Assembly (NCBI GenBank): GCA_947177425.1
Contig: CAMWUN010000002.1
Location: 62,001-126,000, forward strand
DNA from: an uncultured bacterium
GTDB taxonomy: Bacteria; Bacillota; Clostridia; Lachnospirales; Lachnospiraceae
DNA: 64,000 bases
Direction: 5' to 3'
The notes under the pieces are model-generated. The model worked only from the letters and a program-made list of their open reading frames with translations. It ran no database searches and was not told the origin of the DNA. This document shows positions 1 through 64,000 of the stretch, one piece after another (position 1 is the stretch's first letter; every line of letters starts with the position of its first letter). Made by a program: the position numbers and the translations under genes.

Positions 1-1652
1 GCTACAGAAATCCCACAGTTCCCATCGTAGTAAAGACGGATGCGCTCCACAATATTATGAATTCCGTACCCGCGTCCCTGCTTTTGCATCAACTGCTCAA
101 TCTCCCCCTGTTCAATCAGGGGGCCGTTATTATAAATATGGAAGACCAGAAAATCCCCTTCATGTAAAAACTCAATGATGATTCTCCCTGCCACCCCTTC
201 TTCTATATAATCAATCCCATGCTTCACTGCATTTTCCACCACTGGCTGCAGCAGAAAATTGGGCATGTGGTAATCGAGGCCATCGGAATCCAGACGGTAT
301 TCCACTTCAAATCCTTCGTCATGCATTTTTTTCTGAATTTCCACATAGGCACGGATATTTTCCAGTTCATTTTCCACCGTCGTAATCTGTCTGCCGTCAT
401 TTAAAGAGGTTCTGTAAAACTTTGCAACCAGACCTGCAATATCCGCAATATCATCGTCCCCCTTTTTTAAAGCTTTCCACTTGATAGATGAGAGACAGTT
501 ATACAGAAAATGAGGGTTAATCTGGGCCTGTAAGGCAGTCAGTTCCGAAACCTTCTTCTCAAGTTCAATTTTGTAGACCCGGTTAATCATTTCATTTAAG
601 TCCATCGTCATTTTTCCGATGCTGTTGGTGACAATTCCAATTTCATCACTGTCAGTTGTAAAAACAGGATTTTCCAGATTTCCTTCTGCAATTTCCTCCG
701 CCTGGTCTTTCAGCTTCAATATCCGCTGGCTGATTGCTCTGGACAATATGCCTGTCAGGGCAAGCAGCAGCACGCCGCAGAGGGCCACCATAAGGAGCGT
801 TGATAAAATTATGGAATAAGTGCCCTCCAGAATCATATTCTTATCGATAAAATAGTAGATATCCCAATCCACGAAATCAATGTGGGAAGTTTTCAGAATA
901 TATTGTCCCTGGCTGTCGTCATCATACTGCCCGCTGGCAATAGAACGTATGACCTTCTCCTGCAGATCGCCGTTGGAAATCTCCTTATTGTAAACCGTCT
1001 GTCCCTGCGAATCCCTCACCAGAATACCGTTCCCCAAATAGTTCATGGTGTCAAAAGGTTCCAGCAGATGGTTCAGATAAAACTCTGTCCGCAGAATACC
1101 AATCATGCGGCTGGAACTTGCCGTGTCCAGAATCGTCCTTGTGGCAAACAGCTTTTCATTTTCCACCGTCCACCTGGTATCAAAATTCTCCTTATGCTCC
1201 TGATACCATTTTTCACCTTCATACTCTTTGGAGGACTTTAAAAGAGAACCTATATCGTCCGTTGCATAAGGCGTCACTATATGTATCCCTTTGATGTTTT
1301 CATCGCTGGTAATAAAATACCACAAAACAGGCTCCACGGTCTTATTCAGGCTCTGGGCTATGGCGCTGTTGTCATAGGCATGGTTTTCCAATGTCTTACG
1401 GAATTCCAGATTATAGGCAAGATACTTGGTAAAGTCATTTTCCCTCTCAAATTTTGAATTCATTTCCGAGACAAGGCGATCCAGATTGTTGTTCATCGTC
1501 TCTTTTGTCTGGCCCAGCAGGTTATTGTTTGCAATTGCAAACGAATAACACCCTAAAATTATGATAGGAACGAGAACCAGGACCAAATAACTTATAATCA
1601 GCTTTTTACGGATAGATGCCTTTCTCACAAACCAGTTCCAGATATTCCCCAT
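1..1652 (-). CDS. Sensor histidine kinase, YesM type (partial, 3' end outside window)
   Basis: Membrane sensor kinase. From the start, translation gives an N-terminal transmembrane helix (about residues 17-37), a large extracellular sensing region, a second helix near 280-302, a HAMP linker, and the His_kinase segment with QINPHFLYN (phospho-acceptor His near residue 379). The ATPase N-box VVENAVKHG and the glycine motif GRGYGIHNI follow. This order is that of the YesM/LytS-like family that pairs with AraC-type response regulators. The start ATG (complement of 1650-1652) lies 2 bp downstream of the stop of the response regulator, so the two are co-transcribed. The last residues of the ATPase domain are lost off the left edge. 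The ligand is not identifiable; relatives often sense sugars and control ABC importers nearby, which would lie to the left. Confidence 0.93.
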   Translation of the reverse strand, partial: MGNIWNWFVRKASIRKKLIISYLVLVLVPIIILGCYSFAIANNNLLGQTKETMNNNLDRLVSEMNSKFERENDFTKYLAYNLEFRKTLENHAYDNSAIAQSLNKTVEPVLWYFITSDENIKGIHIVTPYATDDIGSLLKSSKEYEGEKWYQEHKENFDTRWTVENEKLFATRTILDTASSSRMIGILRTEFYLNHLLEPFDTMNYLGNGILVRDSQGQTVYNKEISNGDLQEKVIRSIASGQYDDDSQGQYILKTSHIDFVDWDIYYFIDKNMILEGTYSIILSTLLMVALCGVLLLALTGILSRAISQRILKLKDQAEEIAEGNLENPVFTTDSDEIGIVTNSIGKMTMDLNEMINRVYKIELEKKVSELTALQAQINPHFLYNCLSSIKWKALKKGDDDIADIAGLVAKFYRTSLNDGRQITTVENELENIRAYVEIQKKMHDEGFEVEYRLDSDGLDYHMPNFLLQPVVENAVKHGIDYIEEGVAGRIIIEFLHEGDFLVFHIYNNGPLIEQGEIEQLMQKQGRGYGIHNIVERIRLYYDGNCGISV

Positions 1653-1654
1653 GC

Positions 1655-3175
1655 TCACTGCTCCCTGTACTGCTTTGGCGTAATGCCGTAATAGTTTTTA
1701 AAGAGTTTGTTAAAATAAGACTGGTTCTGATATCCGCACAGCTTACAGATATCCACTATCTTCTTATTACTCTTTTCCAAAAGTTCCTTTGCTTTGTGCA
1801 TCCGGTAGTCAGTCAGATACTTCACCAGATTGCTTCCTGTTTCCTTTTTAAAAATAAAACTCACATAAGCGGGCGTCAGACATACCTTATCTGCAATTTC
1901 TTCCAGCCCGATGTCATTCATATATTCATTTTTGATGACCTTCTTTATTTCTAAAACCGACTGGCTCACATCAGGCAGAATGTCCGCATTTTTCTCCGAT
2001 ATCTCATCAATAATCTTCTCCAGAACCCCTTCCATGCTTTTCAGGTCATTGCTCTGCATAATATCGTTGGCTGCCTGCCAGATAATCGCTTCATTATAAG
2101 TTTCATATGCCTGGAAAACCGCTTTCACAATATCCAGCATAAGATATTTCACATAAAAAGCGCTGGAAGACTTTTCCTCCTCAAGCCGCTTCAGGTAAAC
2201 AAAAAGCTGCTTCTTCACCGCCTCCATATTCCTGTCGTCAATGCTTCTCATGACGCTCTCTTTTATCTGAAGCTGCTCCTCCACCGAACCAATATCCTTG
2301 AAATTTGTTCGGGAAATATAAATAATTCCCGAAAAATAACTGAATGTATCTTTTATAGCTTCATCCAGCTCTTTAAGTTTATCCCTGAAGTGCTTCATCC
2401 CATAAAATTTTGTTCCCACAATAATTGAAAATTTCTCCGTCTTATTCTCTGTAAGCCCGATATACAGCTTTCTTATGGCATTTTCCGTCTTCTCATCATC
2501 AATATTGCTGTTGCTGTAAATCATTATATAAGACAAATTGGGATATAAATTAACTGTCTCGTATTTCTGTTCCAGATTCCTGCCTAAAATCCCCTCAAAA
2601 GCATCTTCATTCTTTTCAAAATAGTTGTCTCTGGTTTCCACACTGACAAATCTGATATATTTATTCTCCAGGTTTATGTCATGCTGGCTCCTTAAGATAT
2701 CCACAATTTCTTCCAGTGAGTCCTTAGAATTAATAAGCTTGTACAGCCACAATTTCTTATCCGAATTCTTAAGATACTCCCTCTGGTCCTGCTGCCGCTT
2801 CCTCTTCTGGCAAATAGCAATAACCCTCTCCATCACCGACCTGAATTCATCCACCTCAATGGGCTTGAGCAGATAATTCACTGCATTTGCCTCACAAGCC
2901 TTTTTGGCATAATCAAATTCGCCATAAGCGCTGAAAATGATAATAACCACATCGGGGTTGTAATCATTCACCTTTTTCGCCAGCTCCAGTCCGTCCATAT
3001 AAGGCATTTTTACATCCGTCAGTAAAATATCAATATCGTTATTTTTCTGTATATACTCATAGGCAGCTTTCCCGTTGTGCGCTTCCTCCACCAGCAGGGG
3101 AAACTGAAAACGGTCAATTAAGTACCTGATTCCTTCACGCTCTGTCTTTTCATCGTCTACCAGTAAGATTTTCAT
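1655..3175 (-). CDS. Response regulator with AraC-type DNA-binding domain (YesN family)
   Basis: A 506-residue two-component regulator. The N-terminal receiver domain (1-120) has the acidic pocket LLVDDE, the phospho-acceptor Asp in LLTDVKMP (about residue 54) and the conserved Lys in LLKP. A long central region of the YesN type without a recognisable motif follows. The C-terminal AraC/XylS domain (about 405-506) has paired helix-turn-helix segments ending in SYFNKLFKNYYGITPKQYR. The start follows a GGGAGG ribosome site 7 nt away. It precedes the kinase gene by 2 bp and is the first gene of that operon, probably phosphorylated by the partner kinase. Target genes cannot be deduced from the window. 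Confidence 0.95.
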   Translation of the reverse strand: MKILLVDDEKTEREGIRYLIDRFQFPLLVEEAHNGKAAYEYIQKNNDIDILLTDVKMPYMDGLELAKKVNDYNPDVVIIIFSAYGEFDYAKKACEANAVNYLLKPIEVDEFRSVMERVIAICQKRKRQQDQREYLKNSDKKLWLYKLINSKDSLEEIVDILRSQHDINLENKYIRFVSVETRDNYFEKNEDAFEGILGRNLEQKYETVNLYPNLSYIMIYSNSNIDDEKTENAIRKLYIGLTENKTEKFSIIVGTKFYGMKHFRDKLKELDEAIKDTFSYFSGIIYISRTNFKDIGSVEEQLQIKESVMRSIDDRNMEAVKKQLFVYLKRLEEEKSSSAFYVKYLMLDIVKAVFQAYETYNEAIIWQAANDIMQSNDLKSMEGVLEKIIDEISEKNADILPDVSQSVLEIKKVIKNEYMNDIGLEEIADKVCLTPAYVSFIFKKETGSNLVKYLTDYRMHKAKELLEKSNKKIVDICKLCGYQNQSYFNKLFKNYYGITPKQYREQ

Positions 3176-3274
3176 TTGACTCCCTCCCCCAAATAAGTAT
3201 TCAGTTTTATTTTATAGGATATTTAAATGATATCATATGAAAATATTTTTTGATTTGTATAATTTTTTCCATCA

Positions 3275-3301
3275 GAAAAACCGGTGGAAATATTCCACCG
3301 G
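3275..3301 (-). terminator. Intrinsic terminator of the nucleoside/SIS/pentose operon
   Basis: Perfect inverted repeat CCGGTGGAA/TTCCACCGG with a 3-nt loop, followed on the minus strand by TTTTT. It lies 25 bp beyond the stop of the transketolase C-subunit gene and before the YesN gene. It closes the 12-gene leftward operon and separates it from the two-component pair. Confidence 0.85.
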
Positions 3302-3325
3302 CATTCATCTGATAAAAGCTGTAAG

Positions 3326-4252
3326 CTAACAGGAAAAATAAGCGGCTGCTTCCAGAATTCCCTCTGCATTCAGCTTAAATTTCTCCTGTAATTCCGCACG
3401 TTTCCCTGAACAGCCAAACTCGTCCTGTAATCCTACCCTGCGGAGTTTTGCCGTCCCTGATTCCGCCAGAATCTCAGCAACTGCGCTTCCCAGCCCTCCT
3501 ATAACATTGTGATCCTCCGCAGTAATGATTTTTCCTGTTTTTTCTGCATATCTGCGTACCAGTTGGCTATCAATGGGCTTCACGCTGGCCATATCAATAA
3601 CCGCTGTTGAAATATTTCTTTTCTCAAGTACTTCGGCGGCCTTCAATGCTTCAAAAACCAAATCTCCAATGGCTATAATTGTAATGTCCTGCCCGTCACG
3701 AATCACATTTCCCTTACCAATTTCAAATTTTGCTGCAGCCTTTGTATACACCGGTTCGGAGGAACATCTGCCAAATCGCAGGTAGACAGGCCCGTCCATT
3801 TTCAGTGCTGCTTCTACTGCCAGATACGTACTGTGCTCGTCGCAGGGTACCAGCACAGTCATTCCTGGTATTGTCCTCATTAAAGAAATATCTTCAATGC
3901 ACTGGTGGGATGCTCCGTCTTCACCAATAAGAACGCCCCCGTGAGTAGCGGCGATTTTTACATTCAGTCTTGGATAAGCAACCGCATTTCTTATCTGCTC
4001 ATAAGCCCTTCCCGCTGCAAACATTGCAAAAGTGCTGGCAAATACAGGCTCTCCGGTGGTTGCGATTCCTGCAGCCGTTCCAATCATGTCCCCTTCACTG
4101 ATTCCCATATCAAAAAAACGGTGGGGAAATTTTTGGGCAAAGGCAAGGGTCTGCGTTGCCTTTGCCAGATCTGCATCCAAAACAACAAATTCTTCTGTGC
4201 TGCCAAGGCTTGCCAGTGCCATTCCATACGCTTCTCTTGTTGATAAACTCAT
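3326..4252 (-). CDS. Transketolase, C-terminal subunit (split transketolase)
   Basis: 308 residues covering the pyrimidine-binding and C-terminal domains of transketolase. The catalytic Glu segment GISEGDMIGTAAGIA that activates thiamine diphosphate is present, as are GGVLIGEDGASHQ and the C-terminal GGLGSAVAEI typical of split transketolases. Together with the N-subunit it moves a two-carbon unit between ketose and aldose phosphates in the cytosol. The ATG overlaps the N-subunit stop (ATGA), so the two are translationally coupled. It is the last gene of the operon, and its neighbours Rpe and RpiB make the usual transketolase substrates. A role on an unusual ketose phosphate rather than the housekeeping reaction is possible. 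Confidence 0.93.
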   Translation of the reverse strand: MSLSTREAYGMALASLGSTEEFVVLDADLAKATQTLAFAQKFPHRFFDMGISEGDMIGTAAGIATTGEPVFASTFAMFAAGRAYEQIRNAVAYPRLNVKIAATHGGVLIGEDGASHQCIEDISLMRTIPGMTVLVPCDEHSTYLAVEAALKMDGPVYLRFGRCSSEPVYTKAAAKFEIGKGNVIRDGQDITIIAIGDLVFEALKAAEVLEKRNISTAVIDMASVKPIDSQLVRRYAEKTGKIITAEDHNVIGGLGSAVAEILAESGTAKLRRVGLQDEFGCSGKRAELQEKFKLNAEGILEAAAYFSC

Positions 4253-5076
4253 GCCAGAGCCTCCTTCTCCAATTCCTTTTCTGCCTGTTCATATTGTCCG
4301 TCGTCCGGGGCTGCCCCATGCCATCCGGCTTGATTTTCCATAAAAGAAACGCCTTTGCCTTTTATTGTCTGGCAAATGATTACGGAGGGAACTTCTTTCA
4401 CAGCCTTAGCGTCCAAAACTGCTTCCCTGATTTCCTTCGTGCTATGTCCGTCTATTTCATTTACGTTCCATCCAAAAGCCCTGAATTTTTCACCAATCGG
4501 AGTTACATTCATGACCGCTTCCAGCTCTCCGTCAATCTGAAGATGGTTGTGGTCTACAAAAAGAATCAGATTATCCAGTTTATAGTGGGCCGCAGACATT
4601 GCTGCTTCCCAGATCTGTCCTTCCTGCAGCTCCCCGTCCCCGCAAATGCAATATACGTAATATTTTTTATTATGGTATTTTCCGGCAATTGCCATACCGC
4701 TGGCAACAGACAGGCCCTGTCCTAAAGAACCGGAGGACATATCTACCCCCTTTGTTTTTCTCATGGAAGGATGTCCCTGCAGGTGGCTTCCCACCTGACG
4801 CAGTGAGCACATATCCTCTTTTGGAAAAAATCCTTTAATGGCCAGCGCCGCATAATATGCAGGAGCTGCATGTCCCTTGGAAAGAACCAGACGGTCACGG
4901 TTTTCATCCTCTGGATTCCTGACGGAAACATTCATCTGGTCAAAATATAATACGGAAAGAATCTCTGCGATTGACAAAGAGCCCCCCGGATGTCCGCTGG
5001 CAGCGGCATGGATTCCCTTCAATGCCAGCAGTCTGATTTCTGCCGCCTTTTTCTTTAATTCTTTATCATTACACAT
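4249..5076 (-). CDS. Transketolase, N-terminal subunit (thiamine diphosphate domain)
   Basis: 275 residues from the ATG at 5076; a GTG four codons upstream is less likely because AAAGGTG lies at proper spacing from the ATG. The ThDP/metal motif is clear: GDGELQEGQIWEA followed by ILFVDHNHLQIDG. HGHPGGSLS-like residues (SGHPGGSLSIAEIL) and SKGHAAPAYYAAL near the N-terminus are hallmarks of transketolase. It pairs with the C-subunit encoded immediately downstream with a 4-bp overlap. Split transketolases are common in Firmicute sugar operons and act in the non-oxidative pentose phosphate pathway. Confidence 0.93.
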   Translation of the reverse strand: MCNDKELKKKAAEIRLLALKGIHAAASGHPGGSLSIAEILSVLYFDQMNVSVRNPEDENRDRLVLSKGHAAPAYYAALAIKGFFPKEDMCSLRQVGSHLQGHPSMRKTKGVDMSSGSLGQGLSVASGMAIAGKYHNKKYYVYCICGDGELQEGQIWEAAMSAAHYKLDNLILFVDHNHLQIDGELEAVMNVTPIGEKFRAFGWNVNEIDGHSTKEIREAVLDAKAVKEVPSVIICQTIKGKGVSFMENQAGWHGAAPDDGQYEQAEKELEKEALA

Positions 5077-5109
5077 AGTTTGTTTCACCTTTCTTAAACC
5101 ATCTGCTTA

Positions 5110-5511
5110 TTATTCTCCAATCACAGTCACTACACAGGTGCAGGTTCCTTCGCCGGCAAAACGGGTCAGGAAAACCGAACGGTTTTCACCCAGAACAACA
5201 CAGCCGTCCTCTACGGCCAGATCCTTTGCGCTGCCTGCAATAAAGGATTTCGTATGCGCCGACTCCTCCATTGGATCGTCGGCACAAAGATAGTCAATGC
5301 GGGGAGGCACAAGGCGGGCAAAGTCATTGGCTACATCCTTTTGGATATTGACATCCTTATTGCCCAGCACAATAATTGCGCAATTACAGTAAGGCTGGTA
5401 TATGGAGCACAAACCCTGCCGGATTTTTGACTCTTCTACGCACTTTAGCACAAACCCTGTAATATCTATCATTTCCCCTGGGGAAATAACAAACTCCTTT
5501 TTATGTATCAT
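5110..5511 (-). CDS. YjbQ-family protein, single domain (UPF0047)
   Basis: 133 residues from the ATG preceded by GGAGGTTGCT; an upstream in-frame ATG would start inside the SIS gene without a ribosome site. It fits the YjbQ/UPF0047 fold family, for which thiamine-phosphate synthase activity has been reported in E. coli YjbQ. Visible motifs are VPPRIDY, SAHTKSFIAGS and GCVVLGENRS, matching the family's P..Y, AHxK and GxxxLG segments. The end of the family core, usually EFDGPR, is degenerate here (RFAGEGTCT) and the usual Y-x-H is YLC, so the catalytic site may have changed. The gene overlaps the SIS-A stop by 11 bp and precedes the transketolase pair. Function in this pathway is unknown; co-occurrence suggests an action on the same sugar. 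Confidence 0.8.
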   Translation of the reverse strand: MIHKKEFVISPGEMIDITGFVLKCVEESKIRQGLCSIYQPYCNCAIIVLGNKDVNIQKDVANDFARLVPPRIDYLCADDPMEESAHTKSFIAGSAKDLAVEDGCVVLGENRSVFLTRFAGEGTCTCVVTVIGE

Positions 5512-6616
5512 AGCAACCTCCTTTTTTCTTAAATGGGGCAAAATAAGATACCAGAAGATCAATCGGCAAATGATTAAACCATGCCGTCAGGTACCCATAT
5601 TCCTTCGGAGCTTTGGGAATCTGAAAGCTTTCAACAGGGCTTTCAATACCAAATTCTGCTGCCGTTACATCCCCCACAAATACTACCTTAAAGCCCATGT
5701 GAAAAGCCTCGTCAACAGCAGTTGCAATGCTCCTGCGGCTGTCGGAATCCTCTTCCCCAAAAAACACAACACAGGTTTCTACAGCTTTTTTTATGTATTT
5801 TGCATTATGCCGCCAGTCCACGCTGTTGGTAAAACCTCCAAATATACCTGCAGTGTCTATTGCTTTTGACGCCAGGAATCTTACGGATGCCATATCGATA
5901 CCGTCTCCTACCCCATAGAAATTCTGAATCTCTGCGCCCCAAAGCTTTGCCAGACGTATTGCCTGGACATCAAATGCTTCCATACATGCCTTATAATCAT
6001 TTCCAAGGGAAATCATTGCATCTGCCAGCGTTTTAGTGGTACCCTCCGGATAGTCTCCTTTTGCCTCTGCCATATATGCCGCCAGCAAAGAGGCCGATAC
6101 CAGTACCCCCACATATGCGCTGCAGCCAGGCTTCCCACAGGAAATTTCAGGAAGGCATACCTTTAGAAAATAACCTGCATCCGTCTCCGGCGGTGTGGAC
6201 TGCTCTGTAATGCCAAGGGCCGGAATACCAAGATCCCCCGCGCGCTCAAAAACCTCTTCGGTACGCCGGGAAAATTCTCCGCTGCAGATGGCCACAATCA
6301 ATGTAAGCTCCGCTTCTGCCGGGGTCTCCTGCGCAAGAAATCTGGTATATCTGGAATTTTCAAGAGCTGTATCCACATAGATATTGGTTCCAAGCTTTGT
6401 GAGGTAATGCACATAGCAGGGCTCCAGCGCCATTGCAGCAGAATAGGAATCGCCGCTGCCTGTAAGATATATATGGCGGGATGCTTTCAACACTTCCACA
6501 GGCGCAAATCCTGCTTTGGTAATGCCGGACCAAAACCCCTTTACAATCTTCTCTATGATTCCGGGACAGGCCGCCGCCTGTTCTTTAAGCGCATTGTCAT
6601 ATTGTACACTGTTCAT
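5501..6616 (-). CDS. Double-SIS-domain protein A (sugar isomerase/deglycase-like)
   Basis: About 371 residues starting at the ATG served by AGGAGAG; a TTG two codons upstream is an alternative. The first SIS domain has the phosphosugar loop YLTGSGDSYSAA near residue 50. The second has AGIFGGFTNSVDWRHNAKYI, with the acidic-Trp-x-His pattern at the place where GlmS/FrlB-type enzymes carry ExxxHG. The C-terminus FNHLPIDLLVSYFA resembles the GlmS/FrlB end. The family isomerises or deglycates amino-sugar or ketose phosphates. It is closely related to the gene at 16743-17951. It sits between two YjbQ genes, which is unusual. Substrate unknown; an Amadori-type or ribosylamine-type phosphate is an inference only. 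Confidence 0.8.
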   Translation of the reverse strand: MNSVQYDNALKEQAAACPGIIEKIVKGFWSGITKAGFAPVEVLKASRHIYLTGSGDSYSAAMALEPCYVHYLTKLGTNIYVDTALENSRYTRFLAQETPAEAELTLIVAICSGEFSRRTEEVFERAGDLGIPALGITEQSTPPETDAGYFLKVCLPEISCGKPGCSAYVGVLVSASLLAAYMAEAKGDYPEGTTKTLADAMISLGNDYKACMEAFDVQAIRLAKLWGAEIQNFYGVGDGIDMASVRFLASKAIDTAGIFGGFTNSVDWRHNAKYIKKAVETCVVFFGEEDSDSRRSIATAVDEAFHMGFKVVFVGDVTAAEFGIESPVESFQIPKAPKEYGYLTAWFNHLPIDLLVSYFAPFKKKGGCYDT

Positions 6617-6673
6617 ACTCAAATACTCTCCTTTTTATCGTCGTCAGAGCCAGCACTCCATTCGTACAGAAAT

Positions 6674-7510
6674 TTAAGTCTGCGACTGGATGGAGTGCCC
6701 GGCTTCATCCTTAAAAACGCAAATCCGTACATCCCGGGGACGGGGACCGTCAAACTCTGCATAACACAGACAGGATTCCTCTCCCAGCAGCAGTCCGCCA
6801 TTTTCAAAGGGCACATTAAGCTGTGTGCCGGAAATACAGGTTTTAATATGTCCGGAAGGGTCATAAGCGCTTTCACGATGATTAAAATCCGCCCGCGTGG
6901 TAATCAGCCTGTCAAAATCTTCCACTATGTCCTGCTGCCTTTCGCTGCCTGTGGGACACATGGCAATTCCTGCGGTTGCCGCTACAACCGTAAGGTGGCA
7001 GAAGCCGTTCTTATATCCACTGTTTTTAACTGCCGTACGCACGCAGTCAGTGATATCATGTATTTCATTAAAATAGCTGTCAAACTGAAAGACTTCATAA
7101 TAAAATGGGGCCTCAACCACAGACAGGGTAAGATTTCTGGTTTCAGGGCCGTCAAACTCAAACAACACAAAGCTTTGGGAATGCCCTGCTAAAGGCTGCC
7201 CCTCCTTCACTACAATGCTGTAGGAGCAGGACGTAAAAACCGACCGGGTATGTGCCGCCGCAGCAATTGGAGAGCGCTGATGCAGGTAAGTTACCCGCGG
7301 CGGCACACACCGCCATAATTCATTGACCATGTCATCCATTCCGCCCAAATCCCAGGTGGAAGTAAGCCCAAGCCCCCCGGCATCCTCATCCAGGCTTATT
7401 ACACATATGCCATTTTGCACGCCGCTTTCGGCAATTGCTTCCCGCACCATAGAATCAATCACCACATATCCCTGACGTGATGCTGTTTCAATTGTAAGTT
7501 TTTTAATCAT
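6674..7510 (-). CDS. Tandem YjbQ-domain fusion protein
   Basis: 278 residues made of two YjbQ/UPF0047 domains in tandem (about 1-135 and 136-278). The repeats align by eye: VPPRVTYLHQRSPIAAAAHT and ITTRADFNHRESAYDPSGHI, then GHSQSFVLFEFDGPETRN and EESCLCYAEFDGPRPRDV. The second domain keeps the fuller family signature (GHIKTCISGT, LLLG, EFDGPR). The first has lost the LLxG-type segment (QPLAG). Known YjbQ proteins are single-domain and oligomeric, so this fusion may form an asymmetric assembly with one active half. A strong GGGGAGG ribosome site precedes the ATG. It lies 2 bp after SIS-B and 57 bp before SIS-A. Its biochemical role here is unknown. Confidence 0.78.
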   Translation of the reverse strand: MIKKLTIETASRQGYVVIDSMVREAIAESGVQNGICVISLDEDAGGLGLTSTWDLGGMDDMVNELWRCVPPRVTYLHQRSPIAAAAHTRSVFTSCSYSIVVKEGQPLAGHSQSFVLFEFDGPETRNLTLSVVEAPFYYEVFQFDSYFNEIHDITDCVRTAVKNSGYKNGFCHLTVVAATAGIAMCPTGSERQQDIVEDFDRLITTRADFNHRESAYDPSGHIKTCISGTQLNVPFENGGLLLGEESCLCYAEFDGPRPRDVRICVFKDEAGHSIQSQT

Positions 7511-7512
7511 AC

Positions 7513-8541
7513 TTATTGCCTCCCCCTGCGGAATTCCGCTATGTATTCACAAGCTGTTACAACGGGCAGATGGAAGAACAGTGCACATAAAAAATCATAT
7601 CCCTTTGGGAGTGCAGGCATTTGGCAAAGCTTTACACCTTCATTAAAATCCTTTTCTTCACCGTCTGTGATAATCATCCAGGGCCGTTTTTGACTCTGCG
7701 CAGACATAATCTTCTCCCTGAAGCAGTCATACGACGGCGAAACTTTGCAGGCCACTGCAATCACAGGCGCTTCCATCTGACCGCACCATTCATCTGAATC
7801 ATTCCGTGTACAAAGGCATCCGCCATACCGGGTCAGTAGAAAGGAGGAAAATTCCATCACTGCTTTTGCAGACCCGTCGGCAATGCAGTCAAATGTCTCT
7901 TTGTCATAGGTTTCTCTGGCAAATAACTGTACTTTCCCGTCAATTGCCCCATATACACTGTCAACCGACAATGCGTAATCCTGAATCATCTCCCGGGCAC
8001 GCCGGCAATCTGCCTCTGTATACTGCCCCCTTGCCCTGCCAATACGGTAAGCTACTGCTGTCAGTGCTATAACCGCAGCAGAATAAGCCTCCGCAATATT
8101 GGAAACCTCTCCCAGGGAAAGTACATAATCTGCATCCGACGCGTATTTTGCATGTTCATTCACAGTAACAAGAAGGGAGACGCCTCCCACTTCAGACGTC
8201 ATTCTGATACTGTCCGCCGCATCCTCATCATTTCCATCCAGATCTGTGACTATCACAAGGGGTGTATTTGGTTCTCCAATCCCTACCTCGTGTCTGCATC
8301 CTCCATAATTATATTTGGCCTGGGAAACCAGAAGGGGTCCCCAGAATATATCACTCTCCTGAAACAGCCCCAGGACTGAAGTAACAGCCGCCATGCCTTC
8401 TGAATTTCCTGTAAGAATTACTTTACGCGCATCAAAGCACCTCAAAACAGGCAACGCTGCCTCCAGCTTTTCTGTGAGCCACAGCTCGTCCAGCTTTTTT
8501 TCCAGAAAAGCCGGATAGTTCTCTAACAATTTTTCCACCAT
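7513..8541 (-). CDS. SIS-domain protein B (sugar isomerase-like)
   Basis: About 342 residues from the ATG at 8541, which follows GGGAGG; an upstream in-frame ATG overlaps rpiB and lacks a ribosome site. The first half carries a SIS-like loop VILTGNSEGMAAVTS. The second half has GGCLCTRNDSDEWCG and ends in LCALFFHLPVVTACEY, paralleling the second SIS domain of protein A. It is a paralogue of the shorter protein at 15938-16750 (shared DS-D/E-EWC, KLCQMP/VICQMP and LFFHLP/LFFHIP segments). It may form a heteromer with SIS-A, encoded in the same operon. No catalytic assignment can be made from sequence alone. Confidence 0.75.
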   Translation of the reverse strand: MVEKLLENYPAFLEKKLDELWLTEKLEAALPVLRCFDARKVILTGNSEGMAAVTSVLGLFQESDIFWGPLLVSQAKYNYGGCRHEVGIGEPNTPLVIVTDLDGNDEDAADSIRMTSEVGGVSLLVTVNEHAKYASDADYVLSLGEVSNIAEAYSAAVIALTAVAYRIGRARGQYTEADCRRAREMIQDYALSVDSVYGAIDGKVQLFARETYDKETFDCIADGSAKAVMEFSSFLLTRYGGCLCTRNDSDEWCGQMEAPVIAVACKVSPSYDCFREKIMSAQSQKRPWMIITDGEEKDFNEGVKLCQMPALPKGYDFLCALFFHLPVVTACEYIAEFRRGRQ

Positions 8542-8569
8542 AAGTAAGACGCCTCCCGCCATAGTATTT

Positions 8570-9007
8570 TTATTCATCCAGTTCATTCAACATCCTGACC
8601 CTGGCATCGTGAATTCCATGCTGAAACTCACTGCCCAGATAGGCTTCCACAATCATCCAGGCCAGTTCCGGCCCTGTGGTCCGGGCGCCTATCGCAATTA
8701 TATTTGCATTGTTGTGTTCCTTAGCCATTTTTGCCGAAAAACAATCTGCACACAGAGCTGCTCTGATTCCGGATATTTTGTTTGCGGCGATAGACATACC
8801 GATGCCTGTTCCGCAAATCAGAATTCCGCACACGCAGTCCCCAGAGATTACGGCTTTTGCTACTTTTCCGGCATATACTGGATAATCTACCATGTCGGAG
8901 GAATGGCATCCCAAATCATCTACCCTATGTCCCAGAGACGTTAAACGCTCCACGATTATTTTTTTTAATTCATAACCTCCGTGGTCACTACCTAATGCAA
9001 TCTTCAT
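8570..9007 (-). CDS. rpiB: Ribose 5-phosphate isomerase B
   Basis: 145 residues, the usual RpiB length. Active-site features are present: SDHGGYELK (general His), the catalytic Cys in LICGTGIGMS, and EHNNANIIAIGART with the second His. RpiB interconverts ribose 5-phosphate and ribulose 5-phosphate; some relatives act on allose 6-phosphate. The gene overlaps rpe by 4 bp, so the pair is coupled. It links a ribose phosphate released by the operon to Rpe and transketolase. Confidence 0.93.
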   Translation of the reverse strand: MKIALGSDHGGYELKKIIVERLTSLGHRVDDLGCHSSDMVDYPVYAGKVAKAVISGDCVCGILICGTGIGMSIAANKISGIRAALCADCFSAKMAKEHNNANIIAIGARTTGPELAWMIVEAYLGSEFQHGIHDARVRMLNELDE

Positions 9008-9711
9008 ACCTTCCTCCTGTCTTTATCCGAAATTTGGCCGGCATATAGTCCCTGCAGGTCTTTGCAAACCTTACAAAACTCTTTCGTCCGCTCATAAAGA
9101 GGCGCCCGGCCGTCATAGTTTGCAAAAGCGCCTGCTACCAGCAAATCCGCGCCTCGCGCAATCAGTTCACCAGCATTCTCAAAGCTTACGCCTCCGTCTG
9201 CTTCAATTATAAACTGGCTGCCGCTGGCTTTCCTTGCCATCACAAGCGCTTCCAGCTTTTTCAGAATTTCCGGCTGGAACTGCTGCCCTGAAAATCCGGG
9301 TTTTACAAAAAGCAACAGCACAAAGTCTATTTTGGAAAGAAAGGGTATTGCCGCTTCTGCCGGGTCCCCGGGGGCCAGCGCGATTCCTTTTCTGATGCCA
9401 TGTTCTTCTAAGGCTTCAAGAAATTCATGAACAGAGTCATCCGTATTTAAGTGGGTGCAGGCCGCTTCAACACCATTTTGGGCCATAACCTCTACATATT
9501 TCAAAGGATTAGTCACCATCAGGTGTACATCCATCGGCGTTTCGGATATAGTCCGGATGGCCCTTACAATATCAAAATTCAGACAGAGATTCGGCACAAA
9601 ATGACCGTCCATAATATCAATATGAAACCAGTCGGAACCGGCTCTGTCCAATGCACGGATGTCCTCTTCCAGATGAAGGTAGTCCGCGCACGCAAGGGTT
9701 GTTGTAATCAT
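9004..9711 (-). CDS. rpe: Ribulose-phosphate 3-epimerase
   Basis: 235 residues forming a TIM barrel. Metal and catalytic residues are visible: FHIDIMDGHFVPN (His and Asp), DVHLMV (His), and IEADGGV (second catalytic Asp). The phosphate-binding segment reads VKPGFSGQQF, close to the usual PGFGGQ. It epimerises ribulose 5-phosphate to xylulose 5-phosphate, the donor for the transketolase encoded downstream. The N-terminal strand TTTLACADY departs from the common SPSILSADF, so a paralogue acting on a related ketose phosphate such as allulose 6-phosphate cannot be excluded. Confidence 0.9.
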   Translation of the reverse strand: MITTTLACADYLHLEEDIRALDRAGSDWFHIDIMDGHFVPNLCLNFDIVRAIRTISETPMDVHLMVTNPLKYVEVMAQNGVEAACTHLNTDDSVHEFLEALEEHGIRKGIALAPGDPAEAAIPFLSKIDFVLLLFVKPGFSGQQFQPEILKKLEALVMARKASGSQFIIEADGGVSFENAGELIARGADLLVAGAFANYDGRAPLYERTKEFCKVCKDLQGLYAGQISDKDRRKV

Positions 9712-9726
9712 ATGTTTCCTCTCCTT

Positions 9727-10665
9727 TTATCTGGTGCCTGAAACGAATGAGTATGCCTGTCCTATAGCCGCCGGCGCCTTGTTTCTTCTCTTTGGCGAGC
9801 TGCCGATAATAAGAATAATAAGGCTGGCCGCATAAGGCAGCATCTGGATAAACTGTGACGGTATAGGGAAACTGGGCAGTGTCTGGACATATAGCTGCAG
9901 GGCATCAAAGAAACCGAACAGTATGGAAGCGAAAAACGCTCCCTTTAAAGAGAAGCCCCCCAGTGTCACCGCTCCAAGGGCCAGATAACCGCGGCCGGAA
10001 ATCATCCCCTCCTGGAAAAGATTCATGGAGCCAATAGAAAGCATTGCGCCTCCTAACCCTCCCAGAATACCGCTGATAATAACACCTATATAACGCATAA
10101 GATTTACCCTGATGCCTGCAGTATCCGCCGCCCGGGGATGCTCGCCGCAGGCCTGCATCTGCAGACCAACAGGCGTTTTATACAATACATAATTTAATAG
10201 AATAACAATAACAACTGCCAGATAAACCAGGGGCGAAAAACCGCTCAGGAATTCTCCTACTACCGGAATATTGGCTAGCACCGGCGTCTTTGTAATTGAA
10301 GCTACCTGTGCCGAATATCCCATTGTACCAAATACCGCCAGTAAGCCTACGGAAGCAATGCCAGTAGACAAAAGAACCAGCGCCTGGGAGCTGACAGCCA
10401 TTTTTCCTCCACAGGTAATGGTAACAAAACCATGGATGACAGCCATAAATGCTCCTGCCACACATGCAAACAGCACGCCTGTCCAGGGATTGCCTGTCAG
10501 ATAGGATCCCGTCACGGCAAGAAAGGCCCCCATAGTCATAAATCCTTCCAGCCCCAGATTATTAACCCCCGTTCTCTGTCCGTAACATGCACCAACAGCC
10601 GTCAGCGCTATGGGAGTTCCCAGCCGGATAGTTGCCGTAAAAATATATGAAAGAAAAACCCACAT
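9727..10665 (-). CDS. BMP-type (nucleoside) ABC transporter permease 2
   Basis: 312 residues, hydrophobic throughout with about eight to nine predicted membrane spans. The conserved ERTGVNNLGLEGFM-like stretch near the N-terminus (QRTGVNNLGLEGFM) and ACGEHPRAADTAGI are typical of NupQ/YufQ-family permeases, which work with BMP lipoproteins for nucleosides or related compounds. A ribosome site CGGAGG precedes the ATG. It follows permease 1 by 3 bp and completes the importer ahead of rpe. Confidence 0.92.
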   Translation of the reverse strand: MWVFLSYIFTATIRLGTPIALTAVGACYGQRTGVNNLGLEGFMTMGAFLAVTGSYLTGNPWTGVLFACVAGAFMAVIHGFVTITCGGKMAVSSQALVLLSTGIASVGLLAVFGTMGYSAQVASITKTPVLANIPVVGEFLSGFSPLVYLAVVIVILLNYVLYKTPVGLQMQACGEHPRAADTAGIRVNLMRYIGVIISGILGGLGGAMLSIGSMNLFQEGMISGRGYLALGAVTLGGFSLKGAFFASILFGFFDALQLYVQTLPSFPIPSQFIQMLPYAASLIILIIGSSPKRRNKAPAAIGQAYSFVSGTR

Positions 10666-10668
10666 GTT

Positions 10669-11748
10669 CTATACCTCCGTTTTCATCCGCTTCTGCGCTT
10701 TGATTTTTTTGCCAATATAGGTAATAAAATTCTCAGAGCAGATAAAGATAATCAGCATACCCTGCACAGCCATAACAAACTGCGAAGAAACGCCGGTTTT
10801 TAACTGCATCATGGTTGAGCCGTTCTGCATTCCGGCAAACAGCAGGGATGCAACCAGAATAGCCGCCGGATTTTCTTTGCCCAGCATTGACACTGCAATC
10901 CCCATAACAAGGTAGGTCGGCTGGACGTCCTGCTGCATACGGTATGTTGACCCCATTACCTCCAGCGCCCCGCCCAGACCTGCAAATACGGCGCTTAAAA
11001 GGCCGGCCTGGAACATTCTCTTATTGATGGAAATACCAGCGGACAGAGCCGCATTTCTATTGGCTCCGACTGCACGCATTTCAAATCCCACTTTTGTTTT
11101 AAACATGATAACAGAAGATACTGCAACCAGCAGAATGGCAATAATAATGCTGGAGTTAACGCCGCCCAGGGAATTTAAAATTGTAGGAAGTCTGGCGCTC
11201 TCCTGTATGGTTGGCGTAGCATTGCTCATGGCGTTATATCCTGGAAATTGCATAATCAGCCAGTTGCACAGATAAAGAGCAATATAATTCATCATAATGC
11301 CGCTGAATACAAAGTTCACATTCCTGCTTAACTGGAACCAGGTCGGTATGGCGGCCCAGAGACAGGAGCCGATAACACCTGCCAGCAGCATAAGCGCTAT
11401 CAGAGGAACCGCTGGTAATTTTATGTACACGCCAACCCATGTGGCAAACAGGCTGCCCAGCATAAACTGTCCGGTAAATCCAATGTTAAAAAGACTTGCA
11501 CTGTTGCCTACGGTAAGGGCCAGACCTGCCATCAAAATAGGCGCCATACGGTTTAAGGTTCCCACAATGCTCTTTCCGCTCCCGAAAGCTCCCTTGAACA
11601 ATGCCGAAAATACAGCCGCCGGGCTGGCATCCACCAGTGAAATAAGAATGGATCCGGCAATCATAGCAAGCACAATTGCAATAAGCGAGGTTAAAAAGCT
11701 GTTTAATCCTTCACGCAGCTTTGTTCCATCAGTTTTCTTCACTGTCAT
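10669..11748 (-). CDS. BMP-type (nucleoside) ABC transporter permease 1
   Basis: About 359 residues from the ATG preceded by AGGAGG; a longer upstream start overlaps the ATPase gene further and lacks a ribosome site. The protein is multi-spanning, with FNIGFTGQFMLG and MRAVGANRNAALSAGI matching NupP/YufP-family permeases. It forms the channel with permease 2. The start overlaps the end of the ATPase gene by 20 bp, a sign of translational coupling. Confidence 0.91.
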   Translation of the reverse strand: MTVKKTDGTKLREGLNSFLTSLIAIVLAMIAGSILISLVDASPAAVFSALFKGAFGSGKSIVGTLNRMAPILMAGLALTVGNSASLFNIGFTGQFMLGSLFATWVGVYIKLPAVPLIALMLLAGVIGSCLWAAIPTWFQLSRNVNFVFSGIMMNYIALYLCNWLIMQFPGYNAMSNATPTIQESARLPTILNSLGGVNSSIIIAILLVAVSSVIMFKTKVGFEMRAVGANRNAALSAGISINKRMFQAGLLSAVFAGLGGALEVMGSTYRMQQDVQPTYLVMGIAVSMLGKENPAAILVASLLFAGMQNGSTMMQLKTGVSSQFVMAVQGMLIIFICSENFITYIGKKIKAQKRMKTEV

Positions 11749-13276
11749 GATCCTCCTTTTTTGTGACACCCAGCATATAATTGCCAATTTCACGCTTCGT
11801 CACATTTTTATTTGGAAGGTCCGCGACAATTTTACCGTCGAAAATAACCAGAATCCTGTCGCTTACCTGCAATATCTCATCCAGTTCCAGAGAGAACATC
11901 AATACACCGTTTCCTTCATTACGATGCTCCACCAGCTTATTATGCACATACTCAATAGCTCCCATGTCAAGTCCGCGGGTAGGCTGGACCGTCATCAGCA
12001 TTTTAGGAGAAAAATTGGTTTCCCGTGCAATAACCAGCTTCTGCTGATTTCCTCCTGACAATGTGCCTGCCGGCACCTCCATGGAACTGCACCGGACGTC
12101 AAACCGTTCCTTTAATATTTCCGCATCTTCCGAAATTGCTTTCTCGTTCCGGAATACTTTGTATTTTAAATATTTATCCCGGGCCTGATAGCCGAGAATC
12201 AGATTATCCTTTAAAGGGAAGGACAGCACCAGGCCATCCTTATGCCTGTCCTCAAATACGGTGGCCAGCCCCATGTCTCTGATTTCACCAATCGTATTCT
12301 TCGTAATGTCGCGCCCCATAAATTCTACTTTACCCGAATCCGGCTTTTTCTTGCCGCAAATGATATCTACCAGTTCATCCTGTCCATTGCCGTCGACTCC
12401 GGCAACGCCCACAATTTCCCCGGGAGAGAGCGTAAAGCTTACGCCGTTTAGTTTATTGACACCATTTTCAGCATACGCAAGTCCCTCCACTTCCAGTATC
12501 TTTTCACTGCTCTCTATTACCTTTTTCTCGCCGCCGCCCAGGGTAATCTGATGGCCTACCATGAGTACGGCCAGTTTTTTCTCATCGACTTCATCCACAT
12601 TTTTGGTTGTTATGACTTCGCCTCTCCTGATAATCGTAATTCTGTCAGAAACCTTCATAACTTCTGCCAGTTTATGGCTGATAAAAATAATTGTCTTGCC
12701 CTGCTTCTTCAGGCGAAGCACCATATCGCAGAATTCGTCAATCTCCTGGGGAGTGAGCACTGCAGTCGGCTCATCAAAAATAATAATCTCCGCTTTTCTC
12801 CAAAGAACCTTTAAAATTTCCACTCTCTGCTGCATTGCAACGGAAATATCCATGACCAGTGTATCCGGGTCAATTCGGAGTCCAAAGGATTCCGACAATG
12901 CCATAACCTCTTTTCTGGCCTTTTTGTAATTAATTTTAGCCTTATTCCCGACTTCTGCGCCTAAAATAATGTTTTGAAGCACGGTAAAACTCTGTATCAG
13001 CATAAAATGCTGGTGTACCATACCAATTCCCTGGCTGATGGCGTCTGAAGGCGTAGATATCTTCATCGGTCTGCCCCGCAGAAGAATCTCTCCGGAAGAA
13101 GGCGTATATAAGCCGAAAATGGTATTCATAAGGGTTGACTTGCCCGCTCCGTTCTCTCCTACAATCGCGTGCACTTCTCCTTTTTCAATGTCAAAGCTAA
13201 TATTTCTATTTGCAATTACGCCGTTAGGAAATACCTTACTGACATTTTTCAGTTCAATAATTTTTTCCTTTTCCAA
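11729..13276 (-). CDS. BMP-type (nucleoside) ABC transporter, double ATPase subunit
   Basis: 515 residues with two fused nucleotide-binding domains, the NupO/MglA layout. The first domain has Walker A GENGAGKSTLMNT, a signature-like ISVAMQQRVEI, and Walker B IIFDEPTAVLT. The second has GVDGNGQDELVDII in place of a true Walker A (no Lys), then LSGGNQQKLVIARE. A degenerate second site is normal for this family. The start is TTG (complement of 13274-13276) with AGAGG upstream. A strong hairpin separates it from the lipoprotein gene. Confidence 0.93.
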   Translation of the reverse strand: MEKEKIIELKNVSKVFPNGVIANRNISFDIEKGEVHAIVGENGAGKSTLMNTIFGLYTPSSGEILLRGRPMKISTPSDAISQGIGMVHQHFMLIQSFTVLQNIILGAEVGNKAKINYKKARKEVMALSESFGLRIDPDTLVMDISVAMQQRVEILKVLWRKAEIIIFDEPTAVLTPQEIDEFCDMVLRLKKQGKTIIFISHKLAEVMKVSDRITIIRRGEVITTKNVDEVDEKKLAVLMVGHQITLGGGEKKVIESSEKILEVEGLAYAENGVNKLNGVSFTLSPGEIVGVAGVDGNGQDELVDIICGKKKPDSGKVEFMGRDITKNTIGEIRDMGLATVFEDRHKDGLVLSFPLKDNLILGYQARDKYLKYKVFRNEKAISEDAEILKERFDVRCSSMEVPAGTLSGGNQQKLVIARETNFSPKMLMTVQPTRGLDMGAIEYVHNKLVEHRNEGNGVLMFSLELDEILQVSDRILVIFDGKIVADLPNKNVTKREIGNYMLGVTKKEDHDSEEN

Positions 13277-13302
13277 AATTCGTACCTCTTTATCTTATTA
13301 AG

Positions 13303-13329
13303 CTTCCGGAGGACTCTGACCTCCGGAAG
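13303..13329 (-). other. Intercistronic hairpin between binding-protein and ATPase genes
   Basis: Perfect 10-bp stem CTTCCGGAGG/CCTCCGGAAG with a 7-nt loop, 27 bp after the lipoprotein stop. No T-run follows on the minus strand, so it is not a plain terminator. Such hairpins commonly protect the upstream mRNA end and raise the amount of binding protein relative to the membrane parts. Confidence 0.7.
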
Positions 13330-13356
13330 TATTTGTATTCATGTTACTTAGTCACA

Positions 13357-14451
13357 TTATTCAGCGCGGGAGGTAAAAGCATCAAGCGCTTCCGCCGAGT
13401 CAGGAACTACGATCTCACCGGAAATAATCTTTGCACGGATTTCATCCAGATAATCCAGCACATCCTGGGGGATAGATGCCAGCAATTCATCATTCTTATC
13501 AGTATAGATTAAGTCTACGCCGCCTTCTGCAATACCCCGGACCTGTGACTGTCCATACGGGAAGTTTCCTGCCGCATAAGCGTCAATTAATTCTTCGCAG
13601 ACCTTATTAATCGTCTTAACCTGGGAAGCCGGAATCACGGAAGGCATTAAATGGAACTGGCCGTCAGCCGCACCACAGGCGAGGAATCCCAGCTCATCAG
13701 CCGCCTGGAATACTCCCAGATTAGAGCCTGCCGCGCAGCATGCAAACACATCAATTCCCTGATTATGAAGCATAACAGCAGTCTCATAACCTTTGTTAAC
13801 ATCTGCAAAGCCAACAACAACAGTAGTTGGATCATAGCCTAATTCATACAGCACACCCGCACGGAAGCCTGCGTTGAAGCGGACCATCGTTCCGCTGTCA
13901 CTACCCTGTATCTGCGCTACCTGACCGCTTTCAGACATTCTGGCTGCAAAAATTCCATTTATAAAAGCTGCTTCCTGCTCTTTGTAAGTAGTTACATAAA
14001 GGTTATCCGGAAGGTTTTGGGCATACTCTCCGCCGGAACCGTCCACATCACACCATATGACATCCGGATACTGGGACACAAAATCATGAGAGAATACCTC
14101 CTCCTGTGAAGAGGCAAAGAACACCATGTTTGCACCTTCTTCAATGGCAACTGCAACAGAATCCGCCTGCATGGACAACTCAATCCCCTGAAGAGGCGTA
14201 CATTCATATCCATTCTTTTCACAGCCAGCCTCAATTCCTGCCCATACCACATCATCGAACGCCTGGCTGCCCAGGTTATTGGCAGTAATAAACACCACCT
14301 TAACCGGTTCCCCCGCCTGCTCCTGTGCCGCTTCCTCTCCGGCTGCTTCTGCCGGCGCGGGCGCCGCATCGGGCGTCTTTTTGTTTGAACAGCCCATCAT
14401 AATCCCCATTGCTAAAATCAACGCTAAAAATAAGTTGAATCCTTTTTTCAT
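13357..14451 (-). CDS. BMP-family substrate-binding lipoprotein
   Basis: 364 residues from the ATG after AAGGAGAAGG. A lipoprotein signal peptide ends with MGIMMGC (lipobox Cys near residue 22), followed by an Ala/Glu-rich linker. The mature part begins VKVVFITANNLGSQAFDD, as in the BMP/Med family of periplasmic-binding-like lipoproteins. These bind nucleosides, or in some members riboflavin or other ribosyl compounds. Conserved IQGSDSGTMVRFNAGFRAGV and DVFACCAAGSNLGVF segments fit this. It is the second gene of the operon, just after the nucleosidase-like gene. Confidence 0.92.
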   Translation of the reverse strand: MKKGFNLFLALILAMGIMMGCSNKKTPDAAPAPAEAAGEEAAQEQAGEPVKVVFITANNLGSQAFDDVVWAGIEAGCEKNGYECTPLQGIELSMQADSVAVAIEEGANMVFFASSQEEVFSHDFVSQYPDVIWCDVDGSGGEYAQNLPDNLYVTTYKEQEAAFINGIFAARMSESGQVAQIQGSDSGTMVRFNAGFRAGVLYELGYDPTTVVVGFADVNKGYETAVMLHNQGIDVFACCAAGSNLGVFQAADELGFLACGAADGQFHLMPSVIPASQVKTINKVCEELIDAYAAGNFPYGQSQVRGIAEGGVDLIYTDKNDELLASIPQDVLDYLDEIRAKIISGEIVVPDSAEALDAFTSRAE

Positions 14452-14527
14452 TTTCCTTCTCCTTTTGTTATTTTTCTTTATTTTCATCTCTTCTATACGT
14501 CATTTAACCAGAGATAAAAATATCCTA

Positions 14528-15544
14528 TTAATTATAAGATTTAATTGCAGAAATAAACCAGTTTATCATCCTTTCCCTGTCAACTGTTTCTGCAAAAAGA
14601 ATGTTCATCTCCTCTGGCTGCTTTGCATAAAAGTTCCGCTTGTCAATCAGAGTAAATCCTGTCGTAATTTCTCCCTTACATTCCACCATTGCAAAATATT
14701 TTCTGGCAGTAAACATATCCGGGCAGGCTGCAAAGGCCACCGTTGCCGGGTCATGCAGGCTGACTCTTGCATTTTCTTCTGCTGTCTTTGTGGCGGTAAT
14801 CTGTTCTTCATTACCCTTTGCATTTATGGCTTCCCGCTCTTTTTCTGTAAGATAACCACTTCCGTAATGAGTCAGAATGCTATGGGCAAATTGGGAAATC
14901 ACTCCCTGGTCTTTTCCAATCATTCCAATCTCCTCCGGCGTCAGATAACACTGTCTGGTGACATCCAGAGGAACTGCACAGAATTCAATTTTGCTGTCCA
15001 GAACAATTCTTAAGGCTTCCGGGTCCACCAAAACATTAAAGGTAACAATAGGGGATGGATTGCCGTCATGGTAAGAAGTTCCCATAAAAACAATCTTCTC
15101 TATATACTCCCCGCAGTCCTCATGAGACAGAATCAGCCTGGCAATATTAGTCAATGGAGCCAACGCTATTATAGTTACCTTTTCTTTTTGGGATTTCAGC
15201 TTATTCCAAAGGAATGTAACAGCATCCTCATCCACAAGGGAATCCGTGTAGTTTTCTTCAAATTGAAATCCCCGCAGTCCTTCTACGCCATGAACTGCTG
15301 AAGCCCTGATCAGAGGCCGCTCCAGCGGGCCGTCTGCGCCTGCTGCAACAGGAATGTCATCTCTGCCCAACAGGTGTAACACATTCATTGTATTTTTTGT
15401 GGTGTACTTTAAATCTACATTTCCTGCAACAGTTGTAACGCCAATGATATCAAACTGCGGACAGGCACAGGCCGCCGTCAATGCCAGAGCATCGTCTACG
15501 CCTGTATCTACATCAATAAGAACAGGAAATTTTTTTATGCACAT
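14528..15544 (-). CDS. Nucleoside hydrolase-like protein (IUNH superfamily)
   Basis: 338 residues. The calcium-binding N-terminal motif DVDTGVDDA is intact, and the late LHDPATVAF keeps the catalytic His-Asp pair. The middle signature is altered: canonical GNxTPxAEFN is here GNPSPIVTFN, so the ribose-contacting Glu is replaced by Thr, and the usual MGG is MGT. The family cleaves the N-glycosidic bond of ribonucleosides. The change suggests a ribose or 5'-position that differs from ordinary nucleosides; this is inference. It is the first gene of the operon and follows AGGAGG at 10 nt. Confidence 0.85.
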   Translation of the reverse strand: MCIKKFPVLIDVDTGVDDALALTAACACPQFDIIGVTTVAGNVDLKYTTKNTMNVLHLLGRDDIPVAAGADGPLERPLIRASAVHGVEGLRGFQFEENYTDSLVDEDAVTFLWNKLKSQKEKVTIIALAPLTNIARLILSHEDCGEYIEKIVFMGTSYHDGNPSPIVTFNVLVDPEALRIVLDSKIEFCAVPLDVTRQCYLTPEEIGMIGKDQGVISQFAHSILTHYGSGYLTEKEREAINAKGNEEQITATKTAEENARVSLHDPATVAFAACPDMFTARKYFAMVECKGEITTGFTLIDKRNFYAKQPEEMNILFAETVDRERMINWFISAIKSYN

Positions 15545-15608
15545 GTGTTTTGCACCTCCTTTAAAAACTTTACTTACTTTTATTTTTGTTTTGCTTGCTG
15601 TTATAGAA

Positions 15609-15637
15609 ATTATAGGGCATCTTTAAACAGATGAAAA
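15609..15637 (-). promoter_or_regulatory. Promoter of the leftward nucleoside/SIS operon
   Basis: Minus-strand -10 TATAAT (15609-15614) with -35 TTTTCA (15632-15637) at 17-bp spacing. The predicted start is about 60 bp before the first gene. A GCTTGCTG element at 15592-15599, overlapping or just downstream of the predicted start, matches in inverted form part of the operator at 15648-15662. It may therefore be a further regulator half-site. Confidence 0.65.
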
Positions 15638-15647
15638 CTATTTTTAC

Positions 15648-15662
15648 AGCAAGCGTTTTCAA
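15648..15662 (-). promoter_or_regulatory. cre/LacI-family operator, site 1
   Basis: Minus-strand TTGAAAACGCTTGCT fits the catabolite-responsive/LacI-type consensus WTGNAANCGNWNNCW. It lies 10 bp upstream of the -35 of the leftward operon. It is shared by 13 of 15 positions with site 2. Candidate binders are CcpA or the two LacI proteins encoded at 18.1-20.1 kb. Confidence 0.7.
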
Positions 15663-15830
15663 TAATATTTTTCCATTTTTGTACTGATAAACTATTGTTT
15701 TATGCAGATTAAAGCCATTTACCAAAGGCATAAAGGCTCTTTTCATTTATGTCAGTTTTGTTTATTAAATTATAGTATTGCCCAAAATTCCAGCCAAAAT
15801 CATATATTTTTTAGTGCTTTTAGACAATAT

Positions 15831-15845
15831 TTGAAAACGCTTTCT
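15831..15845 (+). promoter_or_regulatory. cre/LacI-family operator, site 2
   Basis: TTGAAAACGCTTTCT matches the same consensus and site 1, in opposite orientation. It lies about 90 bp before the rightward SIS pair. The centres of the two sites are 183 bp apart, which would allow one looped complex to control both divergent operons. The rest of the 393-bp intergenic region (15545-15937) is AT-rich, with no further gene seen. Confidence 0.7.
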
Positions 15846-15937
15846 CAATTAGTGATAGCCATTTACTTTTACAAATGCTATATTCAAGCTACACGAATTC
15901 AAGCTCGTTTTAACCCTATAAAAGAAAGGAAAATGTT

Positions 15938-16750
15938 ATGAAACAAGCAAGCTTAATGAGTAACTTATCAGAAACAGCCAGGCATTACATTGAACGGTTC
16001 TGGCTAAGGGATCTGGCCGGCAGTCTCATGTCAGACTCCCAAAAGGAAATTCCTATTACCAGAAATTATGCTGATACGGCAGATTTGCTGGCAGACTACG
16101 GTATAACACTGGAAGCCTCCGAAAACCTTTTAGGAGAAACTAATTATTTTGCGGCTCAGATTGCGTCAATGGCAATTTACTGTTCCCGCCAGGTACTTGT
16201 AAACAAAATGTCCGCTGACAGATTTCATTCCATTGGAAAAGAAATCTGCAGCTACGCCGAAGCGCTGGAGGCAATGATCCCAAGCCTTCTGGTCAAAACC
16301 GATGCATTTGCAAAACAAAATTATCAGAACTGGCAGTTGGATCTGATAGCTGACGGAAGCCTCGAAATCGTATCAGAATACCTGCGGGCTCTGTATTGCA
16401 AAGAAGGCGGATTTCTATGTTCCGTCAGCGACAGCGAGGAATGGTGCCATGTAAACTTTTGGTGCCTGAAGCGGACAAATATCGCCACTATCTGCGCCTG
16501 TCCGGAAAACTCCCCGGCATTTTCCAGATTTGCAGAAACCATGTCAACCGTTCACCGGCTGGAGTGCCCATATCTGATTATTACCGATGCATCTGCGGAT
16601 GCGTTTTATCCGGGTACAGTCATTTGCCAGATGCCTCCCATAAAAAAAGAAAACTGGTTTCTGTCTCCGCTTTTCTTCCACATTCCGGCTGTTGCCGCAT
16701 TAAATACAATTAAAAAGCTTCGTCTTGAACAGGAGGTTGACCATGAATAA
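15938..16750 (+). CDS. Truncated SIS-B paralogue (second SIS domain only)
   Basis: 270 residues, ATG preceded by GAAAGGA. From about residue 75 on it aligns by eye with the C-terminal two-thirds of SIS-B (7513-8541): GGFLCSVSDSEEWCH, VICQMPPIKKENWF and LFFHIPAVAAL have counterparts there. The N-terminal phosphosugar loop (TGxSEG) of SIS-B is missing, and the first 75 residues show only a remnant. The frame is open and the ribosome site good, so it is probably expressed rather than a pseudogene, perhaps as a partner or regulator. It overlaps the next gene by 8 bp. Confidence 0.72.
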   Translation: MKQASLMSNLSETARHYIERFWLRDLAGSLMSDSQKEIPITRNYADTADLLADYGITLEASENLLGETNYFAAQIASMAIYCSRQVLVNKMSADRFHSIGKEICSYAEALEAMIPSLLVKTDAFAKQNYQNWQLDLIADGSLEIVSEYLRALYCKEGGFLCSVSDSEEWCHVNFWCLKRTNIATICACPENSPAFSRFAETMSTVHRLECPYLIITDASADAFYPGTVICQMPPIKKENWFLSPLFFHIPAVAALNTIKKLRLEQEVDHE

Positions 16751-17951
16751 ACTTGATTATAATGGCATACTACGCAAACAGGTTTTAAACTATTGTGATG
16801 ATGTTTCTGTTTTGATTGATGGTTTCAGGAAAGGAATTACGGAACCGCGTTTTCTGCCCAATACTGTTTTAAGCAGCATTAAAAGAGTTCTTATTACCGG
16901 CAGTGGCGACTGCTGGGGCGCCTCCCTGGTTTTACAGTCTGTTTTTGACGATTTTCTCGGGGCCGGCGGTATAAGCTGTGAAGCATATACTCCTATGGAA
17001 CTTTCCCGTTTTACGGAGCTTACGCCCGATGACAACACCACCCTTATTATTGTTTTAAGTGTATGGGGATTTCCTGCCAGGCTGGTGGAAATTCTTAAGC
17101 GCGCCGCCAAATACCACATTCCAAGTATTGCCATTACGGAAAAAGATAATTCTCCGGTAGGACTTGCGGCAGACTACGCTTTGAACGTGCATAACAGCAG
17201 CATTGCGCTGGAAAGTAAGTCTGGCTGCTGTACCTATCTGGGGATGCTGATATCTGCCTCCCTCTTTGCTGCCCATATATCCGAAGTAAAAGGCATCAGG
17301 CCCCAAGGTTCCATAAATGCCCTGGCAGAATCATTAACTGCTTATGCCGAAAAAATAAGTAAGGAAATAGAACGGATCGATGATCAGATATTTGAGATTG
17401 CAAAGTGCTGGAAAGATACTGTAGAGGGCGTTATCGCCGTTGGAGATGACACAGATTATGCATCTGCATTGTTTTTCCCCGCCAAGCTGATTGAATCCGC
17501 TGGTATTTTCGGAGGATTTACAGACAGCCGGGAGTGGCTAAGAAGCCAGCAGTACATTGGCAGGGCTGACAGAACTGGCGCAGTGGTTTATGTGCAGCAG
17601 GCATCCCCCTCAAAGGAACATCTGGAAAAGGCAATTGAAGCAGCCGCAAAACGGCTATTTCCCACGCTGGTAATTTCCGATTACCCCTGTCCTGTAAAGA
17701 ATGAATACCCTACTGTCAGTACAGTTGTTCTGCCTGCTGCTCCTGGAGGGCAGAACTATATCGGTTCCTTCTTTAATCACCTGCCTGCCGACCTTCTTGC
17801 TTCTTACTTATGCGAATTTTGGGGCGGAAGCTATTTCCGTTCCGCCGTTATAGAAGATACGGAATACGGTGTCAACCACAAGGAAGGGACTACCTTATGG
17901 TCAAAACCAGGCATCAATACCCTGCAGAGCAGCCAACATGTTTTAGTATAA
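16743..17951 (+). CDS. Double-SIS-domain protein A', paralogue of SIS-A
   Basis: 402 residues from the ATG at 16743, which follows AGGAGG by 6 nt; an earlier in-frame ATG lacks this. Domain 1 has LITGSGDCWGASL; domain 2 has AGIFGGFTDSREWLRS; the end is FFNHLPADLLASYL, then a 35-residue tail not found in SIS-A. Shared segments with SIS-A (5501-6616) show a duplication of the A/B pair. The Asp/Glu-Trp pair is kept but the His of DWRHN in SIS-A is Arg here (EWLRS). Enzyme substrate unknown. Confidence 0.78.
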   Translation: MNKLDYNGILRKQVLNYCDDVSVLIDGFRKGITEPRFLPNTVLSSIKRVLITGSGDCWGASLVLQSVFDDFLGAGGISCEAYTPMELSRFTELTPDDNTTLIIVLSVWGFPARLVEILKRAAKYHIPSIAITEKDNSPVGLAADYALNVHNSSIALESKSGCCTYLGMLISASLFAAHISEVKGIRPQGSINALAESLTAYAEKISKEIERIDDQIFEIAKCWKDTVEGVIAVGDDTDYASALFFPAKLIESAGIFGGFTDSREWLRSQQYIGRADRTGAVVYVQQASPSKEHLEKAIEAAAKRLFPTLVISDYPCPVKNEYPTVSTVVLPAAPGGQNYIGSFFNHLPADLLASYLCEFWGGSYFRSAVIEDTEYGVNHKEGTTLWSKPGINTLQSSQHVLV

Positions 17952-17955
17952 CATC

Positions 17956-18063
17956 AAACGCTGTCACACTTCGTGAGACAGCTTATTGATTAAACGCTGT
18001 CACACCTCGTAAAGCAGCTTATTGATTAAACGCTGTCACACTTCGTAAAGCAGCTTATTAAAT
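17956..18063. repeat. Three tandem 36-bp repeats with hairpin potential
   Basis: Units at 17956-17991, 17992-18027 and 18028-18063, each beginning AAACGCTGTCACAC and continuing to CAGCTTATT. In the first unit GCTGTC and GACAGC can pair around CACTTCGTG; in units 2 and 3 the outer stem is reduced to GCTG/CAGC. The repeats lie between the stop of SIS-A' and the bidirectional terminator, so they fall in the 3' untranslated region. There are no spacers, so it is not a CRISPR array. Confidence 0.9.
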
Positions 18064-18122
18064 AAAAATCTGAAAGCAGCCGGTGTATTTTATTTATTGT
18101 CAGGCTGTTTTCAGATTTTTTT
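18064..18122. terminator. Bidirectional terminator between SIS-A' and LacI genes
   Basis: An 18-bp stem with a single G-T pair, AAAAATCTGAAAGCAGCC against GGCTGTTTTCAGATTTTT, and a 21-nt loop. T-runs occur at the 3' end on both strands. It can end the rightward SIS transcript and the leftward lacI transcript; its right arm overlaps the last codons of the lacI gene. Confidence 0.88.
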
Positions 18123-19130
18123 GCAGGATTCTCTTTTTACCAGTTGGTGGGGAAGCCAAACGCGGGTCATCCGCTCATGCTCGCCATTAAGCCTTCCAAC
18201 CAGAAGCTTTACGGAAAAATTCCCCATAGATTCAAATGGTATATGAACGGTTGTCAGCATCGGCCTCATATTTTGTGCACACATCATATCATCAATAGAT
18301 ATAAGGGAAAGGTCTCTTGGAACAACAATGTTTAAATCCGTCAGTCCCCGCAACAGTCCCGATGCAATAATATCATTTGCACAAAAAACGGATGTAGGCA
18401 TATCTGCTTTCATCCCTGCAATTCTCCCTGCCGCTTCAAGCCCTCCATCCTCTGTCATGGGACATTCAAAAATATAATCTGTATTGACAGGAATATCTTT
18501 TTGCTTTAAAAACTCCAGATAAGTCTGCAGCCGCATTTCTTCTTCAAATCTCCCCAGATAAGCAATCCTCCGGTGATTTAAAGAGTAAAGGTATTCAAGC
18601 GCAACCCATGTAGCCTGATAACCGTCACATACCACCTGATCCAAAGGACTGTCCACACGGCGGAGTCCGGTAAACACTACATTGCCTTTGTAGTGCTCAT
18701 ATAAGTCGTCCAGCAGCGTATCCATTCCGGGATAGCCAATAATCACCAGACCTGTCTGGACTGAGTTTAAACAGGTATCATCCAGAAGCAGTCTCTCCGT
18801 ATCCCTTCGGAAGTATTTATGTCCGATAATACAGTTACAGGCCATTGCCTGCTGTTCTACTGCACGTAAAATATTCAGAAAAGAGTGTACCTGCGCATTT
18901 GCAAGATAACAGCGGATTTCTTTACTGGATTCTGTCCTGACCGATATCCCTTTCTTTAAAGCCAGCGCATCCGCATTCGGACGGTAATCCAGTTTTCGCG
19001 CATACAGACGGATTTCTGCGGCCTTTTCCGGCTCCCTCCCAGTATATTCCGGATGGGACAGGATTCTGGACACAGTGGCAGCGGAAACGCCAAAATGCTC
19101 TGCAATAGATTTCAATGTAATTTCCGGCAT
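18111..19130 (-). CDS. LacI-family transcriptional regulator
   Basis: 339 residues. N-terminal helix-turn-helix TLKSIAEHFGVSAATVSRIL, then hinge-like DYRPNADALAL, and a periplasmic-binding-protein-type effector domain ending VHIPFESMGNFSVKLLVGRL. The ATG at 19130 follows AGGAGG and shares one base with the upstream lacI stop. Its closeness to the SIS/nucleoside operons and their operators suggests it controls them, with a sugar or sugar phosphate as effector. The DNA-binding segment is slightly atypical (SHPEYTGREPEKAAEI lacks the usual N.....V...T). Confidence 0.88.
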   Translation of the reverse strand: MPEITLKSIAEHFGVSAATVSRILSHPEYTGREPEKAAEIRLYARKLDYRPNADALALKKGISVRTESSKEIRCYLANAQVHSFLNILRAVEQQAMACNCIIGHKYFRRDTERLLLDDTCLNSVQTGLVIIGYPGMDTLLDDLYEHYKGNVVFTGLRRVDSPLDQVVCDGYQATWVALEYLYSLNHRRIAYLGRFEEEMRLQTYLEFLKQKDIPVNTDYIFECPMTEDGGLEAAGRIAGMKADMPTSVFCANDIIASGLLRGLTDLNIVVPRDLSLISIDDMMCAQNMRPMLTTVHIPFESMGNFSVKLLVGRLNGEHERMTRVWLPHQLVKRESCKKI

Positions 19131-20137
19131 CACACACCTCCTGCAGATACTGTAGACACTGAAAACATCTGGCTGTCTATCTCGTAGACAACAGCAATTT
19201 TATGCTGATGGCGTATACGGTCAATCAGCAGCGACAGGGCCTGTACAGTACATTCTTCACAGGCCAAATCTATATAGACGCTGTCATACATAAGTTCTCC
19301 CACTTTGCCACAGCCGTCATCCAGCACAAAAAAACTGCCATTTTTCAGGGGAATCTTTTTACTCCAAAAAGCTTTTTGGACTCCGGATGCAATTCTATAT
19401 CCTTCGCAGATAACGGTGACAGGCCCATGGCATGTTTCTGCAAGCAGCATACCTCCAACATAACCTCCGCTGACGGTATAATCACTAAATACAGCCTGGC
19501 CAATATCCATTCTGAAATTTTTCATATATTCCTGAAAAAAAAGAAATGCCGAAGACCTGTTTTTTCCAACAAAACAAATCTGACGCCGCGTTATTTTCTG
19601 CCCGTCATGGGCTTTTTTCATAATTTTATACATAGCATCTTTAAAACTGCAAAAAACCTTGTCACAGTTTAACAGCCCGCTTTCAAGAGAAAGCACAACA
19701 AAATTAGGAATCAATTTAGAGAGCCTGGTAAGGACTCTGGCCGAAGGCTCACCAATCAGTACAAGCCCCACTACCTTTTGTCCCATAAGAGGGCTTTTCC
19801 CTTCTATAAGTTCCTCAATTTCGCATGTATAGGGTATATAATTCTGGGAGATAATCTGCATCTCCAGCTTCTCTAATACGCCGTTGTAATAATTTGCAAA
19901 AAAAGGCTCCTGCTCTTCGCACATACAAATGGCAATTATATTTACTTTTGTTACAGCAGAAGAAGACGCAACCTTTCTGGCATGGATATTGGGCGTATAA
20001 CCAATGTCACGCACAGCCTGCCAAACCCGGTCCTGCGTCTTTTCAGATGCACATTTCTGGCTCTTATTGTTTAGAATTTTAGAAACTGTAGGAACAGAAA
20101 CACCGACAATGTCTGCAATGTCCTTTAATGTTGCCAT
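19130..20137 (-). CDS. LacI-family transcriptional regulator
   Basis: 335 residues from the ATG at 20137 preceded by AGAGGTATTGTT; a longer start has no ribosome site. A classical LacI head TLKDIADIVGVSVPTVSKIL is followed by the hinge DIGYTPNIHARKVAS. The effector domain is divergent. It is the first gene of a two-regulator operon; tandem non-identical LacI proteins suggest separate signals for the two divergent SIS operons or heterodimer formation. The region upstream to 20313 shows no further gene. Confidence 0.88.
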   Translation of the reverse strand: MATLKDIADIVGVSVPTVSKILNNKSQKCASEKTQDRVWQAVRDIGYTPNIHARKVASSSAVTKVNIIAICMCEEQEPFFANYYNGVLEKLEMQIISQNYIPYTCEIEELIEGKSPLMGQKVVGLVLIGEPSARVLTRLSKLIPNFVVLSLESGLLNCDKVFCSFKDAMYKIMKKAHDGQKITRRQICFVGKNRSSAFLFFQEYMKNFRMDIGQAVFSDYTVSGGYVGGMLLAETCHGPVTVICEGYRIASGVQKAFWSKKIPLKNGSFFVLDDGCGKVGELMYDSVYIDLACEECTVQALSLLIDRIRHQHKIAVVYEIDSQMFSVSTVSAGGV

Positions 20138-20313
20138 AACAATACCTCTTATGCTATATTCAGTATAACACATGAAACCGCTTTATAACAGTATCTTTTA
20201 CCGTCGCTTAATCAGGGATTTCCAGGTACAATAAAGTCATCGCCCTGCAGCGGCGGTTCAGGGAATGATGCGCATTCTCCCTCAATCATTTTTGCTGCTG
20301 CAATTTTTTGTAA

Positions 20314-20343
20314 TAAAAAACCTGACAGAATCATTCTGTCAGG
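20314..20343 (-). terminator. Terminator of the tRNA-Gln transcript
   Basis: Hairpin CCTGACAGAA/TTCTGTCAGG with a 3-nt loop, followed on the minus strand by TTTTTTAT. It starts 8 bp beyond the tRNA 3' end. Confidence 0.9.
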
Positions 20344-20351
20344 TTCATTCG

Positions 20352-20423
20352 CTGGGCTACAAGGATTCGAACCTTGAAATGACGGAGTCAGAGTCCGTTG
20401 CCTTACCGTTTGGCGATAGCCCA
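20352..20423 (-). tRNA. tRNA-Gln (anticodon CUG)
   Basis: A 72-nt cloverleaf on the minus strand. The acceptor arms are TGGGCTA and TAGCCCA; the anticodon stem ACGGA/TCCGT encloses CTCTGAC with anticodon CTG; the T-arm has GGTTCGAATCC. The 3' CCA is not encoded. It has its own promoter and terminator, so it is a single-gene transcript. Confidence 0.95.
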
Positions 20424-20441
20424 ATTCATATTACTTTAGGT

Positions 20442-20470
20442 ATTATACACGAATAATATGCGTTTGACAA
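20442..20470 (-). promoter_or_regulatory. Promoter of tRNA-Gln
   Basis: TTGTCA (20465-20470) and TATAAT (20442-20447) on the minus strand, spaced 17 bp, about 19 bp before the tRNA 5' end. This is close to the vegetative consensus. The rest of the region up to 20671 is AT-rich leader for the next gene. Confidence 0.85.
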
Positions 20471-20671
20471 GTATATATTTAAAAAAAATTTAAATAAAAT
20501 TGTATATTTTTTTGTACAATCTAAACAAAGATTGTTACTTTTTTATCATGCTGTATTTTTTCAGATTCTTCTTTCATTTATCCAAAAAATTGTTTTCAAG
20601 CGCCAGAAAATCTGTTATCTTTTAAATACGAGAACGTTTATGATTGTATTATAGTTTAGGAGGTTATTTGT

Positions 20672-21343
20672 ATGCGGTATTTTTTTGACGGCAAAATTGA
20701 AAAGCAGGATGATATCTACACCATCCGAATCCCATTCAATGTCTGGGAAGTATGCAGGCAGCGCGATGTAATCAAAGCCGACCTGGTTCTCGACAACAAG
20801 ATTATCGAGTGTGAACTTCTTCCTGAAACAAAGGGCAATTACAAGATACATTTACAGGATGAAGATGTTTCCCACATTGATATCAGCAAAGTACACAAGA
20901 TTCTGCTTCATATCACCGGAAGCATCATTCAGATGAACCGGAACAGCCCTTACAGCTTTGAAAATCCTATCCGTAAGATTGACCATATCGATGTTATTAT
21001 CCAGCCGGAAGACGGCCTTTGCGGGCAGACATGTGTTGCCATGCTGGCAGGCATCACCATTGCCGAAGTAATCAGCGTTATGGACTGCCGGGAATGGCAG
21101 GCAACCATGGGACGTGTGATTTCCGCCCTGAACTACTATGGCATTGACCACAGCGATATCATCGTCTATACGGAAGGCCAGGAAGCCACCCTGCCTAAAT
21201 GCTGTATTCTGATGGAGAAAATGGGTCTTTACTGCCATTATCTGGTTCATTTTGACGGTAAATTTTATGATTCCAACCTGGGCGTAATCCCTGAGTATGA
21301 CATGAGCAAACTCCTTGGATATCTGGAAGTAAAAGTTGACTGA
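20672..21343 (+). CDS. Unknown two-domain protein with C39-peptidase-like C-terminus
   Basis: 223 residues, AGGAGG 8 nt before the ATG. Residues 1-100 form a beta-rich domain of the DUF1905-like kind (IYTIRIPFNVWEVCRQRD, VIKADLVLDNKIIECELLP). Residues 108-223 look like a papain-like C39 peptidase: PEDGLCGQTCVAMLAGI contains the Cys, and CHYLVHFDGKFYDSN the His-Asp/Asn. There is no signal peptide, so it is cytosolic. C39-like domains often process bacteriocin leaders, but no peptide or exporter gene is nearby. Function unknown; the catalytic set appears present. Confidence 0.6.
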   Translation: MRYFFDGKIEKQDDIYTIRIPFNVWEVCRQRDVIKADLVLDNKIIECELLPETKGNYKIHLQDEDVSHIDISKVHKILLHITGSIIQMNRNSPYSFENPIRKIDHIDVIIQPEDGLCGQTCVAMLAGITIAEVISVMDCREWQATMGRVISALNYYGIDHSDIIVYTEGQEATLPKCCILMEKMGLYCHYLVHFDGKFYDSNLGVIPEYDMSKLLGYLEVKVD

Positions 21344-21381
21344 CAAAATTCCCGCACAAAAAGGGATATCTCAAAAGCATT

Positions 21382-21436
21382 GAAAGGACAGGCTGCCGAA
21401 TCCGTGGGAATCCACAAAACGGCAGCCTGCCCTTTC
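21382..21436. terminator. Hairpin between convergent genes
   Basis: GAAAGG-AC-AGGCTGCCG pairs with CGGCAGCCT-GC-CCTTTC, a 15-bp stem with one internal mismatch block; the loop holds a smaller GTGG/CCAC hairpin. No strong T-run is seen. Its position between the C39-like gene and the glutamine synthetase gene suggests a transcript-end role for both. Confidence 0.6.
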
Positions 21437-21455
21437 TCTATTTACCTGTTATTCC

Positions 21456-23567
21456 TTAGACTTCAAAAATTAAATCTCCATAAGTAGGCACAGGCCATAC
21501 TTTTTTGTCTACCAGCATTTCCGCTTCATCTACCGGCTTTCTCAGTTTATCCATGGCCGTTCTGACAACATCCTTATAATAAAATGCCCGCTCTTTTGCA
21601 TTTTCCATGCTGCCTGCTTTTTTCTCCACTTCTTCCAGTTCTTTGAGTGCCGCTTTCATTTCTACAAGTTTTTGTGAAACTTCTTTCAGTATGCCGGCCT
21701 GTGCGGAAGCGTCTGCACCGGCTTCTTTTACGGCAATCACCGTATCCGCCAGCGATCTTGTGTAACTTACTACAGCAGGAACGAACTGTTTGGAAGCCAT
21801 GTCAATCATGGAAAGGGCTTCAATATTAATGGTTTTTGCATAGGTTTCGTAAAGAACCTCCCTGCGGGACTCCAGTTCTGCCTTGGTAAAGATTCCAAAC
21901 TTTTCAAACAGGCTGACGGATTTTTCTGTCGTCAGCGTATCTACCGCTTCAATCATAGACTTAATGTTGGGAAGCCCTCTTCTCTCAGCCTCTTTCACCC
22001 ATGCGTCGGAGTAGCCGTCACCATTAAAGATGATTCTCTGATGGACTGTCAGGTATTCCTTAATCAGATCATGCACAGCCAGGTCAAAATCATCGGCTTT
22101 TTCAAGAACATCAGCCGCCTCGCAGAAAGCTTCTGCAACAATAGCATTTAATATCGTGTTAGGGCTTGCTATGGAATCGGAAGAGCCTACCATACGGAAC
22201 TCAAATTTATTTCCTGTAAATGCAAAAGGCGACGTCCTGTTTCTGTCTGTAGCGTCTTTTGTAAAATCGGGCAGTGTGGAAACGCCTGTCTCAAGCTTTC
22301 CTCCCTGCAGTACATGGGCCGCTTCTCCAGTTTCCACCAACTGTTTTACAACGTCTTCCAACTGTTCCCCCAGAAAAACAGATATAATTGCCGGAGGCGC
22401 CTCATTTGCCCCAAGCCTGTGGTCATTTCCCACATCCGATGCGCTCTGGCGGAGCAGGTCAGCGTGAATGTCAACTGCCTTGATGATGCAGGCAAGGACT
22501 AACAAAAACTGGATATTCTCATTGGGCGTGTCGCCGGGGTCAAGGAGATTTACTCCGTTGTCCGTTCCCAGGGACCAGTTATTATGTTTCCCGGAGCCGT
22601 TCACTCCGGCAAAAGGCTTCTCATGGAGCAGACAGGTAAGACCATGACGTCCGGCCACCTTTTTCATTGTCTCCATAACCAACTGATTGTGATCTACTGC
22701 AATATTTGCCGTCTCATAAATAGGCGCCAGTTCATGCTGGGCCGGAGCCACTTCATTGTGCTGGGTCTTTGCCGTAACGCCCAATTTCCACAATTCTACA
22801 TTCAAATCTTTCATATAAGCGCCCACACGCTCCCGGATAGTCCCGAAATAATGGTCTTCCAGTTCCTGCCCTTTCGGCGCTGGCGCGCCGAAAAGTGTGC
22901 GCCCTGAAAAGATAAGGTCAGGCCGCTGCAGATATTTCTCCCTGTCTATCAGAAAGTACTCCTGCTCCGGTCCTACGCTTGCAACCACTTTCTTAGCCCC
23001 TTCATTTCCGAACAGCTTTACAATACGGAGCGCCTGCTGGCTGACAGCTTCCATAGAGCGAAGCAGAGGGGTTTTCTTATCCAGAGCCTCCCCTTTATAA
23101 GAGCAGAACGCCGTGGGTATGCACAGAATCGCTCCTGTAGCATCTTCTTTTAGGAAAGCCGGCGAAGTAATATCCCATGCAGTATAGCCCCTTGCTTCAA
23201 AAGTTGCACGAAGCCCCCCAGAAGGAAAAGAAGAAGCGTCTGGCTCGCCCTTAATTAATTCTTTTCCCGAAAACTCCATAATCATCTTTCCGCTCTCATC
23301 AGGATGGGAAACGAAAGAGTCGTGCTTTTCAGCGGTAATGCCGGTAAGGGGCTGGAACCAGTGGGTATAATGGGTTGCCCCGTTTTCTACCGCCCAGTCC
23401 TTCATTGCTTTTGCCACCACGTCCGCTGTCGCAGGCGACAGTTCGCCGCCATTATCCATTACCCTGATAACCTCTTTATAAACATTCTTAGGCAGTCTCT
23501 CCCTCATGGTAGACCGGGTAAACACTTTGCTGGCAAAGATTTCTTCCACATTGATTACTTCACTCAT
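21456..23567 (-). CDS. glnN: Glutamine synthetase, type III (GSIII)
   Basis: 703 residues, the size of GSIII (types I and II are shorter). Typical segments are [48 protein letters not shown] and [16 protein letters not shown]. It makes glutamine from glutamate, ammonia and ATP. The start at 23567 uses GAGGAG; an ATG four codons upstream is part of that site. The gene has its own promoter and a leader with an internal terminator, which suggests control by nitrogen status. A second synthetase of type I is encoded at 36.7-38.2 kb. Confidence 0.95.
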
Positions 23568-23611
23568 TTTTCTCCTCATTTCTGCGCTGCATTTTGCGCT
23601 TGTTTTCCCTT

Positions 23612-23688
23612 ACAAATAAAAAATGCCCCAAATAGTCTTTGGAACATCTTTGTTCGGAATTAATATTTTGAAGGAATCTTCCTTCGTT
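23612..23688 (-). promoter_or_regulatory. Attenuator-like leader of glnN, possible ANTAR target RNA
   Basis: Minus-strand leader with three hairpins in order. P1 is GAAGG-AAGATT-CCTTC (23670-23685). P2 is GAAC-AAAGAT-GTTC (23642-23655). The third is a terminator TGTTCCAAA/TTTGGGGCA (23624-23646) followed by TTTTTTATTT. P2 and the terminator share 23642-23646, so they exclude each other. The P2 hexaloop has A at position 1 and G at 4, as in RNAs bound by ANTAR antiterminators; the P1 loop has A1 but not G4. The terminator overlap is seen directly; ANTAR control is inference. Confidence 0.55.
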
Positions 23689-23694
23689 TTTTAT

Positions 23695-23723
23695 AAGATA
23701 CACGAATATCTGCCAAATTGCAA
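23695..23723 (-). promoter_or_regulatory. Promoter of glnN
   Basis: Minus strand -35 TTGCAA (23718-23723) and -10 TATCTT (23695-23700), 17-bp spacing, placing the start near 23688, just before hairpin P1. The remaining upstream 140 bp to the trhP stop is AT-rich with no gene seen. Confidence 0.65.
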
Positions 23724-23860
23724 TAGTTCTTTTTTAATTTTATAAAAACTATCTAAAAAGTTTTTTTCTACTGTGTTTCTAGTGGGCAAACTTCACAACG
23801 CCATTCCCAAAACATATCTGGGAATTTACTTTTCCGATAAACATTTCAGGCCAGGCCCTT

Positions 23861-25105
23861 TCACACAGTTTCTTCTCCAGACTCCTTACGGACTCTGAGC
23901 AAATCAAACTTCTCTGCCGCTCCGTTTAAGCCCACCCATAATACCTGCCGGGGATGTGGTGCGCTTTCCACCGGCTCTCCCTCCTGGGTTGTCAGAGACT
24001 GCACCTGTACCTGTATATTCCGGCCATCGGGCTTCATAATCTCTATCACTTCACCTACACAAAACTTATTTTTCTGCTCAATCCTGGCCAGACCTTCCCG
24101 GGATACTTCCTCCACAATTCCCAGATAAATATATTCATTCACATAAGTGTTGCTGTCATAAATCTGCGTACTTTCATCAGGCTTCCCAAAGTAAAAGCCT
24201 GTAGTAAACTGGCGGTATGTGCACTTTGCAATCTCCTCCAGATACCATCCCATATTAGCCCGGTACTTTTCTTCCGATTCCAGATAATCGTCAATGGCCT
24301 TTCTGTAGGTTCTTGCCACTGCCGCCACATAAAGGGCTGTCTTCATCCTTCCCTCTATCTTAAAGCTGTCAATCCCTGCATCTATCATTTCCGGTATATG
24401 CTCTATCATGCACAAATCTTTGGAATTAAAGATGTAAGTCCCTCTTTCATTCTCATAAACCGGAAAGTATTCCCCCGGCCTTTTTTCCTCCACCACCGCA
24501 TACTTCCATCTGCACGGATGGGTACAGGCCCCCTGATTGGCGTCCCTTCCGGTAAAATAACTGCTGAGCAGGCATCTGCCTGAGTAGGAAATACACATTG
24601 CCCCATGGATAAAACTTTCTATTTCCATATCCTCAGGAATTTTCCCCCGGATTTCCTTTATCTCTTTCAGCGAAAGTTCTCTGGCGGAAACCACCCTTTT
24701 TGCCCCCAGCTTATGCCAGAACTGGTAGGTCATGTAGTTGGTATTATTGGCCTGGGTGGAAATATGGATATCTATTTCCGGACAGATTTCCCTTGCCAGC
24801 ATAAACATACCGGGATCCGCTATAATCAGCGCATCCGGCTTCATCTCTTTCAGTTCGCGGAAATACCGCCCCGCCCCTTCCAGATCGTCGTTGTGGGCAA
24901 GAATATTGGCCGTCACATGCACCCTCACGCCATGTTCATGTGCAAACCCAATCCCTTCCAGCATTTCCTCTTTTGAAAAATTTTTCGCCCTGGCCCGCAG
25001 TCCAAAAGCCTCTCCTCCTATGTATACGGCATCCGCCCCAAAAAGCACAGCCGTTTTTAAAACTTCCAGCGAACTGGCAGGTATTAACAGTTCCGGTTTC
25101 TGCAT
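23861..25105 (-). CDS. trhP: Peptidase U32-family tRNA hydroxylation protein (TrhP-like)
   Basis: 414 residues with the U32 signature. LLIPASSLEVLKTAVLFGAD opens the protein. The iron-sulfur cysteine cluster region HGAMCISYSGRCLLSSYF then NQGACTHPCRWKY follows, with KDLCMIEHIPEMIDAGIDSF downstream. In B. subtilis and E. coli such proteins hydroxylate uridine 34 of tRNA (ho5U). Its upstream neighbour by 16 bp is the TrmR-type methyltransferase that methylates ho5U to mo5U, the same order as yrrM-yrrN-yrrO in Bacillus. Only one U32 gene is seen here instead of two. Confidence 0.85.
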   Translation of the reverse strand: MQKPELLIPASSLEVLKTAVLFGADAVYIGGEAFGLRARAKNFSKEEMLEGIGFAHEHGVRVHVTANILAHNDDLEGAGRYFRELKEMKPDALIIADPGMFMLAREICPEIDIHISTQANNTNYMTYQFWHKLGAKRVVSARELSLKEIKEIRGKIPEDMEIESFIHGAMCISYSGRCLLSSYFTGRDANQGACTHPCRWKYAVVEEKRPGEYFPVYENERGTYIFNSKDLCMIEHIPEMIDAGIDSFKIEGRMKTALYVAAVARTYRKAIDDYLESEEKYRANMGWYLEEIAKCTYRQFTTGFYFGKPDESTQIYDSNTYVNEYIYLGIVEEVSREGLARIEQKNKFCVGEVIEIMKPDGRNIQVQVQSLTTQEGEPVESAPHPRQVLWVGLNGAAEKFDLLRVRKESGEETV

Positions 25106-25121
25106 CGTTATCTCCTTATTA

Positions 25122-25766
25122 TCACTTGATCTTTACGCTTACCGTCACCCCGTCCCCCAGCGGAAGAATATCCGTCCGGAGTTGTTCATTATGTTTTAGC
25201 TGATAAAGGTATTCCCTCATTCTTGCATGAATTGTGCGGTCCCGTCTGGTGACTGCGTAGCGGGATTCCAGCACATTTCCATCCTGAAGCACATTGTCGG
25301 ATACCAGCACGCCCCCTGCAGGCATCAGCCTTAAGATGTCCGGCAGGAAATGAATATACTGCCCCTTTGCAGCGTCCATAAAAATAAAATCATAGACCCC
25401 TTCCAGATTTTTTAAAATCTCCAGAGCATCTCCCTCTAAAAGGGTAATTTCCTTTTCCTTCCCGGCTTTCCTGAAATTCTCCTTTGCAAGAGGAATCCTC
25501 TTTTCATACTTTTCTATGGTGGTAATCCTGCACCCTTCCGGCGCATATTCGCTCATCAGCAACGCAGAAAAACCAATGGCCGTCCCCACCTCCAGAATAT
25601 GCTCCGGCTGCTTCATGGCAAGCAACAGCTTTAAGAAGCTTTGCGTCTGGGGTCTTATAACAGGTACATTGGTTTTAATTGCATACTGTTCTAACTGGTT
25701 TAAAAAAGGCGTGTTCCCTGCATCAAAAGAGTTGATAAAAGTACTGATTCTTTCTTCCGTAATCAC
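25122..25766 (-). CDS. trmR: tRNA 5-hydroxyuridine methyltransferase (TrmR-like O-methyltransferase)
   Basis: 214 residues, class I SAM-dependent O-methyltransferase (COG4122 type). The SAM site is ILEVGTAIGFSALLMSEYAP, with an acidic YDFIFMDAAKGQY loop and GGVLVSDNVLQDG for metal binding. Homologues in this syntenic position methylate ho5U34 to mo5U in tRNA, widening wobble decoding. It sits between the MltG-like gene and trhP. Assignment depends largely on that neighbourhood, because caffeoyl-CoA-type methyltransferases look alike. Confidence 0.85.
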   Translation of the reverse strand: MITEERISTFINSFDAGNTPFLNQLEQYAIKTNVPVIRPQTQSFLKLLLAMKQPEHILEVGTAIGFSALLMSEYAPEGCRITTIEKYEKRIPLAKENFRKAGKEKEITLLEGDALEILKNLEGVYDFIFMDAAKGQYIHFLPDILRLMPAGGVLVSDNVLQDGNVLESRYAVTRRDRTIHARMREYLYQLKHNEQLRTDILPLGDGVTVSVKIK

Positions 25767-25794
25767 AATTTTCCCATCCTTTTAAGCTGGCGGG

Positions 25795-26196
25795 CTACTG
25801 CCCCCCGCTTTCCTCTTCGGCAGGCGTAGACATCACTTCCAGCATCTGTCCCGCTGTCATTTCCGTGCTCAAATCGTAAATGCCGGGGAGAATTTTGCCG
25901 TGGTAGGCGGAAAGCAGTTCCTGGACAATAAACAGATTTGGGTCTTCTATAAGCCCCTTCTCCTGAAGCATTTCCGCAATTTCCTTAATGGATGCATCCT
26001 CTGCAATTCCCACCGTTATGGTTCTGCCTCCTGTAATGGAAACGGGCTGGTCTGCAAACACCTTGTACCCGAAATCATATGCCAGTGTCGCTCCGCGGAA
26101 AATAAACACAATCGCCCCGGCAATCACTGCCACTTTAATAATCATTTCCAACGTTGCCACTATTAAGTACTTTACATTCATGTAAAATCCAACCAT
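25795..26196 (-). CDS. Short MltG-like membrane protein without the lytic domain
   Basis: 133 residues: a transmembrane helix at about 12-34, then an extracytoplasmic domain with ITVGIAEDASIKEIAEMLQE and LLSAYHGKILPGIYDLSTEM. This matches the N-terminal module of the MltG (YceG) family, which in full-length enzymes precedes a large endolytic transglycosylase domain. That domain is absent. The place in the gene order is that of yrrL/mltG in Bacillus. It may be a regulatory or structural remnant. Start may be this ATG or one five codons inside. Confidence 0.7.
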   Translation of the reverse strand: MVGFYMNVKYLIVATLEMIIKVAVIAGAIVFIFRGATLAYDFGYKVFADQPVSITGGRTITVGIAEDASIKEIAEMLQEKGLIEDPNLFIVQELLSAYHGKILPGIYDLSTEMTAGQMLEVMSTPAEEESGGQ

Positions 26197-26246
26197 ACCT
26201 TTCTTGCGGCTTCCGGTTTTCGGCGGGCGCCAAAAGTCCGGGGCCG

Positions 26247-26579
26247 CTATTCAAAGTTCAGTTCCTCCGTGATAATCACATATATTTCCTGCATCATCCT
26301 GCAAAAAGCAAGCTCTGCGCGCAGAAAATCATCCACAACAGGACTTTCACGGAATGTTTCATACTCTTTTTCAAAAGCGTCCATTTTATCGTACAACTCA
26401 TTTATCTGGCTGGTATTCTGTATTTCAAAATTGCGGTGACGGAATTCATTCACCCGTTCAAAAAGATCAGGAGTTTTTTTAATCTTCTCAAGCTGATAAT
26501 AATATTTTTGGTAAATATCGGTTTCTTTAATTGATTTTACAAAATTTTCAGTCAAAGTTCCTATCTGATTATCCAACAT
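26247..26579 (-). CDS. YlbF/YmcA-family protein
   Basis: 110 residues, strongly helical and charged, with RVNEFRHRNFEIQ and ESPVVDDFLRAELAFCRMM. The latter is typical of the YlbF/YmcA (Com_YlbF) family. In B. subtilis YlbF, YmcA and YaaT form a complex that partners RNase Y in mRNA maturation. Here the gene is 31 bp downstream of the RNase J gene, which fits a role in RNA decay. Single-copy function in Clostridia is not established. Confidence 0.72.
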   Translation of the reverse strand: MLDNQIGTLTENFVKSIKETDIYQKYYYQLEKIKKTPDLFERVNEFRHRNFEIQNTSQINELYDKMDAFEKEYETFRESPVVDDFLRAELAFCRMMQEIYVIITEELNFE

Positions 26580-26610
26580 AATTTATTATCTCCTTATTCA
26601 TCCATTATAA

Positions 26611-28284
26611 TTATATCTCCATTATAATAGGCAGAATCATGGGACGCCTCTTGGTTTTTCTCCATACGTACTCACCCAGGGAATCTTTAATGGAACTTTT
26701 CAGTTTGCCCCAGTCGGCAATTCCCCGGTCAAGGCAGCTATCCACAGCCTCATTTACCACAATTCTGGCTTCATCCATCAGTTCATCGGACTCTCTCACA
26801 TAAACAAAGCCTCTGGAAACAATATCCGGCCCGCTTACCAGTTCGTCCGTAGCGCCGTCCAGTCCAAGCACCACAATCAGGATGCCGTCTTCCGCAAGAT
26901 GCTGTCTGTCCCTTAAGACAATATTTCCTACATCCCCCACTCCCAGACCGTCCACCAGAATATCTCCTACCGGGACTTTGCCTGTGACCATCGCGCTTTC
27001 TCCCGTAAGTTCCAGCACATCGCCGGACTGAAGGATAAAAATATTTTCCTTTGCAATTCCCAGTTCCTTTGCGATCTTCGCCTGGGCTTTCAGATGTTTA
27101 TATTCCCCATGTATGGGAACCGCATACTTAGGGTGCAGCAGGGTGTAAATCAGTTTAATTTCCTCCTGGCAGGCATGTCCCGAGACATGCACATCCTGAA
27201 AAATTACATCCGCGCCTTTCAGCAGTAATTCGTTAATGACATTGGTCACAGCCTTCTCATTACCCGGAATCGGATGGGAGGAAAAAATAACCGTATCTGT
27301 GGGGCCAATAGAAATTTTCCGGTGATTGTCTTCCGCCATACGGCTGAGAGCCGCCATACTTTCCCCCTGGCTTCCTGTAGTGATGACCACCGTCTTTTCA
27401 TCAGGATAGTTTTTGATCTGCTCTATGTCAATGAGCGTATTTTCAGGAATACTTAAATATCCCAAGCTGGTAGCCGTCTCAATGATGTTAACCATACTAC
27501 GGCCTTCCACCACTACCTTGCGCCCGAACTTGTATGCAGAGTTGATAATCTGCTGCACGCGATCCACGTTAGAAGCAAATGTGGCTATGATAATACGTGT
27601 ATTTTTGTGTTCCTCGAAGAGGATATCAAATGTCCTTCCCACCGTCCGCTCCGAAGGGGTAAATCCCGGCCTCTCCGCATTGGTGGAGTCGCACATCAGC
27701 GCCAGTACACCTTTTTTCCCTATTTCCGCAAAACGCTGCAAATCTATGGCGTCCCCAAACACTGGTGTGTAATCCACTTTAAAGTCGCCTGTATGCACCA
27801 CAATTCCCGCCGGGGAATAGATAGCCAGCGCAGCCGCGTCCACAATGCTGTGATTGGTCTTGATAAATTCTATCCGGAACTGCCCAAGATTAATGGACTG
27901 CCCAAACTTCACTACCTTCCGCTTTGTATTGTTTGTGAGATTGTGCTCTTTCAGTTTGTTTTCAATAATACCCATGGTAAGCTTTGTAGCGTAGACCGGC
28001 GCGTTGATATCCTTGAGCACATACGGAAGCGCTCCGATATGGTCTTCATGCCCATGGGTAATGACAATCCCCTTTACCTTTTCAATATTATTTTTCAGAT
28101 AAGTCACATCCGGGATTACCAGGTCGATTCCAAGCATGTCATCTTCCGGAAATGAAAGGCCGCAGTCTACCACAACAATACTGTCCTCATATTCAAAGGC
28201 AGTAATGTTCATTCCGATCTGCTCAAGTCCTCCAAGAGGAATTACCTTAAGCGGCGAACTGCTTTTTTGTTCAATTTTTTTCAA
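26611..28284 (-). CDS. rnj: Ribonuclease J
   Basis: 557 residues if started at the TTG of codon LLKKIEQK, which follows GGAGG by 9 nt; the upstream ATG lacks a ribosome site. Metallo-beta-lactamase core: ITHGHEDHIGALP (zinc ligands), GIVVHTGDFKVD, LMCDSTNAERPG. The beta-CASP part has VVEGRSMVN and VSGHACQEE, then PIHGEYKHL. RNase J has 5'-3' exonuclease and endonuclease activity in mRNA turnover and rRNA maturation in bacteria lacking RNase E. It is upstream of the ylbF-like gene. Confidence 0.95.
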   Translation of the reverse strand: MKKIEQKSSSPLKVIPLGGLEQIGMNITAFEYEDSIVVVDCGLSFPEDDMLGIDLVIPDVTYLKNNIEKVKGIVITHGHEDHIGALPYVLKDINAPVYATKLTMGIIENKLKEHNLTNNTKRKVVKFGQSINLGQFRIEFIKTNHSIVDAAALAIYSPAGIVVHTGDFKVDYTPVFGDAIDLQRFAEIGKKGVLALMCDSTNAERPGFTPSERTVGRTFDILFEEHKNTRIIIATFASNVDRVQQIINSAYKFGRKVVVEGRSMVNIIETATSLGYLSIPENTLIDIEQIKNYPDEKTVVITTGSQGESMAALSRMAEDNHRKISIGPTDTVIFSSHPIPGNEKAVTNVINELLLKGADVIFQDVHVSGHACQEEIKLIYTLLHPKYAVPIHGEYKHLKAQAKIAKELGIAKENIFILQSGDVLELTGESAMVTGKVPVGDILVDGLGVGDVGNIVLRDRQHLAEDGILIVVLGLDGATDELVSGPDIVSRGFVYVRESDELMDEARIVVNEAVDSCLDRGIADWGKLKSSIKDSLGEYVWRKTKRRPMILPIIMEI

Positions 28285-28450
28285 TAAATTATACCTCCGT
28301 TTATACAGGCATCCGCACATCCTGCAATATTTACTGACAGTTCAGCTTTTCTCTCCACTTTTACACCGATGCGCGCAAATGCTCCATAAACGCATTCCGG
28401 CGCCTGCATAACCTGCAAAGCTGCATAAAGCTGGACTATTACCATATTTA

Positions 28451-28705
28451 TCATGTAAGCTCCACGTCCTCCAGCAGGCTTTCAAACACAGCCGCGACGG
28501 CTGACAATTCCGTATCGTCCTCCACGACCTCGTAAACGCTTTCCTTTGATTCAGGTCCCGCTACTTCCTTAAGCACCAGGGCCTCTCCGTCTCCCTCAGG
28601 AACATCCGTCACAAGTATATACTGATTTCCGCCTAATTTTGTCTGTTCTAAAACGTAAAACTCTACATCTTCCTTTGTATCAAGAGTAAACTTAATCTTT
28701 TCCAA
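28451..28705 (-). CDS. DUF1292 protein (YrzB-like)
   Basis: 84 acidic residues with the DUF1292 pattern: FTLDTKEDVEFYVLEQTKLG, NQYILVTDV and VVEDDTELSAVAAVFESLL. It directly follows ruvX, with 1-bp separation, the same arrangement as yrrK-yrzB in Bacillus. No function has been proven for this family. Confidence 0.88.
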   Translation of the reverse strand: MEKIKFTLDTKEDVEFYVLEQTKLGGNQYILVTDVPEGDGEALVLKEVAGPESKESVYEVVEDDTELSAVAAVFESLLEDVELT

Positions 28706-29158
28706 TTATTCTTCTCCCTGCTTCATCTTCCTGCATTCCAGAAAGCCCTGCAAAATAAACACAGCCGCTATCTGATCTACATATTCCTTACGGCCTTCCC
28801 TTCCCATGCCGGCTTCCATCATGGCCTTGTCCGCCGCTACTGTGGTCAGCCTTTCATCCCATGTATGTACCATAAGCCCTGTGCGTCTCTCCAGCTTGTC
28901 CTTAAAATCAAGGGTAATCTCCGCCCTGGGGCCAAGGGAATTATCCATATTTTTCGGCAACCCCAAAACAATTTCTTCAATCTGGTATTCTTCAATCAGT
29001 TCTTCAATTCTTGCCAGTGTCTTCCGCAGTTTGTTTTCTTCTTTTCTTCTGATAATTTCTACTCCCTGAGCAGTAATCAGCAGCGGGTCGCTGACCGCCA
29101 CCCCTACCGTCTTCGAGCCGAAGTCCAATCCCATTATCCGCATATTTTTACTTTCCAT
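28706..29158 (-). CDS. ruvX: RuvX/YqgF-family Holliday junction resolvase-like nuclease
   Basis: 150 residues with an RNase H fold. [17 protein letters not shown] carries the first Asp, [13 protein letters not shown] the middle Glu-type segment, and WDERLTT plus [12 protein letters not shown] the last acidic residues. The family resolves Holliday junctions or trims pre-16S rRNA 5' ends. The start follows AGGCGG. It lies between ireB and yrzB. Confidence 0.93.
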
Positions 29159-29173
29159 TCTCTGACCGCCTGT

Positions 29174-29443
29174 CTATTTCCAATGATTAGTTTTGATATA
29201 TTCTGCCAGCATCTCTTCCACCAGTTCATCCCTTTCCACTTTCATGATAAGGCTTCTGGCGTTTTTGTAGCTGGTTATATAGGTGGGGTCTCCTGACATA
29301 ATATACCCCACAATCTGGTTCACAGGATTATACCCCTTCTCTGTCAGCGCTGCATATACTTCGGCAAGTATATCCTTTACGCTTGTGTTGTCTGTTTCTA
29401 CTCTAAAAAATTGTGTATTTCCCAAATCCTGCATAAACGGCAC
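29174..29443 (-). CDS. ireB: IreB-family regulatory phosphoprotein
   Basis: 89 residues, with [29 protein letters not shown] and [19 protein letters not shown], the typical IreB/YrzL sequence. In Enterococcus IreB is a substrate of the Ser/Thr kinase IreK and affects cell-wall antibiotic tolerance. It starts the ireB-ruvX-yrzB run. N-terminal Thr residues that could be phosphorylated are near DNTSVK. Confidence 0.92.
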
Positions 29444-29463
29444 CTCTTGTCACAACATTTATC

Positions 29464-29582
29464 GTTACTGTTCACGTTGTTCACAGTAACGCTCGCAAAT
29501 CCATGAGAAATTCACTATGTGAATGGGATTTGCTCACCCCTGAATCATTTTTCTTACGGACTTTGCAGCGGGTGCAAAGTCC
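29464..29582. repeat. Cluster of three hairpins between ireB and mtaB
   Basis: Three separate inverted repeats in the 170-bp gap. GTTACTGT/ACAGTAAC lies at 29464-29490. GCAAATCC/GGATTTGC lies at 29495-29533 with an inner TTCAC/GTGAA. GGACTTTGCA/TGCAAAGTCC lies at 29558-29582. None has a clear T-run on the minus strand. They may slow transcription or shape mRNA ends, or be remnants of a small palindromic repeat family. Confidence 0.65.
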
Positions 29583-29613
29583 TGCCTGAACAGAAACATT
29601 TATCAGATTTATC

Positions 29614-30999
29614 TTACTCCATTTCACCATAAAATTCAATGTTTTGCGGCTGAAATAACAAAATATCCGGCTCTAAAAAGCCCGTCAAAAGGCCGGTAAG
29701 AATCTGTCCGGAAAGATTTTCATCTGTCTCATATGCCACGCGTATATATTCTCTGGTATGGCCCGTCTGGTATTTCCTGCCTCCGATTTGTTTCTCCTCC
29801 TCAAAAAGCACTTCCACTCTTTTATGTAAATACTTCTGTCTGTAATTATAGGACATTTCCCTTTCCAATTCCTGCAGAACACTGCTGCGCAGAGACTTGA
29901 CAGGTTCCGGTATCTGTCCTTCCATACTGGCTGCAGGGGTTCCTTTTCTCTTTGAATACTTGAATATATGCATCTCATAGAACTGCACTTTTTCAAGAAA
30001 TTCTTTTGTCTTATCAAACTCTTTCCCACTCTCTTTTGGGAATCCCACAATCACATCGGTAGTGACCGCCGGCTCGCCAAAATACTTCCTCAAAATACAT
30101 ACCTTTTCATAGTATTCCTCAGCAGAATACTTTCTATTCATCCGCTTCAGAACCGTGTCACATCCGCTTTGCAGGGAAAGGTGAAAGTGAGGGCATAGTC
30201 CCGCACAGTCTTTCAGTTCCCGGACAAATTTCTCTGTAATAATTCTCGGCTCCAGGGATCCTAACCGGATACGCCCGATTCCCGGAACCTGATTCACAGC
30301 CTGTACCAGCCCGGAGAGCCTGCTTTGGGAAAAATCATCCCCTGCTCCCATGCCATAAGAACTTAAATGGATGCCTGTAAGAACCACTTCCCGGTAGCCC
30401 TTCCGGGCAAGCCCCCTTACCTCGTCCAGAACTTCCTCCATCCCGCGGCTCCTGATCCGGCCCCGTGCATACGGGATAATGCAGTAAGAGCAAAACTGAT
30501 TGCATCCGTCCTGCACTTTGATAAACGCTCTGGTATGCTCGGCAGTTGTGTGAAGCTTCACAGACTCGTACTCATCCGTATGGTTAATATCTATAATGGT
30601 CCTGCCCCCTAAGGTTTTGCTTTCAATTCCCTGCTCTTCCCGCTTCCTGTCCCTATCCGCCAGATGTTCTTCCAGAATGGAAACAAGGTCTTTCTTTCTG
30701 TTATTTCCAATGGCAAGGTCAATGCTCATATCTTTCAGGACATCTTCCTTCCCGGTCTGCACATAACAGCCCACCGCCACTACCACGGCATCGGGGTTCA
30801 TTTTTTTCGCACGGTGAAGCATCTGTCGGCTTTTCCTGTCCGCTATATTGGTTACTGTACAGGTATTTATAATATAAATATCGGCTTTTTTATCAAATGG
30901 TACAATATGGTAGCCTTTTTCCTGTAATAATTGTTGCATAAAGTCCATTTCGTATCCATTTACTTTACAGCCCAAATTATGAAATGCTACACTTTTCAT
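29614..30999 (-). CDS. mtaB: tRNA (N6-threonylcarbamoyladenosine-37) methylthiotransferase MtaB
   Basis: 461 residues from the ATG at 30999; a GTG four codons upstream is less likely. The UPF0004 domain has cysteines in NLGCKVN, NTCTVT and VGCYVQ. The radical SAM motif CNQFCSYCIIPYARGR provides the CxxxCxxC cluster, and a TRAM-like domain ends the protein. MtaB converts t6A37 to ms2t6A37 in tRNAs reading ANN codons. It is the last gene before the divergent HPr-like gene. Confidence 0.93.
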   Translation of the reverse strand: MKSVAFHNLGCKVNGYEMDFMQQLLQEKGYHIVPFDKKADIYIINTCTVTNIADRKSRQMLHRAKKMNPDAVVVAVGCYVQTGKEDVLKDMSIDLAIGNNRKKDLVSILEEHLADRDRKREEQGIESKTLGGRTIIDINHTDEYESVKLHTTAEHTRAFIKVQDGCNQFCSYCIIPYARGRIRSRGMEEVLDEVRGLARKGYREVVLTGIHLSSYGMGAGDDFSQSRLSGLVQAVNQVPGIGRIRLGSLEPRIITEKFVRELKDCAGLCPHFHLSLQSGCDTVLKRMNRKYSAEEYYEKVCILRKYFGEPAVTTDVIVGFPKESGKEFDKTKEFLEKVQFYEMHIFKYSKRKGTPAASMEGQIPEPVKSLRSSVLQELEREMSYNYRQKYLHKRVEVLFEEEKQIGGRKYQTGHTREYIRVAYETDENLSGQILTGLLTGFLEPDILLFQPQNIEFYGEME

Positions 31000-31100
31000 A
31001 TTATCCACCACTTTTTTTGTATTGATTTATCATTGACTTTTCCCCTATGACCCATTAGTATAATAGCAGAAGGTATGAAAATTTAAGGAGGTAATTTCCA

Positions 31101-31331
31101 ATGAAAACAGTTCAGATTTCATTAAATTCAATTGACAAGGTTAAATCTTTTGTAAATGATATTACCAAGTTCGATTACGATTTTGACTTAGTATCCGGGA
31201 GATATGTAATAGATGCCAAATCTATTATGGGTATCTTCAGCTTAGATTTATCTAAACCTATCGATTTGAATATTCATGCAGAAGAGAATATCAATGAAGT
31301 TCTTGAAGCTTTAAAACCTTACATGATTTAA
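31101..31331 (+). CDS. HPr-fold protein lacking the phosphorylatable histidine
   Basis: 76 residues preceded by AAGGAGG. The HPr signature VIDAKSIMGIFSLDLSKPID is clear, but the N-terminal active-site region, GLHARPA in true HPr, reads SIDKVKS: the phospho-accepting His is gone. The position of Ser46 in HPr (KSIMG) is kept. It therefore cannot relay PTS phosphate, but it could still bind partners such as CcpA or HPr kinase. A TATAAT at 31059-31064 lies about 36 bp upstream, with TTGACT 20 bp before it, wider than usual. Confidence 0.8.
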   Translation: MKTVQISLNSIDKVKSFVNDITKFDYDFDLVSGRYVIDAKSIMGIFSLDLSKPIDLNIHAEENINEVLEALKPYMI

Positions 31332-31340
31332 TGAATACGG

Positions 31341-31369
31341 TGAGCTGGCTTTTTCGCCAGCTCATTTTT
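31341..31369 (+). terminator. Terminator of the HPr-like gene
   Basis: Stem TGAGCTGGC/GCCAGCTCA with a 6-nt loop, followed by TTTTTC. It starts 9 bp after the stop codon and separates this gene from convergent thiI. Confidence 0.9.
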
Positions 31370-31410
31370 CGTATCCGGCAAACCAGATTCTGAAACGCCG
31401 CGGCGTTTAT

Positions 31411-32595
31411 TTATTCCCACTTTGCAATTACCAGCTCGTCCGTATCAAGGGCAGTCTGCACAAGTTCATCTATCTTTTCTCCCAGATTCTGTTCATGACG
31501 TTTGATAACGTTCAGATTGGGCTTTGTAACGGGATGCTTCGCCACAAAGATGGTACAGCAGTCCTCGAAAGGCTGAATGGAAGTCTCATAAGTACCGATT
31601 TTCTCCGAAACCTCCACAATTTCCATCTTATCAAACCCAATCAGCGGACGGAAAACCGGAAGCGTACACACCTCATTGGTCACAGCCAGGGACTGGACCG
31701 TCTGGGAAGCCACCTGTCCGATGCTTTCCCCGGTAATCAGGCCCAGACAGCCATTCTTCTCCGCTATTTTCTCCGCTATCTTCATCATATACCTGCGCAT
31801 GATGATTGTCAGTTCCTCATGGGGACATTTCTCATAAATATATAACTGGATATCTGTAAAATTAATTACATGAAGATAAACCGGGCCTGCATACCGGGAT
31901 ACCAGCCTTGCCAGATCCACCACTTTCTGTTTCGCCCTGTCGCTTGTGTAGGGAGGCGCATGGAAATACACCGCATCTATCTTTACCCCCCGCTTGGCAA
32001 TCATATAGCCGGCTACCGGAGAGTCAATCCCCCCCGACAGAAGAAGCATCGCCTTTCCGTTGCTGCCCACAGGCATACCGCCGGGGCCGGGTATTTCAAT
32101 GGAGTAAATATATATTTTTTCACGGATTTCCACATGAATCATTACATCGGGATGATGCACGTCCACCTTCATCTCCGGAAATGCCTCCAGCACTGCACCG
32201 CCCAATTCCATATTCAGTTCCATGGAATTCTTCGGATAATTTTTTCTGGCTCTTCTTGTATGCACTTTAAAGGTAATATTTTTGTCCTCGTATACTTCGT
32301 CCACATACGCCGTCACTGTCCGGGCCAGCTTTTCAAAACCTTCATCCTCCACATGGATAACCGGGCAGATTCCTGAAATGCCAAATACTGTCTTTAAGTT
32401 TTCCACCGTCTCATCGTAATCAAAATCCGACAAAGCGTGTATGTAAATGCGCCCGTCCGTCCGGGTAACTTTAAATTCGCCTTCACACCGTTTCAGCGCA
32501 TATTTTACCTGCTGTGCCAGCGCTTCTTCAAATAAATATTTATTTTTTCCCTTTACGCCGATTTCTGCGTATTTAATCAAAAATGCAGTAAACAT
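31411..32595 (-). CDS. thiI: tRNA 4-thiouridine synthase ThiI
   Basis: 394 residues: N-terminal ferredoxin-like and THUMP domains (to about 165), then the PP-loop ATPase with AMLLLSGGIDSPVAGYM. VKIDAVYFHAPPYTSDRA and LITGESIGQVASQT are typical of ThiI. There is no C-terminal rhodanese domain, as usual in Firmicutes. It adenylates U8 of tRNA for sulfur transfer and may also serve thiamine synthesis. The sulfur source is probably the cysteine desulfurase encoded just upstream. Confidence 0.95.
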   Translation of the reverse strand: MFTAFLIKYAEIGVKGKNKYLFEEALAQQVKYALKRCEGEFKVTRTDGRIYIHALSDFDYDETVENLKTVFGISGICPVIHVEDEGFEKLARTVTAYVDEVYEDKNITFKVHTRRARKNYPKNSMELNMELGGAVLEAFPEMKVDVHHPDVMIHVEIREKIYIYSIEIPGPGGMPVGSNGKAMLLLSGGIDSPVAGYMIAKRGVKIDAVYFHAPPYTSDRAKQKVVDLARLVSRYAGPVYLHVINFTDIQLYIYEKCPHEELTIIMRRYMMKIAEKIAEKNGCLGLITGESIGQVASQTVQSLAVTNEVCTLPVFRPLIGFDKMEIVEVSEKIGTYETSIQPFEDCCTIFVAKHPVTKPNLNVIKRHEQNLGEKIDELVQTALDTDELVIAKWE

Positions 32596-32670
32596 ATTTC
32601 CTCTTTCCCAATCCTTCTTAAAGCCGGCCCCCTGCAGCAGTTCTGCTATAAGCGCCTTTCCGGTTAAGCC

Positions 32671-32717
32671 CCACAGGCAGCAGCCAATGCCATGCTGGCA
32701 TGGCCTGCTGCCTGCGG
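32671..32717. other. GC-rich hairpin between cysteine desulfurase and thiI
   Basis: CAGGCAGCAG (32674-32683) pairs with CTGCTGCCTG (32705-32714), with an inner ATGCC/GGCAT stem and flanking CC/GG pairs. CCGG on both sides can extend it. No T-run follows on the minus strand. It lies in the 139-bp space between two genes thought to form an operon, so it may act as a processing or stability element. Confidence 0.6.
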
Positions 32718-32734
32718 AGCCGGCCGTTCCTGTC

Positions 32735-33907
32735 CTATCGTCTGCGCGAACCCCGTTCGCCTGTATATTTTCTAAGCATGGGAATTATATCATACATTGT
32801 CTGTAAAGTATAGTTTATTTCTTCCATCGTAGTAAAAACCGAAAAGCTGAAGCGTATGGTAGAACCCAGTAAATCCTCTTCTATCCCCATGGCCCGCAGT
32901 GTAGCCGAAGGCTGGGGCTTACGGGCAGAACATGCGCTTCCTGCTGAAACGTAAATATCTTTATCCTCCAGCGCATGAAGAAGCACTTCGCTGCGGACAC
33001 CTCTGATGGAAACGCTCACCACATGAGGCGCTCCCGTCTCGTCACAGTGCCCGTTCACCACAATGCCGTCCATCTTCTGTACCCCTTCCACAAAGGCTCT
33101 CTTAAGACAGTACAATTTCTTAACCTCCGCGTCCAGATTTCCATACACTATCTCAACTGCCTTTGCCAGGCCGGCTATGGCAGGAACATTTTCTGTGCCG
33201 GAACGAATGCCGCTCTGCTGGCCTCCGCCAAAAACAATGGGTTTAATCTTTACTTTTTCATCCACATATAAGAAGCCGCTTCCTTTTGGCCCATGAATTT
33301 TATGACCGCTCACAGACAAAAGATCTATTTTCATTTTTTTGGGGTAAATCCTGCATTTTCCATAGCCCTGAACCGCGTCCACATGGAACAGTATTTTGGG
33401 ATTCATCCCCTTAATCAACGCACCGGCCTCCCCGACTGGCTGCATGGAGCCTACTTCATTGTTGGTGTGCATAATGGAAACCAGTATGGTTTCTCCTGTA
33501 ATGGCCCGCTGTAAGTCTTCCAGCCGGATACACCCCTTTTTATCTACCGGAAGATATGTCACCCTAAAGCCCTCTTCCTCCAAATGCTGCATGGTCTTAA
33601 GGACAGCCGGATGTTCAATCTGTGTGGTAATCAAATGCCTGCCGCTTCTGCAGTTGGCATGGGCGCATCCAATCAGTGCAAGATTATCTGCCTCTGTTCC
33701 TCCTGATGTAAAAAAAATCTCTTTCTCATTTACTTTTAAATTTCTGGCAATTACATCCTTCGCATAACGGATATATTTCTCTGCCTGAACGCCCTTTCTA
33801 TGGAGACTTGAGGGATTTCCGTAGTCTTCACACATAATCTGGGTCATCAGGGCAGCTACCTCGTCAAAGCATCTGGTGGTTGCCGAATTATCTAAATATA
33901 CCTCCAT
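32735..33907 (-). CDS. Cysteine desulfurase (NifS/IscS-like, ThiI partner)
   Basis: 390 residues. A PLP enzyme with EVYLDNSATTR at the start, FTSGGTEADNLAL, the PLP Lys in SVSGHKIHGPKGSGFLY, and the active-site Cys in SAGSACSARKP. It takes sulfur from cysteine and passes it on as persulfide. In Firmicutes a dedicated NifS paralogue is commonly encoded next to thiI and feeds 4-thiouridine synthesis; the same order is seen here. Confidence 0.93.
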   Translation of the reverse strand: MEVYLDNSATTRCFDEVAALMTQIMCEDYGNPSSLHRKGVQAEKYIRYAKDVIARNLKVNEKEIFFTSGGTEADNLALIGCAHANCRSGRHLITTQIEHPAVLKTMQHLEEEGFRVTYLPVDKKGCIRLEDLQRAITGETILVSIMHTNNEVGSMQPVGEAGALIKGMNPKILFHVDAVQGYGKCRIYPKKMKIDLLSVSGHKIHGPKGSGFLYVDEKVKIKPIVFGGGQQSGIRSGTENVPAIAGLAKAVEIVYGNLDAEVKKLYCLKRAFVEGVQKMDGIVVNGHCDETGAPHVVSVSIRGVRSEVLLHALEDKDIYVSAGSACSARKPQPSATLRAMGIEEDLLGSTIRFSFSVFTTMEEINYTLQTMYDIIPMLRKYTGERGSRRR

Positions 33908-33965
33908 AATATCACTGGCCTTTCTAAACAGAGTATTCCTCTTTTATCCTACTATTACTATATGT

Positions 33966-34706
33966 TTAATCCTCTAAATGGTACATTATTATAGAAAGAA
34001 CCGTCATGCCCGCCGTCTCTGTCCTAAGAATCCGTTTCCCCAGCGTTACCGGAATCACGCCCGCACAAACCGCCTGCTCAATCTCCTCCTCCGCAAAGCC
34101 GCCCTCCGGTCCGATAAAGACCGCAATATCTTCCCCCGGCTTTAAATTGTTTACCAATTCCCTGGTTTTATCCATCCCCCGGGCAAGTTCATAGGGAATC
34201 ATCCTGACAGGCGCGCATCCGCTGTACGACACCGCTTCCCGAAAGCCCATGACTTCTCTTACCTGCGGTATCATTCCTCTCCTGCTCTGTTTTGCAGCGG
34301 CCTCGGCAATCCCCTGCCATCTTGCAGTTTTATTTGCCGCTTTCTTCCCGTCCAGCTTTACAACTGCACGCTTACAGGCCACCGGTATGATCTCATATAC
34401 CCCAAGTTCTACCGCTTTCTGGATAATCAGTTCCATCTTATCCCCCTTAGGAAGCCCCTGAAAAAGATAGACTCTGGAAGGAAGTTCCATGCTCTCTTCC
34501 TTTATAAACCGCAGTTCACAAAGGATTCTGTCCTCCGTTAACTCCTCTATACCACAGCGGTATTCTTTGCCGTCCGCTCCATTGCTTACGGATATCTCAT
34601 CCCCCGGCTTCATGCGGAGCACATTTTTAATATGATTCACATCCCTGCCTGTAATCACAACCCGTCTGCCCTGAATCTGATCCGGTTCCACAAAAAACTG
34701 ATACAT
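33966..34706 (-). CDS. rsmE: 16S rRNA m3U1498 methyltransferase RsmE
   Basis: 246 residues from the second of two adjacent ATGs following AGAGGTGG; a longer frame upstream runs into prmA. The SPOUT knot C-terminus is seen in EDIAVFIGPEGGFAEEEIEQ and VTLGKRILRTETAGMTVLSI, and the N-terminal PUA-like domain has INHIKNVLR-type residues (VNHIKNVLRMKPGDE). It methylates U1498 of 16S rRNA. It follows prmA by about 17 bp. Confidence 0.94.
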   Translation of the reverse strand: MYQFFVEPDQIQGRRVVITGRDVNHIKNVLRMKPGDEISVSNGADGKEYRCGIEELTEDRILCELRFIKEESMELPSRVYLFQGLPKGDKMELIIQKAVELGVYEIIPVACKRAVVKLDGKKAANKTARWQGIAEAAAKQSRRGMIPQVREVMGFREAVSYSGCAPVRMIPYELARGMDKTRELVNNLKPGEDIAVFIGPEGGFAEEEIEQAVCAGVIPVTLGKRILRTETAGMTVLSIIMYHLED

Positions 34707-34723
34707 CATCCACCTCTGCGCCT

Positions 34724-35740
34724 TTACATGGGTCTGCGTGCAACAATGCCTACCCATTCTCCCTGATAATTCACCTCAAGCACTTCAAGCCCTGCATCCT
34801 TTACCGCCTGGGTGACAATCTGTTCCTTATCATCTATAATGCCAGACATAATGTAAATTCCACCCTTTTTTAAATGATGCACAACAACGGGCGTAAGAGG
34901 AACAAGTACCTCTGCAAGAATATTTGCCGCAACAATATCATAGCACTCGTATCCCGCTTCCTCCTGTATTGTCTTTTCTGTAATAATATTGCCAATGATA
35001 AGCTTAAAGGCTTCCTCCGGTATGCCGTTGGCCTCCTTATTTTCCCTGACTGCCTCTATGGCACAGGGGTCTAAGTCTGTCCCAACCGCTGTGTTTGCGC
35101 CAAACATAAGGGAAAGAATCGCCAGAATCCCGCTTCCGGTTCCCACGTCCAGCAGCTTTGTTTTTGGCGTGACAAACTTTCGCAGCGCCCTGATACAAAG
35201 CTGGGTGGTGTCGTGCATCCCCGTCCCAAAGGCCGTGCCGGGATCTATATGGAGAACCAGCTTGTCCTTATCCTCCGGCTCTATTTCCTCCCAGGAAGGA
35301 ATCACCAGCACATCATCTATGGTAAACTGATGGAAATACTGCTTCCAGTTATTAATCCAGTCAATATCCTCTGTTTCCTCGACCGTAACCGTACCTTCCC
35401 CTATATCCATAAAGGTACGAAGTTCCTCCAGTTCCGCCTTGATGTCTGCAAGAACCGTTTCCGGGGCAGTTTCCTCCCCATTTAATACCAGCAGGGCGGA
35501 ACTGCTGCCGCATCCCTCTTCCCCGGCTTCCTTTTCTTCCACAAAAAAGCTGAGATAGGCAATTCCGTCATCCTCCGGGCTGTCAGGAAGGATATCCACA
35601 AACATCTGCTCCTTTTCAAAGGCAGTTAAGGGAACCTTGTCCTCGATCTGCGCCCCTTCAAGACCAATGTCATACAGCGTACTGATAATAATATCCTCTG
35701 CCTGCGTAATTGTTTTTATTCTGAATTTTACCCACTTCAT
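34724..35740 (-). CDS. prmA: Ribosomal protein L11 methyltransferase PrmA
   Basis: 338 residues, somewhat longer than the usual 290-310 because of an acidic insert around residues 75-115. The N-terminal domain (WVKFRIKTITQAEDIIISTL) recognises L11. The SAM domain has IDPGTAFGTGMHDTTQLCI and LLDVGTGSGILAILSL. It trimethylates L11. prmA-rsmE is a common Firmicute pair. The gene is divergent from nudC, with a 124-bp promoter region between. Confidence 0.94.
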   Translation of the reverse strand: MKWVKFRIKTITQAEDIIISTLYDIGLEGAQIEDKVPLTAFEKEQMFVDILPDSPEDDGIAYLSFFVEEKEAGEEGCGSSSALLVLNGEETAPETVLADIKAELEELRTFMDIGEGTVTVEETEDIDWINNWKQYFHQFTIDDVLVIPSWEEIEPEDKDKLVLHIDPGTAFGTGMHDTTQLCIRALRKFVTPKTKLLDVGTGSGILAILSLMFGANTAVGTDLDPCAIEAVRENKEANGIPEEAFKLIIGNIITEKTIQEEAGYECYDIVAANILAEVLVPLTPVVVHHLKKGGIYIMSGIIDDKEQIVTQAVKDAGLEVLEVNYQGEWVGIVARRPM

Positions 35741-35864
35741 ACTGCCATATCCTTTCTCATGTTGACCGGGGACCAGTTACCTATTATTATATATTACAAA
35801 TAACAATCTTATCATAGAAACAGCTTTACCGCCATATTTTAGCAAAAGAAAGGATATATTTCAA

Positions 35865-36722
35865 ATGATACAGGACATTTCCCCTAAAATTTATCACAAT
35901 GAATATAAGGATGCCAGCCCGTCAGACCATGATTTTATATTAATTTTCCACAAAAATACCGTACTGGTCAGATACCAGGACGGAAAACTGCGGTATCCGG
36001 TTCTGATGGAACTGAAAGAGTATATCCTTACCTATCATTATTTATTTTCCATAGATGAATACAGATACTTTCTGGCATGTCCCTCCCCCGGCTTCATCAG
36101 GGACTTGGACGGGAATTCTCCTGTTATAGAACTTTCCGGTTATTTTTATGAGGACGTACGCATCTTCAGGACAGCAGATTCCCGGCATACGGCTTTTGCC
36201 GGAATTACCGCCCACCATCTTTTCGGGTGGTATCAGTCCAATCAGTTCTGTGGGCGCTGCGGACAGAAGATGGCTCCAGACCATAAGGAAAGAATGCTCT
36301 TTTGTCCCGGATGCCGCAATATGGTTTACCCCAGAATTTCTCCCGCCGTCATTGTGGGAATTCTAAACGGAGACAAAATTCTTATGAGCAAATATGCAGG
36401 ACGCCCCTACACAAATTATGCCCTTATTGCCGGATTTACTGAAATCGGGGAAAGTGCGGAACAGACTGTCCAAAGGGAAGTCATGGAAGAAGTGGGCCTG
36501 AAAGTGAAAAATATCCGTTATTATAAAAGCCAGCCATGGGCTTTTTCGGGAAGTCTTCTGATGGGATTTTTCTGCGACCTTGACGGCCCCGATACTATCA
36601 CGCTGGATGCAGATGAATTATCGGAAGCCGCCTGGTTTCACAGAGATGAGATTAATCTGGAAGACGACCATGTCAGCCTTACCAGAGAAATGATAATTAA
36701 ATTTAAAGAAGGAGTCTGTTAA
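35865..36722 (+). CDS. nudC: NAD(H)/NAD-capped RNA diphosphatase NudC
   Basis: 285 residues. A zinc ribbon (FCGRCGQKM ... FCPGC, about residues 126-147) is followed by the Nudix box GFTEIGESAEQTVQREVMEE and then SQPWAFSGSLLMGF, which corresponds to the NADH-specific SQPWPFPxS array. The enzyme cleaves NADH to NMNH and AMP and can remove NAD caps from RNA. It ends 2 bp from the end of convergent glnA, with no terminator in between. Confidence 0.92.
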   Translation: MIQDISPKIYHNEYKDASPSDHDFILIFHKNTVLVRYQDGKLRYPVLMELKEYILTYHYLFSIDEYRYFLACPSPGFIRDLDGNSPVIELSGYFYEDVRIFRTADSRHTAFAGITAHHLFGWYQSNQFCGRCGQKMAPDHKERMLFCPGCRNMVYPRISPAVIVGILNGDKILMSKYAGRPYTNYALIAGFTEIGESAEQTVQREVMEEVGLKVKNIRYYKSQPWAFSGSLLMGFFCDLDGPDTITLDADELSEAAWFHRDEINLEDDHVSLTREMIIKFKEGVC

Positions 36723-36724
36723 TT

Positions 36725-38155
36725 TTATAAATCGTAATACATTTTAAATTCTGCCGGAGTGGGAATCTGTTCCATCTGTTTTAATTCCCCACGCTTGCGC
36801 GCTACCCACACGTCAATCAGTCTCTGGGGGAACACGCCGCCTTTTGTCAGGTAAGCATGGTCTGCTTCCAGCGCATCCAGCGCCTCTCCCAGGGATTTTG
36901 GAAGCCCTTTAATTTTTTTCTGTTCTTCTTCAGACAGGGTATAAAGATTAAAGTCATAAGGCCCCCAGCCATTCTCGGCAGGGTCAACCTGATTCTCAAT
37001 GCCGTCCAGCCCGGCCATTAAAATTGCCGCATATGCATAGTACGGGTTGGCAGTGGCATCCGGGTTTCGCAATTCAAATCTTTTCGTCTCAGGCGACTTG
37101 GCATAAGCCGGAATACGGATAACCGCACTGCGGTTGGAAGTCGCATACCCCACCGTAACCGGCGCCTCAAACCCCGGCACAAGACGTTTGAAAGAATTGG
37201 TGGAGGGGTTGGTAAAAGCGCACAGGGAACCAATGTGTTTCAGCAGGCCGCCGATAAAATAATGGGCTGTACGGCTTAATCCCGAATAACCATTCTCATC
37301 ATAGAATAAAGGCTGTCCGTTCTTGAAGAGAAGCATATGCACATGCATACCGCTTCCTGCCTCCTGATAAATAGGTTTGGGCAGGAAAGTCGCTGTCTTG
37401 CCCTCTTTTGCCGCCATATTCTTGATGATATACTTGGTGATCATGGTATTGTCTGCCATATCCGGCATATCCGCCAGTTCCACTTCTATTTCCATCTGGC
37501 CCGGGCCGCCTACTTCGTGGTGATGGTATTTCACTTTAATGCCCCAGTCCTCCATCATCATGCACATCCGGCTCCGCAGGTCATATCCCACATCCTGGGG
37601 GGCTGCCACATGATAGCCGCCCTTATGGGGCACTTCATAACCGTTATTTCCCGGCGCTTCCAGAGAGCAGTTCCACTCTGCCTGTCTGGTATCGATCCGG
37701 TATCCGCACTGTTTTGGTGAAACTTCGTAGCGCGCATTGTCAAACAGATAAAATTCAAATTCAGGCCCGATTACCATACGGTCCGCAATGCCGCTCTCTT
37801 TCATGTATTCCACCGCCCGCAGGCTTACGTTCTTGGGATACTGGTCAAAAGGCTTATTTTCTCCCTTTCCAATGGTACATACATTGCCGCACATGGTCAG
37901 TGTAGGCACCTCCGCAAAAGGATCCACATAAGCAGTATCCGGATCCGGCAGAAACACCATGTCGCTTTTCTCAATGGGCGCATAACCGTAATTAGAGCCG
38001 TCAAAACCGATTCCATACGTAAAAGTATTCTCTCCGAAACGCTCCACCGGAATCGTAATATGCCGCCAGCGGCCGTCGATATCCGTCATCTTGAAATCAA
38101 TCATGCGAATCTGCTTTTCTTCGCAAAGCTTTTGAATTTCTTTGATTTTACTCAT
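36725..38155 (-). CDS. glnA: Glutamine synthetase, type I
   Basis: 476 residues. GSI motifs are MVIGPEFEFYLFD, GSGMHVHMLLFKNGQ, VPGFEAPVTVGYATSNRSA and KRFELRNPDATANPY. The length and the end EFKMYYDL resemble the longer GSI-beta form, and a Tyr is present in DFNLYTLSEEE where adenylylation occurs in GSI-beta, but whether it is modified here is unknown. The leader contains a CTGCTG/CAGCAG hairpin at about 38188-38210. Together with GSIII it gives the organism two ammonia-assimilating enzymes in this window. Confidence 0.93.
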   Translation of the reverse strand: MSKIKEIQKLCEEKQIRMIDFKMTDIDGRWRHITIPVERFGENTFTYGIGFDGSNYGYAPIEKSDMVFLPDPDTAYVDPFAEVPTLTMCGNVCTIGKGENKPFDQYPKNVSLRAVEYMKESGIADRMVIGPEFEFYLFDNARYEVSPKQCGYRIDTRQAEWNCSLEAPGNNGYEVPHKGGYHVAAPQDVGYDLRSRMCMMMEDWGIKVKYHHHEVGGPGQMEIEVELADMPDMADNTMITKYIIKNMAAKEGKTATFLPKPIYQEAGSGMHVHMLLFKNGQPLFYDENGYSGLSRTAHYFIGGLLKHIGSLCAFTNPSTNSFKRLVPGFEAPVTVGYATSNRSAVIRIPAYAKSPETKRFELRNPDATANPYYAYAAILMAGLDGIENQVDPAENGWGPYDFNLYTLSEEEQKKIKGLPKSLGEALDALEADHAYLTKGGVFPQRLIDVWVARKRGELKQMEQIPTPAEFKMYYDL

Positions 38156-38277
38156 AATCTTTTCCCTTTCCCCGCATTATACAGTGCACTGCTGTCCCTT
38201 ATTTCAGCAGGGCAAATGCCGATGTAAAAATTTCCACCTTCTTGCAAATCTGCAATTAGTTATGGCTTTTACTATAC

Positions 38278-38307
38278 ATTATATCACACCGAAGCAGCAC
38301 ACCGCAA
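38278..38307 (-). promoter_or_regulatory. Promoter of glnA
   Basis: TATAAT (38278-38283) and TTGCGG (38302-38307) on the minus strand, 18-bp spacing, giving a leader of about 115 nt. It overlaps the intergenic space after the GH32 gene. Confidence 0.65.
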
Positions 38308-38320
38308 TCTTGTAAAAAGA

Positions 38321-39805
38321 TTATGTCAGATCATATTTAACAACATCCATGTTCACATCCCCGTCTGCAAAGAAAGAAATGCCATCCGCCGCCTGTTCAG
38401 TATACATGGTGGCCGTCAGAACATGTTCCCCGTCATTAACGAATACCTCTACACTGAACCTGTCTAAAATAATCCGCATCTTTATATTTCCGCCGGTACT
38501 GTTTACAAGGCAGCGCCTCTGGTGGATAATCGCCCTCCGGGAACCTGAAAATTTCCTGTCTACTTTCAGGATGGATTCCCTGGGACGGAAGCTTAAAGAA
38601 GTCTGGTACTGTTCATTCTGCGCAAAGCGGACTGCAAACTTCTGGTAAAGCTTCTCCTCGTCCCCCGGCCTTAAGACCAATTCCATGTCCACCCGTCTCC
38701 CTTTCACTCCATCAAGAGTGATAGTCCCCGAAAAGGAAACATCCATATGTTCTGTTTTATTACTCCGCATTCCATCCAGTTCTCTTATGGGCCATTGATA
38801 TAACCTTCCATTTCTTATAGACAACTCTCTGGGAAGGCTCATCTGCCCAAACCAGGGCTCTTCCGGGGATCTTAAGTTACAGGTATCCCAGTTCTGCATC
38901 CAGCCAATCATGATCCTGCGCCCGTCCGGAGCCAGCACTGTCTGGGGCGCATAGAAATCAATGCCATAATCAACAGCCTGATTGCTTTCTTCTGTAAACG
39001 TGCATGTTTCCTCATCATAATTCCCAATCAGGCACAGAGTCCCATTTCCGTTATGATACTCGAAGCCTTTTGGAAGCATATCCTGCGGGCTGGTAAGCAA
39101 TACCCATTTTCCATCCAGCTTAAAGAAATCCGGACATTCCCACATTTTTCCAAATCGGTTATTATTGGATGCCAGTATACTTTTAAATTCCCACTTAAAT
39201 CCGTCTTTACTTGCATACAGTAAAATCTGGCCGCTTCCATCTGCCGGACGGCTCCCAACAACACAATAATATGTACCGTCCTTTTCCTGCCACATCTTCG
39301 GGTCACGGAAATCAGCCCTGCTGGCGCCCTCCGGCAAATCCTTCCAGTCAAGCACCGGATTCATCCCGTATTTATCGTAATCCACCCCGTCGCCAACTGC
39401 AAGGCACTGGGTCTGTACATCGCAAAACACATCGTTTGCCTGGTGCTCTTTCGCTACGCCCGTATACATAAGCAGATGTCTGCCGTCCGGAAGCACCACA
39501 GCGCTTCCGGAAAAACATCCATCCGTATCGTATTTCTCATCCGGGGCAAGAGCCGCCGGAAGGTATTTCCAATGCAGGAGATCTCTGCTGACCGCATGGC
39601 CCCAATGCATACTTCCCCATTTTGCCTCATAAGGATAATACTGATAGAACAAATGGTATTCCCCTCTGTAATAGGAAAAACCATTGGGATCATTCAGCCA
39701 GCCCGTACGCACAGACAAATGGAAGTCCGGGCGTTCTTCCTTTTTAATTATTTTTTCAGCCGCTTCTTCATATTTTCGCGCTTCACGCAATGTCTGACTC
39801 GTCAT
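38321..39805 (-). CDS. Glycoside hydrolase family 32 beta-fructosidase (cytoplasmic)
   Basis: 494 residues from the ATG at 39805 (AGGAGA upstream; a TTG two codons earlier is possible). All three GH32 acidic motifs are present: GWLNDPNGF (nucleophile), ADFRDPKMW, and KMWECPDFF (acid/base). A C-terminal beta-sandwich is present, and no signal peptide. It hydrolyses terminal fructose from sucrose, sucrose 6-phosphate or short fructans in the cytosol. The gene follows a complete ABC importer and no PTS, so imported free fructo-oligosaccharides are the likelier substrate. Confidence 0.93.
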   Translation of the reverse strand: MTSQTLREARKYEEAAEKIIKKEERPDFHLSVRTGWLNDPNGFSYYRGEYHLFYQYYPYEAKWGSMHWGHAVSRDLLHWKYLPAALAPDEKYDTDGCFSGSAVVLPDGRHLLMYTGVAKEHQANDVFCDVQTQCLAVGDGVDYDKYGMNPVLDWKDLPEGASRADFRDPKMWQEKDGTYYCVVGSRPADGSGQILLYASKDGFKWEFKSILASNNNRFGKMWECPDFFKLDGKWVLLTSPQDMLPKGFEYHNGNGTLCLIGNYDEETCTFTEESNQAVDYGIDFYAPQTVLAPDGRRIMIGWMQNWDTCNLRSPEEPWFGQMSLPRELSIRNGRLYQWPIRELDGMRSNKTEHMDVSFSGTITLDGVKGRRVDMELVLRPGDEEKLYQKFAVRFAQNEQYQTSLSFRPRESILKVDRKFSGSRRAIIHQRRCLVNSTGGNIKMRIILDRFSVEVFVNDGEHVLTATMYTEQAADGISFFADGDVNMDVVKYDLT

Positions 39806-39853
39806 AATCAAATCTCCTGTTTAAAAATAAATTGTTGTTAAATTTTTATCGCA

Positions 39854-41539
39854 TCACCCGGCGTCTGTCTTACCGGAATATCTGTCGTATGCTGCCTGAT
39901 ACACCGTTAAAAGCTTATCCATGCCGCATTTATCCTTCAGGTGCTTAATATATTTTTCCCATTCTTCATCTGTTGGCCCTCCGTTTTTCAGCCACAGACC
40001 TTCCTGTTCTGACACGGCGCTTTCAAAATTCGCCTTGTACCAGTCAATATCGTCCAGTTCTCTTCCCGTGAATACACAGTCTACCGGATAAGTTGTTGTA
40101 CTGTCCACATAAGGCATCCAGAAATCATACAAATCTGTCAGACGTTCAATGGCACGGTCTTCCATTTTAAAAGTCGTCTGATAGTAGTCGCTGAGAATCA
40201 GTTTGGGCCCTGCCACTTCACATTCGCCTTTTAATTCTCCCGAGCCCTTTCCATACCTCTCACGGCTCTCTTCATCAGAAATACTCAGCCATACGCCTTC
40301 TTCATCCTGCTGTGTAAAGTAAACGTCAATGGGCCCGTATTGAAGCTGCATGACAATTTCAGGGGCATACCACTGGTCATAAAATTTCAAAAGGTTTACA
40401 GGACTTTTACATGCCTTTGTAATATTCAACTGCCCACTGTTGGTTCCCCCTCCGGTACGCACCGTTACATTGTGCGTTCCGTCAGGCCCGTCAAGAACCG
40501 GCAGGAACACATAATCATCCGCATAATCGCCCATCAGTTCTTCGATATACCACCATGTGGAGACTCCCACATACCCCTGGGAGCACTTGGAAATCAACTG
40601 TGTATCCGACTGGCTGAACATTTCGATATCCATCAGTCCTTCTGCATACCAGTCATGAAAATAGGTAACTGCCTTACGGTATTCATCCGAGACACATACA
40701 AACTCCACCGTCCCGTCATCACGCAGAACCAGGTCATTGCAGACATCATTGGGCCAGTTGGTAAATCCAAATCCCGCATAAAAAATATTCTGTCCCCAGC
40801 ACCACTGGTCAAATCCCGTGCTCATGGGTATGGTGCTTCCCGGCGCATTCCCATAATATTTCGCACTCATATCATTATCCTTAAAGGCTTTCAGCGCCGT
40901 ATGCAGTTCGTCAAGGGTTGTGGGCACTTCCATCCCCAGATCATCCAGCCATGCCTTATTAATCATGGAAAACTGTGGGATCGAGTAAATGCTGTAATCT
41001 TCCGGCGCACCAATACCTGCCGTTCCCATCCGCTCTCCTGCGGGAAGTCCGTAAATATAGCCGTCATCCATGGTAATTGCACTGCGTATATCAGGATTCT
41101 CCTCCAGAATTTTACATAAATTCGGCATATATTCTTCTGTCAGATAAGGGGTCAGGTCAATAAAGGTTCCGTCATCCCCGTAACGCGATATGTCATAGTT
41201 GCTGAATCCCACCCCCATAAAAGCGTCCGGCAGTTCATCTCCTGCAATGCGGATGTTGACCTGTTCCGCCAGCGATTCACTCATGGTAGTCCACTCAATG
41301 CTAATTCCCGTCTCTTCCTGAAGCTGATTCAAAACCACATTATCCTGATACCCCGGACTCAATGCACTCTGGGCGCCCATAATGGCAAACTGGGTCTGGG
41401 AGGTATCTGTATTTGCAACGCCCTTTTCATGATTACCATAATCCTTACTTCCGCACGCCATTAATGATAACACAAGACCAGCAGTAAGTACACCGGATAC
41501 AAGTTTTTTTCCATAATTGCACTTTTTCAACTTTCTCAT
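39854..41539 (-). CDS. Extracellular solute-binding lipoprotein (LplA-like, fructan/sucrose importer)
   Basis: 561 residues from the ATG after GGAAAGGA; a TTG start six codons upstream is less likely. The signal peptide ends with VLSLMACGSK (lipobox Cys). Size and features such as GIGAPEDYSIYSIPQFSMI and the C-terminal YKANFESAV fit the large group-1 sugar-binding lipoproteins that serve LplB/LplC permeases. No ATPase gene is in the locus; such importers often share an MsmK-type ATPase encoded elsewhere. The adjacent GH32 gene suggests a fructose-containing ligand. Confidence 0.88.
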   Translation of the reverse strand: MRKLKKCNYGKKLVSGVLTAGLVLSLMACGSKDYGNHEKGVANTDTSQTQFAIMGAQSALSPGYQDNVVLNQLQEETGISIEWTTMSESLAEQVNIRIAGDELPDAFMGVGFSNYDISRYGDDGTFIDLTPYLTEEYMPNLCKILEENPDIRSAITMDDGYIYGLPAGERMGTAGIGAPEDYSIYSIPQFSMINKAWLDDLGMEVPTTLDELHTALKAFKDNDMSAKYYGNAPGSTIPMSTGFDQWCWGQNIFYAGFGFTNWPNDVCNDLVLRDDGTVEFVCVSDEYRKAVTYFHDWYAEGLMDIEMFSQSDTQLISKCSQGYVGVSTWWYIEELMGDYADDYVFLPVLDGPDGTHNVTVRTGGGTNSGQLNITKACKSPVNLLKFYDQWYAPEIVMQLQYGPIDVYFTQQDEEGVWLSISDEESRERYGKGSGELKGECEVAGPKLILSDYYQTTFKMEDRAIERLTDLYDFWMPYVDSTTTYPVDCVFTGRELDDIDWYKANFESAVSEQEGLWLKNGGPTDEEWEKYIKHLKDKCGMDKLLTVYQAAYDRYSGKTDAG

Positions 41540-41558
41540 AATCTGATTCCTTTCCAAA

Positions 41559-42467
41559 TCAACCTTTCACTGCACCCGCCATAAATCCTTTTTCAAAGTA
41601 CTTCTGTACAAACGGATAAATAATCAGCATTGGAGTAGCCGCAATGATAATGGATGAAAATTTAATCATTTCTGTCATTTTATTCAGTTCTGCAAACCCT
41701 CCCGATATGGTGCTTGCCTGGCTTGCGCTGGCTGAACTTTTAATCAGGATATTACGCAGGACCAGCGGAAGGGGCGCCTTTGACGGCGATGGCAGATAAA
41801 TCATGGATGTAAACCAGTCATTCCAGTATGCCACCATGCTGAACACCACCATAACCGCCATAATCGAACGGCTTAGAGGCACCACGATACGGATAAACGT
41901 TGTCCATTTGGACGCGCCGTCTATTTCCGCTGCTTCCGTCATTGCCTTTGGAATACTGTTTTCAAAGAAATTCCTTACAATAATCATATTTCCTACCGCA
42001 ACGCCGCCTGGAAGAAAAAGCGCCCACATATTGTTAATCAGGCCCGTTTCCTTTACCACCAGATAGGTGGGAACCATACCGCCTCCAAAATACATTGTGA
42101 TAATGAAAAAGATACTGATAAACTTTCTACCCGGCAGATTTTTTATGCTCAGGGGATATGCCGCCAGATAAAGCACAACCACAGAAAATACGGTTCCGAC
42201 TATCGTATATTTAAAGCTGTTCAAAAGACCTGTCAAAATACTGGGGTCGGAAAACACAGCCTTATACCCGTCCAGTGTAAACTGGCTGGGAAGGAGAAAT
42301 GTCTTTCCTGCGTATACATCGTACGGGTTTGATACCGATGCAACCAGTACATAATATAATGGATACGCAACCAAAAACAGGATAACAGCGCAGATGACCA
42401 CCAGAACAATGTCACTGCTTCTTTCAGAAAGTCCTGTCAGCTTTCCGGATTTTGCATTTGCTTTCAT
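41559..42467 (-). CDS. Sugar ABC transporter permease, LplC/YtcP type
   Basis: 302 residues with six predicted membrane spans and the permease EAA loop EAAEIDGASKWTTFIRIVVP. AYPLYYVLVASVSNPYDVYAG near the N-terminus and the ending YFEKGFMAGAVKG are typical of LplC-family proteins. It pairs with the permease encoded 10 bp upstream. Ribosome site AGGAGG. Confidence 0.93.
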   Translation of the reverse strand: MKANAKSGKLTGLSERSSDIVLVVICAVILFLVAYPLYYVLVASVSNPYDVYAGKTFLLPSQFTLDGYKAVFSDPSILTGLLNSFKYTIVGTVFSVVVLYLAAYPLSIKNLPGRKFISIFFIITMYFGGGMVPTYLVVKETGLINNMWALFLPGGVAVGNMIIVRNFFENSIPKAMTEAAEIDGASKWTTFIRIVVPLSRSIMAVMVVFSMVAYWNDWFTSMIYLPSPSKAPLPLVLRNILIKSSASASQASTISGGFAELNKMTEMIKFSSIIIAATPMLIIYPFVQKYFEKGFMAGAVKG

Positions 42468-42477
42468 ACCGCACCTC

Positions 42478-43419
42478 CTATATAAAGCTTGTGTCTTCGG
42501 ATATCTTTCCCGCTATCTTATTAACCACGATAAGCAGGATAATATTCACCGCTGTATTAAACAGTCCCACCGCCGTGGAATAACTATACTTGGCATTTTC
42601 GATACCCTGTTGGTAAACATAAACAGCAATAACATCGCTTGTGGCCTTATTCAAGTCCGTCTGAAGGAGCCACACCTTCTCAAAACCTACATTCATCAGT
42701 CCGCCTGCGCTCATAATCAGATTCAGCACCATGATAGAAGTCAGTTCCGGTATGTCTATGTGGAGAATCCGCTGGAACATAGACGCACCGTCAACCTTAG
42801 CCGCTTCATAAAGGGATGTGTCAACATTGGATAACGTGGCCATATAAACAATAATCCCCCATCCTGCATCCTGCCAGATACCAGAGGCAATGTAAATAGT
42901 ACGGAAAGCCGCAGACTCTGTTAAAAAGTCAATGGACGTCCCTGCAATCAGGTTAATCAGTCCTCCCGAAGGGCTTAAAAAAATACGGATCATACCGCAG
43001 ATAACCATGGTGGAGATAAAATGCGGTGCATAAAGCACTGTCTGTGTCGCCCTTTTAAACTTATGGAACCTCATCTGGTTTAACATCAGGGCAAGAATAA
43101 TGGGAATGGGAAATCCCCATAGAAGGCTGTAAAAACTAAGCAGTATTGTATTCTTAATCATACGCCCAAAGGTCGGCGCGCTGAAAAACCGCTGGAACCA
43201 TTCAAGCCCAATCCACTCGCTCCCCGCAAATCCCCGGCTGGCTTTGTAATCCCTGAAGGCAATCTGTATCCCGTACATGGGTATGTACTTATAAATAATT
43301 GTTAATATGATTGGGACAGCAAGCATTGCATATAACTGCCAATTGTCCCGTATACGTTTTCCAAGCGGCCTTTCCAGCATCATTCCCGGACTTACCGCGG
43401 CCCGTTTGTTCTTACTCAT
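42478..43419 (-). CDS. Sugar ABC transporter permease, LplB/YteP type
   Basis: 313 residues, six membrane spans, EAA loop YEAAKVDGASMFQRILHIDI, and the LplB-typical YGIQIAFRDY and GFEKVWLLQTDLNKATSDVI. First gene of the fructan operon, transcribed from the promoter at 43493-43521. It forms the channel with the LplC-type protein. Confidence 0.93.
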   Translation of the reverse strand: MSKNKRAAVSPGMMLERPLGKRIRDNWQLYAMLAVPIILTIIYKYIPMYGIQIAFRDYKASRGFAGSEWIGLEWFQRFFSAPTFGRMIKNTILLSFYSLLWGFPIPIILALMLNQMRFHKFKRATQTVLYAPHFISTMVICGMIRIFLSPSGGLINLIAGTSIDFLTESAAFRTIYIASGIWQDAGWGIIVYMATLSNVDTSLYEAAKVDGASMFQRILHIDIPELTSIMVLNLIMSAGGLMNVGFEKVWLLQTDLNKATSDVIAVYVYQQGIENAKYSYSTAVGLFNTAVNIILLIVVNKIAGKISEDTSFI

Positions 43420-43463
43420 GTTTTCTCTCCTTTCTCATAAGGCAGGTTGTTTCACGCCGCGCG

Positions 43464-43475
43464 TCGTGAAACGTT
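43464..43475. promoter_or_regulatory. LacI operator candidate O1, fructan operon
   Basis: TCGTGAAACGTT (reverse AACGTTTCACGA), inside an 8-bp inverted repeat GTTTCACG/CGTGAAAC at 43449-43472. It lies just downstream of the predicted transcription start of the importer operon, a position where a repressor would block transcription. It matches O2 at 11 of 12 bases. Confidence 0.65.
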
Positions 43476-43492
43476 ATTTTTATTGTGTTTAT

Positions 43493-43521
43493 AAAATATC
43501 ATTTCCAATACATAAAGTCAA
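43493..43521 (-). promoter_or_regulatory. Promoter of the fructan importer operon
   Basis: Minus strand TTGACT (43516-43521) and TATTTT (43493-43498) with 17-bp spacing, about 75 bp upstream of the first permease gene. Confidence 0.75.
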
Positions 43522-43623
43522 TGGTATAGTCGCATATTTTTGTAACCTTCTTTTATTTTTATTAATAATATCCAAATTTAATTGTGCATTTTTGTTGCTT
43601 TTTCCGATTCTTTATTTCATATA

Positions 43624-43635
43624 ACGTTTCATGAA
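43624..43635. promoter_or_regulatory. LacI operator candidate O2
   Basis: ACGTTTCATGAA, 8 bp upstream of the -35 of the lacI promoter. Near-identical to O1 and, in reverse orientation, to O3 (11 of 12). The central TTCATGAA is palindromic, as expected for a LacI dimer site. Confidence 0.6.
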
Positions 43636-43643
43636 TTAAGATA

Positions 43644-43672
43644 TTTACAAACTCAATTCAATGTATTATAAT
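43644..43672 (+). promoter_or_regulatory. Promoter of the divergent lacI gene
   Basis: TTTACA (43644-43649) and TATAAT (43667-43672), spacing 17 bp. The start would be about 300 bp before the lacI ATG, leaving a long leader. Confidence 0.7.
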
Positions 43673-43752
43673 GAGTTAAATTGAATAATGCATTGATCAA
43701 ATGAGAAATTTCCGCATAAAGTTCATCCCATTTTCAATGCATTTCACATATT

Positions 43753-43764
43753 TTCATGAAACAT
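43753..43764. promoter_or_regulatory. LacI operator candidate O3
   Basis: TTCATGAAACAT, the reverse complement of O2 at 11 of 12 positions, located in the lacI leader about 125 bp from O2. It may serve autorepression or looping. Confidence 0.55.
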
Positions 43765-43779
43765 TATATGTTTTTACTA

Positions 43780-43982
43780 ATACGATAATTATGGCAGACG
43801 GCAAGGCATCCCCACCGCAGGCAGAGCATCCATCCTGCAGCGCAGCAGGGTTGCCAGCCCTCGCGGCAGTTGACCCATGAGAAGAAATCTACCGCTTATT
43901 CAGCCATAAAATATCAGCGGATAATACGGCTTCCATCTGGCCAGACACCGCCAGAAGGATAGCGCTTAAGGAGGCTTGCATA
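43780..43982 (+). other. GC-rich leader of the lacI gene
   Basis: Unlike the AT-rich promoter part, 43790-43900 is rich in G and C. A 29-codon frame opens at 43790 (begins MADGKASPPQ) and ends at 43879, but no ribosome site precedes it. No known riboswitch or stable terminator was recognised. AAGGAGG near the end is the lacI ribosome site. Confidence 0.35.
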
Positions 43983-44993
43983 ATGAAAAACAATTCCATT
44001 CCAACAATGAAAGACGTCGCCGCAGAAGCCGGCGTCGCCCTTGGCACTGTATCTAAAGTTGTAAACGGTCTGCCCGTAGGCGATTCCTACAGAATCCGTG
44101 TGGAAGATGCCATTAAAAAACTAAATTACCAGGTCAACAGCTATGCACAGGGGCTGAAAGCAAACAAAACGCACACCGTAGCCCTGCTGATTCCTAATAC
44201 AGTACAGCCCTTTTACGCATCCCTTGTTTACCATATTAATCTTTCACTTCTGAAGCGCAAATACCGGATGCTGCTATGTTCCACCGATTATGACACAGGG
44301 CTGGAACAGGAATATATTACTATGGCACAGCAGAACAAGGTAGATGGAATCATTGGGCTTACTTATAATCCAAATTTAATAATTGAAGAAAGCACGCCCT
44401 TTGTGGCCATTGACCGTTCTATGGGGCCCAAAATTCCTTGTGTGGCTTCCGATAATTTTGCCGGAGGGCAGCTTGCCGCCGAAAAGCTGGCTGATTTAGG
44501 CTGTAAAAATGTAGCGTTCTTACGGACAGGATCCTCCCTGACCAATGAACCCAATAAACGCAAAGCAGGCTTTGAAAACGGCTGTCTTTCCCGCAATCTC
44601 AAATATGAGATGAAAATACTTAATGACGGGGAACCTTTTGAGGAATTTGAAAAATTCCTTACAGAGCATATTCACAACGGTAAATTATCTTTTGACGGAA
44701 TTTTCTGCGTAACAGACAGTCTTGCATATTCTATACTGCAGACCCTGCGCAGACTGGACCAAAAAATTCCGGAAGATGTGCAGATAATCGGTTTTGACGG
44801 CATCCGGCATTTAGGAAACAAGGACTATGTATGCTCCACCATTGTACAGCCTGTGTCAGAAATTGCCGAAATGTGTGTTGAACTTCTTCTTCAGGAAAAT
44901 ATGCCCTCCAAACCACCCCTTGTATGTCTACCCGTCACATATGCCTGTGGCGGAACCACATCTGAAATGGCAGAACACTATGAGGAAGTATAA
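43983..44993 (+). CDS. LacI-family regulator of the fructan locus
   Basis: 336 residues. Helix-turn-helix TMKDVAAEAGVALGTVSKVV with the NG...GDSYRIRVEDAI hinge region NYQVNSYAQGLKANKT, then a sugar-binding effector domain (VALLIPNTVQPFYASLV; IIGFDGIRHLGNKDYVCSTI). AAGGAGG precedes the ATG. It is divergent from the importer/GH32 operon, and three operator candidates lie between. It probably represses the operon in the absence of a fructose-containing inducer. Confidence 0.92.
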   Translation: MKNNSIPTMKDVAAEAGVALGTVSKVVNGLPVGDSYRIRVEDAIKKLNYQVNSYAQGLKANKTHTVALLIPNTVQPFYASLVYHINLSLLKRKYRMLLCSTDYDTGLEQEYITMAQQNKVDGIIGLTYNPNLIIEESTPFVAIDRSMGPKIPCVASDNFAGGQLAAEKLADLGCKNVAFLRTGSSLTNEPNKRKAGFENGCLSRNLKYEMKILNDGEPFEEFEKFLTEHIHNGKLSFDGIFCVTDSLAYSILQTLRRLDQKIPEDVQIIGFDGIRHLGNKDYVCSTIVQPVSEIAEMCVELLLQENMPSKPPLVCLPVTYACGGTTSEMAEHYEEV

Positions 44994-45022
44994 ATGAGTA
45001 CGGAGAAATGAGGGAACAGACA

Positions 45023-45766
45023 ATGCGTATTGGAAATTTAGAAGATCTGGACAAATCAGCAAAATCAGAAAACTGGAATCCGCCGCCCGAAACAGCACCC
45101 CAGGGCAGATATAAAAAATGGAAAAACTGGTGGTATTATTATAAATGGTATGTGGTATGCGGTATGATTCTCCTGGGAATTGCCGGAAATATAGCCGGAA
45201 GCGCCTTAGGCCTATGGCAGAAAACCCCTGATTTCCAGATAGCATATATTGGGAAAGCCGAACTCCCGCAGGATACCATATCCGCTTTGGAACAGGCATT
45301 CCAGTCCATAGCATCAGATTTCAACGGGGACGGAACAATTACTGTCCAGATTAATCAGTATATAGACGGCATCACCAATCCCGACGGGGATACTGCGTAT
45401 TATGAATACGCCTCTGAAATCGCCCTGATTGGCGATATCTCAGATTGTGACAGCTATTTCTTTTTAATGGATGACCCTAACCAGTTCCAGCGGGAATTCC
45501 AGCTCCTTGCTTCCCCCGACGGAAGCTGCCCGGACAGCGCCGATTATTCCGTTGACGATAAAGTCATCGCCTGGCAGGACTGTCCCGTCTTCTCCCGCAT
45601 GGAACTTGGCTCGTATTCCGCCATCGTAGCAGGAGAAACCAGGTCAGGGCAAAACCAGGAACTCCTTTCCGGGCTTTTTCTTGGAAGGCGTTGCTTTTTC
45701 ACCGGCGACACCGCAAAGTATGCTGATAAATGCAGTGAATTATGGGATTACATACACCGATTTTAA
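45023..45766 (+). CDS. Unknown membrane-anchored protein
   Basis: 247 residues from the ATG at 45023 (GAGGG 8 nt upstream); an ATG five codons earlier has too short a spacing. A charged cytoplasmic N-terminus, then aromatic WKNWWYYYKWYVVCGM and a single membrane helix (about 37-58), then an extracellular domain. The latter contains DFNGDGTITVQIN, resembling a calcium-binding EF-hand/dockerin loop (DxNxDG). I do not recognise a family; similar short membrane proteins are common in Lachnospiraceae. It may be co-transcribed with the lipoprotein gene 21 bp downstream. Confidence 0.6.
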   Translation: MRIGNLEDLDKSAKSENWNPPPETAPQGRYKKWKNWWYYYKWYVVCGMILLGIAGNIAGSALGLWQKTPDFQIAYIGKAELPQDTISALEQAFQSIASDFNGDGTITVQINQYIDGITNPDGDTAYYEYASEIALIGDISDCDSYFFLMDDPNQFQREFQLLASPDGSCPDSADYSVDDKVIAWQDCPVFSRMELGSYSAIVAGETRSGQNQELLSGLFLGRRCFFTGDTAKYADKCSELWDYIHRF

Positions 45767-45787
45767 GATTGAAAAGGAGATAGCGCA

Positions 45788-46414
45788 ATGAAATTAAGAT
45801 TTTTACCCTGTATTCTTTCTATTGTTTTTATGCTGACCGGCTGTTCCGCTTCCCTTTTCCCGGAAGAAGAAAAACAAGACACCTGGGCAAATTCAGGCTC
45901 TATAGCAATTGGCCACAGCCTGACAATCCAAAACAGCGATAACAAGTTTTCTCTTCTCGACAATATAGACGTTCTGTCTGCCGAAGGATTGTATTATGCT
46001 GCATGGACTATGGGCAGTTGCGAGCCTTATGTAAACAGCGAAGGAGACACGGTTGATTTATATGACGCCCACCTTTATCTTCTTCTGGGCGAATACCCGG
46101 ACAGCAGCGAGGCCCAAAACAACATGGGAAAATGGATTGACGCCGGGAAAACAAATTACGAAATTATTGAAGAAGAGGAAACCGTCTGTAACGGCCAGGC
46201 TTATCATCTGCTTACCTATAACTGTATCAGCGAAGGCAATCCATATGACCGCGGCATATCCGCCTTTGGAATATGCCGCAATAATGCCGTGTGCATAGAA
46301 CTTACCTGCCGGGAAAATTTCGGGCAGGATTTAAGAGCCATTATGATTAACTTCTTAAATAACTGTACATATTCGGACACTGCTACGGCCCTGCCACTGG
46401 CTGCAGATACTTAA
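45788..46414 (+). CDS. Unknown lipoprotein
   Basis: 208 residues, AAGGAG before the ATG. The signal peptide ends VFMLTGCSAS, a good lipobox, so the protein is lipid-anchored outside the membrane. The rest has no recognised domain; there are three further cysteines (SCEP, VCNGQ, NCISE) that could form disulfides. The neighbour upstream is also an envelope protein. Function unknown. Confidence 0.65.
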   Translation: MKLRFLPCILSIVFMLTGCSASLFPEEEKQDTWANSGSIAIGHSLTIQNSDNKFSLLDNIDVLSAEGLYYAAWTMGSCEPYVNSEGDTVDLYDAHLYLLLGEYPDSSEAQNNMGKWIDAGKTNYEIIEEEETVCNGQAYHLLTYNCISEGNPYDRGISAFGICRNNAVCIELTCRENFGQDLRAIMINFLNNCTYSDTATALPLAADT

Positions 46415-46433
46415 TTTTCTGATATATGGCACG

Positions 46434-46467
46434 AAAATTCCCCGACAGAATATCCACTGCCGGGGAA
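46434..46467 (-). terminator. Terminator of the giant flagellin gene
   Basis: TTCCCCG/CGGGGAA stem (46438-46444, 46461-46467) with a 16-nt loop; on the minus strand it is followed by TTTT. It lies 40 bp after the flagellin stop. Confidence 0.7.
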
Positions 46468-46508
46468 AAGAAATACAATTATGCTGTACTTAGTCTGCTG
46501 TCAAAAGC

Positions 46509-49500
46509 TTAACGGAGCAGGTCTATTACATTCTGTGCCTGCTGGTTTGCCTGTGCAACGATGGTCTGGGACGCCTGCGACATAAAATTATTCTTGGCTT
46601 GTTCCATCACCTCATATGCCATATCTGCATCCCGGATAGCCGCCTCGCTTACCTGGGTATTTTCAATAATATTGTTGTTATTGTCAATAGTATGCTCCAA
46701 ACGGTTCTGCATGGAACCATAAGTGCTTCGTTTAGAACTTACCAGATTAAGCGCCTCTTTCACACGGTCAATGGATTTTTCCGCATACTTTGGTCTGCTT
46801 ATGGTGATGGTATTCACCCCTAAGGCAGCGGAACTGACGCGGGTGCGGAGCATCTCCACCACATCCTTTGTTTCTGTTCCCACCAGAATGAGCATGGGAT
46901 CCCGCCCCTCTCTTCCTGTTTCCTCTAGGAACATGGCAACTCTTGCGCTTCCTCCAATATCCGTTATGGTATGAGTGCCTACCACCTTGTGGGAAATTTT
47001 CAGTGCGCCGTTTTCCATAGTCGCCTTTAAAGGCGCTTTATTACCGTCATCGTCTCCATTTTCAAACAGGTCGTTGAGCATATCCACAAATTCCTGTCCG
47101 GTATATGGTTTGTTCTCCGGGAAGGTATACTTGTAGGGCACATTATCCGCCGAAAAGGTAAATACATTCTGCCCTTCCTTAAAAGTAATGCCCTTGGATA
47201 TATCTTTTGTTCCGACAATATAAGTTTCCTTTGGCTTTCCGGTAGTTTTGTAAAATACAAAGCTGGCCGCGCTGCCACGGATACCGTCTAAGACATACTG
47301 GCCTTTATCCGGCGCCTTGTCCTGTTTTCTTTCCACGGCAATCTGCAATGCCCTGTCATCAATGGCGCCTACAACACCTGTATTTTTTCCGCCTACTGTT
47401 ACCTTCACATCAAAATCATCCAGACCTTCCGCATCAAATTTCTCCTGTATCTTGTCCTGCAAAACGGCGGCAAGTTCATCTCCAGTATACACGCCTTCAG
47501 GAATCGTTATATCCATCTGCTTTTTGAAATTATTTGCAGAGTCTGCACTGCCAGTATGCTCAAAGTCAAAGGTAAACACATCGTTGACGTCAGAGAATAT
47601 CTCCACAGGCTCTGCCATTAAATCCTTACGGCCTATGATATAAGCAGCATTGTAGTCGCTGTCGGTGTATGTACCTTCCTTAATATAACTGTAAGGATTT
47701 TTTACTGTTGTTTTACATAAAAGCACATCCATGTTAAAACTGCCTGATGCATTTATGGAATTGCTTTCAGCAATAAGTCTGAAATTTCCGTTCTGAGTAA
47801 TTTCTGCAGTAACCTTCCCCTTTAGATTTGAACTGTCAATGCTGGCCTGCACAGCAGCCCTTAACGCCTCTCTGGTAGTATAGGTACCTTCCGGTATCGT
47901 TAATTCAATATCACCGTCACCGTTTCCAATATTTAAAGTCAGTTTATTGTTATTACTGTCCAAGGTTACATTTTCTGAAATTGCGCCATATGATGTTAAA
48001 GTAGCCTTGCTCATTGTTGAAATACTATGTGTAGTAGTTTTTGTCTCTGAACCCAGCATTGCCCACCATGCGGAATTTGAAGAATTTACATTGGTATTTT
48101 CAATTCTCCAATTACCATCAGATACAGTGGAAGGCGGCGTAGAAGTAAAAGTCAGCACTCCCGACGCACTATTATAAGATACCTTTGTATCTTTCAGGTA
48201 AATATCGCTGCTGTTGGCAAACTGATAATTCATTTCAGCCACAAGACCTGCCATATCATAAGTACCGCTCCTTAAGGTGATTGCCTTGTCACCAACCCGT
48301 GTATAAAACCACATCTTATTTTTCACGTCATCAATTTTAATAGGTTTTGAACGCATATCCGCAGGTATTGTAGCGGTGGACACCGCATTCACTTTTTTGA
48401 TCTCGGTGGACCCCTGGGGACGTTCTATACTACCAATCGTATTTGTAAAACTCCCGCCGCGCAAAGATGTAGACGAACCCATAAACAGCTTTTTATATGT
48501 ATCATTTTTCTGGCTGTCACCCACAAAATCAATTTTTTGTATATCTTTCGTTAACCCCTTTATTGCAATACCATTTCCACTAGAAACAAATTCAATTTTA
48601 TCTTTTATTCCAGAGAAAAAGATTTCATTCTTTATTTTATTATTTATTTCAGTAATTAAAGCATTGCGGTCCTGATAATCCCCGCCCAGGCCATCTATTG
48701 TAATCTGTTTACCATTAGGATTTGCAGCATCGTAAACATTAAATGTTAATTTAGCATCTGCAGGCAGACTGATTTTTCCGTTTAAAACCGCACTTCCCGT
48801 AAGCTGTGCATCCCGCCCGGACGATGTGCTGGGCAGATATCTTGTGGAAAGAAATAAAGCGTCATATGCATTGGCATAAACAGTATTCGTAGTAGTATCA
48901 AATTCAATACGACTGTCTGTACCGCTTACCCTGCTTATTAACCGTAAGCGATAAGGATTGTAAGAATAAGTTGACGCATATACTTCATTTTCTAATCCTG
49001 CCGCTTTAATTTTAGTGTTAATTTCAGTGGCAAGTTCAGAAATCGTATACTCCTTATTATCCAGTTTAATTTCAGTGAAATTTGCAGCCGTATTTACCTT
49101 GAGACTCAAAGTGTTATTTGTATCATCTATCTTTATTTTTGTTGTTGAACCGGATTGATAACGTGCATCGCCTATAATGCTTGCAGTCGTTCCGCCCGAA
49201 GAACTTCCATATTTTATATTATCATAAAACACAGAAGAATATACGGGCTTCGTGGACTCCAGCTTAAACATATTTCCCTTAAGTCCGGTAATGCTTATGG
49301 ATGGATCCTCTCCTTTGATCTGGATACTGGAACTTCCATACTCCATAGCCCTGACATCACTGGCATCGGGATGCTTGGCCAGTTCCGCGTTAAGGTAATC
49401 GATCATCTGGGAACGGGTATATGCCCCCGCGGGAATTTTCATGGAAACATAGTTTACCGTATTCATTTTTTCTATGTAGAATCCAAGTTCATCATTTTGA

Positions 49501-50330
49501 CCATTGGTAATAATCAACGGGTCTGTCATTCCAAATACTGTTGTCCCCAGCAGATTAACGGAAGAACTGCCCGTAGAATAATCATAGAGAAGATAAGAAA
49601 GAGAGCCGTCTATCGTGGCAATTTCCGCAGGTCCCCCATCAGGTCTTTCAAAATTCAGGTTGCAGTAACCGCTGTCCGTCAGTTCAAACATGAATCCCGG
49701 ATTACAGGGCGAAAGCTTAGCCATGGCATCGTCGATTTCGTCCATTAATTCCTGCGTGGTATAAGAACCTGCCGGAATAGTAAGGGTATATTCATTAGGG
49801 TTGTACTGCTTGGGAAGATGTATGTTGAGCTCATTCTCCATTTCCGGGACTATGTGCTGCTGATTATCATCCCACTTTCTGTTTCCTGCAATCTGGTAAA
49901 AGGAATCTTCATGCTCTTCAAATACAGGCATCGCATTATACTGGGTATCGTTATTGATACGGTCAATCTCGGTGCGGAGCTGGTCAAACTCATTGTTCAG
50001 CGCAATGCGATCGTTTTCTGTACAGGTATCATTGAGCGACTTAATTGCAAGTACATTCATACGTTGAAGCAGGTCATGTACTTCATGCATAGAGCCATCA
50101 GCAACCTGGGCAAAAGAGATACCGTCCTGTGCATTAGCTGTTCCCTGTGTAAGGCCGCGGATCTGCCGGCGCATCTTTTCGGAAATGGCTAATCCCGCCG
50201 CATCATCTGCGGCTCTGTTAATCCGGTATCCGGAAGATAACTTTTCCGTTGTCTTCTTGGTCCTTTTGTCATTAATCAGGAATTGCCGGTTAGCGCCAAT
50301 GGCAAGCATATTACTTTGAATGGATATCAT
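46509..50330 (-). CDS. Giant flagellin with repeated central domains
   Basis: About 1,273 residues from the ATG following GGGGG; the 30 upstream in-frame codons belong to the leader. The N-terminal D0/D1 (1-150) has KTTEKLSSGYRINRAADDAA and LQRMNVLAIKS. The C-terminal D1/D0 (last 130) has IRDADMAYEVMEQAKNNF and ends VIDLLR. Both are canonical flagellin. The centre, near 990 residues, contains eight modules at about residues 180, 297, 422, 543, 683, 808, 940 and 1070. Each has a version of IPxGxYTxxELxxxIN (IPAGSYTTQELMDEI, IPEGTYTTREALRAA, IPEGVYTGDELAAVL). It builds a filament with very large surface domains. No other flagellar gene is in the window. Confidence 0.93.
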   Translation of the reverse strand: MISIQSNMLAIGANRQFLINDKRTKKTTEKLSSGYRINRAADDAAGLAISEKMRRQIRGLTQGTANAQDGISFAQVADGSMHEVHDLLQRMNVLAIKSLNDTCTENDRIALNNEFDQLRTEIDRINNDTQYNAMPVFEEHEDSFYQIAGNRKWDDNQQHIVPEMENELNIHLPKQYNPNEYTLTIPAGSYTTQELMDEIDDAMAKLSPCNPGFMFELTDSGYCNLNFERPDGGPAEIATIDGSLSYLLYDYSTGSSSVNLLGTTVFGMTDPLIITNGQNDELGFYIEKMNTVNYVSMKIPAGAYTRSQMIDYLNAELAKHPDASDVRAMEYGSSSIQIKGEDPSISITGLKGNMFKLESTKPVYSSVFYDNIKYGSSSGGTTASIIGDARYQSGSTTKIKIDDTNNTLSLKVNTAANFTEIKLDNKEYTISELATEINTKIKAAGLENEVYASTYSYNPYRLRLISRVSGTDSRIEFDTTTNTVYANAYDALFLSTRYLPSTSSGRDAQLTGSAVLNGKISLPADAKLTFNVYDAANPNGKQITIDGLGGDYQDRNALITEINNKIKNEIFFSGIKDKIEFVSSGNGIAIKGLTKDIQKIDFVGDSQKNDTYKKLFMGSSTSLRGGSFTNTIGSIERPQGSTEIKKVNAVSTATIPADMRSKPIKIDDVKNKMWFYTRVGDKAITLRSGTYDMAGLVAEMNYQFANSSDIYLKDTKVSYNSASGVLTFTSTPPSTVSDGNWRIENTNVNSSNSAWWAMLGSETKTTTHSISTMSKATLTSYGAISENVTLDSNNNKLTLNIGNGDGDIELTIPEGTYTTREALRAAVQASIDSSNLKGKVTAEITQNGNFRLIAESNSINASGSFNMDVLLCKTTVKNPYSYIKEGTYTDSDYNAAYIIGRKDLMAEPVEIFSDVNDVFTFDFEHTGSADSANNFKKQMDITIPEGVYTGDELAAVLQDKIQEKFDAEGLDDFDVKVTVGGKNTGVVGAIDDRALQIAVERKQDKAPDKGQYVLDGIRGSAASFVFYKTTGKPKETYIVGTKDISKGITFKEGQNVFTFSADNVPYKYTFPENKPYTGQEFVDMLNDLFENGDDDGNKAPLKATMENGALKISHKVVGTHTITDIGGSARVAMFLEETGREGRDPMLILVGTETKDVVEMLRTRVSSAALGVNTITISRPKYAEKSIDRVKEALNLVSSKRSTYGSMQNRLEHTIDNNNNIIENTQVSEAAIRDADMAYEVMEQAKNNFMSQASQTIVAQANQQAQNVIDLLR

Positions 50331-50432
50331 AATATTTATCCCCCTGACTGTATAATTTTTAGACCGTGAATTGTGCGGAATATCCGTTTTTTTCACATAG
50401 ATATTGGTAGAATTTTCCACCTTTTAAACGTA

Positions 50433-50462
50433 ATGATATCGTAAAAAAGACGCCATAGTCAA
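50433..50462 (-). promoter_or_regulatory. Flagellin promoter
   Basis: Minus strand TTGACT (50457-50462) and TATCAT (50433-50438), 18-bp spacing, fits the vegetative sigma factor. The overlapping ACGATAT resembles the sigma-28 -10 (CCGATAT), but the TAAA -35 expected for sigma-28 is not seen at the right distance. The leader to the ATG is about 95 nt. Confidence 0.5.
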
Positions 50463-50500
50463 TTACCTATAGTTCTATAAACCATTACCATTAAGTCTAA

Positions 50501-50556
50501 ATAACAAAAAATTCAAAGCAAACGGTTTTATTATTCCATTATACTTTGAATTTTTT
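50501..50556 (-). terminator. Terminator of the Opp/hydrolase operon
   Basis: Perfect 13-bp stem AAAAAATTCAAAG/CTTTGAATTTTTT with a 25-nt loop, just after the esterase/MBL gene. On the minus strand it ends in TTTTTTG. It separates that operon from the flagellin gene. Confidence 0.75.
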
Positions 50557-50568
50557 CATTTTATCCAG

Positions 50569-52293
50569 TCAGGCATTTACTTTTCTGATATCATAGATTA
50601 CTTTAATGTCTGCATAATCCATTTCCCGAAGGTAAGGAATATCCTCAGGATTGTCCTTATGCCTGTCAGGTTCATGGGGCATCCGCCTTGCATATACAGT
50701 AGATTCCCCTGTCTCCTGTTTATCCGGCCTCTCCTGATCTCCTGCCGGTTTTCCCTCGTGTCCTTCCAGAATATACTTCATGTTTTCCTGCAGGCGGACA
50801 ATAATATCCTTTTCCCCTCTCCCGGGTCCCCCATACAGCACTTTAATCTCATCCATCCTGGAATGCAGTTTTCCAAGCATCTGATAAACATGTTCCACGC
50901 TGCCGTTCAGCGCTTTTCCGAAAGGCATACACAGTTCGTCCCCACAGAACAAAATACCCTCCCGCTTATCCAGGAACATAAGACTGCCTGCCGCATGGTC
51001 TGGAAAGCTGATAGTCTCTATTTCCCTTCCGCCTAAGTCAAACACATACCCTTCATCAATAACAACTACCGGATAATCCCTGGGAAAATCTATTCCAGAA
51101 AAGCTGGGAAACGGAATTGTCGCTAAATGCTGCGTTTCTTTTGACATATAGGCACTGTCAAAATAGCAGTTATTTGCCGTATGGTCAAAATGGTCATGGG
51201 TATTCACAATACGCTTTACCGGCTTATCCGTCAGGCTCTGGCAAAACGCTCTCGTATTTCCGCACCCGTATCCGCTGTCAATTACAAGCGCTTCGTTTTC
51301 GCCCTCCACAAGATAAAAGTAATCGCCATCGCTGGCAATCTGCCATGTTCCCGGCGCAATTTCCGCCACACGATAATGGGGCACATCCATGGGAAGCCGG
51401 ATCCCCTCTTCATCTTCAAGAAGCACTTCATGTTTGCACGAAAAATCAATTCTGTATCTGCTCTGGGCAAACAGCCAGTCCTGTATCGATTCCAGATTAT
51501 AGGCGTGTGCCCATGTATTTACGTGGTATGCCCCCGGAAAAGGTCTTTCTCCCTCTGGCAGTACACTATCCTTTTCATACCATGTAAAGAAGATATGCTC
51601 TCCTGCCCTCGCAATTTCCCTTACTCTGTTATTCTGCTCTTCTAAAGAAGCTTTGGCATCCAGGGTTCCTCTTATTACCCGTCCTCCCTGCTTTTCCACC
51701 TGCTCCATGCACGCGCCCATGATTGGGAAAGCCTTTTCGTCCATTTCCGATACCAGAATCCATATATTTTCATTTTTTACTGCACCCATGACAGCAGGGT
51801 TCCATTGTCCTGCAACCAAAAAACATCCTGCAAAAAAACCGGGATTTTTAAGCATCAGATCACAGAGCATCATACAGCCCATGGACTGTCCCGTACCATA
51901 AATCCTTTTTTCATCAATGGGATATCTTCCCAGCAATTCCCGTACCAGCTCTATGGTTGCATCTGCCTCCCAGGTAACTTCAAAAGAATCGTTTGCTGCT
52001 TTATCCGGATACCAGGGTGCCAGAACAAAACAGGCATGACGCTGCTGTGCACGCTTTTTTGCCCATACGGTAGCTCCGTTCCCCTGTATAAGGGGCGCCA
52101 TAATACCCATGGAGCAGGAACCCGCGTCATGCATAAACAGCACAAGGGGATAAGTCTTTCCTTCTTCTATCTCCAAGGGGCAAAAGAGATGATATGCCAG
52201 CCGTCTGCCGCCTTGGGCTTCAAAACTGAACTCCCTGAATCCTTCTGCCCCAAATCCTTCTTCTCTTAATGCTTCTATATTCTGCATTTTCAT
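50569..52293 (-). CDS. Fusion of an alpha/beta-hydrolase esterase and a metallo-beta-lactamase domain
   Basis: 574 residues from the ATG after GAGGTGGAA. Residues 1-280 are an alpha/beta hydrolase of the polyhydroxybutyrate-depolymerase/PHB-esterase kind: LVLFMHDAGS, nucleophile elbow GTGQSMGCMML, and an acidic EMDEK and late NTWAHAYN His. Residues 300-500 are a metallo-beta-lactamase fold: NTHDHFDHTANN, FPDHAAGS, LFCGDEL. The final metal His, usually in GHG, is missing; the site reads YGGPGRG. A low-complexity charged tail follows. No signal peptide. The pairing of the two domains in one chain is unusual. It is the last gene of the peptide-importer operon. Confidence 0.8.
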   Translation of the reverse strand: MKMQNIEALREEGFGAEGFREFSFEAQGGRRLAYHLFCPLEIEEGKTYPLVLFMHDAGSCSMGIMAPLIQGNGATVWAKKRAQQRHACFVLAPWYPDKAANDSFEVTWEADATIELVRELLGRYPIDEKRIYGTGQSMGCMMLCDLMLKNPGFFAGCFLVAGQWNPAVMGAVKNENIWILVSEMDEKAFPIMGACMEQVEKQGGRVIRGTLDAKASLEEQNNRVREIARAGEHIFFTWYEKDSVLPEGERPFPGAYHVNTWAHAYNLESIQDWLFAQSRYRIDFSCKHEVLLEDEEGIRLPMDVPHYRVAEIAPGTWQIASDGDYFYLVEGENEALVIDSGYGCGNTRAFCQSLTDKPVKRIVNTHDHFDHTANNCYFDSAYMSKETQHLATIPFPSFSGIDFPRDYPVVVIDEGYVFDLGGREIETISFPDHAAGSLMFLDKREGILFCGDELCMPFGKALNGSVEHVYQMLGKLHSRMDEIKVLYGGPGRGEKDIIVRLQENMKYILEGHEGKPAGDQERPDKQETGESTVYARRMPHEPDRHKDNPEDIPYLREMDYADIKVIYDIRKVNA

Positions 52294-52300
52294 TTCCACC

Positions 52301-53554
52301 TCATGATTTCTTTAATTTGTCAAGCAGCTCCAGAGACTGCTTTGTCAGTAACTCTGCTGCCCCCTTTCCAAAAGGCGAATTCATTGCCTCATAGGTAAAC
52401 CTGTCGTACGACTTCTTATCCGCCATATATTTAGAAGCCCCGTTTACCATAGTACAGACCAGCGTGTCCTGAAAGGGAGAACACACACTGATTGCAATTC
52501 CGCTGCAACAGTTCAGTTCCGGTTTTACTCCGATTAGCGCAAACTCTCCTATACAGACAGCTTCCACTTCCGTTTCTTTTTCTCCCGAATCTGTATATAC
52601 TGCCTCCTTCACAGGATGAAGCCTTTTTAAGTCTCTCTCCATTTCCTTTCCCGGCACGCAGAAACTTACTTTCCCATATTTTACCTTTTCGTTTGTGCAA
52701 CTGCACGCTATCCTCTGTGTAACATCACAGACCGCTTTGCCAAGTTTTTCCCCAAGCTGCTCGCAGATGCCGAATCCCTCTTCCCTGCGGTCCCTGGATA
52801 CGCGTTCTCCCTGCACGAATATCTCATTAACGGTCTTTTCTACAGGGCACTGATCTCCTGCCGCTCCAATCAGGAAAATCCCTATTGTGCCGCTTTCTTT
52901 ATAAATATTCTCAACGTAATTACTGGCGATTCCGGCCAGATCCGGCGTGACCACCTTTCCGCCTGCGTTAAGTTCGGAACCGTCAAGTACAGAAGACTGC
53001 ACTCCATAATGGAATATAACTGCCAGCGGCGTCCCGTCTTCACGGTTCAGCCTGAGAACCGAAACTGTATGGTCTGACAAGCCCAGTCCCCCTTCTCCAA
53101 CCCACCATCCGTCAGCTAATTCCACATCCCGGTTCCGGTTGACATCACACAGCCCCGTTCCAAATCCCATGGACACTGGCTGCATGGCGGCAAAAGCCTG
53201 TTCAACGGCTTCCAGAGCCGCCCTGCCCAGCGCTTCCCGGTAAATTCCTTTTTGCTTTATTTTTTCACTGTCTTTTAAAATCCTGTCCGGCAATAAATGA
53301 GGTGCGGAAAAAGTATGTGTTACGCATACCCAGACATGTGCCTCCTCCAGCCGGAAACGCTCTGCAATCCCTCTTTGTATAATCTTTACTTCCTCCTCTG
53401 GAAGCGACGTTATTTCAAGGGATAGGCAGATAAAAGTATTTTCGCTCTCTATCACCACGGCACGGGCATTCAAAGCCCTGTGTATCACTGTAAAATTTTC
53501 AATAATAAGATACTCTTCCGTTAATGTAATTTCAGATTTTCCTGCACCTGCCTT
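52301..53554 (-). CDS. Neutral/alkaline ceramidase-like amidase
   Basis: 417 residues from the ATG preceded by GAGAGG; a longer frame upstream overlaps oppF. The pattern follows the ceramidase N-terminal domain family: AGAGKSEIT opening, VCVTHTFSAPHLLP where zinc His residues lie in ceramidases, and IGAAGDQCPVEK at the AGDVSP nucleophile site. Here the nucleophile Ser is Cys, and the second His of THTH is Phe. So either the chemistry differs or activity is lost. No signal peptide is seen. The family cuts amide bonds of acylated amines. It follows oppF by 22 bp. Confidence 0.68.
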   Translation of the reverse strand, partial: KAGAGKSEITLTEEYLIIENFTVIHRALNARAVVIESENTFICLSLEITSLPEEEVKIIQRGIAERFRLEEAHVWVCVTHTFSAPHLLPDRILKDSEKIKQKGIYREALGRAALEAVEQAFAAMQPVSMGFGTGLCDVNRNRDVELADGWWVGEGGLGLSDHTVSVLRLNREDGTPLAVIFHYGVQSSVLDGSELNAGGKVVTPDLAGIASNYVENIYKESGTIGIFLIGAAGDQCPVEKTVNEIFVQGERVSRDRREEGFGICEQLGEKLGKAVCDVTQRIACSCTNEKVKYGKVSFCVPGKEMERDLKRLHPVKEAVYTDSGEKETEVEAVCIGEFALIGVKPELNCCSGIAISVCSPFQDTLVCTMVNGASKYMADKKSYDRFTYEAMNSPFGKGAAELLTKQSLELLDKLKKS

Positions 53555-53576
53555 CATTTCTTTTACCTCTCTTAAT

Positions 53577-54533
53577 TTATTCCCAGACTTCCTCTGCCCT
53601 GCAGCAGGACACAAAATGATCTTTTTCTATTTCACGAAGCTGCTGAGGCTGCCTGCATGCATCTGTTGCATGAGGACATCTTGCCGCAAATCTGCATCCC
53701 GGTTTCGGTTCAATGGGAGATACGATTTCACCCTGCAAAATAATCCTCTCCTTTTTCCGGTGAATATCTACAGAGGGAATTGCCGACAACAGCGCCCTCG
53801 TATACGGGTGCAGGGGATTTGCAAACAACTCTTTTGATGTGGTAGTCTCTACAAGCTGCCCCAGATACATAACGCAGATGTGGTCAGATATATGCTTTAC
53901 CACTGATAAGTCATGGGTGACAAACATATAGGTAACTCCTGACTTTTCCTGCAAATCCTGTAACAGATTTAGCACCTGTGCCTGGATGGAAACATCCAGT
54001 GCGGATACCGGTTCATCGCAGACTACAAATGCCGGATTTAATGAAAGGGCACGACCAATACCCACGCGCTGTCTTCTGCCGCCGTCCAGTTCATGGGGGT
54101 ACGCATACCGGAGTCTCTCATCGATACCGACCATTTCCATAATTCTGTCGGCTTCCTCCTGCAATTGTCCTTTTTTAAACTTTCCGCTTAACTCCAAAGG
54201 CTCCCGGATAGTTTCTTCCACTGTCATCCTTGGATTCAAAGATGCAAAAGGATCCTGGAAAATAATCTGCATCTGTTCCCTTAACTGATGCATTTTATGC
54301 TTTGTCACATGGGTAATGTCTTCCCCCTGAAACAGAATCTGACCGTCAGTACTTTCATACAAATGAATCAGGGTACGCCCAAGGGTGGACTTTCCGCACC
54401 CGGATTCTCCCACAACCCCCATGGTTTTTCCTTTTCCAATGGAAAAAGTTACATCATCCACTGCATGAAGCATCCCTTTGGGTGTTTCAAAATACTTTTT
54501 CAGATGTTTTACTTCCATTAATACTTCTGACAT
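53577..54533 (-). CDS. oppF: Oligopeptide ABC transporter ATPase OppF/DppF type
   Basis: 318 residues. Walker A VGESGCGKSTLGRTL, signature DGGRRQRVGIGRAL (usually SGGQRQR; here DGG), Walker B FVVCDEPVSALD. The C-terminal cysteine region FAARCPHATDACRQ is typical of OppD/F. It powers uptake with OppD. The D in place of the S of the ABC signature is unusual but may be tolerated. Confidence 0.93.
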   Translation of the reverse strand: MSEVLMEVKHLKKYFETPKGMLHAVDDVTFSIGKGKTMGVVGESGCGKSTLGRTLIHLYESTDGQILFQGEDITHVTKHKMHQLREQMQIIFQDPFASLNPRMTVEETIREPLELSGKFKKGQLQEEADRIMEMVGIDERLRYAYPHELDGGRRQRVGIGRALSLNPAFVVCDEPVSALDVSIQAQVLNLLQDLQEKSGVTYMFVTHDLSVVKHISDHICVMYLGQLVETTTSKELFANPLHPYTRALLSAIPSVDIHRKKERIILQGEIVSPIEPKPGCRFAARCPHATDACRQPQQLREIEKDHFVSCCRAEEVWE

Positions 54534-54549
54534 AATATTCTCCTTTCCC

Positions 54550-55551
54550 CTAACTGGTTTCAGCTTTCATCTGCGCCGTCCTGCGCCAGTGAAGGCAGCG
54601 GCAGGAATGTGTCCCGTCAATTGCATCAAGTTTGACATCTGTATTTTTGCATGTCTCGTCTGCATAGGGACAACGCGGGGAAAAAGCGCATCCGCCAGGC
54701 AGATTTGCCGGATCCGGCGGCATACCCATAATAGGGGATAACCGCTCCACATCAGAATTGATGTCCGGCAGGGAACCAAACAGCCCAATCGTATAGGGAT
54801 GCAGGGGATTATCAAAAATCTCTTCCCGGCTTCCATATTCCACAACCTGTCCTGCATATATGACGGCAACATTATCGCAGACCTCAGCCACGATGCCCAG
54901 ATCATGGGTAATCATAATCATGGAGGTTTTAAATTCCTTCTGAAGGTTCTTAATGATGTCCAGCACCTGTGCCTGAATAGTTACATCAAGGGCTGTGGTA
55001 GGTTCGTCTGCCAGCAGCAGATCCGGGCTGCATGACAAAGCCATTGCAATTACAACCCTCTGCTTCATACCGCCGGAAAACTGATGGGGATAATCGCGGT
55101 ATCTGGAGCCTGGTATGCCCACCATTTCCAGCATCTTTTTTGCCTTTTCTTCCGCTTCCCTGGCAGATACTTTCTCATGCAGCGCAATTCCTTCCGCAAT
55201 CTGCTTTCCCACTCTCATAACCGGATTTAATGCTGTCATCGGGTCCTGAAAAATCATTGCGATTTTTCTTCCCCGTATTTTTCGCATTTCATCCTCTGCT
55301 AACTTTAACAAATCAGTTCCTTCCAGAAAAATTTCGCCGTCTTCAATCCGGGCAGGCGGCTCCGGAAGAATCCTCAATATAGATTTTGCAATTGTCGTCT
55401 TTCCCGCCCCGGTTTCTCCCACCAGTCCAAGAGTTTCACCTTTTTGGAGGGAAAAGGATACCTGATTTACCGCATGGATTTTCCTGCCCTCGGAAGTGTA
55501 ATGCACTTTCAGGTTTTTCACTTCTATAAAAGGGACTTCACTTTTACCCAT
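54550..55551 (-). CDS. oppD: Oligopeptide ABC transporter ATPase OppD/DppD type
   Basis: 333 residues with Walker A VGETGAGKTTIAKSI, signature FSGGMKQRVVIAMAL, Walker B LLLADEPTTALD, and the C-terminal FSPRCPYADETCKNTD. It overlaps neither neighbour; 16 bp before oppF and 12 bp after the DppC-type permease. Confidence 0.94.
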   Translation of the reverse strand: MGKSEVPFIEVKNLKVHYTSEGRKIHAVNQVSFSLQKGETLGLVGETGAGKTTIAKSILRILPEPPARIEDGEIFLEGTDLLKLAEDEMRKIRGRKIAMIFQDPMTALNPVMRVGKQIAEGIALHEKVSAREAEEKAKKMLEMVGIPGSRYRDYPHQFSGGMKQRVVIAMALSCSPDLLLADEPTTALDVTIQAQVLDIIKNLQKEFKTSMIMITHDLGIVAEVCDNVAVIYAGQVVEYGSREEIFDNPLHPYTIGLFGSLPDINSDVERLSPIMGMPPDPANLPGGCAFSPRCPYADETCKNTDVKLDAIDGTHSCRCLHWRRTAQMKAETS

Positions 55552-55563
55552 ATTACTATCCTC

Positions 55564-56457
55564 CTATTTTTTCAGTTTGGGATCCATGGCATCCCGCAGT
55601 CCGTCTCCCAGCATATTCAAAGAAAGCACTACCAGCGCAATTGCTATTCCCGGAAACAGTACCATGTGGGGATAATCCCTCATATAAGTCCTGCCCGCTG
55701 ACAGCATGGCTCCCCACTCCGGCGTAGGCGGCTGGACCCCCAGCCCTATGTAGCTTAAAGAAGCTGCCATCAATATTGTATTTCCGATTCCCATTGTCAC
55801 AGATACAATAATCGGGGAAATACTGTTTGGCAGAATATGTTTCACAATCAGCCGGGGTATGGAACAGTTAATCGTCTGGGCTGCTTCCAGATATTCCATT
55901 TTCCGCACACCCATAATAGAACCCCGCAGAAGTCTTACCGTCATGGGAATCCCGCCGATTGACAGTGCGATAATTGTATTCATAAATCCGCTTCCCAGAC
56001 ATGCCGAAATGGCAATCGCCAGAAGAATCCCGGGAATGGCCTGTAAAATATCTATCAGACGCATAATCACCGTATCTACCGTTCCCCCAAAATAACCTAC
56101 AATCGATCCAATTATCATTCCGATAACCGTAGAAATAATTGTTGCAAGGAACCCCAGCGCCAAAGACCATCTGGCCCCATAAAGCAGCCGGCTGAATATA
56201 TCCCTGCCCATTTCGTCCGCCCCGCACAAATGCTTAAGGGAGGGCGTTGCGAAACGGTCAATCATATTGAGTTCATCATATGCGTAGGGCATAATCCATG
56301 GTGAAAGAAGCGCCAGCAAAAACAACAGCAATGTAATGCAAAGACCTGCCATTGCCAGCTTATTCTTCATCAGTCTCTTCATAACCAGGCTGAACTGCCC
56401 TTCTTTCTTTTTTCGTCCTATTGCTGCACCTTTTGAAACTGCCACACTATTAGCCAT
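55564..56457 (-). CDS. Peptide ABC transporter permease DppC type
   Basis: 297 residues from the ATG at 56457 after AAAGGAGG; a longer frame overlaps DppB. N-terminal membrane span, GADEMGRDIFSRLLYGARW and the EAA loop YLEAAQTINCSIPRLIVKHI are typical of DppC/OppC. GLGVQPPTPEWGAML is near the C-terminus. It overlaps the DppB stop by 8 bp. Confidence 0.93.
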   Translation of the reverse strand: MANSVAVSKGAAIGRKKKEGQFSLVMKRLMKNKLAMAGLCITLLLFLLALLSPWIMPYAYDELNMIDRFATPSLKHLCGADEMGRDIFSRLLYGARWSLALGFLATIISTVIGMIIGSIVGYFGGTVDTVIMRLIDILQAIPGILLAIAISACLGSGFMNTIIALSIGGIPMTVRLLRGSIMGVRKMEYLEAAQTINCSIPRLIVKHILPNSISPIIVSVTMGIGNTILMAASLSYIGLGVQPPTPEWGAMLSAGRTYMRDYPHMVLFPGIAIALVVLSLNMLGDGLRDAMDPKLKK

Positions 56458-57421
56458 TCGCTCTCTTCCTCCTTTTCCAGGATTTCTGCTGCCCCTCATA
56501 CTGCGCCTTAATCCGTGGATCTACGTAAGCGTAAATTACATCCACCAGCAGCATAATTAAACTGAATAAAGCGCCTAAAAATAACACACCTCCCATTACC
56601 ACCGGATAATCCCGGTTATTAATTGCGGAAGTGGTATACATCCCTATGCCGGGAATAGAGAATACCGATTCAATAACCACTGTTCCTCCAAGCATCATTC
56701 CCATGCCGTTTCCCACTACGGTAATAATAGGAATCAGTGCATTAGGCAGCGCATGTTTATACAGAATCTCTCTCTCTGAAAGCCCCTTTGCCCTGGCTGT
56801 AACAATATAATCTGAACGTATAACCTCCAGCATACTGGAACGGGTCTGCCTTGCCTGGGAAGCAATTCCTGCAAACGCGTTGGCAATACAAGGAAGAATA
56901 AAATACTGGAGCCCGCCCACCCCATAAGGCGGAAGCCATCCAAGCCTTACGGCAAAAAGCAGTACAAGCATCATGGCAAGCCAGAATCCTGGAATGGACA
57001 CACCGGCAAGGGCAATAACCATACAAATCCTGTCAGCTATTCCATTTTGGTGAACTGCCGCCGTAATTCCCAAAGGCGTACCTATAAGAATCTGAAGCAG
57101 CATACAGATAATTGCAATCATAAATGTATATGGCAGACGATATAAAATCCCCGACATAACAGACTGGTTCTGAAAGTAGGAAGTCCCAAGGTCAAAATGT
57201 AAAAAAACCTGATTCAGATAGTCAAGCAGACGCACCATATACGGACGGTTCAGGCCCATTTCTATCCGCTTTTCTTCAATTGCCGCCGGTGTAGCTGAAT
57301 TTCCCAAAATTGACGCCGCAGGATCGCCGGGGCAAAAATACATAATTGTAAAAATAACAATGGCAATTCCCAAAAGCACCGGAATCATCCACAATAATCT
57401 TTTAACAATATATTTCCACAT
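56450..57421 (-). CDS. Peptide ABC transporter permease DppB type
   Basis: 323 residues, six spans, with YFCPGDPAASILGNSATP, the EAA region YIVTARAKGLSEREILYKH and VVIESVFSIPGIGMYTTSAI, as in DppB/GsiC. It partners the DppC-type permease encoded next. Ends in a charged KSWKRRKRA tail. Confidence 0.93.
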   Translation of the reverse strand: MWKYIVKRLLWMIPVLLGIAIVIFTIMYFCPGDPAASILGNSATPAAIEEKRIEMGLNRPYMVRLLDYLNQVFLHFDLGTSYFQNQSVMSGILYRLPYTFMIAIICMLLQILIGTPLGITAAVHQNGIADRICMVIALAGVSIPGFWLAMMLVLLFAVRLGWLPPYGVGGLQYFILPCIANAFAGIASQARQTRSSMLEVIRSDYIVTARAKGLSEREILYKHALPNALIPIITVVGNGMGMMLGGTVVIESVFSIPGIGMYTTSAINNRDYPVVMGGVLFLGALFSLIMLLVDVIYAYVDPRIKAQYEGQQKSWKRRKRANG

Positions 57422-57485
57422 ATAAGTTCTCCTCTCCTGTTACGCAGGAAGGCAGCTTATCAGGCTGCCTTCACATTCTTGCTGT

Positions 57486-59153
57486 CTACTGCGCATATGA
57501 GCATGCCCCCGGAAGGATCTGCTTTCTGATATCCAGCGCCACATTCGTAATTTTATCTGAATGAACAATATTAATCGGTCCTTCTACTACGCCATAGCCA
57601 TAACACTTTTCTACCAGATAATCATGGAATGCTTCAATGCTTTCCGGACCATATGTATCTGTGCTTAAAGCTGCCTGCATCAGCCGGTCCAGCTCTTCAT
57701 CTACAACAAAGTTTGCGGTACCGCCGGTAATTTCCCTGTAATCCCGTGCATCCCAGCACAATTTCCACTGGTTGACAATATAGTCTGTACTTCCTGTAGA
57801 TTTTAATAAGATATCGAAACCATCCGCATTATACTGTTCCTGCTGTCCCATCATCTGGTCGTAACCAATCAGCTCAACATTAACCCCAATCTGTCCCCAA
57901 TAAGCCTGCAGCAACTGGGCAATCATTTCTGACATACCGGAGCTGATGTATTCCAGCCGCAATGTCCTGCCATCATACGCAGACTGTGCCAGATACTCTT
58001 TTGCCTTATCTACATCATAATCATAGTACTCTTCGTTATCCCATTCAGGATTGTAATCAGGATAAGTGGCGTTTGCAAAATCTTTAACTGTCACACCATT
58101 TCCGTTAAATGCACCTATATTGACACCCTCTTTATCAATTGCATATGCCAGTGCAAATCTTAAATTCTCATCCTCTTTGAAAACGGAACTGTCAGACATA
58201 TTATACTCAACATCGTAAGTCAGATTGTCAAGCACCACGCCTACGGCGTTCCCCTCTGAAAACTCACCGCCTTCTCCAAACTTGGAAATATCCGTGTCCG
58301 GTACTCCATTAGAGATGTCAACCGCTCCTGTCTGAAGAGCTACCGTATGCTGGGATGCCTCCGTAATAACAGAGAACTTAATTTCACTTACATTATGGAC
58401 ACTGGTTCCATGTACAAGGGATTCGTCTGTCTGCCAGTAATTTCCTGTATCTTTCATAATAATCTCTGAACCCGGTACATATTTTTCCACTAAATAGGCT
58501 GATGTCCCAACCGGCGTAGTTGCCATCTGGTCCGGCGATGCCTCATAAGCAGCCTGTGTCACAATGGCACATTCCAGCATTATATTTTCAAACTCCCCGA
58601 TTTCCAATTCCTTATTAAAACTAAATTCTACGTTATAGTCATCTATTGCCGTTACGCTGTCGATAACGGAAAGCTTGCCATAATTCTTGGTTGCAATTGC
58701 AGACTCAAAACTGAATACAATATCACTTGCTGTAAGGGGATTCCCTTTTGCATCATGAATATAATCATACAGTTCCACCTGATACGTCTTGGGGTCAGCC
58801 TGCACCCAGTTCTTTGCCAGAACCCCGTATGCCATACCGTTTTCGCGGGTAATCATATATTCATATGTAGTAAAGAGTACTGCTATCCTGCCCTGTGACA
58901 TTCCCGACCAGGGCCCCATGTTTTCCGGGTCTGACATAATGCCCACAGTAACAGAATCCGCTTTTCCCCCGGATATTGCCGTCTGTGTATCCGCTTCTCC
59001 CATTGTCTCATTGGACTGGCTTTGTAATTCCTCCTTCGCAGGCTCTGCCGCAGCCTGCGTGCTTTCCTGTTTTGCTCCCGACCCACAGCCTGTAAAAACG
59101 ACTGTCGCCATCATGCATGCTGCTAACGCAAGTGCAAGTTTCCTTCTTTTCAT
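57486..59153 (-). CDS. Peptide/nickel-type substrate-binding lipoprotein (DppA/OppA family)
   Basis: 555 residues from the ATG after GGGAG. The signal peptide ends VVFTGCGSGAKQ (lipobox). SBP family 5 features: SVTVGIMSDPENMGPWSG, LRFALAYAIDKEGVNIGAFN and YNADGFDILLKSTGSTDY. It captures substrate for the DppBC-OppDF importer. Family members bind peptides, amino sugars, nickel or other solutes; the two hydrolase genes in this operon suggest acylated or ester-linked compounds. Confidence 0.9.
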   Translation of the reverse strand: MKRRKLALALAACMMATVVFTGCGSGAKQESTQAAAEPAKEELQSQSNETMGEADTQTAISGGKADSVTVGIMSDPENMGPWSGMSQGRIAVLFTTYEYMITRENGMAYGVLAKNWVQADPKTYQVELYDYIHDAKGNPLTASDIVFSFESAIATKNYGKLSVIDSVTAIDDYNVEFSFNKELEIGEFENIMLECAIVTQAAYEASPDQMATTPVGTSAYLVEKYVPGSEIIMKDTGNYWQTDESLVHGTSVHNVSEIKFSVITEASQHTVALQTGAVDISNGVPDTDISKFGEGGEFSEGNAVGVVLDNLTYDVEYNMSDSSVFKEDENLRFALAYAIDKEGVNIGAFNGNGVTVKDFANATYPDYNPEWDNEEYYDYDVDKAKEYLAQSAYDGRTLRLEYISSGMSEMIAQLLQAYWGQIGVNVELIGYDQMMGQQEQYNADGFDILLKSTGSTDYIVNQWKLCWDARDYREITGGTANFVVDEELDRLMQAALSTDTYGPESIEAFHDYLVEKCYGYGVVEGPINIVHSDKITNVALDIRKQILPGACSYAQ

Positions 59154-59291
59154 GATAAACTGCTCCCTTCTCTTTTTGATTTTTAACTTTTTCGTAATTT
59201 CCTGCAATCCGCTGTCTTATCTGCCAGACGGCCAGACGCTTCGACCGCTTTATTTCCAACTGATTGCTATATATATTTCTTTATATGTATT

Positions 59292-59320
59292 ATTTTATCC
59301 GTGCATTTTAACAATAGCAA
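59292..59320 (-). promoter_or_regulatory. Promoter of the peptide-importer operon
   Basis: Minus strand TTGCTA (59315-59320) and TAAAAT (59292-59297), spacing 17 bp. Just upstream TGCAAGTTGTGCA (direct and inverted TGCA, around 59345-59360) could be a LysR-type site for the regulator encoded next. Confidence 0.55.
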
Positions 59321-59416
59321 TCCGATTTCCGAGTGTATTCTTGCACAACTTGCATAAATATTTATTTCCATAAAATGTTCCCGCCCTTCGCCGACCTCCT
59401 TATAAAACAACGTTAG

Positions 59417-59451
59417 CAAAAACACCATAATGCTTACCGCATTATGGTGTT
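59417..59451 (-). terminator. Terminator of the MATE-amidohydrolase-LysR operon
   Basis: Perfect 13-bp stem AACACCATAATGC/GCATTATGGTGTT with a 5-nt loop, then TTTTTG on the minus strand, 9 bp after the LysR stop. Confidence 0.88.
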
Positions 59452-59459
59452 TGATCGTT

Positions 59460-60341
59460 TTATTTTTTATAATCCTGTACATAAGAGATAAATTTTTTCA
59501 GGGCATCGGACAGTTTTCCCTTGGCGGGATAAATGAGGCTGATGGAAGTGGCTACCATTGGCACTACGTCCACCAGCGCCACGCGGCTGCCTGCCAGATG
59601 CTCAATCGGCTTTTTCGTCAAAAGCGCCACTCCCATCCCCCTTGCGGCAAGGTCTATCAAATTTTCACCCCTAAGTCCTGTAAACCCTACATCCGGCTCA
59701 AATCCTGCTTTGCGGCAGGCATTATAGCAGATTGTATACATAGTTGTGTTTTTGTTTAGAAACAGAAACTTTTCTCCCGCAAGCATTTCCAATGTCAAAA
59801 AATCTTTTTTCGCAAGAGGATGCTCCAGCGACAGTACCGCCACCAAATGATCCGATGTAAATTCAACACACCGCATTTCACGGAACAGCCCTTCCGCATC
59901 CCGCGCAAATCCGCATTCACATCTCTTTTCTTCTATCATCTGAAAAATCTGTGTGGAATCAGCCTCTATAATATTCAGCCTGTATTCTGGATTTTCCCCC
60001 TGAAAGCCTGCCAGGACATCTGTAATATTATAATTGACCATAGCCGGAATGGAGGCCACTGTCAATGTGGATGTCATTCCGTTCAGACAGCCGTGCAGTA
60101 CCCTGGTATACTCATCCTGAATCTCTACTATCTTTTTTGCATAAGGGAGAAATGCCTTTCCAAAATCGTTTAGTACTACCTTTCTTGTGGTTCGGTCAAA
60201 AAGCGGGGCTCCCAGATCTTCCTCAATGCTTTTAATATGCCTTGACAAAGATGACTGCGCCATAAATAAAATATCTGCGGCTTCCAAATAATTCCCTGTT
60301 TCTGCAAGTACCACGAAGTGCCGGATATAATCCAGTTCCAT
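59460..60341 (-). CDS. LysR-family transcriptional regulator
   Basis: 293 residues. The winged helix is MELDYIRHFVVLAETGNYLE followed by AQSSLSRHIKSIEEDLG; the effector domain has two lobes from about residue 90. It lies downstream of the amidohydrolase, probably in the same transcript, and just before the promoter of the Dpp operon. It is the natural candidate to control that operon and the MATE-amidohydrolase genes. Confidence 0.92.
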   Translation of the reverse strand: MELDYIRHFVVLAETGNYLEAADILFMAQSSLSRHIKSIEEDLGAPLFDRTTRKVVLNDFGKAFLPYAKKIVEIQDEYTRVLHGCLNGMTSTLTVASIPAMVNYNITDVLAGFQGENPEYRLNIIEADSTQIFQMIEEKRCECGFARDAEGLFREMRCVEFTSDHLVAVLSLEHPLAKKDFLTLEMLAGEKFLFLNKNTTMYTICYNACRKAGFEPDVGFTGLRGENLIDLAARGMGVALLTKKPIEHLAGSRVALVDVVPMVATSISLIYPAKGKLSDALKKFISYVQDYKK

Positions 60342-60365
60342 CCTTATCCCTCTTTCATTATTTTC

Positions 60366-61406
60366 TTATATCCGGTATATTTTCTCTGCATTTGCCCCCA
60401 GCATCATAGTTTTCTCTTCTGTTGTCAGGTCAAGCCCTTTCACAAATCCCGGGCCGTCCAGCAGCCACTCTGCCCTTACCGGATAAGAAGATCCAAATAT
60501 AATATGCTCTGCTCCAAGTATCTTCACCGCACATTCCAAAAGTTCCCCGCCCCAGGGCTGGGCATGGGACATTTCATAATAGATATGGTTCCTTATCTGT
60601 TCACAGAAACGGTCTGTATCTGTATCAAACCGCGTTACCGTATCCTTTGCCCCCGCAGGCTTTTTCCTGAACATAGAATTTATATAGGAAAAGAATGCGC
60701 CTCCCAGCATAGAATGAACCATTTTCAAATCCGGAAGTTCATCAAACATACCGCTGAAAACTTCCCGGCCTATTGCAATTGTCTGGTCCATGCACCTGCC
60801 ATAAGATCTTCTAAGGTTATTATACTCATATATAGAACTATAATCCACTGGTATTGGCGAATGATGCACATATACCGGCAGTTTTAATTCATTTACCTTC
60901 TTAAAAAATGGGCGGAACAACTCATCGTCAAGATATTTATTTCCATAATGGGAAGATAACTGTACACCTGTCATTCCCAGTTCCTTTACACAGCGTTCCA
61001 ATTCATAGACAGCCTCCCGTCCTCCCTGCGGGGGAACCACGGCAAGCGCTGCAAAACGTCCCTTTCCTTTCCTGACATGCTCTGCCATCCCATCATTAAA
61101 CTTCCTGCACATTTCCAGAGAAAGCCATGCATGGGCGCAGGGTACTTTTAATACCGCCTTTTCCACACCTGCCAGATCCATGTCCTTAAGCTGCTGTTCT
61201 ACCCTGTATTCTCCCTGCACATAATTCAGGTTCTGGTATCCGGCCGGCTCCTCAATAATAATCTGCTTTTTATCTGTACCTTCTATCTGCTCACATCGGG
61301 CCGCCACTCCATGTACCGCAGGCAGACACCTCAAAAATTCTTCCATCATGCTTTCATTTGTAAACAAATCTTCCGGTATCCAATACATATTTGCATCTAT
61401 AATCAT
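60366..61406 (-). CDS. ACMSD-like amidohydrolase with an altered metal site
   Basis: 346 residues, a TIM barrel of the amidohydrolase-2 (ACMSD/decarboxylase) family: GVQLSSHYGNKYLDD, LPVYVHHSP, LKMVHSMLGGAFFSYIN, HIIFGSSYPV. The canonical HxH at the N-terminus is IDANMYW here, so both His are missing. The late Asp of GSDYP is Ser (GSSYP). Only the two central His ligands remain. It is either a metal-independent or repurposed enzyme. Overlaps the MATE stop by 4 bp (ATGA). Confidence 0.82.
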   Translation of the reverse strand: MIIDANMYWIPEDLFTNESMMEEFLRCLPAVHGVAARCEQIEGTDKKQIIIEEPAGYQNLNYVQGEYRVEQQLKDMDLAGVEKAVLKVPCAHAWLSLEMCRKFNDGMAEHVRKGKGRFAALAVVPPQGGREAVYELERCVKELGMTGVQLSSHYGNKYLDDELFRPFFKKVNELKLPVYVHHSPIPVDYSSIYEYNNLRRSYGRCMDQTIAIGREVFSGMFDELPDLKMVHSMLGGAFFSYINSMFRKKPAGAKDTVTRFDTDTDRFCEQIRNHIYYEMSHAQPWGGELLECAVKILGAEHIIFGSSYPVRAEWLLDGPGFVKGLDLTTEEKTMMLGANAEKIYRI

Positions 61407-62815
61407 AATTTCCCCTCCTGGTCAATCTTATTTAACTTACTAAAAATACTCCGAATCAAAACAGCCGCTATGCCAAAGGTAAGTAAATCTGATAAAGGCA
61501 TTGAATAAAGGACGCCATCCAGTCCCCAGAATACCGGAAGTATAACCGCCCAGCCCACACCAAACAGAATCTCCCTGACCATGGACAGCACCGAGGACTG
61601 CATGGCCTTTCCCATTGACTGGAAATAAATAAAAGTTCCTTTATTTACGGTTGCTAAAGGCATCAGGCATAAATATGTACGAAAAGCTTTTATGGCAAAC
61701 TCCGTATAATATGGACTTTCATTTGCTGCTCCAAAAATGCCGATTAGCTGTCTGGGAAAAATTTCTACAATAAGCAATGCAACAAGTCCCACCGCAAATT
61801 CCGCTGCCAGCAGCTTTTTGAACAACTCCAGCGCCCGGTCCATGCGCTTTGCCCCTATGTTATACCCCACAATCGGAATACACCCTGCAGCAAGCCCTAC
61901 AGAAACAGATATGACAATCTGAAAAAATTTCATGACAATACCCACCACTGCCATTGGTATCTGCGCATACTCTGTCTGACTGAAAATCCCATCCAGCGCA
62001 CTATACTTTACAATCATATTATTGATTGCCGCCATGGAAGCAACCACAGAAATCTGCGATAAAAAGCTGGTAACTCCTAAAGGAATGAATTTCTTTATAA
62101 GTCCGCCAAAAATGCCAATGCTGCCTTTTCCCAGCTTTATGGCTTTCATATGGAACAGGTACCATACCGCAAGTGCCGCCGTCAGAATCTGTCCCGCTAT
62201 GGTAGCAACCGCCGCCCCCATCATTCCCCATTTCAGTACAAAAATACAGATTGGGTCAAAGATAATATTGAATACAGCCCCCGCCATAATAGAAATCATT
62301 GCAAACCTGGGGCTTCCGTCAGAACGGATAACCGGATTCATCATCTGTCCAAACATATAAAAAGGAATCCCTGCCGTTATCCATGTAAAATATTCCCTGG
62401 CGTTGGCAAAAGTCTCCTCATTTACCCTGCCCCCAAACAATGCTAAAATCTCGTCCTGAAAAACAAAATATAATACTGTGATTATCAGGCTGGCAAGGAT
62501 ACACAATACAATAGCACAGCCTATACTTTTATGTGCATTTTCCTTTTCACCGGCTCCCAGGCTGATACTGACAAAAGCACAGCACCCGTCTCCGATCATG
62601 ACAGCTATTGACAGGGCAATTACTGTCAGCGGAAATACCACATTATTGGCCGCATTTCCATAAGAACCAAGATAGGATGCATTGGCTATAAAAATCTGGT
62701 CAACAATGTTATATAGCGCTGCAACCAAAAGTGAAATAATACACGGCACTGCGAATTTTTTCATCAGAACACTAATTCTTTCCTGTACAAGAAAAGCATT
62801 TGTTTTTTCTTCCAA
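61403..62815 (-). CDS. MATE-family multidrug/metabolite exporter
   Basis: 470 residues, twelve predicted membrane spans. MKKFAVPCIISLLVAALYNI, VIRSDGSPRFAMISIMAG and CIPIVGYNIGAK are MATE hallmarks. MATE proteins export cationic drugs or metabolites using sodium or proton gradients. First gene of an operon with the amidohydrolase and LysR regulator, so it may export a substrate or product of that pathway. Confidence 0.92.
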   Translation of the reverse strand: MEEKTNAFLVQERISVLMKKFAVPCIISLLVAALYNIVDQIFIANASYLGSYGNAANNVVFPLTVIALSIAVMIGDGCCAFVSISLGAGEKENAHKSIGCAIVLCILASLIITVLYFVFQDEILALFGGRVNEETFANAREYFTWITAGIPFYMFGQMMNPVIRSDGSPRFAMISIMAGAVFNIIFDPICIFVLKWGMMGAAVATIAGQILTAALAVWYLFHMKAIKLGKGSIGIFGGLIKKFIPLGVTSFLSQISVVASMAAINNMIVKYSALDGIFSQTEYAQIPMAVVGIVMKFFQIVISVSVGLAAGCIPIVGYNIGAKRMDRALELFKKLLAAEFAVGLVALLIVEIFPRQLIGIFGAANESPYYTEFAIKAFRTYLCLMPLATVNKGTFIYFQSMGKAMQSSVLSMVREILFGVGWAVILPVFWGLDGVLYSMPLSDLLTFGIAAVLIRSIFSKLNKIDQEGKL

Positions 62816-62966
62816 AACCCTCTCCCTCCTTTTTCTTTTAATTATATCTGGAAAAAAAGAACAAAAGCAATTCTATTACCTGTAGCATTTATCCGCAAAA
62901 TGCATAAATCCAAGACCGCTTTTAGCGAAATCCCGAAAAGTATATAGTATAATGGGATGAAATATA

Positions 62967-62985
62967 TGACATGTTTCTTATGTCA
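62967..62985. promoter_or_regulatory. Inverted repeat near the end of the CocE-type gene
   Basis: TGACAT-GTTTCTT-ATGTCA, perfect 6-bp arms. It overlaps the stop of the right-edge gene and lies about 155 bp before the MATE start, so it could be an operator or a weak transcript-end hairpin. No T-run follows. Confidence 0.35.
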
Positions 62986-64000
62986 AGTATTTTGGCATAA
63001 TCGGCAATACCATGCGGGATGGATAATCCGCTCCAGCATATATCTTCTGATATGCAGGTCTGCTGTGGGTCTGATCCGACCAGAGTCCCGCACAATTGCT
63101 GTGAATGTTATATTGTGGGAAATCGGAAGATGAGATATCAATCCGCAGTCTGTTTCCAGCTTTGACCATATACGCAATATCCCACATGCTGATAGTAACT
63201 TTCGTAACCATTCCTATTTCGTATTTCTTCCCCTCCAATATATCCTCACCAATCGTAGTGATTGAAGAACGGATATTGTAGGCCTTTCCCTCCGGTGTCA
63301 CCTCCATAACTTTTGCTGTGAAGGCAGTATCTTCACAGTCCGAACTGACATACAGTTCCACCTGTATTTTACCCAGGATCACAAGATCTTTTTCCAGAGG
63401 AAGCGATTGGAAGCTTAATACATCGGACCGGTATCCGGCTTCCGGCTGCTGCAGACTTCCGATTTGCCATTTCGTCTTTAACAGACCTTCACCGCCCACG
63501 GTAGGCACCGGATCCGCCGGATGATAGCAATATCCCCAGGATATGTTTCCCTTCTCTTTTCCGGTAAATGTCTCCTTCTCTAAAAGGGCGCCCACATATC
63601 CTTCCTCAACGTCCTGCATGCCGTTGCCAAAATAATAGCTTCGCTCCTCCTGCCCCCGGGTCTCCCATGTGCTCTTCTCTATCCATCTGTCCCCACCGAT
63701 TAAGTAGAAACAAACTTTTGGCTCCGGCAGTTTCTTTTTTTTCAGCGTCAGTTCAAACCATGCTATCATTTCCGGCATCTCCTCAGGACGAAGATTGGCA
63801 ATTTCCCTGCCCGGAGTACAGGGCTCAAAAAAGTGATTCCACGCGCCAATCCTCAGCCAGCCATGTTTCTTTGCTGCATCACTCAGGCTGCGCCATGTAT
63901 TCATGCTGCTACCATGATGGTGGTCATACCATCCGCTGACCACACAAACCGGAATGACCGTTTTTGATGGTATCTCCCTAAGTTCTTTCCACCAGCCGGA
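62978..64000 (-). CDS. CocE/NonD-type (Xaa-Pro dipeptidyl-peptidase-like) hydrolase, 5' part outside window
   Basis: The reading frame is open to the right edge, so the start and the catalytic Ser motif lie outside. Visible: VVSGWYDHHHGSS (acid residue region), a cap segment, FFEPC and a C-terminal jelly roll with YMVKAGNRLRIDISSSDFPQ. The latter matches the Xaa-Pro/CocE family ending. About 340 residues are inside. The family cleaves ester or amide bonds (cocaine esterase, acylases, Xaa-Pro peptidases). It sits upstream of the MATE operon in the same direction. Substrate unknown. Confidence 0.88.
   Translation of the reverse strand, partial: SGWWKELREIPSKTVIPVCVVSGWYDHHHGSSMNTWRSLSDAAKKHGWLRIGAWNHFFEPCTPGREIANLRPEEMPEMIAWFELTLKKKKLPEPKVCFYLIGGDRWIEKSTWETRGQEERSYYFGNGMQDVEEGYVGALLEKETFTGKEKGNISWGYCYHPADPVPTVGGEGLLKTKWQIGSLQQPEAGYRSDVLSFQSLPLEKDLVILGKIQVELYVSSDCEDTAFTAKVMEVTPEGKAYNIRSSITTIGEDILEGKKYEIGMVTKVTISMWDIAYMVKAGNRLRIDISSSDFPQYNIHSNCAGLWSDQTHSRPAYQKIYAGADYPSRMVLPIMPKYLT

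Follow-up and report, generated by a model that had tools for sequence, protein, structure and literature searches.

A conserved SIS–YjbQ gene pair and its putative heteromeric form in a candidate ribosyl-compound operon of an uncultured Lachnospiraceae bacterium

What are SIS and YjbQ proteins doing in an operon that also holds an importer, a nucleosidase and pentose-phosphate genes? The question is raised by a 64,000-nt stretch of DNA, here called the window, from an uncultured, gut-type Lachnospiraceae bacterium (assembly GCA_947177425.1, contig CAMWUN010000002.1, positions 62,001–126,000). An earlier note had named the genes, and the open reading frames are indeed in place, with their families assigned by Pfam and NCBIfam. 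A leftward unit, on the minus strand, contains importer, nucleosidase, Rpe-like, RpiB, SIS-B, tandem YjbQ, SIS-A, YjbQ and split transketolase genes, and opposite it lies a divergent SIS-B2/SIS-A2 pair, which two LacI genes adjoin. Judged by its sequence, this gene set probably imports and breaks down a ribose-containing compound; nucleoside or ribosyl catabolism ending in pentose phosphate, with SIS acting on a phosphosugar, is the most likely function.

The BMP-type importer is complete by Pfam and consists of a BMP/PnrA-like lipoprotein receptor (13357–14487; Bmp, 116 bits), two permeases (9727–10665 and 10669–11793; BPD_transp_2, 110 and 98 bits) and a double ATPase (11729–13276; ABC_tran in two stretches, 168 bits), all on the minus strand. 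It shares its four-gene architecture and Pfam families with the BMP/PnrA nucleoside ABC importers, but its receptor reads GAADGQ in place of G[VT]DxDQ, a ligand-contact motif. All 12 relative rows (11 distinct, since L052 duplicates L067) retain G[VT]DxDQ, as does Lbp 7x0r. Because the window receptor lacks this motif, even "nucleoside" is an uncertain description of its ligand. The IU-type nucleoside hydrolase (14528–15544, minus; IU_nuc_hydro, PF01156, 252 bits, over the cut-off) shows the sequences DVDTGVDD and HDP, motifs of these enzymes. RpiB, ribose-5-phosphate isomerase B (8570–9007, minus), scores 175 bits with TIGR01120, over the equivalog cut-off of 139, and another member of the RpiB family is encoded at a different site in the genome. 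The Rpe-like epimerase (9004–9711, minus; PF00834, 185 bits), which has two more family members elsewhere, falls above the subfamily cut-off NF004076 and below that of the rpe equivalog TIGR01163. Transketolase is split into an N-terminal half, TktN (4249–5088, minus; Transketolase_N, 217 bits), and a C-terminal half, TktC (3326–4252, minus; Transket_pyr, 144 bits; Transketolase_C, 117 bits); the genome has four Transketolase_N matches, TktN among them, every one in a short frame of 274–309 aa. No sugar kinase was found among the 19 window proteins scanned with Pfam and NCBIfam, and the seven PfkB matches in the genome all lie outside the window.

The two divergent units are separated by a 393-bp spacer (15545–15937, assigned to neither strand) that holds two inverted exact copies of TTGAAAACGCTT (within 15648–15662, minus, and within 15831–15845, plus), out of six copies of this 12-mer in all 4.19 Mb of the genome, where the reversed pattern, taken as a control, does not occur. 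A longer form of the motif, with up to three mismatches, occurs 12 times in the window against a shuffle mean of 7.5, which is not above chance, and so only the exact pair counts; it may form a shared operator-like element. Two LacI-type regulators (18111–20173) seem to be part of the unit. One (18111–19133, minus) has RbsR as its best NCBIfam match, below the cut-off, and the other (19130–20173, minus) is assigned by Pfam/NCBIfam; the SIS–YjbQ genes of the related locus L060 adjoin a similar LacI pair, with 38% and 28% identity to that of the window.

Do SIS and YjbQ belong together, as the earlier note had supposed? We kept 80 YjbQ loci, gathered with YjbQ rather than SIS as the starting point; of the best 30, 29 have a SIS gene directly 5' of YjbQ and in the same orientation. 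The supposition is borne out: on this gene order the two form a conserved module, which is mostly importer-linked and is present in Bacillota, Chloroflexota and Spirochaetota with varied surroundings. An importer accompanies 22 of the 29 pairs, PfkB 22, BtpA or AP_endonuc_2 20, and a nucleoside hydrolase, ADP-ribosylglycohydrolase, phosphorylase or deoxyribosyltransferase gene 15, and differing TIM-barrel enzymes adjoin the pair in relatives. For the 36 YjbQ loci that fall in neither the SIS nor the frl group, the corresponding counts are 1 (importer), 2 (PfkB), 1 (BtpA/AP_endonuc_2) and 1 (nucleoside-type enzyme), and at the 15 frl-group loci they are 4, 6, 3 and 0. Lactonifactor longoviformis (L083) is an example with a simple form of the pair. 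SIS proteins of the same family occur without YjbQ within the 20 kb read at L019 and L021. The wider neighbourhood that had been expected does not hold: the pair is not bound to a BMP importer (0 of 15 single-type loci, with sugar-type permeases at 11 of the 15), and transketolase, RpiB and Rpe occur in none of the 29 SIS–YjbQ stretches, so the full gene set is peculiar to the window on this sample. Nucleoside hydrolase is present in only 3 of 14 tandem-type loci. The ribosyl pathway proposed in the note stands in part, favoured by a conserved, mostly importer-linked pair with nucleoside-type enzymes at about half of its loci and disfavoured by the lack of BMP at the single-type loci, the lack of pentose-phosphate genes in the 29 stretches, and the incomplete YjbQ and SIS-A/SIS-B sites of the window. 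The note knew of no described pathway with this gene set; our literature search likewise found no description of the SIS–YjbQ pair.

The window belongs to a derived class of the module, in which each locus has three YjbQ paralogues as domains and the SIS chains come as SIS-A/SIS-B pairs. The order SIS-B, YjbQ alpha, YjbQ beta, SIS-A, YjbQ gamma is found in the window, in the 14 loci L060–L073 and in L017; L071 and L073 encode alpha and beta by two genes, and SIS-B of L062 is frameshifted in its database record. In the window, alpha and beta are the N and C halves of a tandem protein (6674–7510, minus; two UPF0047 stretches, 142 bits), both of which give YjbQ folds in structure prediction of the monomer, and gamma is YjbQ1 (5110–5511, minus; UPF0047, 62 bits), both scores standing against a cut-off of 27. 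YjbQ1 probably starts at the ATG at 5511, just after an AGGAGG-type site, and not at 5562. A quick-search tree from few columns, with several gamma rows on long end branches, places alpha, beta and gamma in one clade each across 16 loci (SH-aLRT 99, 99 and 97). YjbQ is presumably a homotrimer, and we infer that the three domains, alpha and beta fused and gamma separate, would take the homotrimer's place. Three conserved His, presumably the common YjbQ site, are complete in 66 of 67 other YjbQ rows, in 14 of 16 beta, 4 of 16 alpha and 0 of 16 gamma domains. Unlike usual UPF0047/YjbQ proteins (TIGR00149), the class has a trio of paralogous domains at each locus, of which two mostly lack the full three-His set, and the window domains (alpha E/H/H, beta A/H/H, gamma Y/C/H) all lack the first His, leaving none of the three with a complete set. 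Of 14 well-known genomes taken as controls, 10 contain this widespread family, and we know of no physiological reaction for it.

Searched singly with Pfam, only one of the four window SIS proteins was matched, below the cut-off (frame 16725–17951, 23.3 against 25 bits). A 15-member SIS family profile, which includes these four, matches the isomerase domain of human GFAT with an E value of 7e-23, and the SIS label given by the note is therefore correct. NCBIfam, at E 0.001, gave no match for SIS-A, SIS-B or SIS-B2, and so none to the FrlB equivalog NF008481; SIS-A2 matches GlmS models only, far below cut-off. The double-SIS proteins SIS-A (5501–6622, minus), SIS-B (7513–8586, minus) and SIS-A2 (16743–17951, plus; probable start at the ATG at 16743, just after an AGGAGG-type site, and not at 16725) align along nearly the whole profile, and the shortened SIS-B2 (15938–16750, plus) lacks positions 44–127, much of the first SIS subdomain. 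The SIS and YjbQ frames are open, some overlap, and their codon-position G+C resembles that of neighbouring genes.

The isomerase domain of GlmS/GFAT and related double-SIS proteins share this profile, and the positions K485/E488/H504, with the SIS of SIS–YjbQ pairs; unlike GlmS/GFAT, the SIS proteins here have no glutaminase domain, are duplicated into A and B chains and, in the window, distribute Lys/Glu/His over two chains. The set is complete in 67 of 67 SIS rows, the window and L060 being left out. In that one lineage, window plus L060, it is divided: SIS-A2 keeps Lys and Glu with Arg in place of His, SIS-B2 keeps only His, and in L060 likewise A has Lys and Glu and B has His. This split is what one composite site predicts, and in GFAT-1 the His is supplied by the other monomer (PMC7000685). 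We infer that SIS would work as an A/B heterodimer whose single active site is composite, with Lys and Glu coming from A2 and His from B2. At the Glu488 position the three B-type proteins have Arg, Arg and Lys. The SIS-A/SIS-B pair has no complete set in the GFAT arrangement, SIS-A reading K/D/H, with Asp for Glu, and the degenerate SIS-B reading L/R/gap. In the SIS tree, a quick search with long end branches in the window and L060 rows, the A and B sides conflict on when the window pair duplicated.

We give about even credence to the reading that the operon is regulated, serves the catabolism of a nucleoside-like (N-ribosyl) compound taken up from outside, and carries the SIS–YjbQ module in heteromeric form. 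The BMP-type importer would take up the N-ribosyl compound, its N-glycosidic bond would be cut, and a kinase encoded elsewhere in the genome would phosphorylate the released sugar; SIS, partnered by YjbQ, would then isomerise or deaminate/deglycate this phosphosugar in its open-chain form, and RpiB, Rpe and transketolase would feed the resulting pentose phosphate to central metabolism. The module, the importer, the hydrolase, the extra Rpe, RpiB and Tkt copies and the operator-like pair support this reading, and residues together with trees suggest the heteromers. Against it count the kinase absent from the unit, with seven PfkB matches elsewhere, the incomplete YjbQ three-His sets and SIS-A/SIS-B site, the changed BMP motif, the pentose-phosphate genes missing from the 29 related stretches and the scarcity of nucleoside hydrolase at tandem-type loci.

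On another reading, the importer, hydrolase, RpiB, Rpe and transketolase would by themselves carry out ordinary nucleoside or ribose salvage, the SIS and YjbQ proteins being degenerate, non-catalytic remnants or sugar-phosphate-sensing partners. Catalytic residues are indeed absent from SIS-B, SIS-B2, SIS-A2 and every window YjbQ, SIS-A has its Asp for Glu, and SIS-B2 has lost much of a subdomain; we nevertheless consider this unlikely, as the A2/B2 losses are complementary and common to L060, Glu488 has become Arg, Arg and Lys in the B-type proteins, the frames are open and partly overlapping with neighbour-like G+C, and 67 relatives keep intact catalytic sets. To a nucleoside with an unusual sugar, whose phosphosugar the SIS pair would isomerise between aldose and ketose while Rpe-like and RpiB act on the same non-ribose sugar, we attach a similarly low probability: the GlmS-type set, the Rpe-like score under the rpe cut-off, the variable TIM-barrel neighbours and the altered receptor motif would suit it, but RpiB exceeds its equivalog cut-off and no particular sugar is positively indicated.

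A shade less probable still is Amadori or ketosamine catabolism, in which a glycated amine of the ribulosamine type would be degraded, SIS being a FrlB-like deglycase that releases ribose-5-phosphate and YjbQ an accessory. It draws on a separate YjbQ branch (SH-aLRT 90), most of whose members sit in operons of the fructoselysine type. Of the 80 loci, 14 resemble two or all of FrlB, FrlC and FrlD and also have an Amidohydro_2-like gene immediately 5' of YjbQ, and at L099 FrlB, FrlC and FrlD exceed their equivalog cut-offs, with FrlA below. RpiB, Rpe and Tkt would suit a pentose-phosphate product, and frl/fra operons (FrlB/FraB, FrlC, FrlD) combine an importer, PfkB-type kinase, double-SIS protein and TIM-barrel epimerase, as SIS–YjbQ relatives do. 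However, Lys485, present in all 67 SIS rows, is absent from the five FrlB-type proteins compared (one exceeding the equivalog cut-off for FrlB, the other four best-matched to FrlB in NCBIfam but far below that cut-off), so the SIS–YjbQ site resembles that of the GlmS isomerase and not that of FrlB. Nucleoside-type hydrolases, unlike in frl/fra operons, often adjoin single-type SIS–YjbQ relatives, and the window has two SIS pairs and three YjbQ domains and no FrlD-like or other kinase.

What, then, may the SIS–YjbQ pair be? Tentatively, and with rather less than even confidence, we propose that it performs an unrecognised two-protein step on a ribosyl-type phosphosugar in three phyla, and that one branch saw SIS and YjbQ alike change from homo-oligomers into obligate hetero-oligomers, each left with one working site; the window would be an extreme stage, with one SIS chain bearing Lys/Glu and a shortened chain bearing only His. 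The tight pairing of SIS with YjbQ, and the second tie of YjbQ to SIS-containing fructoselysine operons, make YjbQ function directly testable. In the tandem class, the SIS homodimer and what is presumably a YjbQ homotrimer, encoded in one operon, both seem to have turned hetero-oligomeric, their active-site residues divided between chains.

The operon of the earlier note is real, the genes that it named being present as open reading frames with family matches in a minus-strand unit that runs from the nucleoside hydrolase start at 15544 to the end of the split transketolase at 3326, in the order nucleoside hydrolase, BMP receptor, ATPase, two permeases, Rpe-like protein, RpiB, SIS-B, tandem YjbQ (6674-7510; halves alpha and beta), SIS-A, YjbQ1 (5110-5511; gamma), whose start is better set at 5511, and split transketolase. 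Divergent from it on the plus strand lie SIS-B2 and then SIS-A2 (start better set at 16743); beyond these come two LacI-type genes in the opposite orientation. Of the six exact genomic copies of the 12-mer TTGAAAACGCTT, two lie inverted within the divergent spacer, which argues that the leftward and rightward units form one regulon with a putative LacI or CcpA-like binder. The sole Rfam match across the window at gathering thresholds, a tRNA-Gln (CTG) at 20351-20423 just past the LacI pair, may mark the border of the unit.

When GTDB genomes were searched with the tandem YjbQ as query, 191 relatives were obtained, and the top 80 were retained. In 29 of the 30 best of these loci (L085 is the sole exception) YjbQ is directly preceded by a SIS gene on its own strand; a SIS of this class was found in that position in none of the remaining 50, and L106 has an FrlB-type SIS on the opposite strand. 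The 29 loci come from three phyla, Bacillota, Chloroflexota and Spirochaetota. A tandem class with the order SIS-B, YjbQ alpha, YjbQ beta, SIS-A, YjbQ gamma takes in 14 of them (L071 and L073 carry alpha and beta as separate genes), and 15 are of a single type with one SIS and one YjbQ. In Hungatella hathewayi WAL-18680 (L062:8673-9982) the first SIS gene lies in two frames in the record.

Partner genes were counted by tblastn with our own reference proteins on stretches that never exceeded 20.8 kb and were sometimes far shorter; the counts are therefore lower bounds, and the sample, starting from the tandem YjbQ, is biased toward tandem kin. Transketolase, RpiB and Rpe were found by this search in 0/14 tandem and 0/15 single loci. 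Nor is the pair tied to a BMP importer: the receptor was found in nine tandem loci and no single-type locus, where a sugar-type permease is found instead (11/15, against 0/14 tandem), a label resting on BPD_transp_1/SBP_bac_1 and sub-cut-off GlcT/GlcU, UgpA/UgpE and MalF/MalG matches. Some importer is present in 11 tandem and 11 single loci, PfkB in 12 and 10, BtpA or AP_endonuc_2 in 12 and eight, and a nucleoside-type hydrolase, phosphorylase or transferase in three and 12. What is conserved is the SIS-YjbQ pair rather than the whole gene set, the BMP importer and pentose-phosphate genes being variable surroundings. L082, L083, L084, L087 and L089 share a cluster of ADP-ribosylglycohydrolase-like gene(s), PfkB, phosphorylase, SIS, YjbQ, nucleoside hydrolase and nucleoside deoxyribosyltransferase. 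Four of the five also have a sugar-type ABC importer; the L084 stretch ends early.

Within its own genome the operon holds all three UPF0047 (YjbQ family) domain matches. Transketolase_N has four matches there, every one in a short frame, and outside the operon the genome has two more genes of the Rpe family and one more of the RpiB family, so that the pentose-phosphate enzymes encoded here appear to be additional copies. None of the genome's seven PfkB matches lies in the window. By sequence, the closest solved relatives of the BMP receptor are Lbp, BmpA, BmpD and TmpC/PnrA; it carries GAADGQ where 12 relative rows (11 distinct) and Lbp have G[VT]DxDQ, and its ligand may therefore differ from theirs.

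Among near relatives the module is rare. The full-length tandem YjbQ occurs in 4 of 397 genomes of the family (G000, G412, G723, G549), and SIS-A matched seven of 98 genomes, including its own and 36 others of the genus, exceeding 100 bits only in G000 and G080; L020, among the matches, is a single-type SIS-YjbQ locus. Five of the weaker matches lie in frames of 655-662 aa. SIS of this family stands in 640-662-aa frames at L019:10122-12044 (G009) and L021:10267-12189 (G008), and G003, G013 and G035 have frames of similar length. The two that were read, L019 and L021, are HAD-like-SIS fusions, the domain scan (Hydrolase_3 plus SIS) having been made on L019, with no YjbQ within the 20 kb read around either; the L019 fusion adjoins an ADP-ribosylglycohydrolase gene.

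SIS residues were mapped onto the genome's own GlmS. Lys485 and Glu488 are named as key residues of the catalytic site in PMC7948480, Glu488 and His504 are named in PMC9272926, and each GFAT-1 isomerase site combines Lys558 of one monomer with His577 of the other (PMC7000685). All 67 SIS rows from 31 loci other than the window and L060 have Lys485, Glu488 and His504; five FrlB-type proteins have the Glu and the His, not the Lys. In L060, SIS-A has K and E without H and SIS-B has H without K and E, and SIS-A2 and SIS-B2 of the window divide the residues in the same way. The window's other pair, SIS-A with K, D, H and SIS-B with L, R and none, shows no such split. The four window proteins join those of L060 in the tree (support 100 for A, 99 for B), where SIS-B groups with SIS-B2 (96) and SIS-A with SIS-A2 (85), so that the two genes seem to have been duplicated together. 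The timing conflicts, the A tree placing the duplication after the window-L060 split and the B tree before it (85 each); the whole A and B clades are weakly supported (39 and 43), and the window and L060 rows are long branches.

YjbQ also occurs in fructoselysine-type loci: 14 of the 80 have sequences similar to two or more of the proteins FrlB, FrlC and FrlD, along with an Amidohydro_2-like gene directly 5' of YjbQ, the Pfam domain having been checked in five. L095, L099, L106, L108, L109, L117, L129 and L138 are such operons, the conserved Amidohydro_2-like gene being followed at once by YjbQ; L099, from Caproiciproducens galactitolivorans, has FrlB, FrlC and FrlD matches that exceed equivalog cut-offs. 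The YjbQ proteins of this group form one branch (SH-aLRT 90). Its 15 loci have an importer in four, PfkB in six, a TIM-barrel protein in three and a glycosidase in none; the 36 remaining YjbQ loci have one, two, one and one.

The best reading, to which we give an even chance, is that the operon takes up an N-ribosyl compound and breaks it down, with a putative heteromeric SIS-YjbQ step. The structure model confirms the YjbQ fold, and that alone. Co-occurrence is no mechanism, but the company of YjbQ and SIS enzymes in both types of catabolic locus, the SIS-YjbQ and the fructoselysine-type, is the best lead to YjbQ chemistry.
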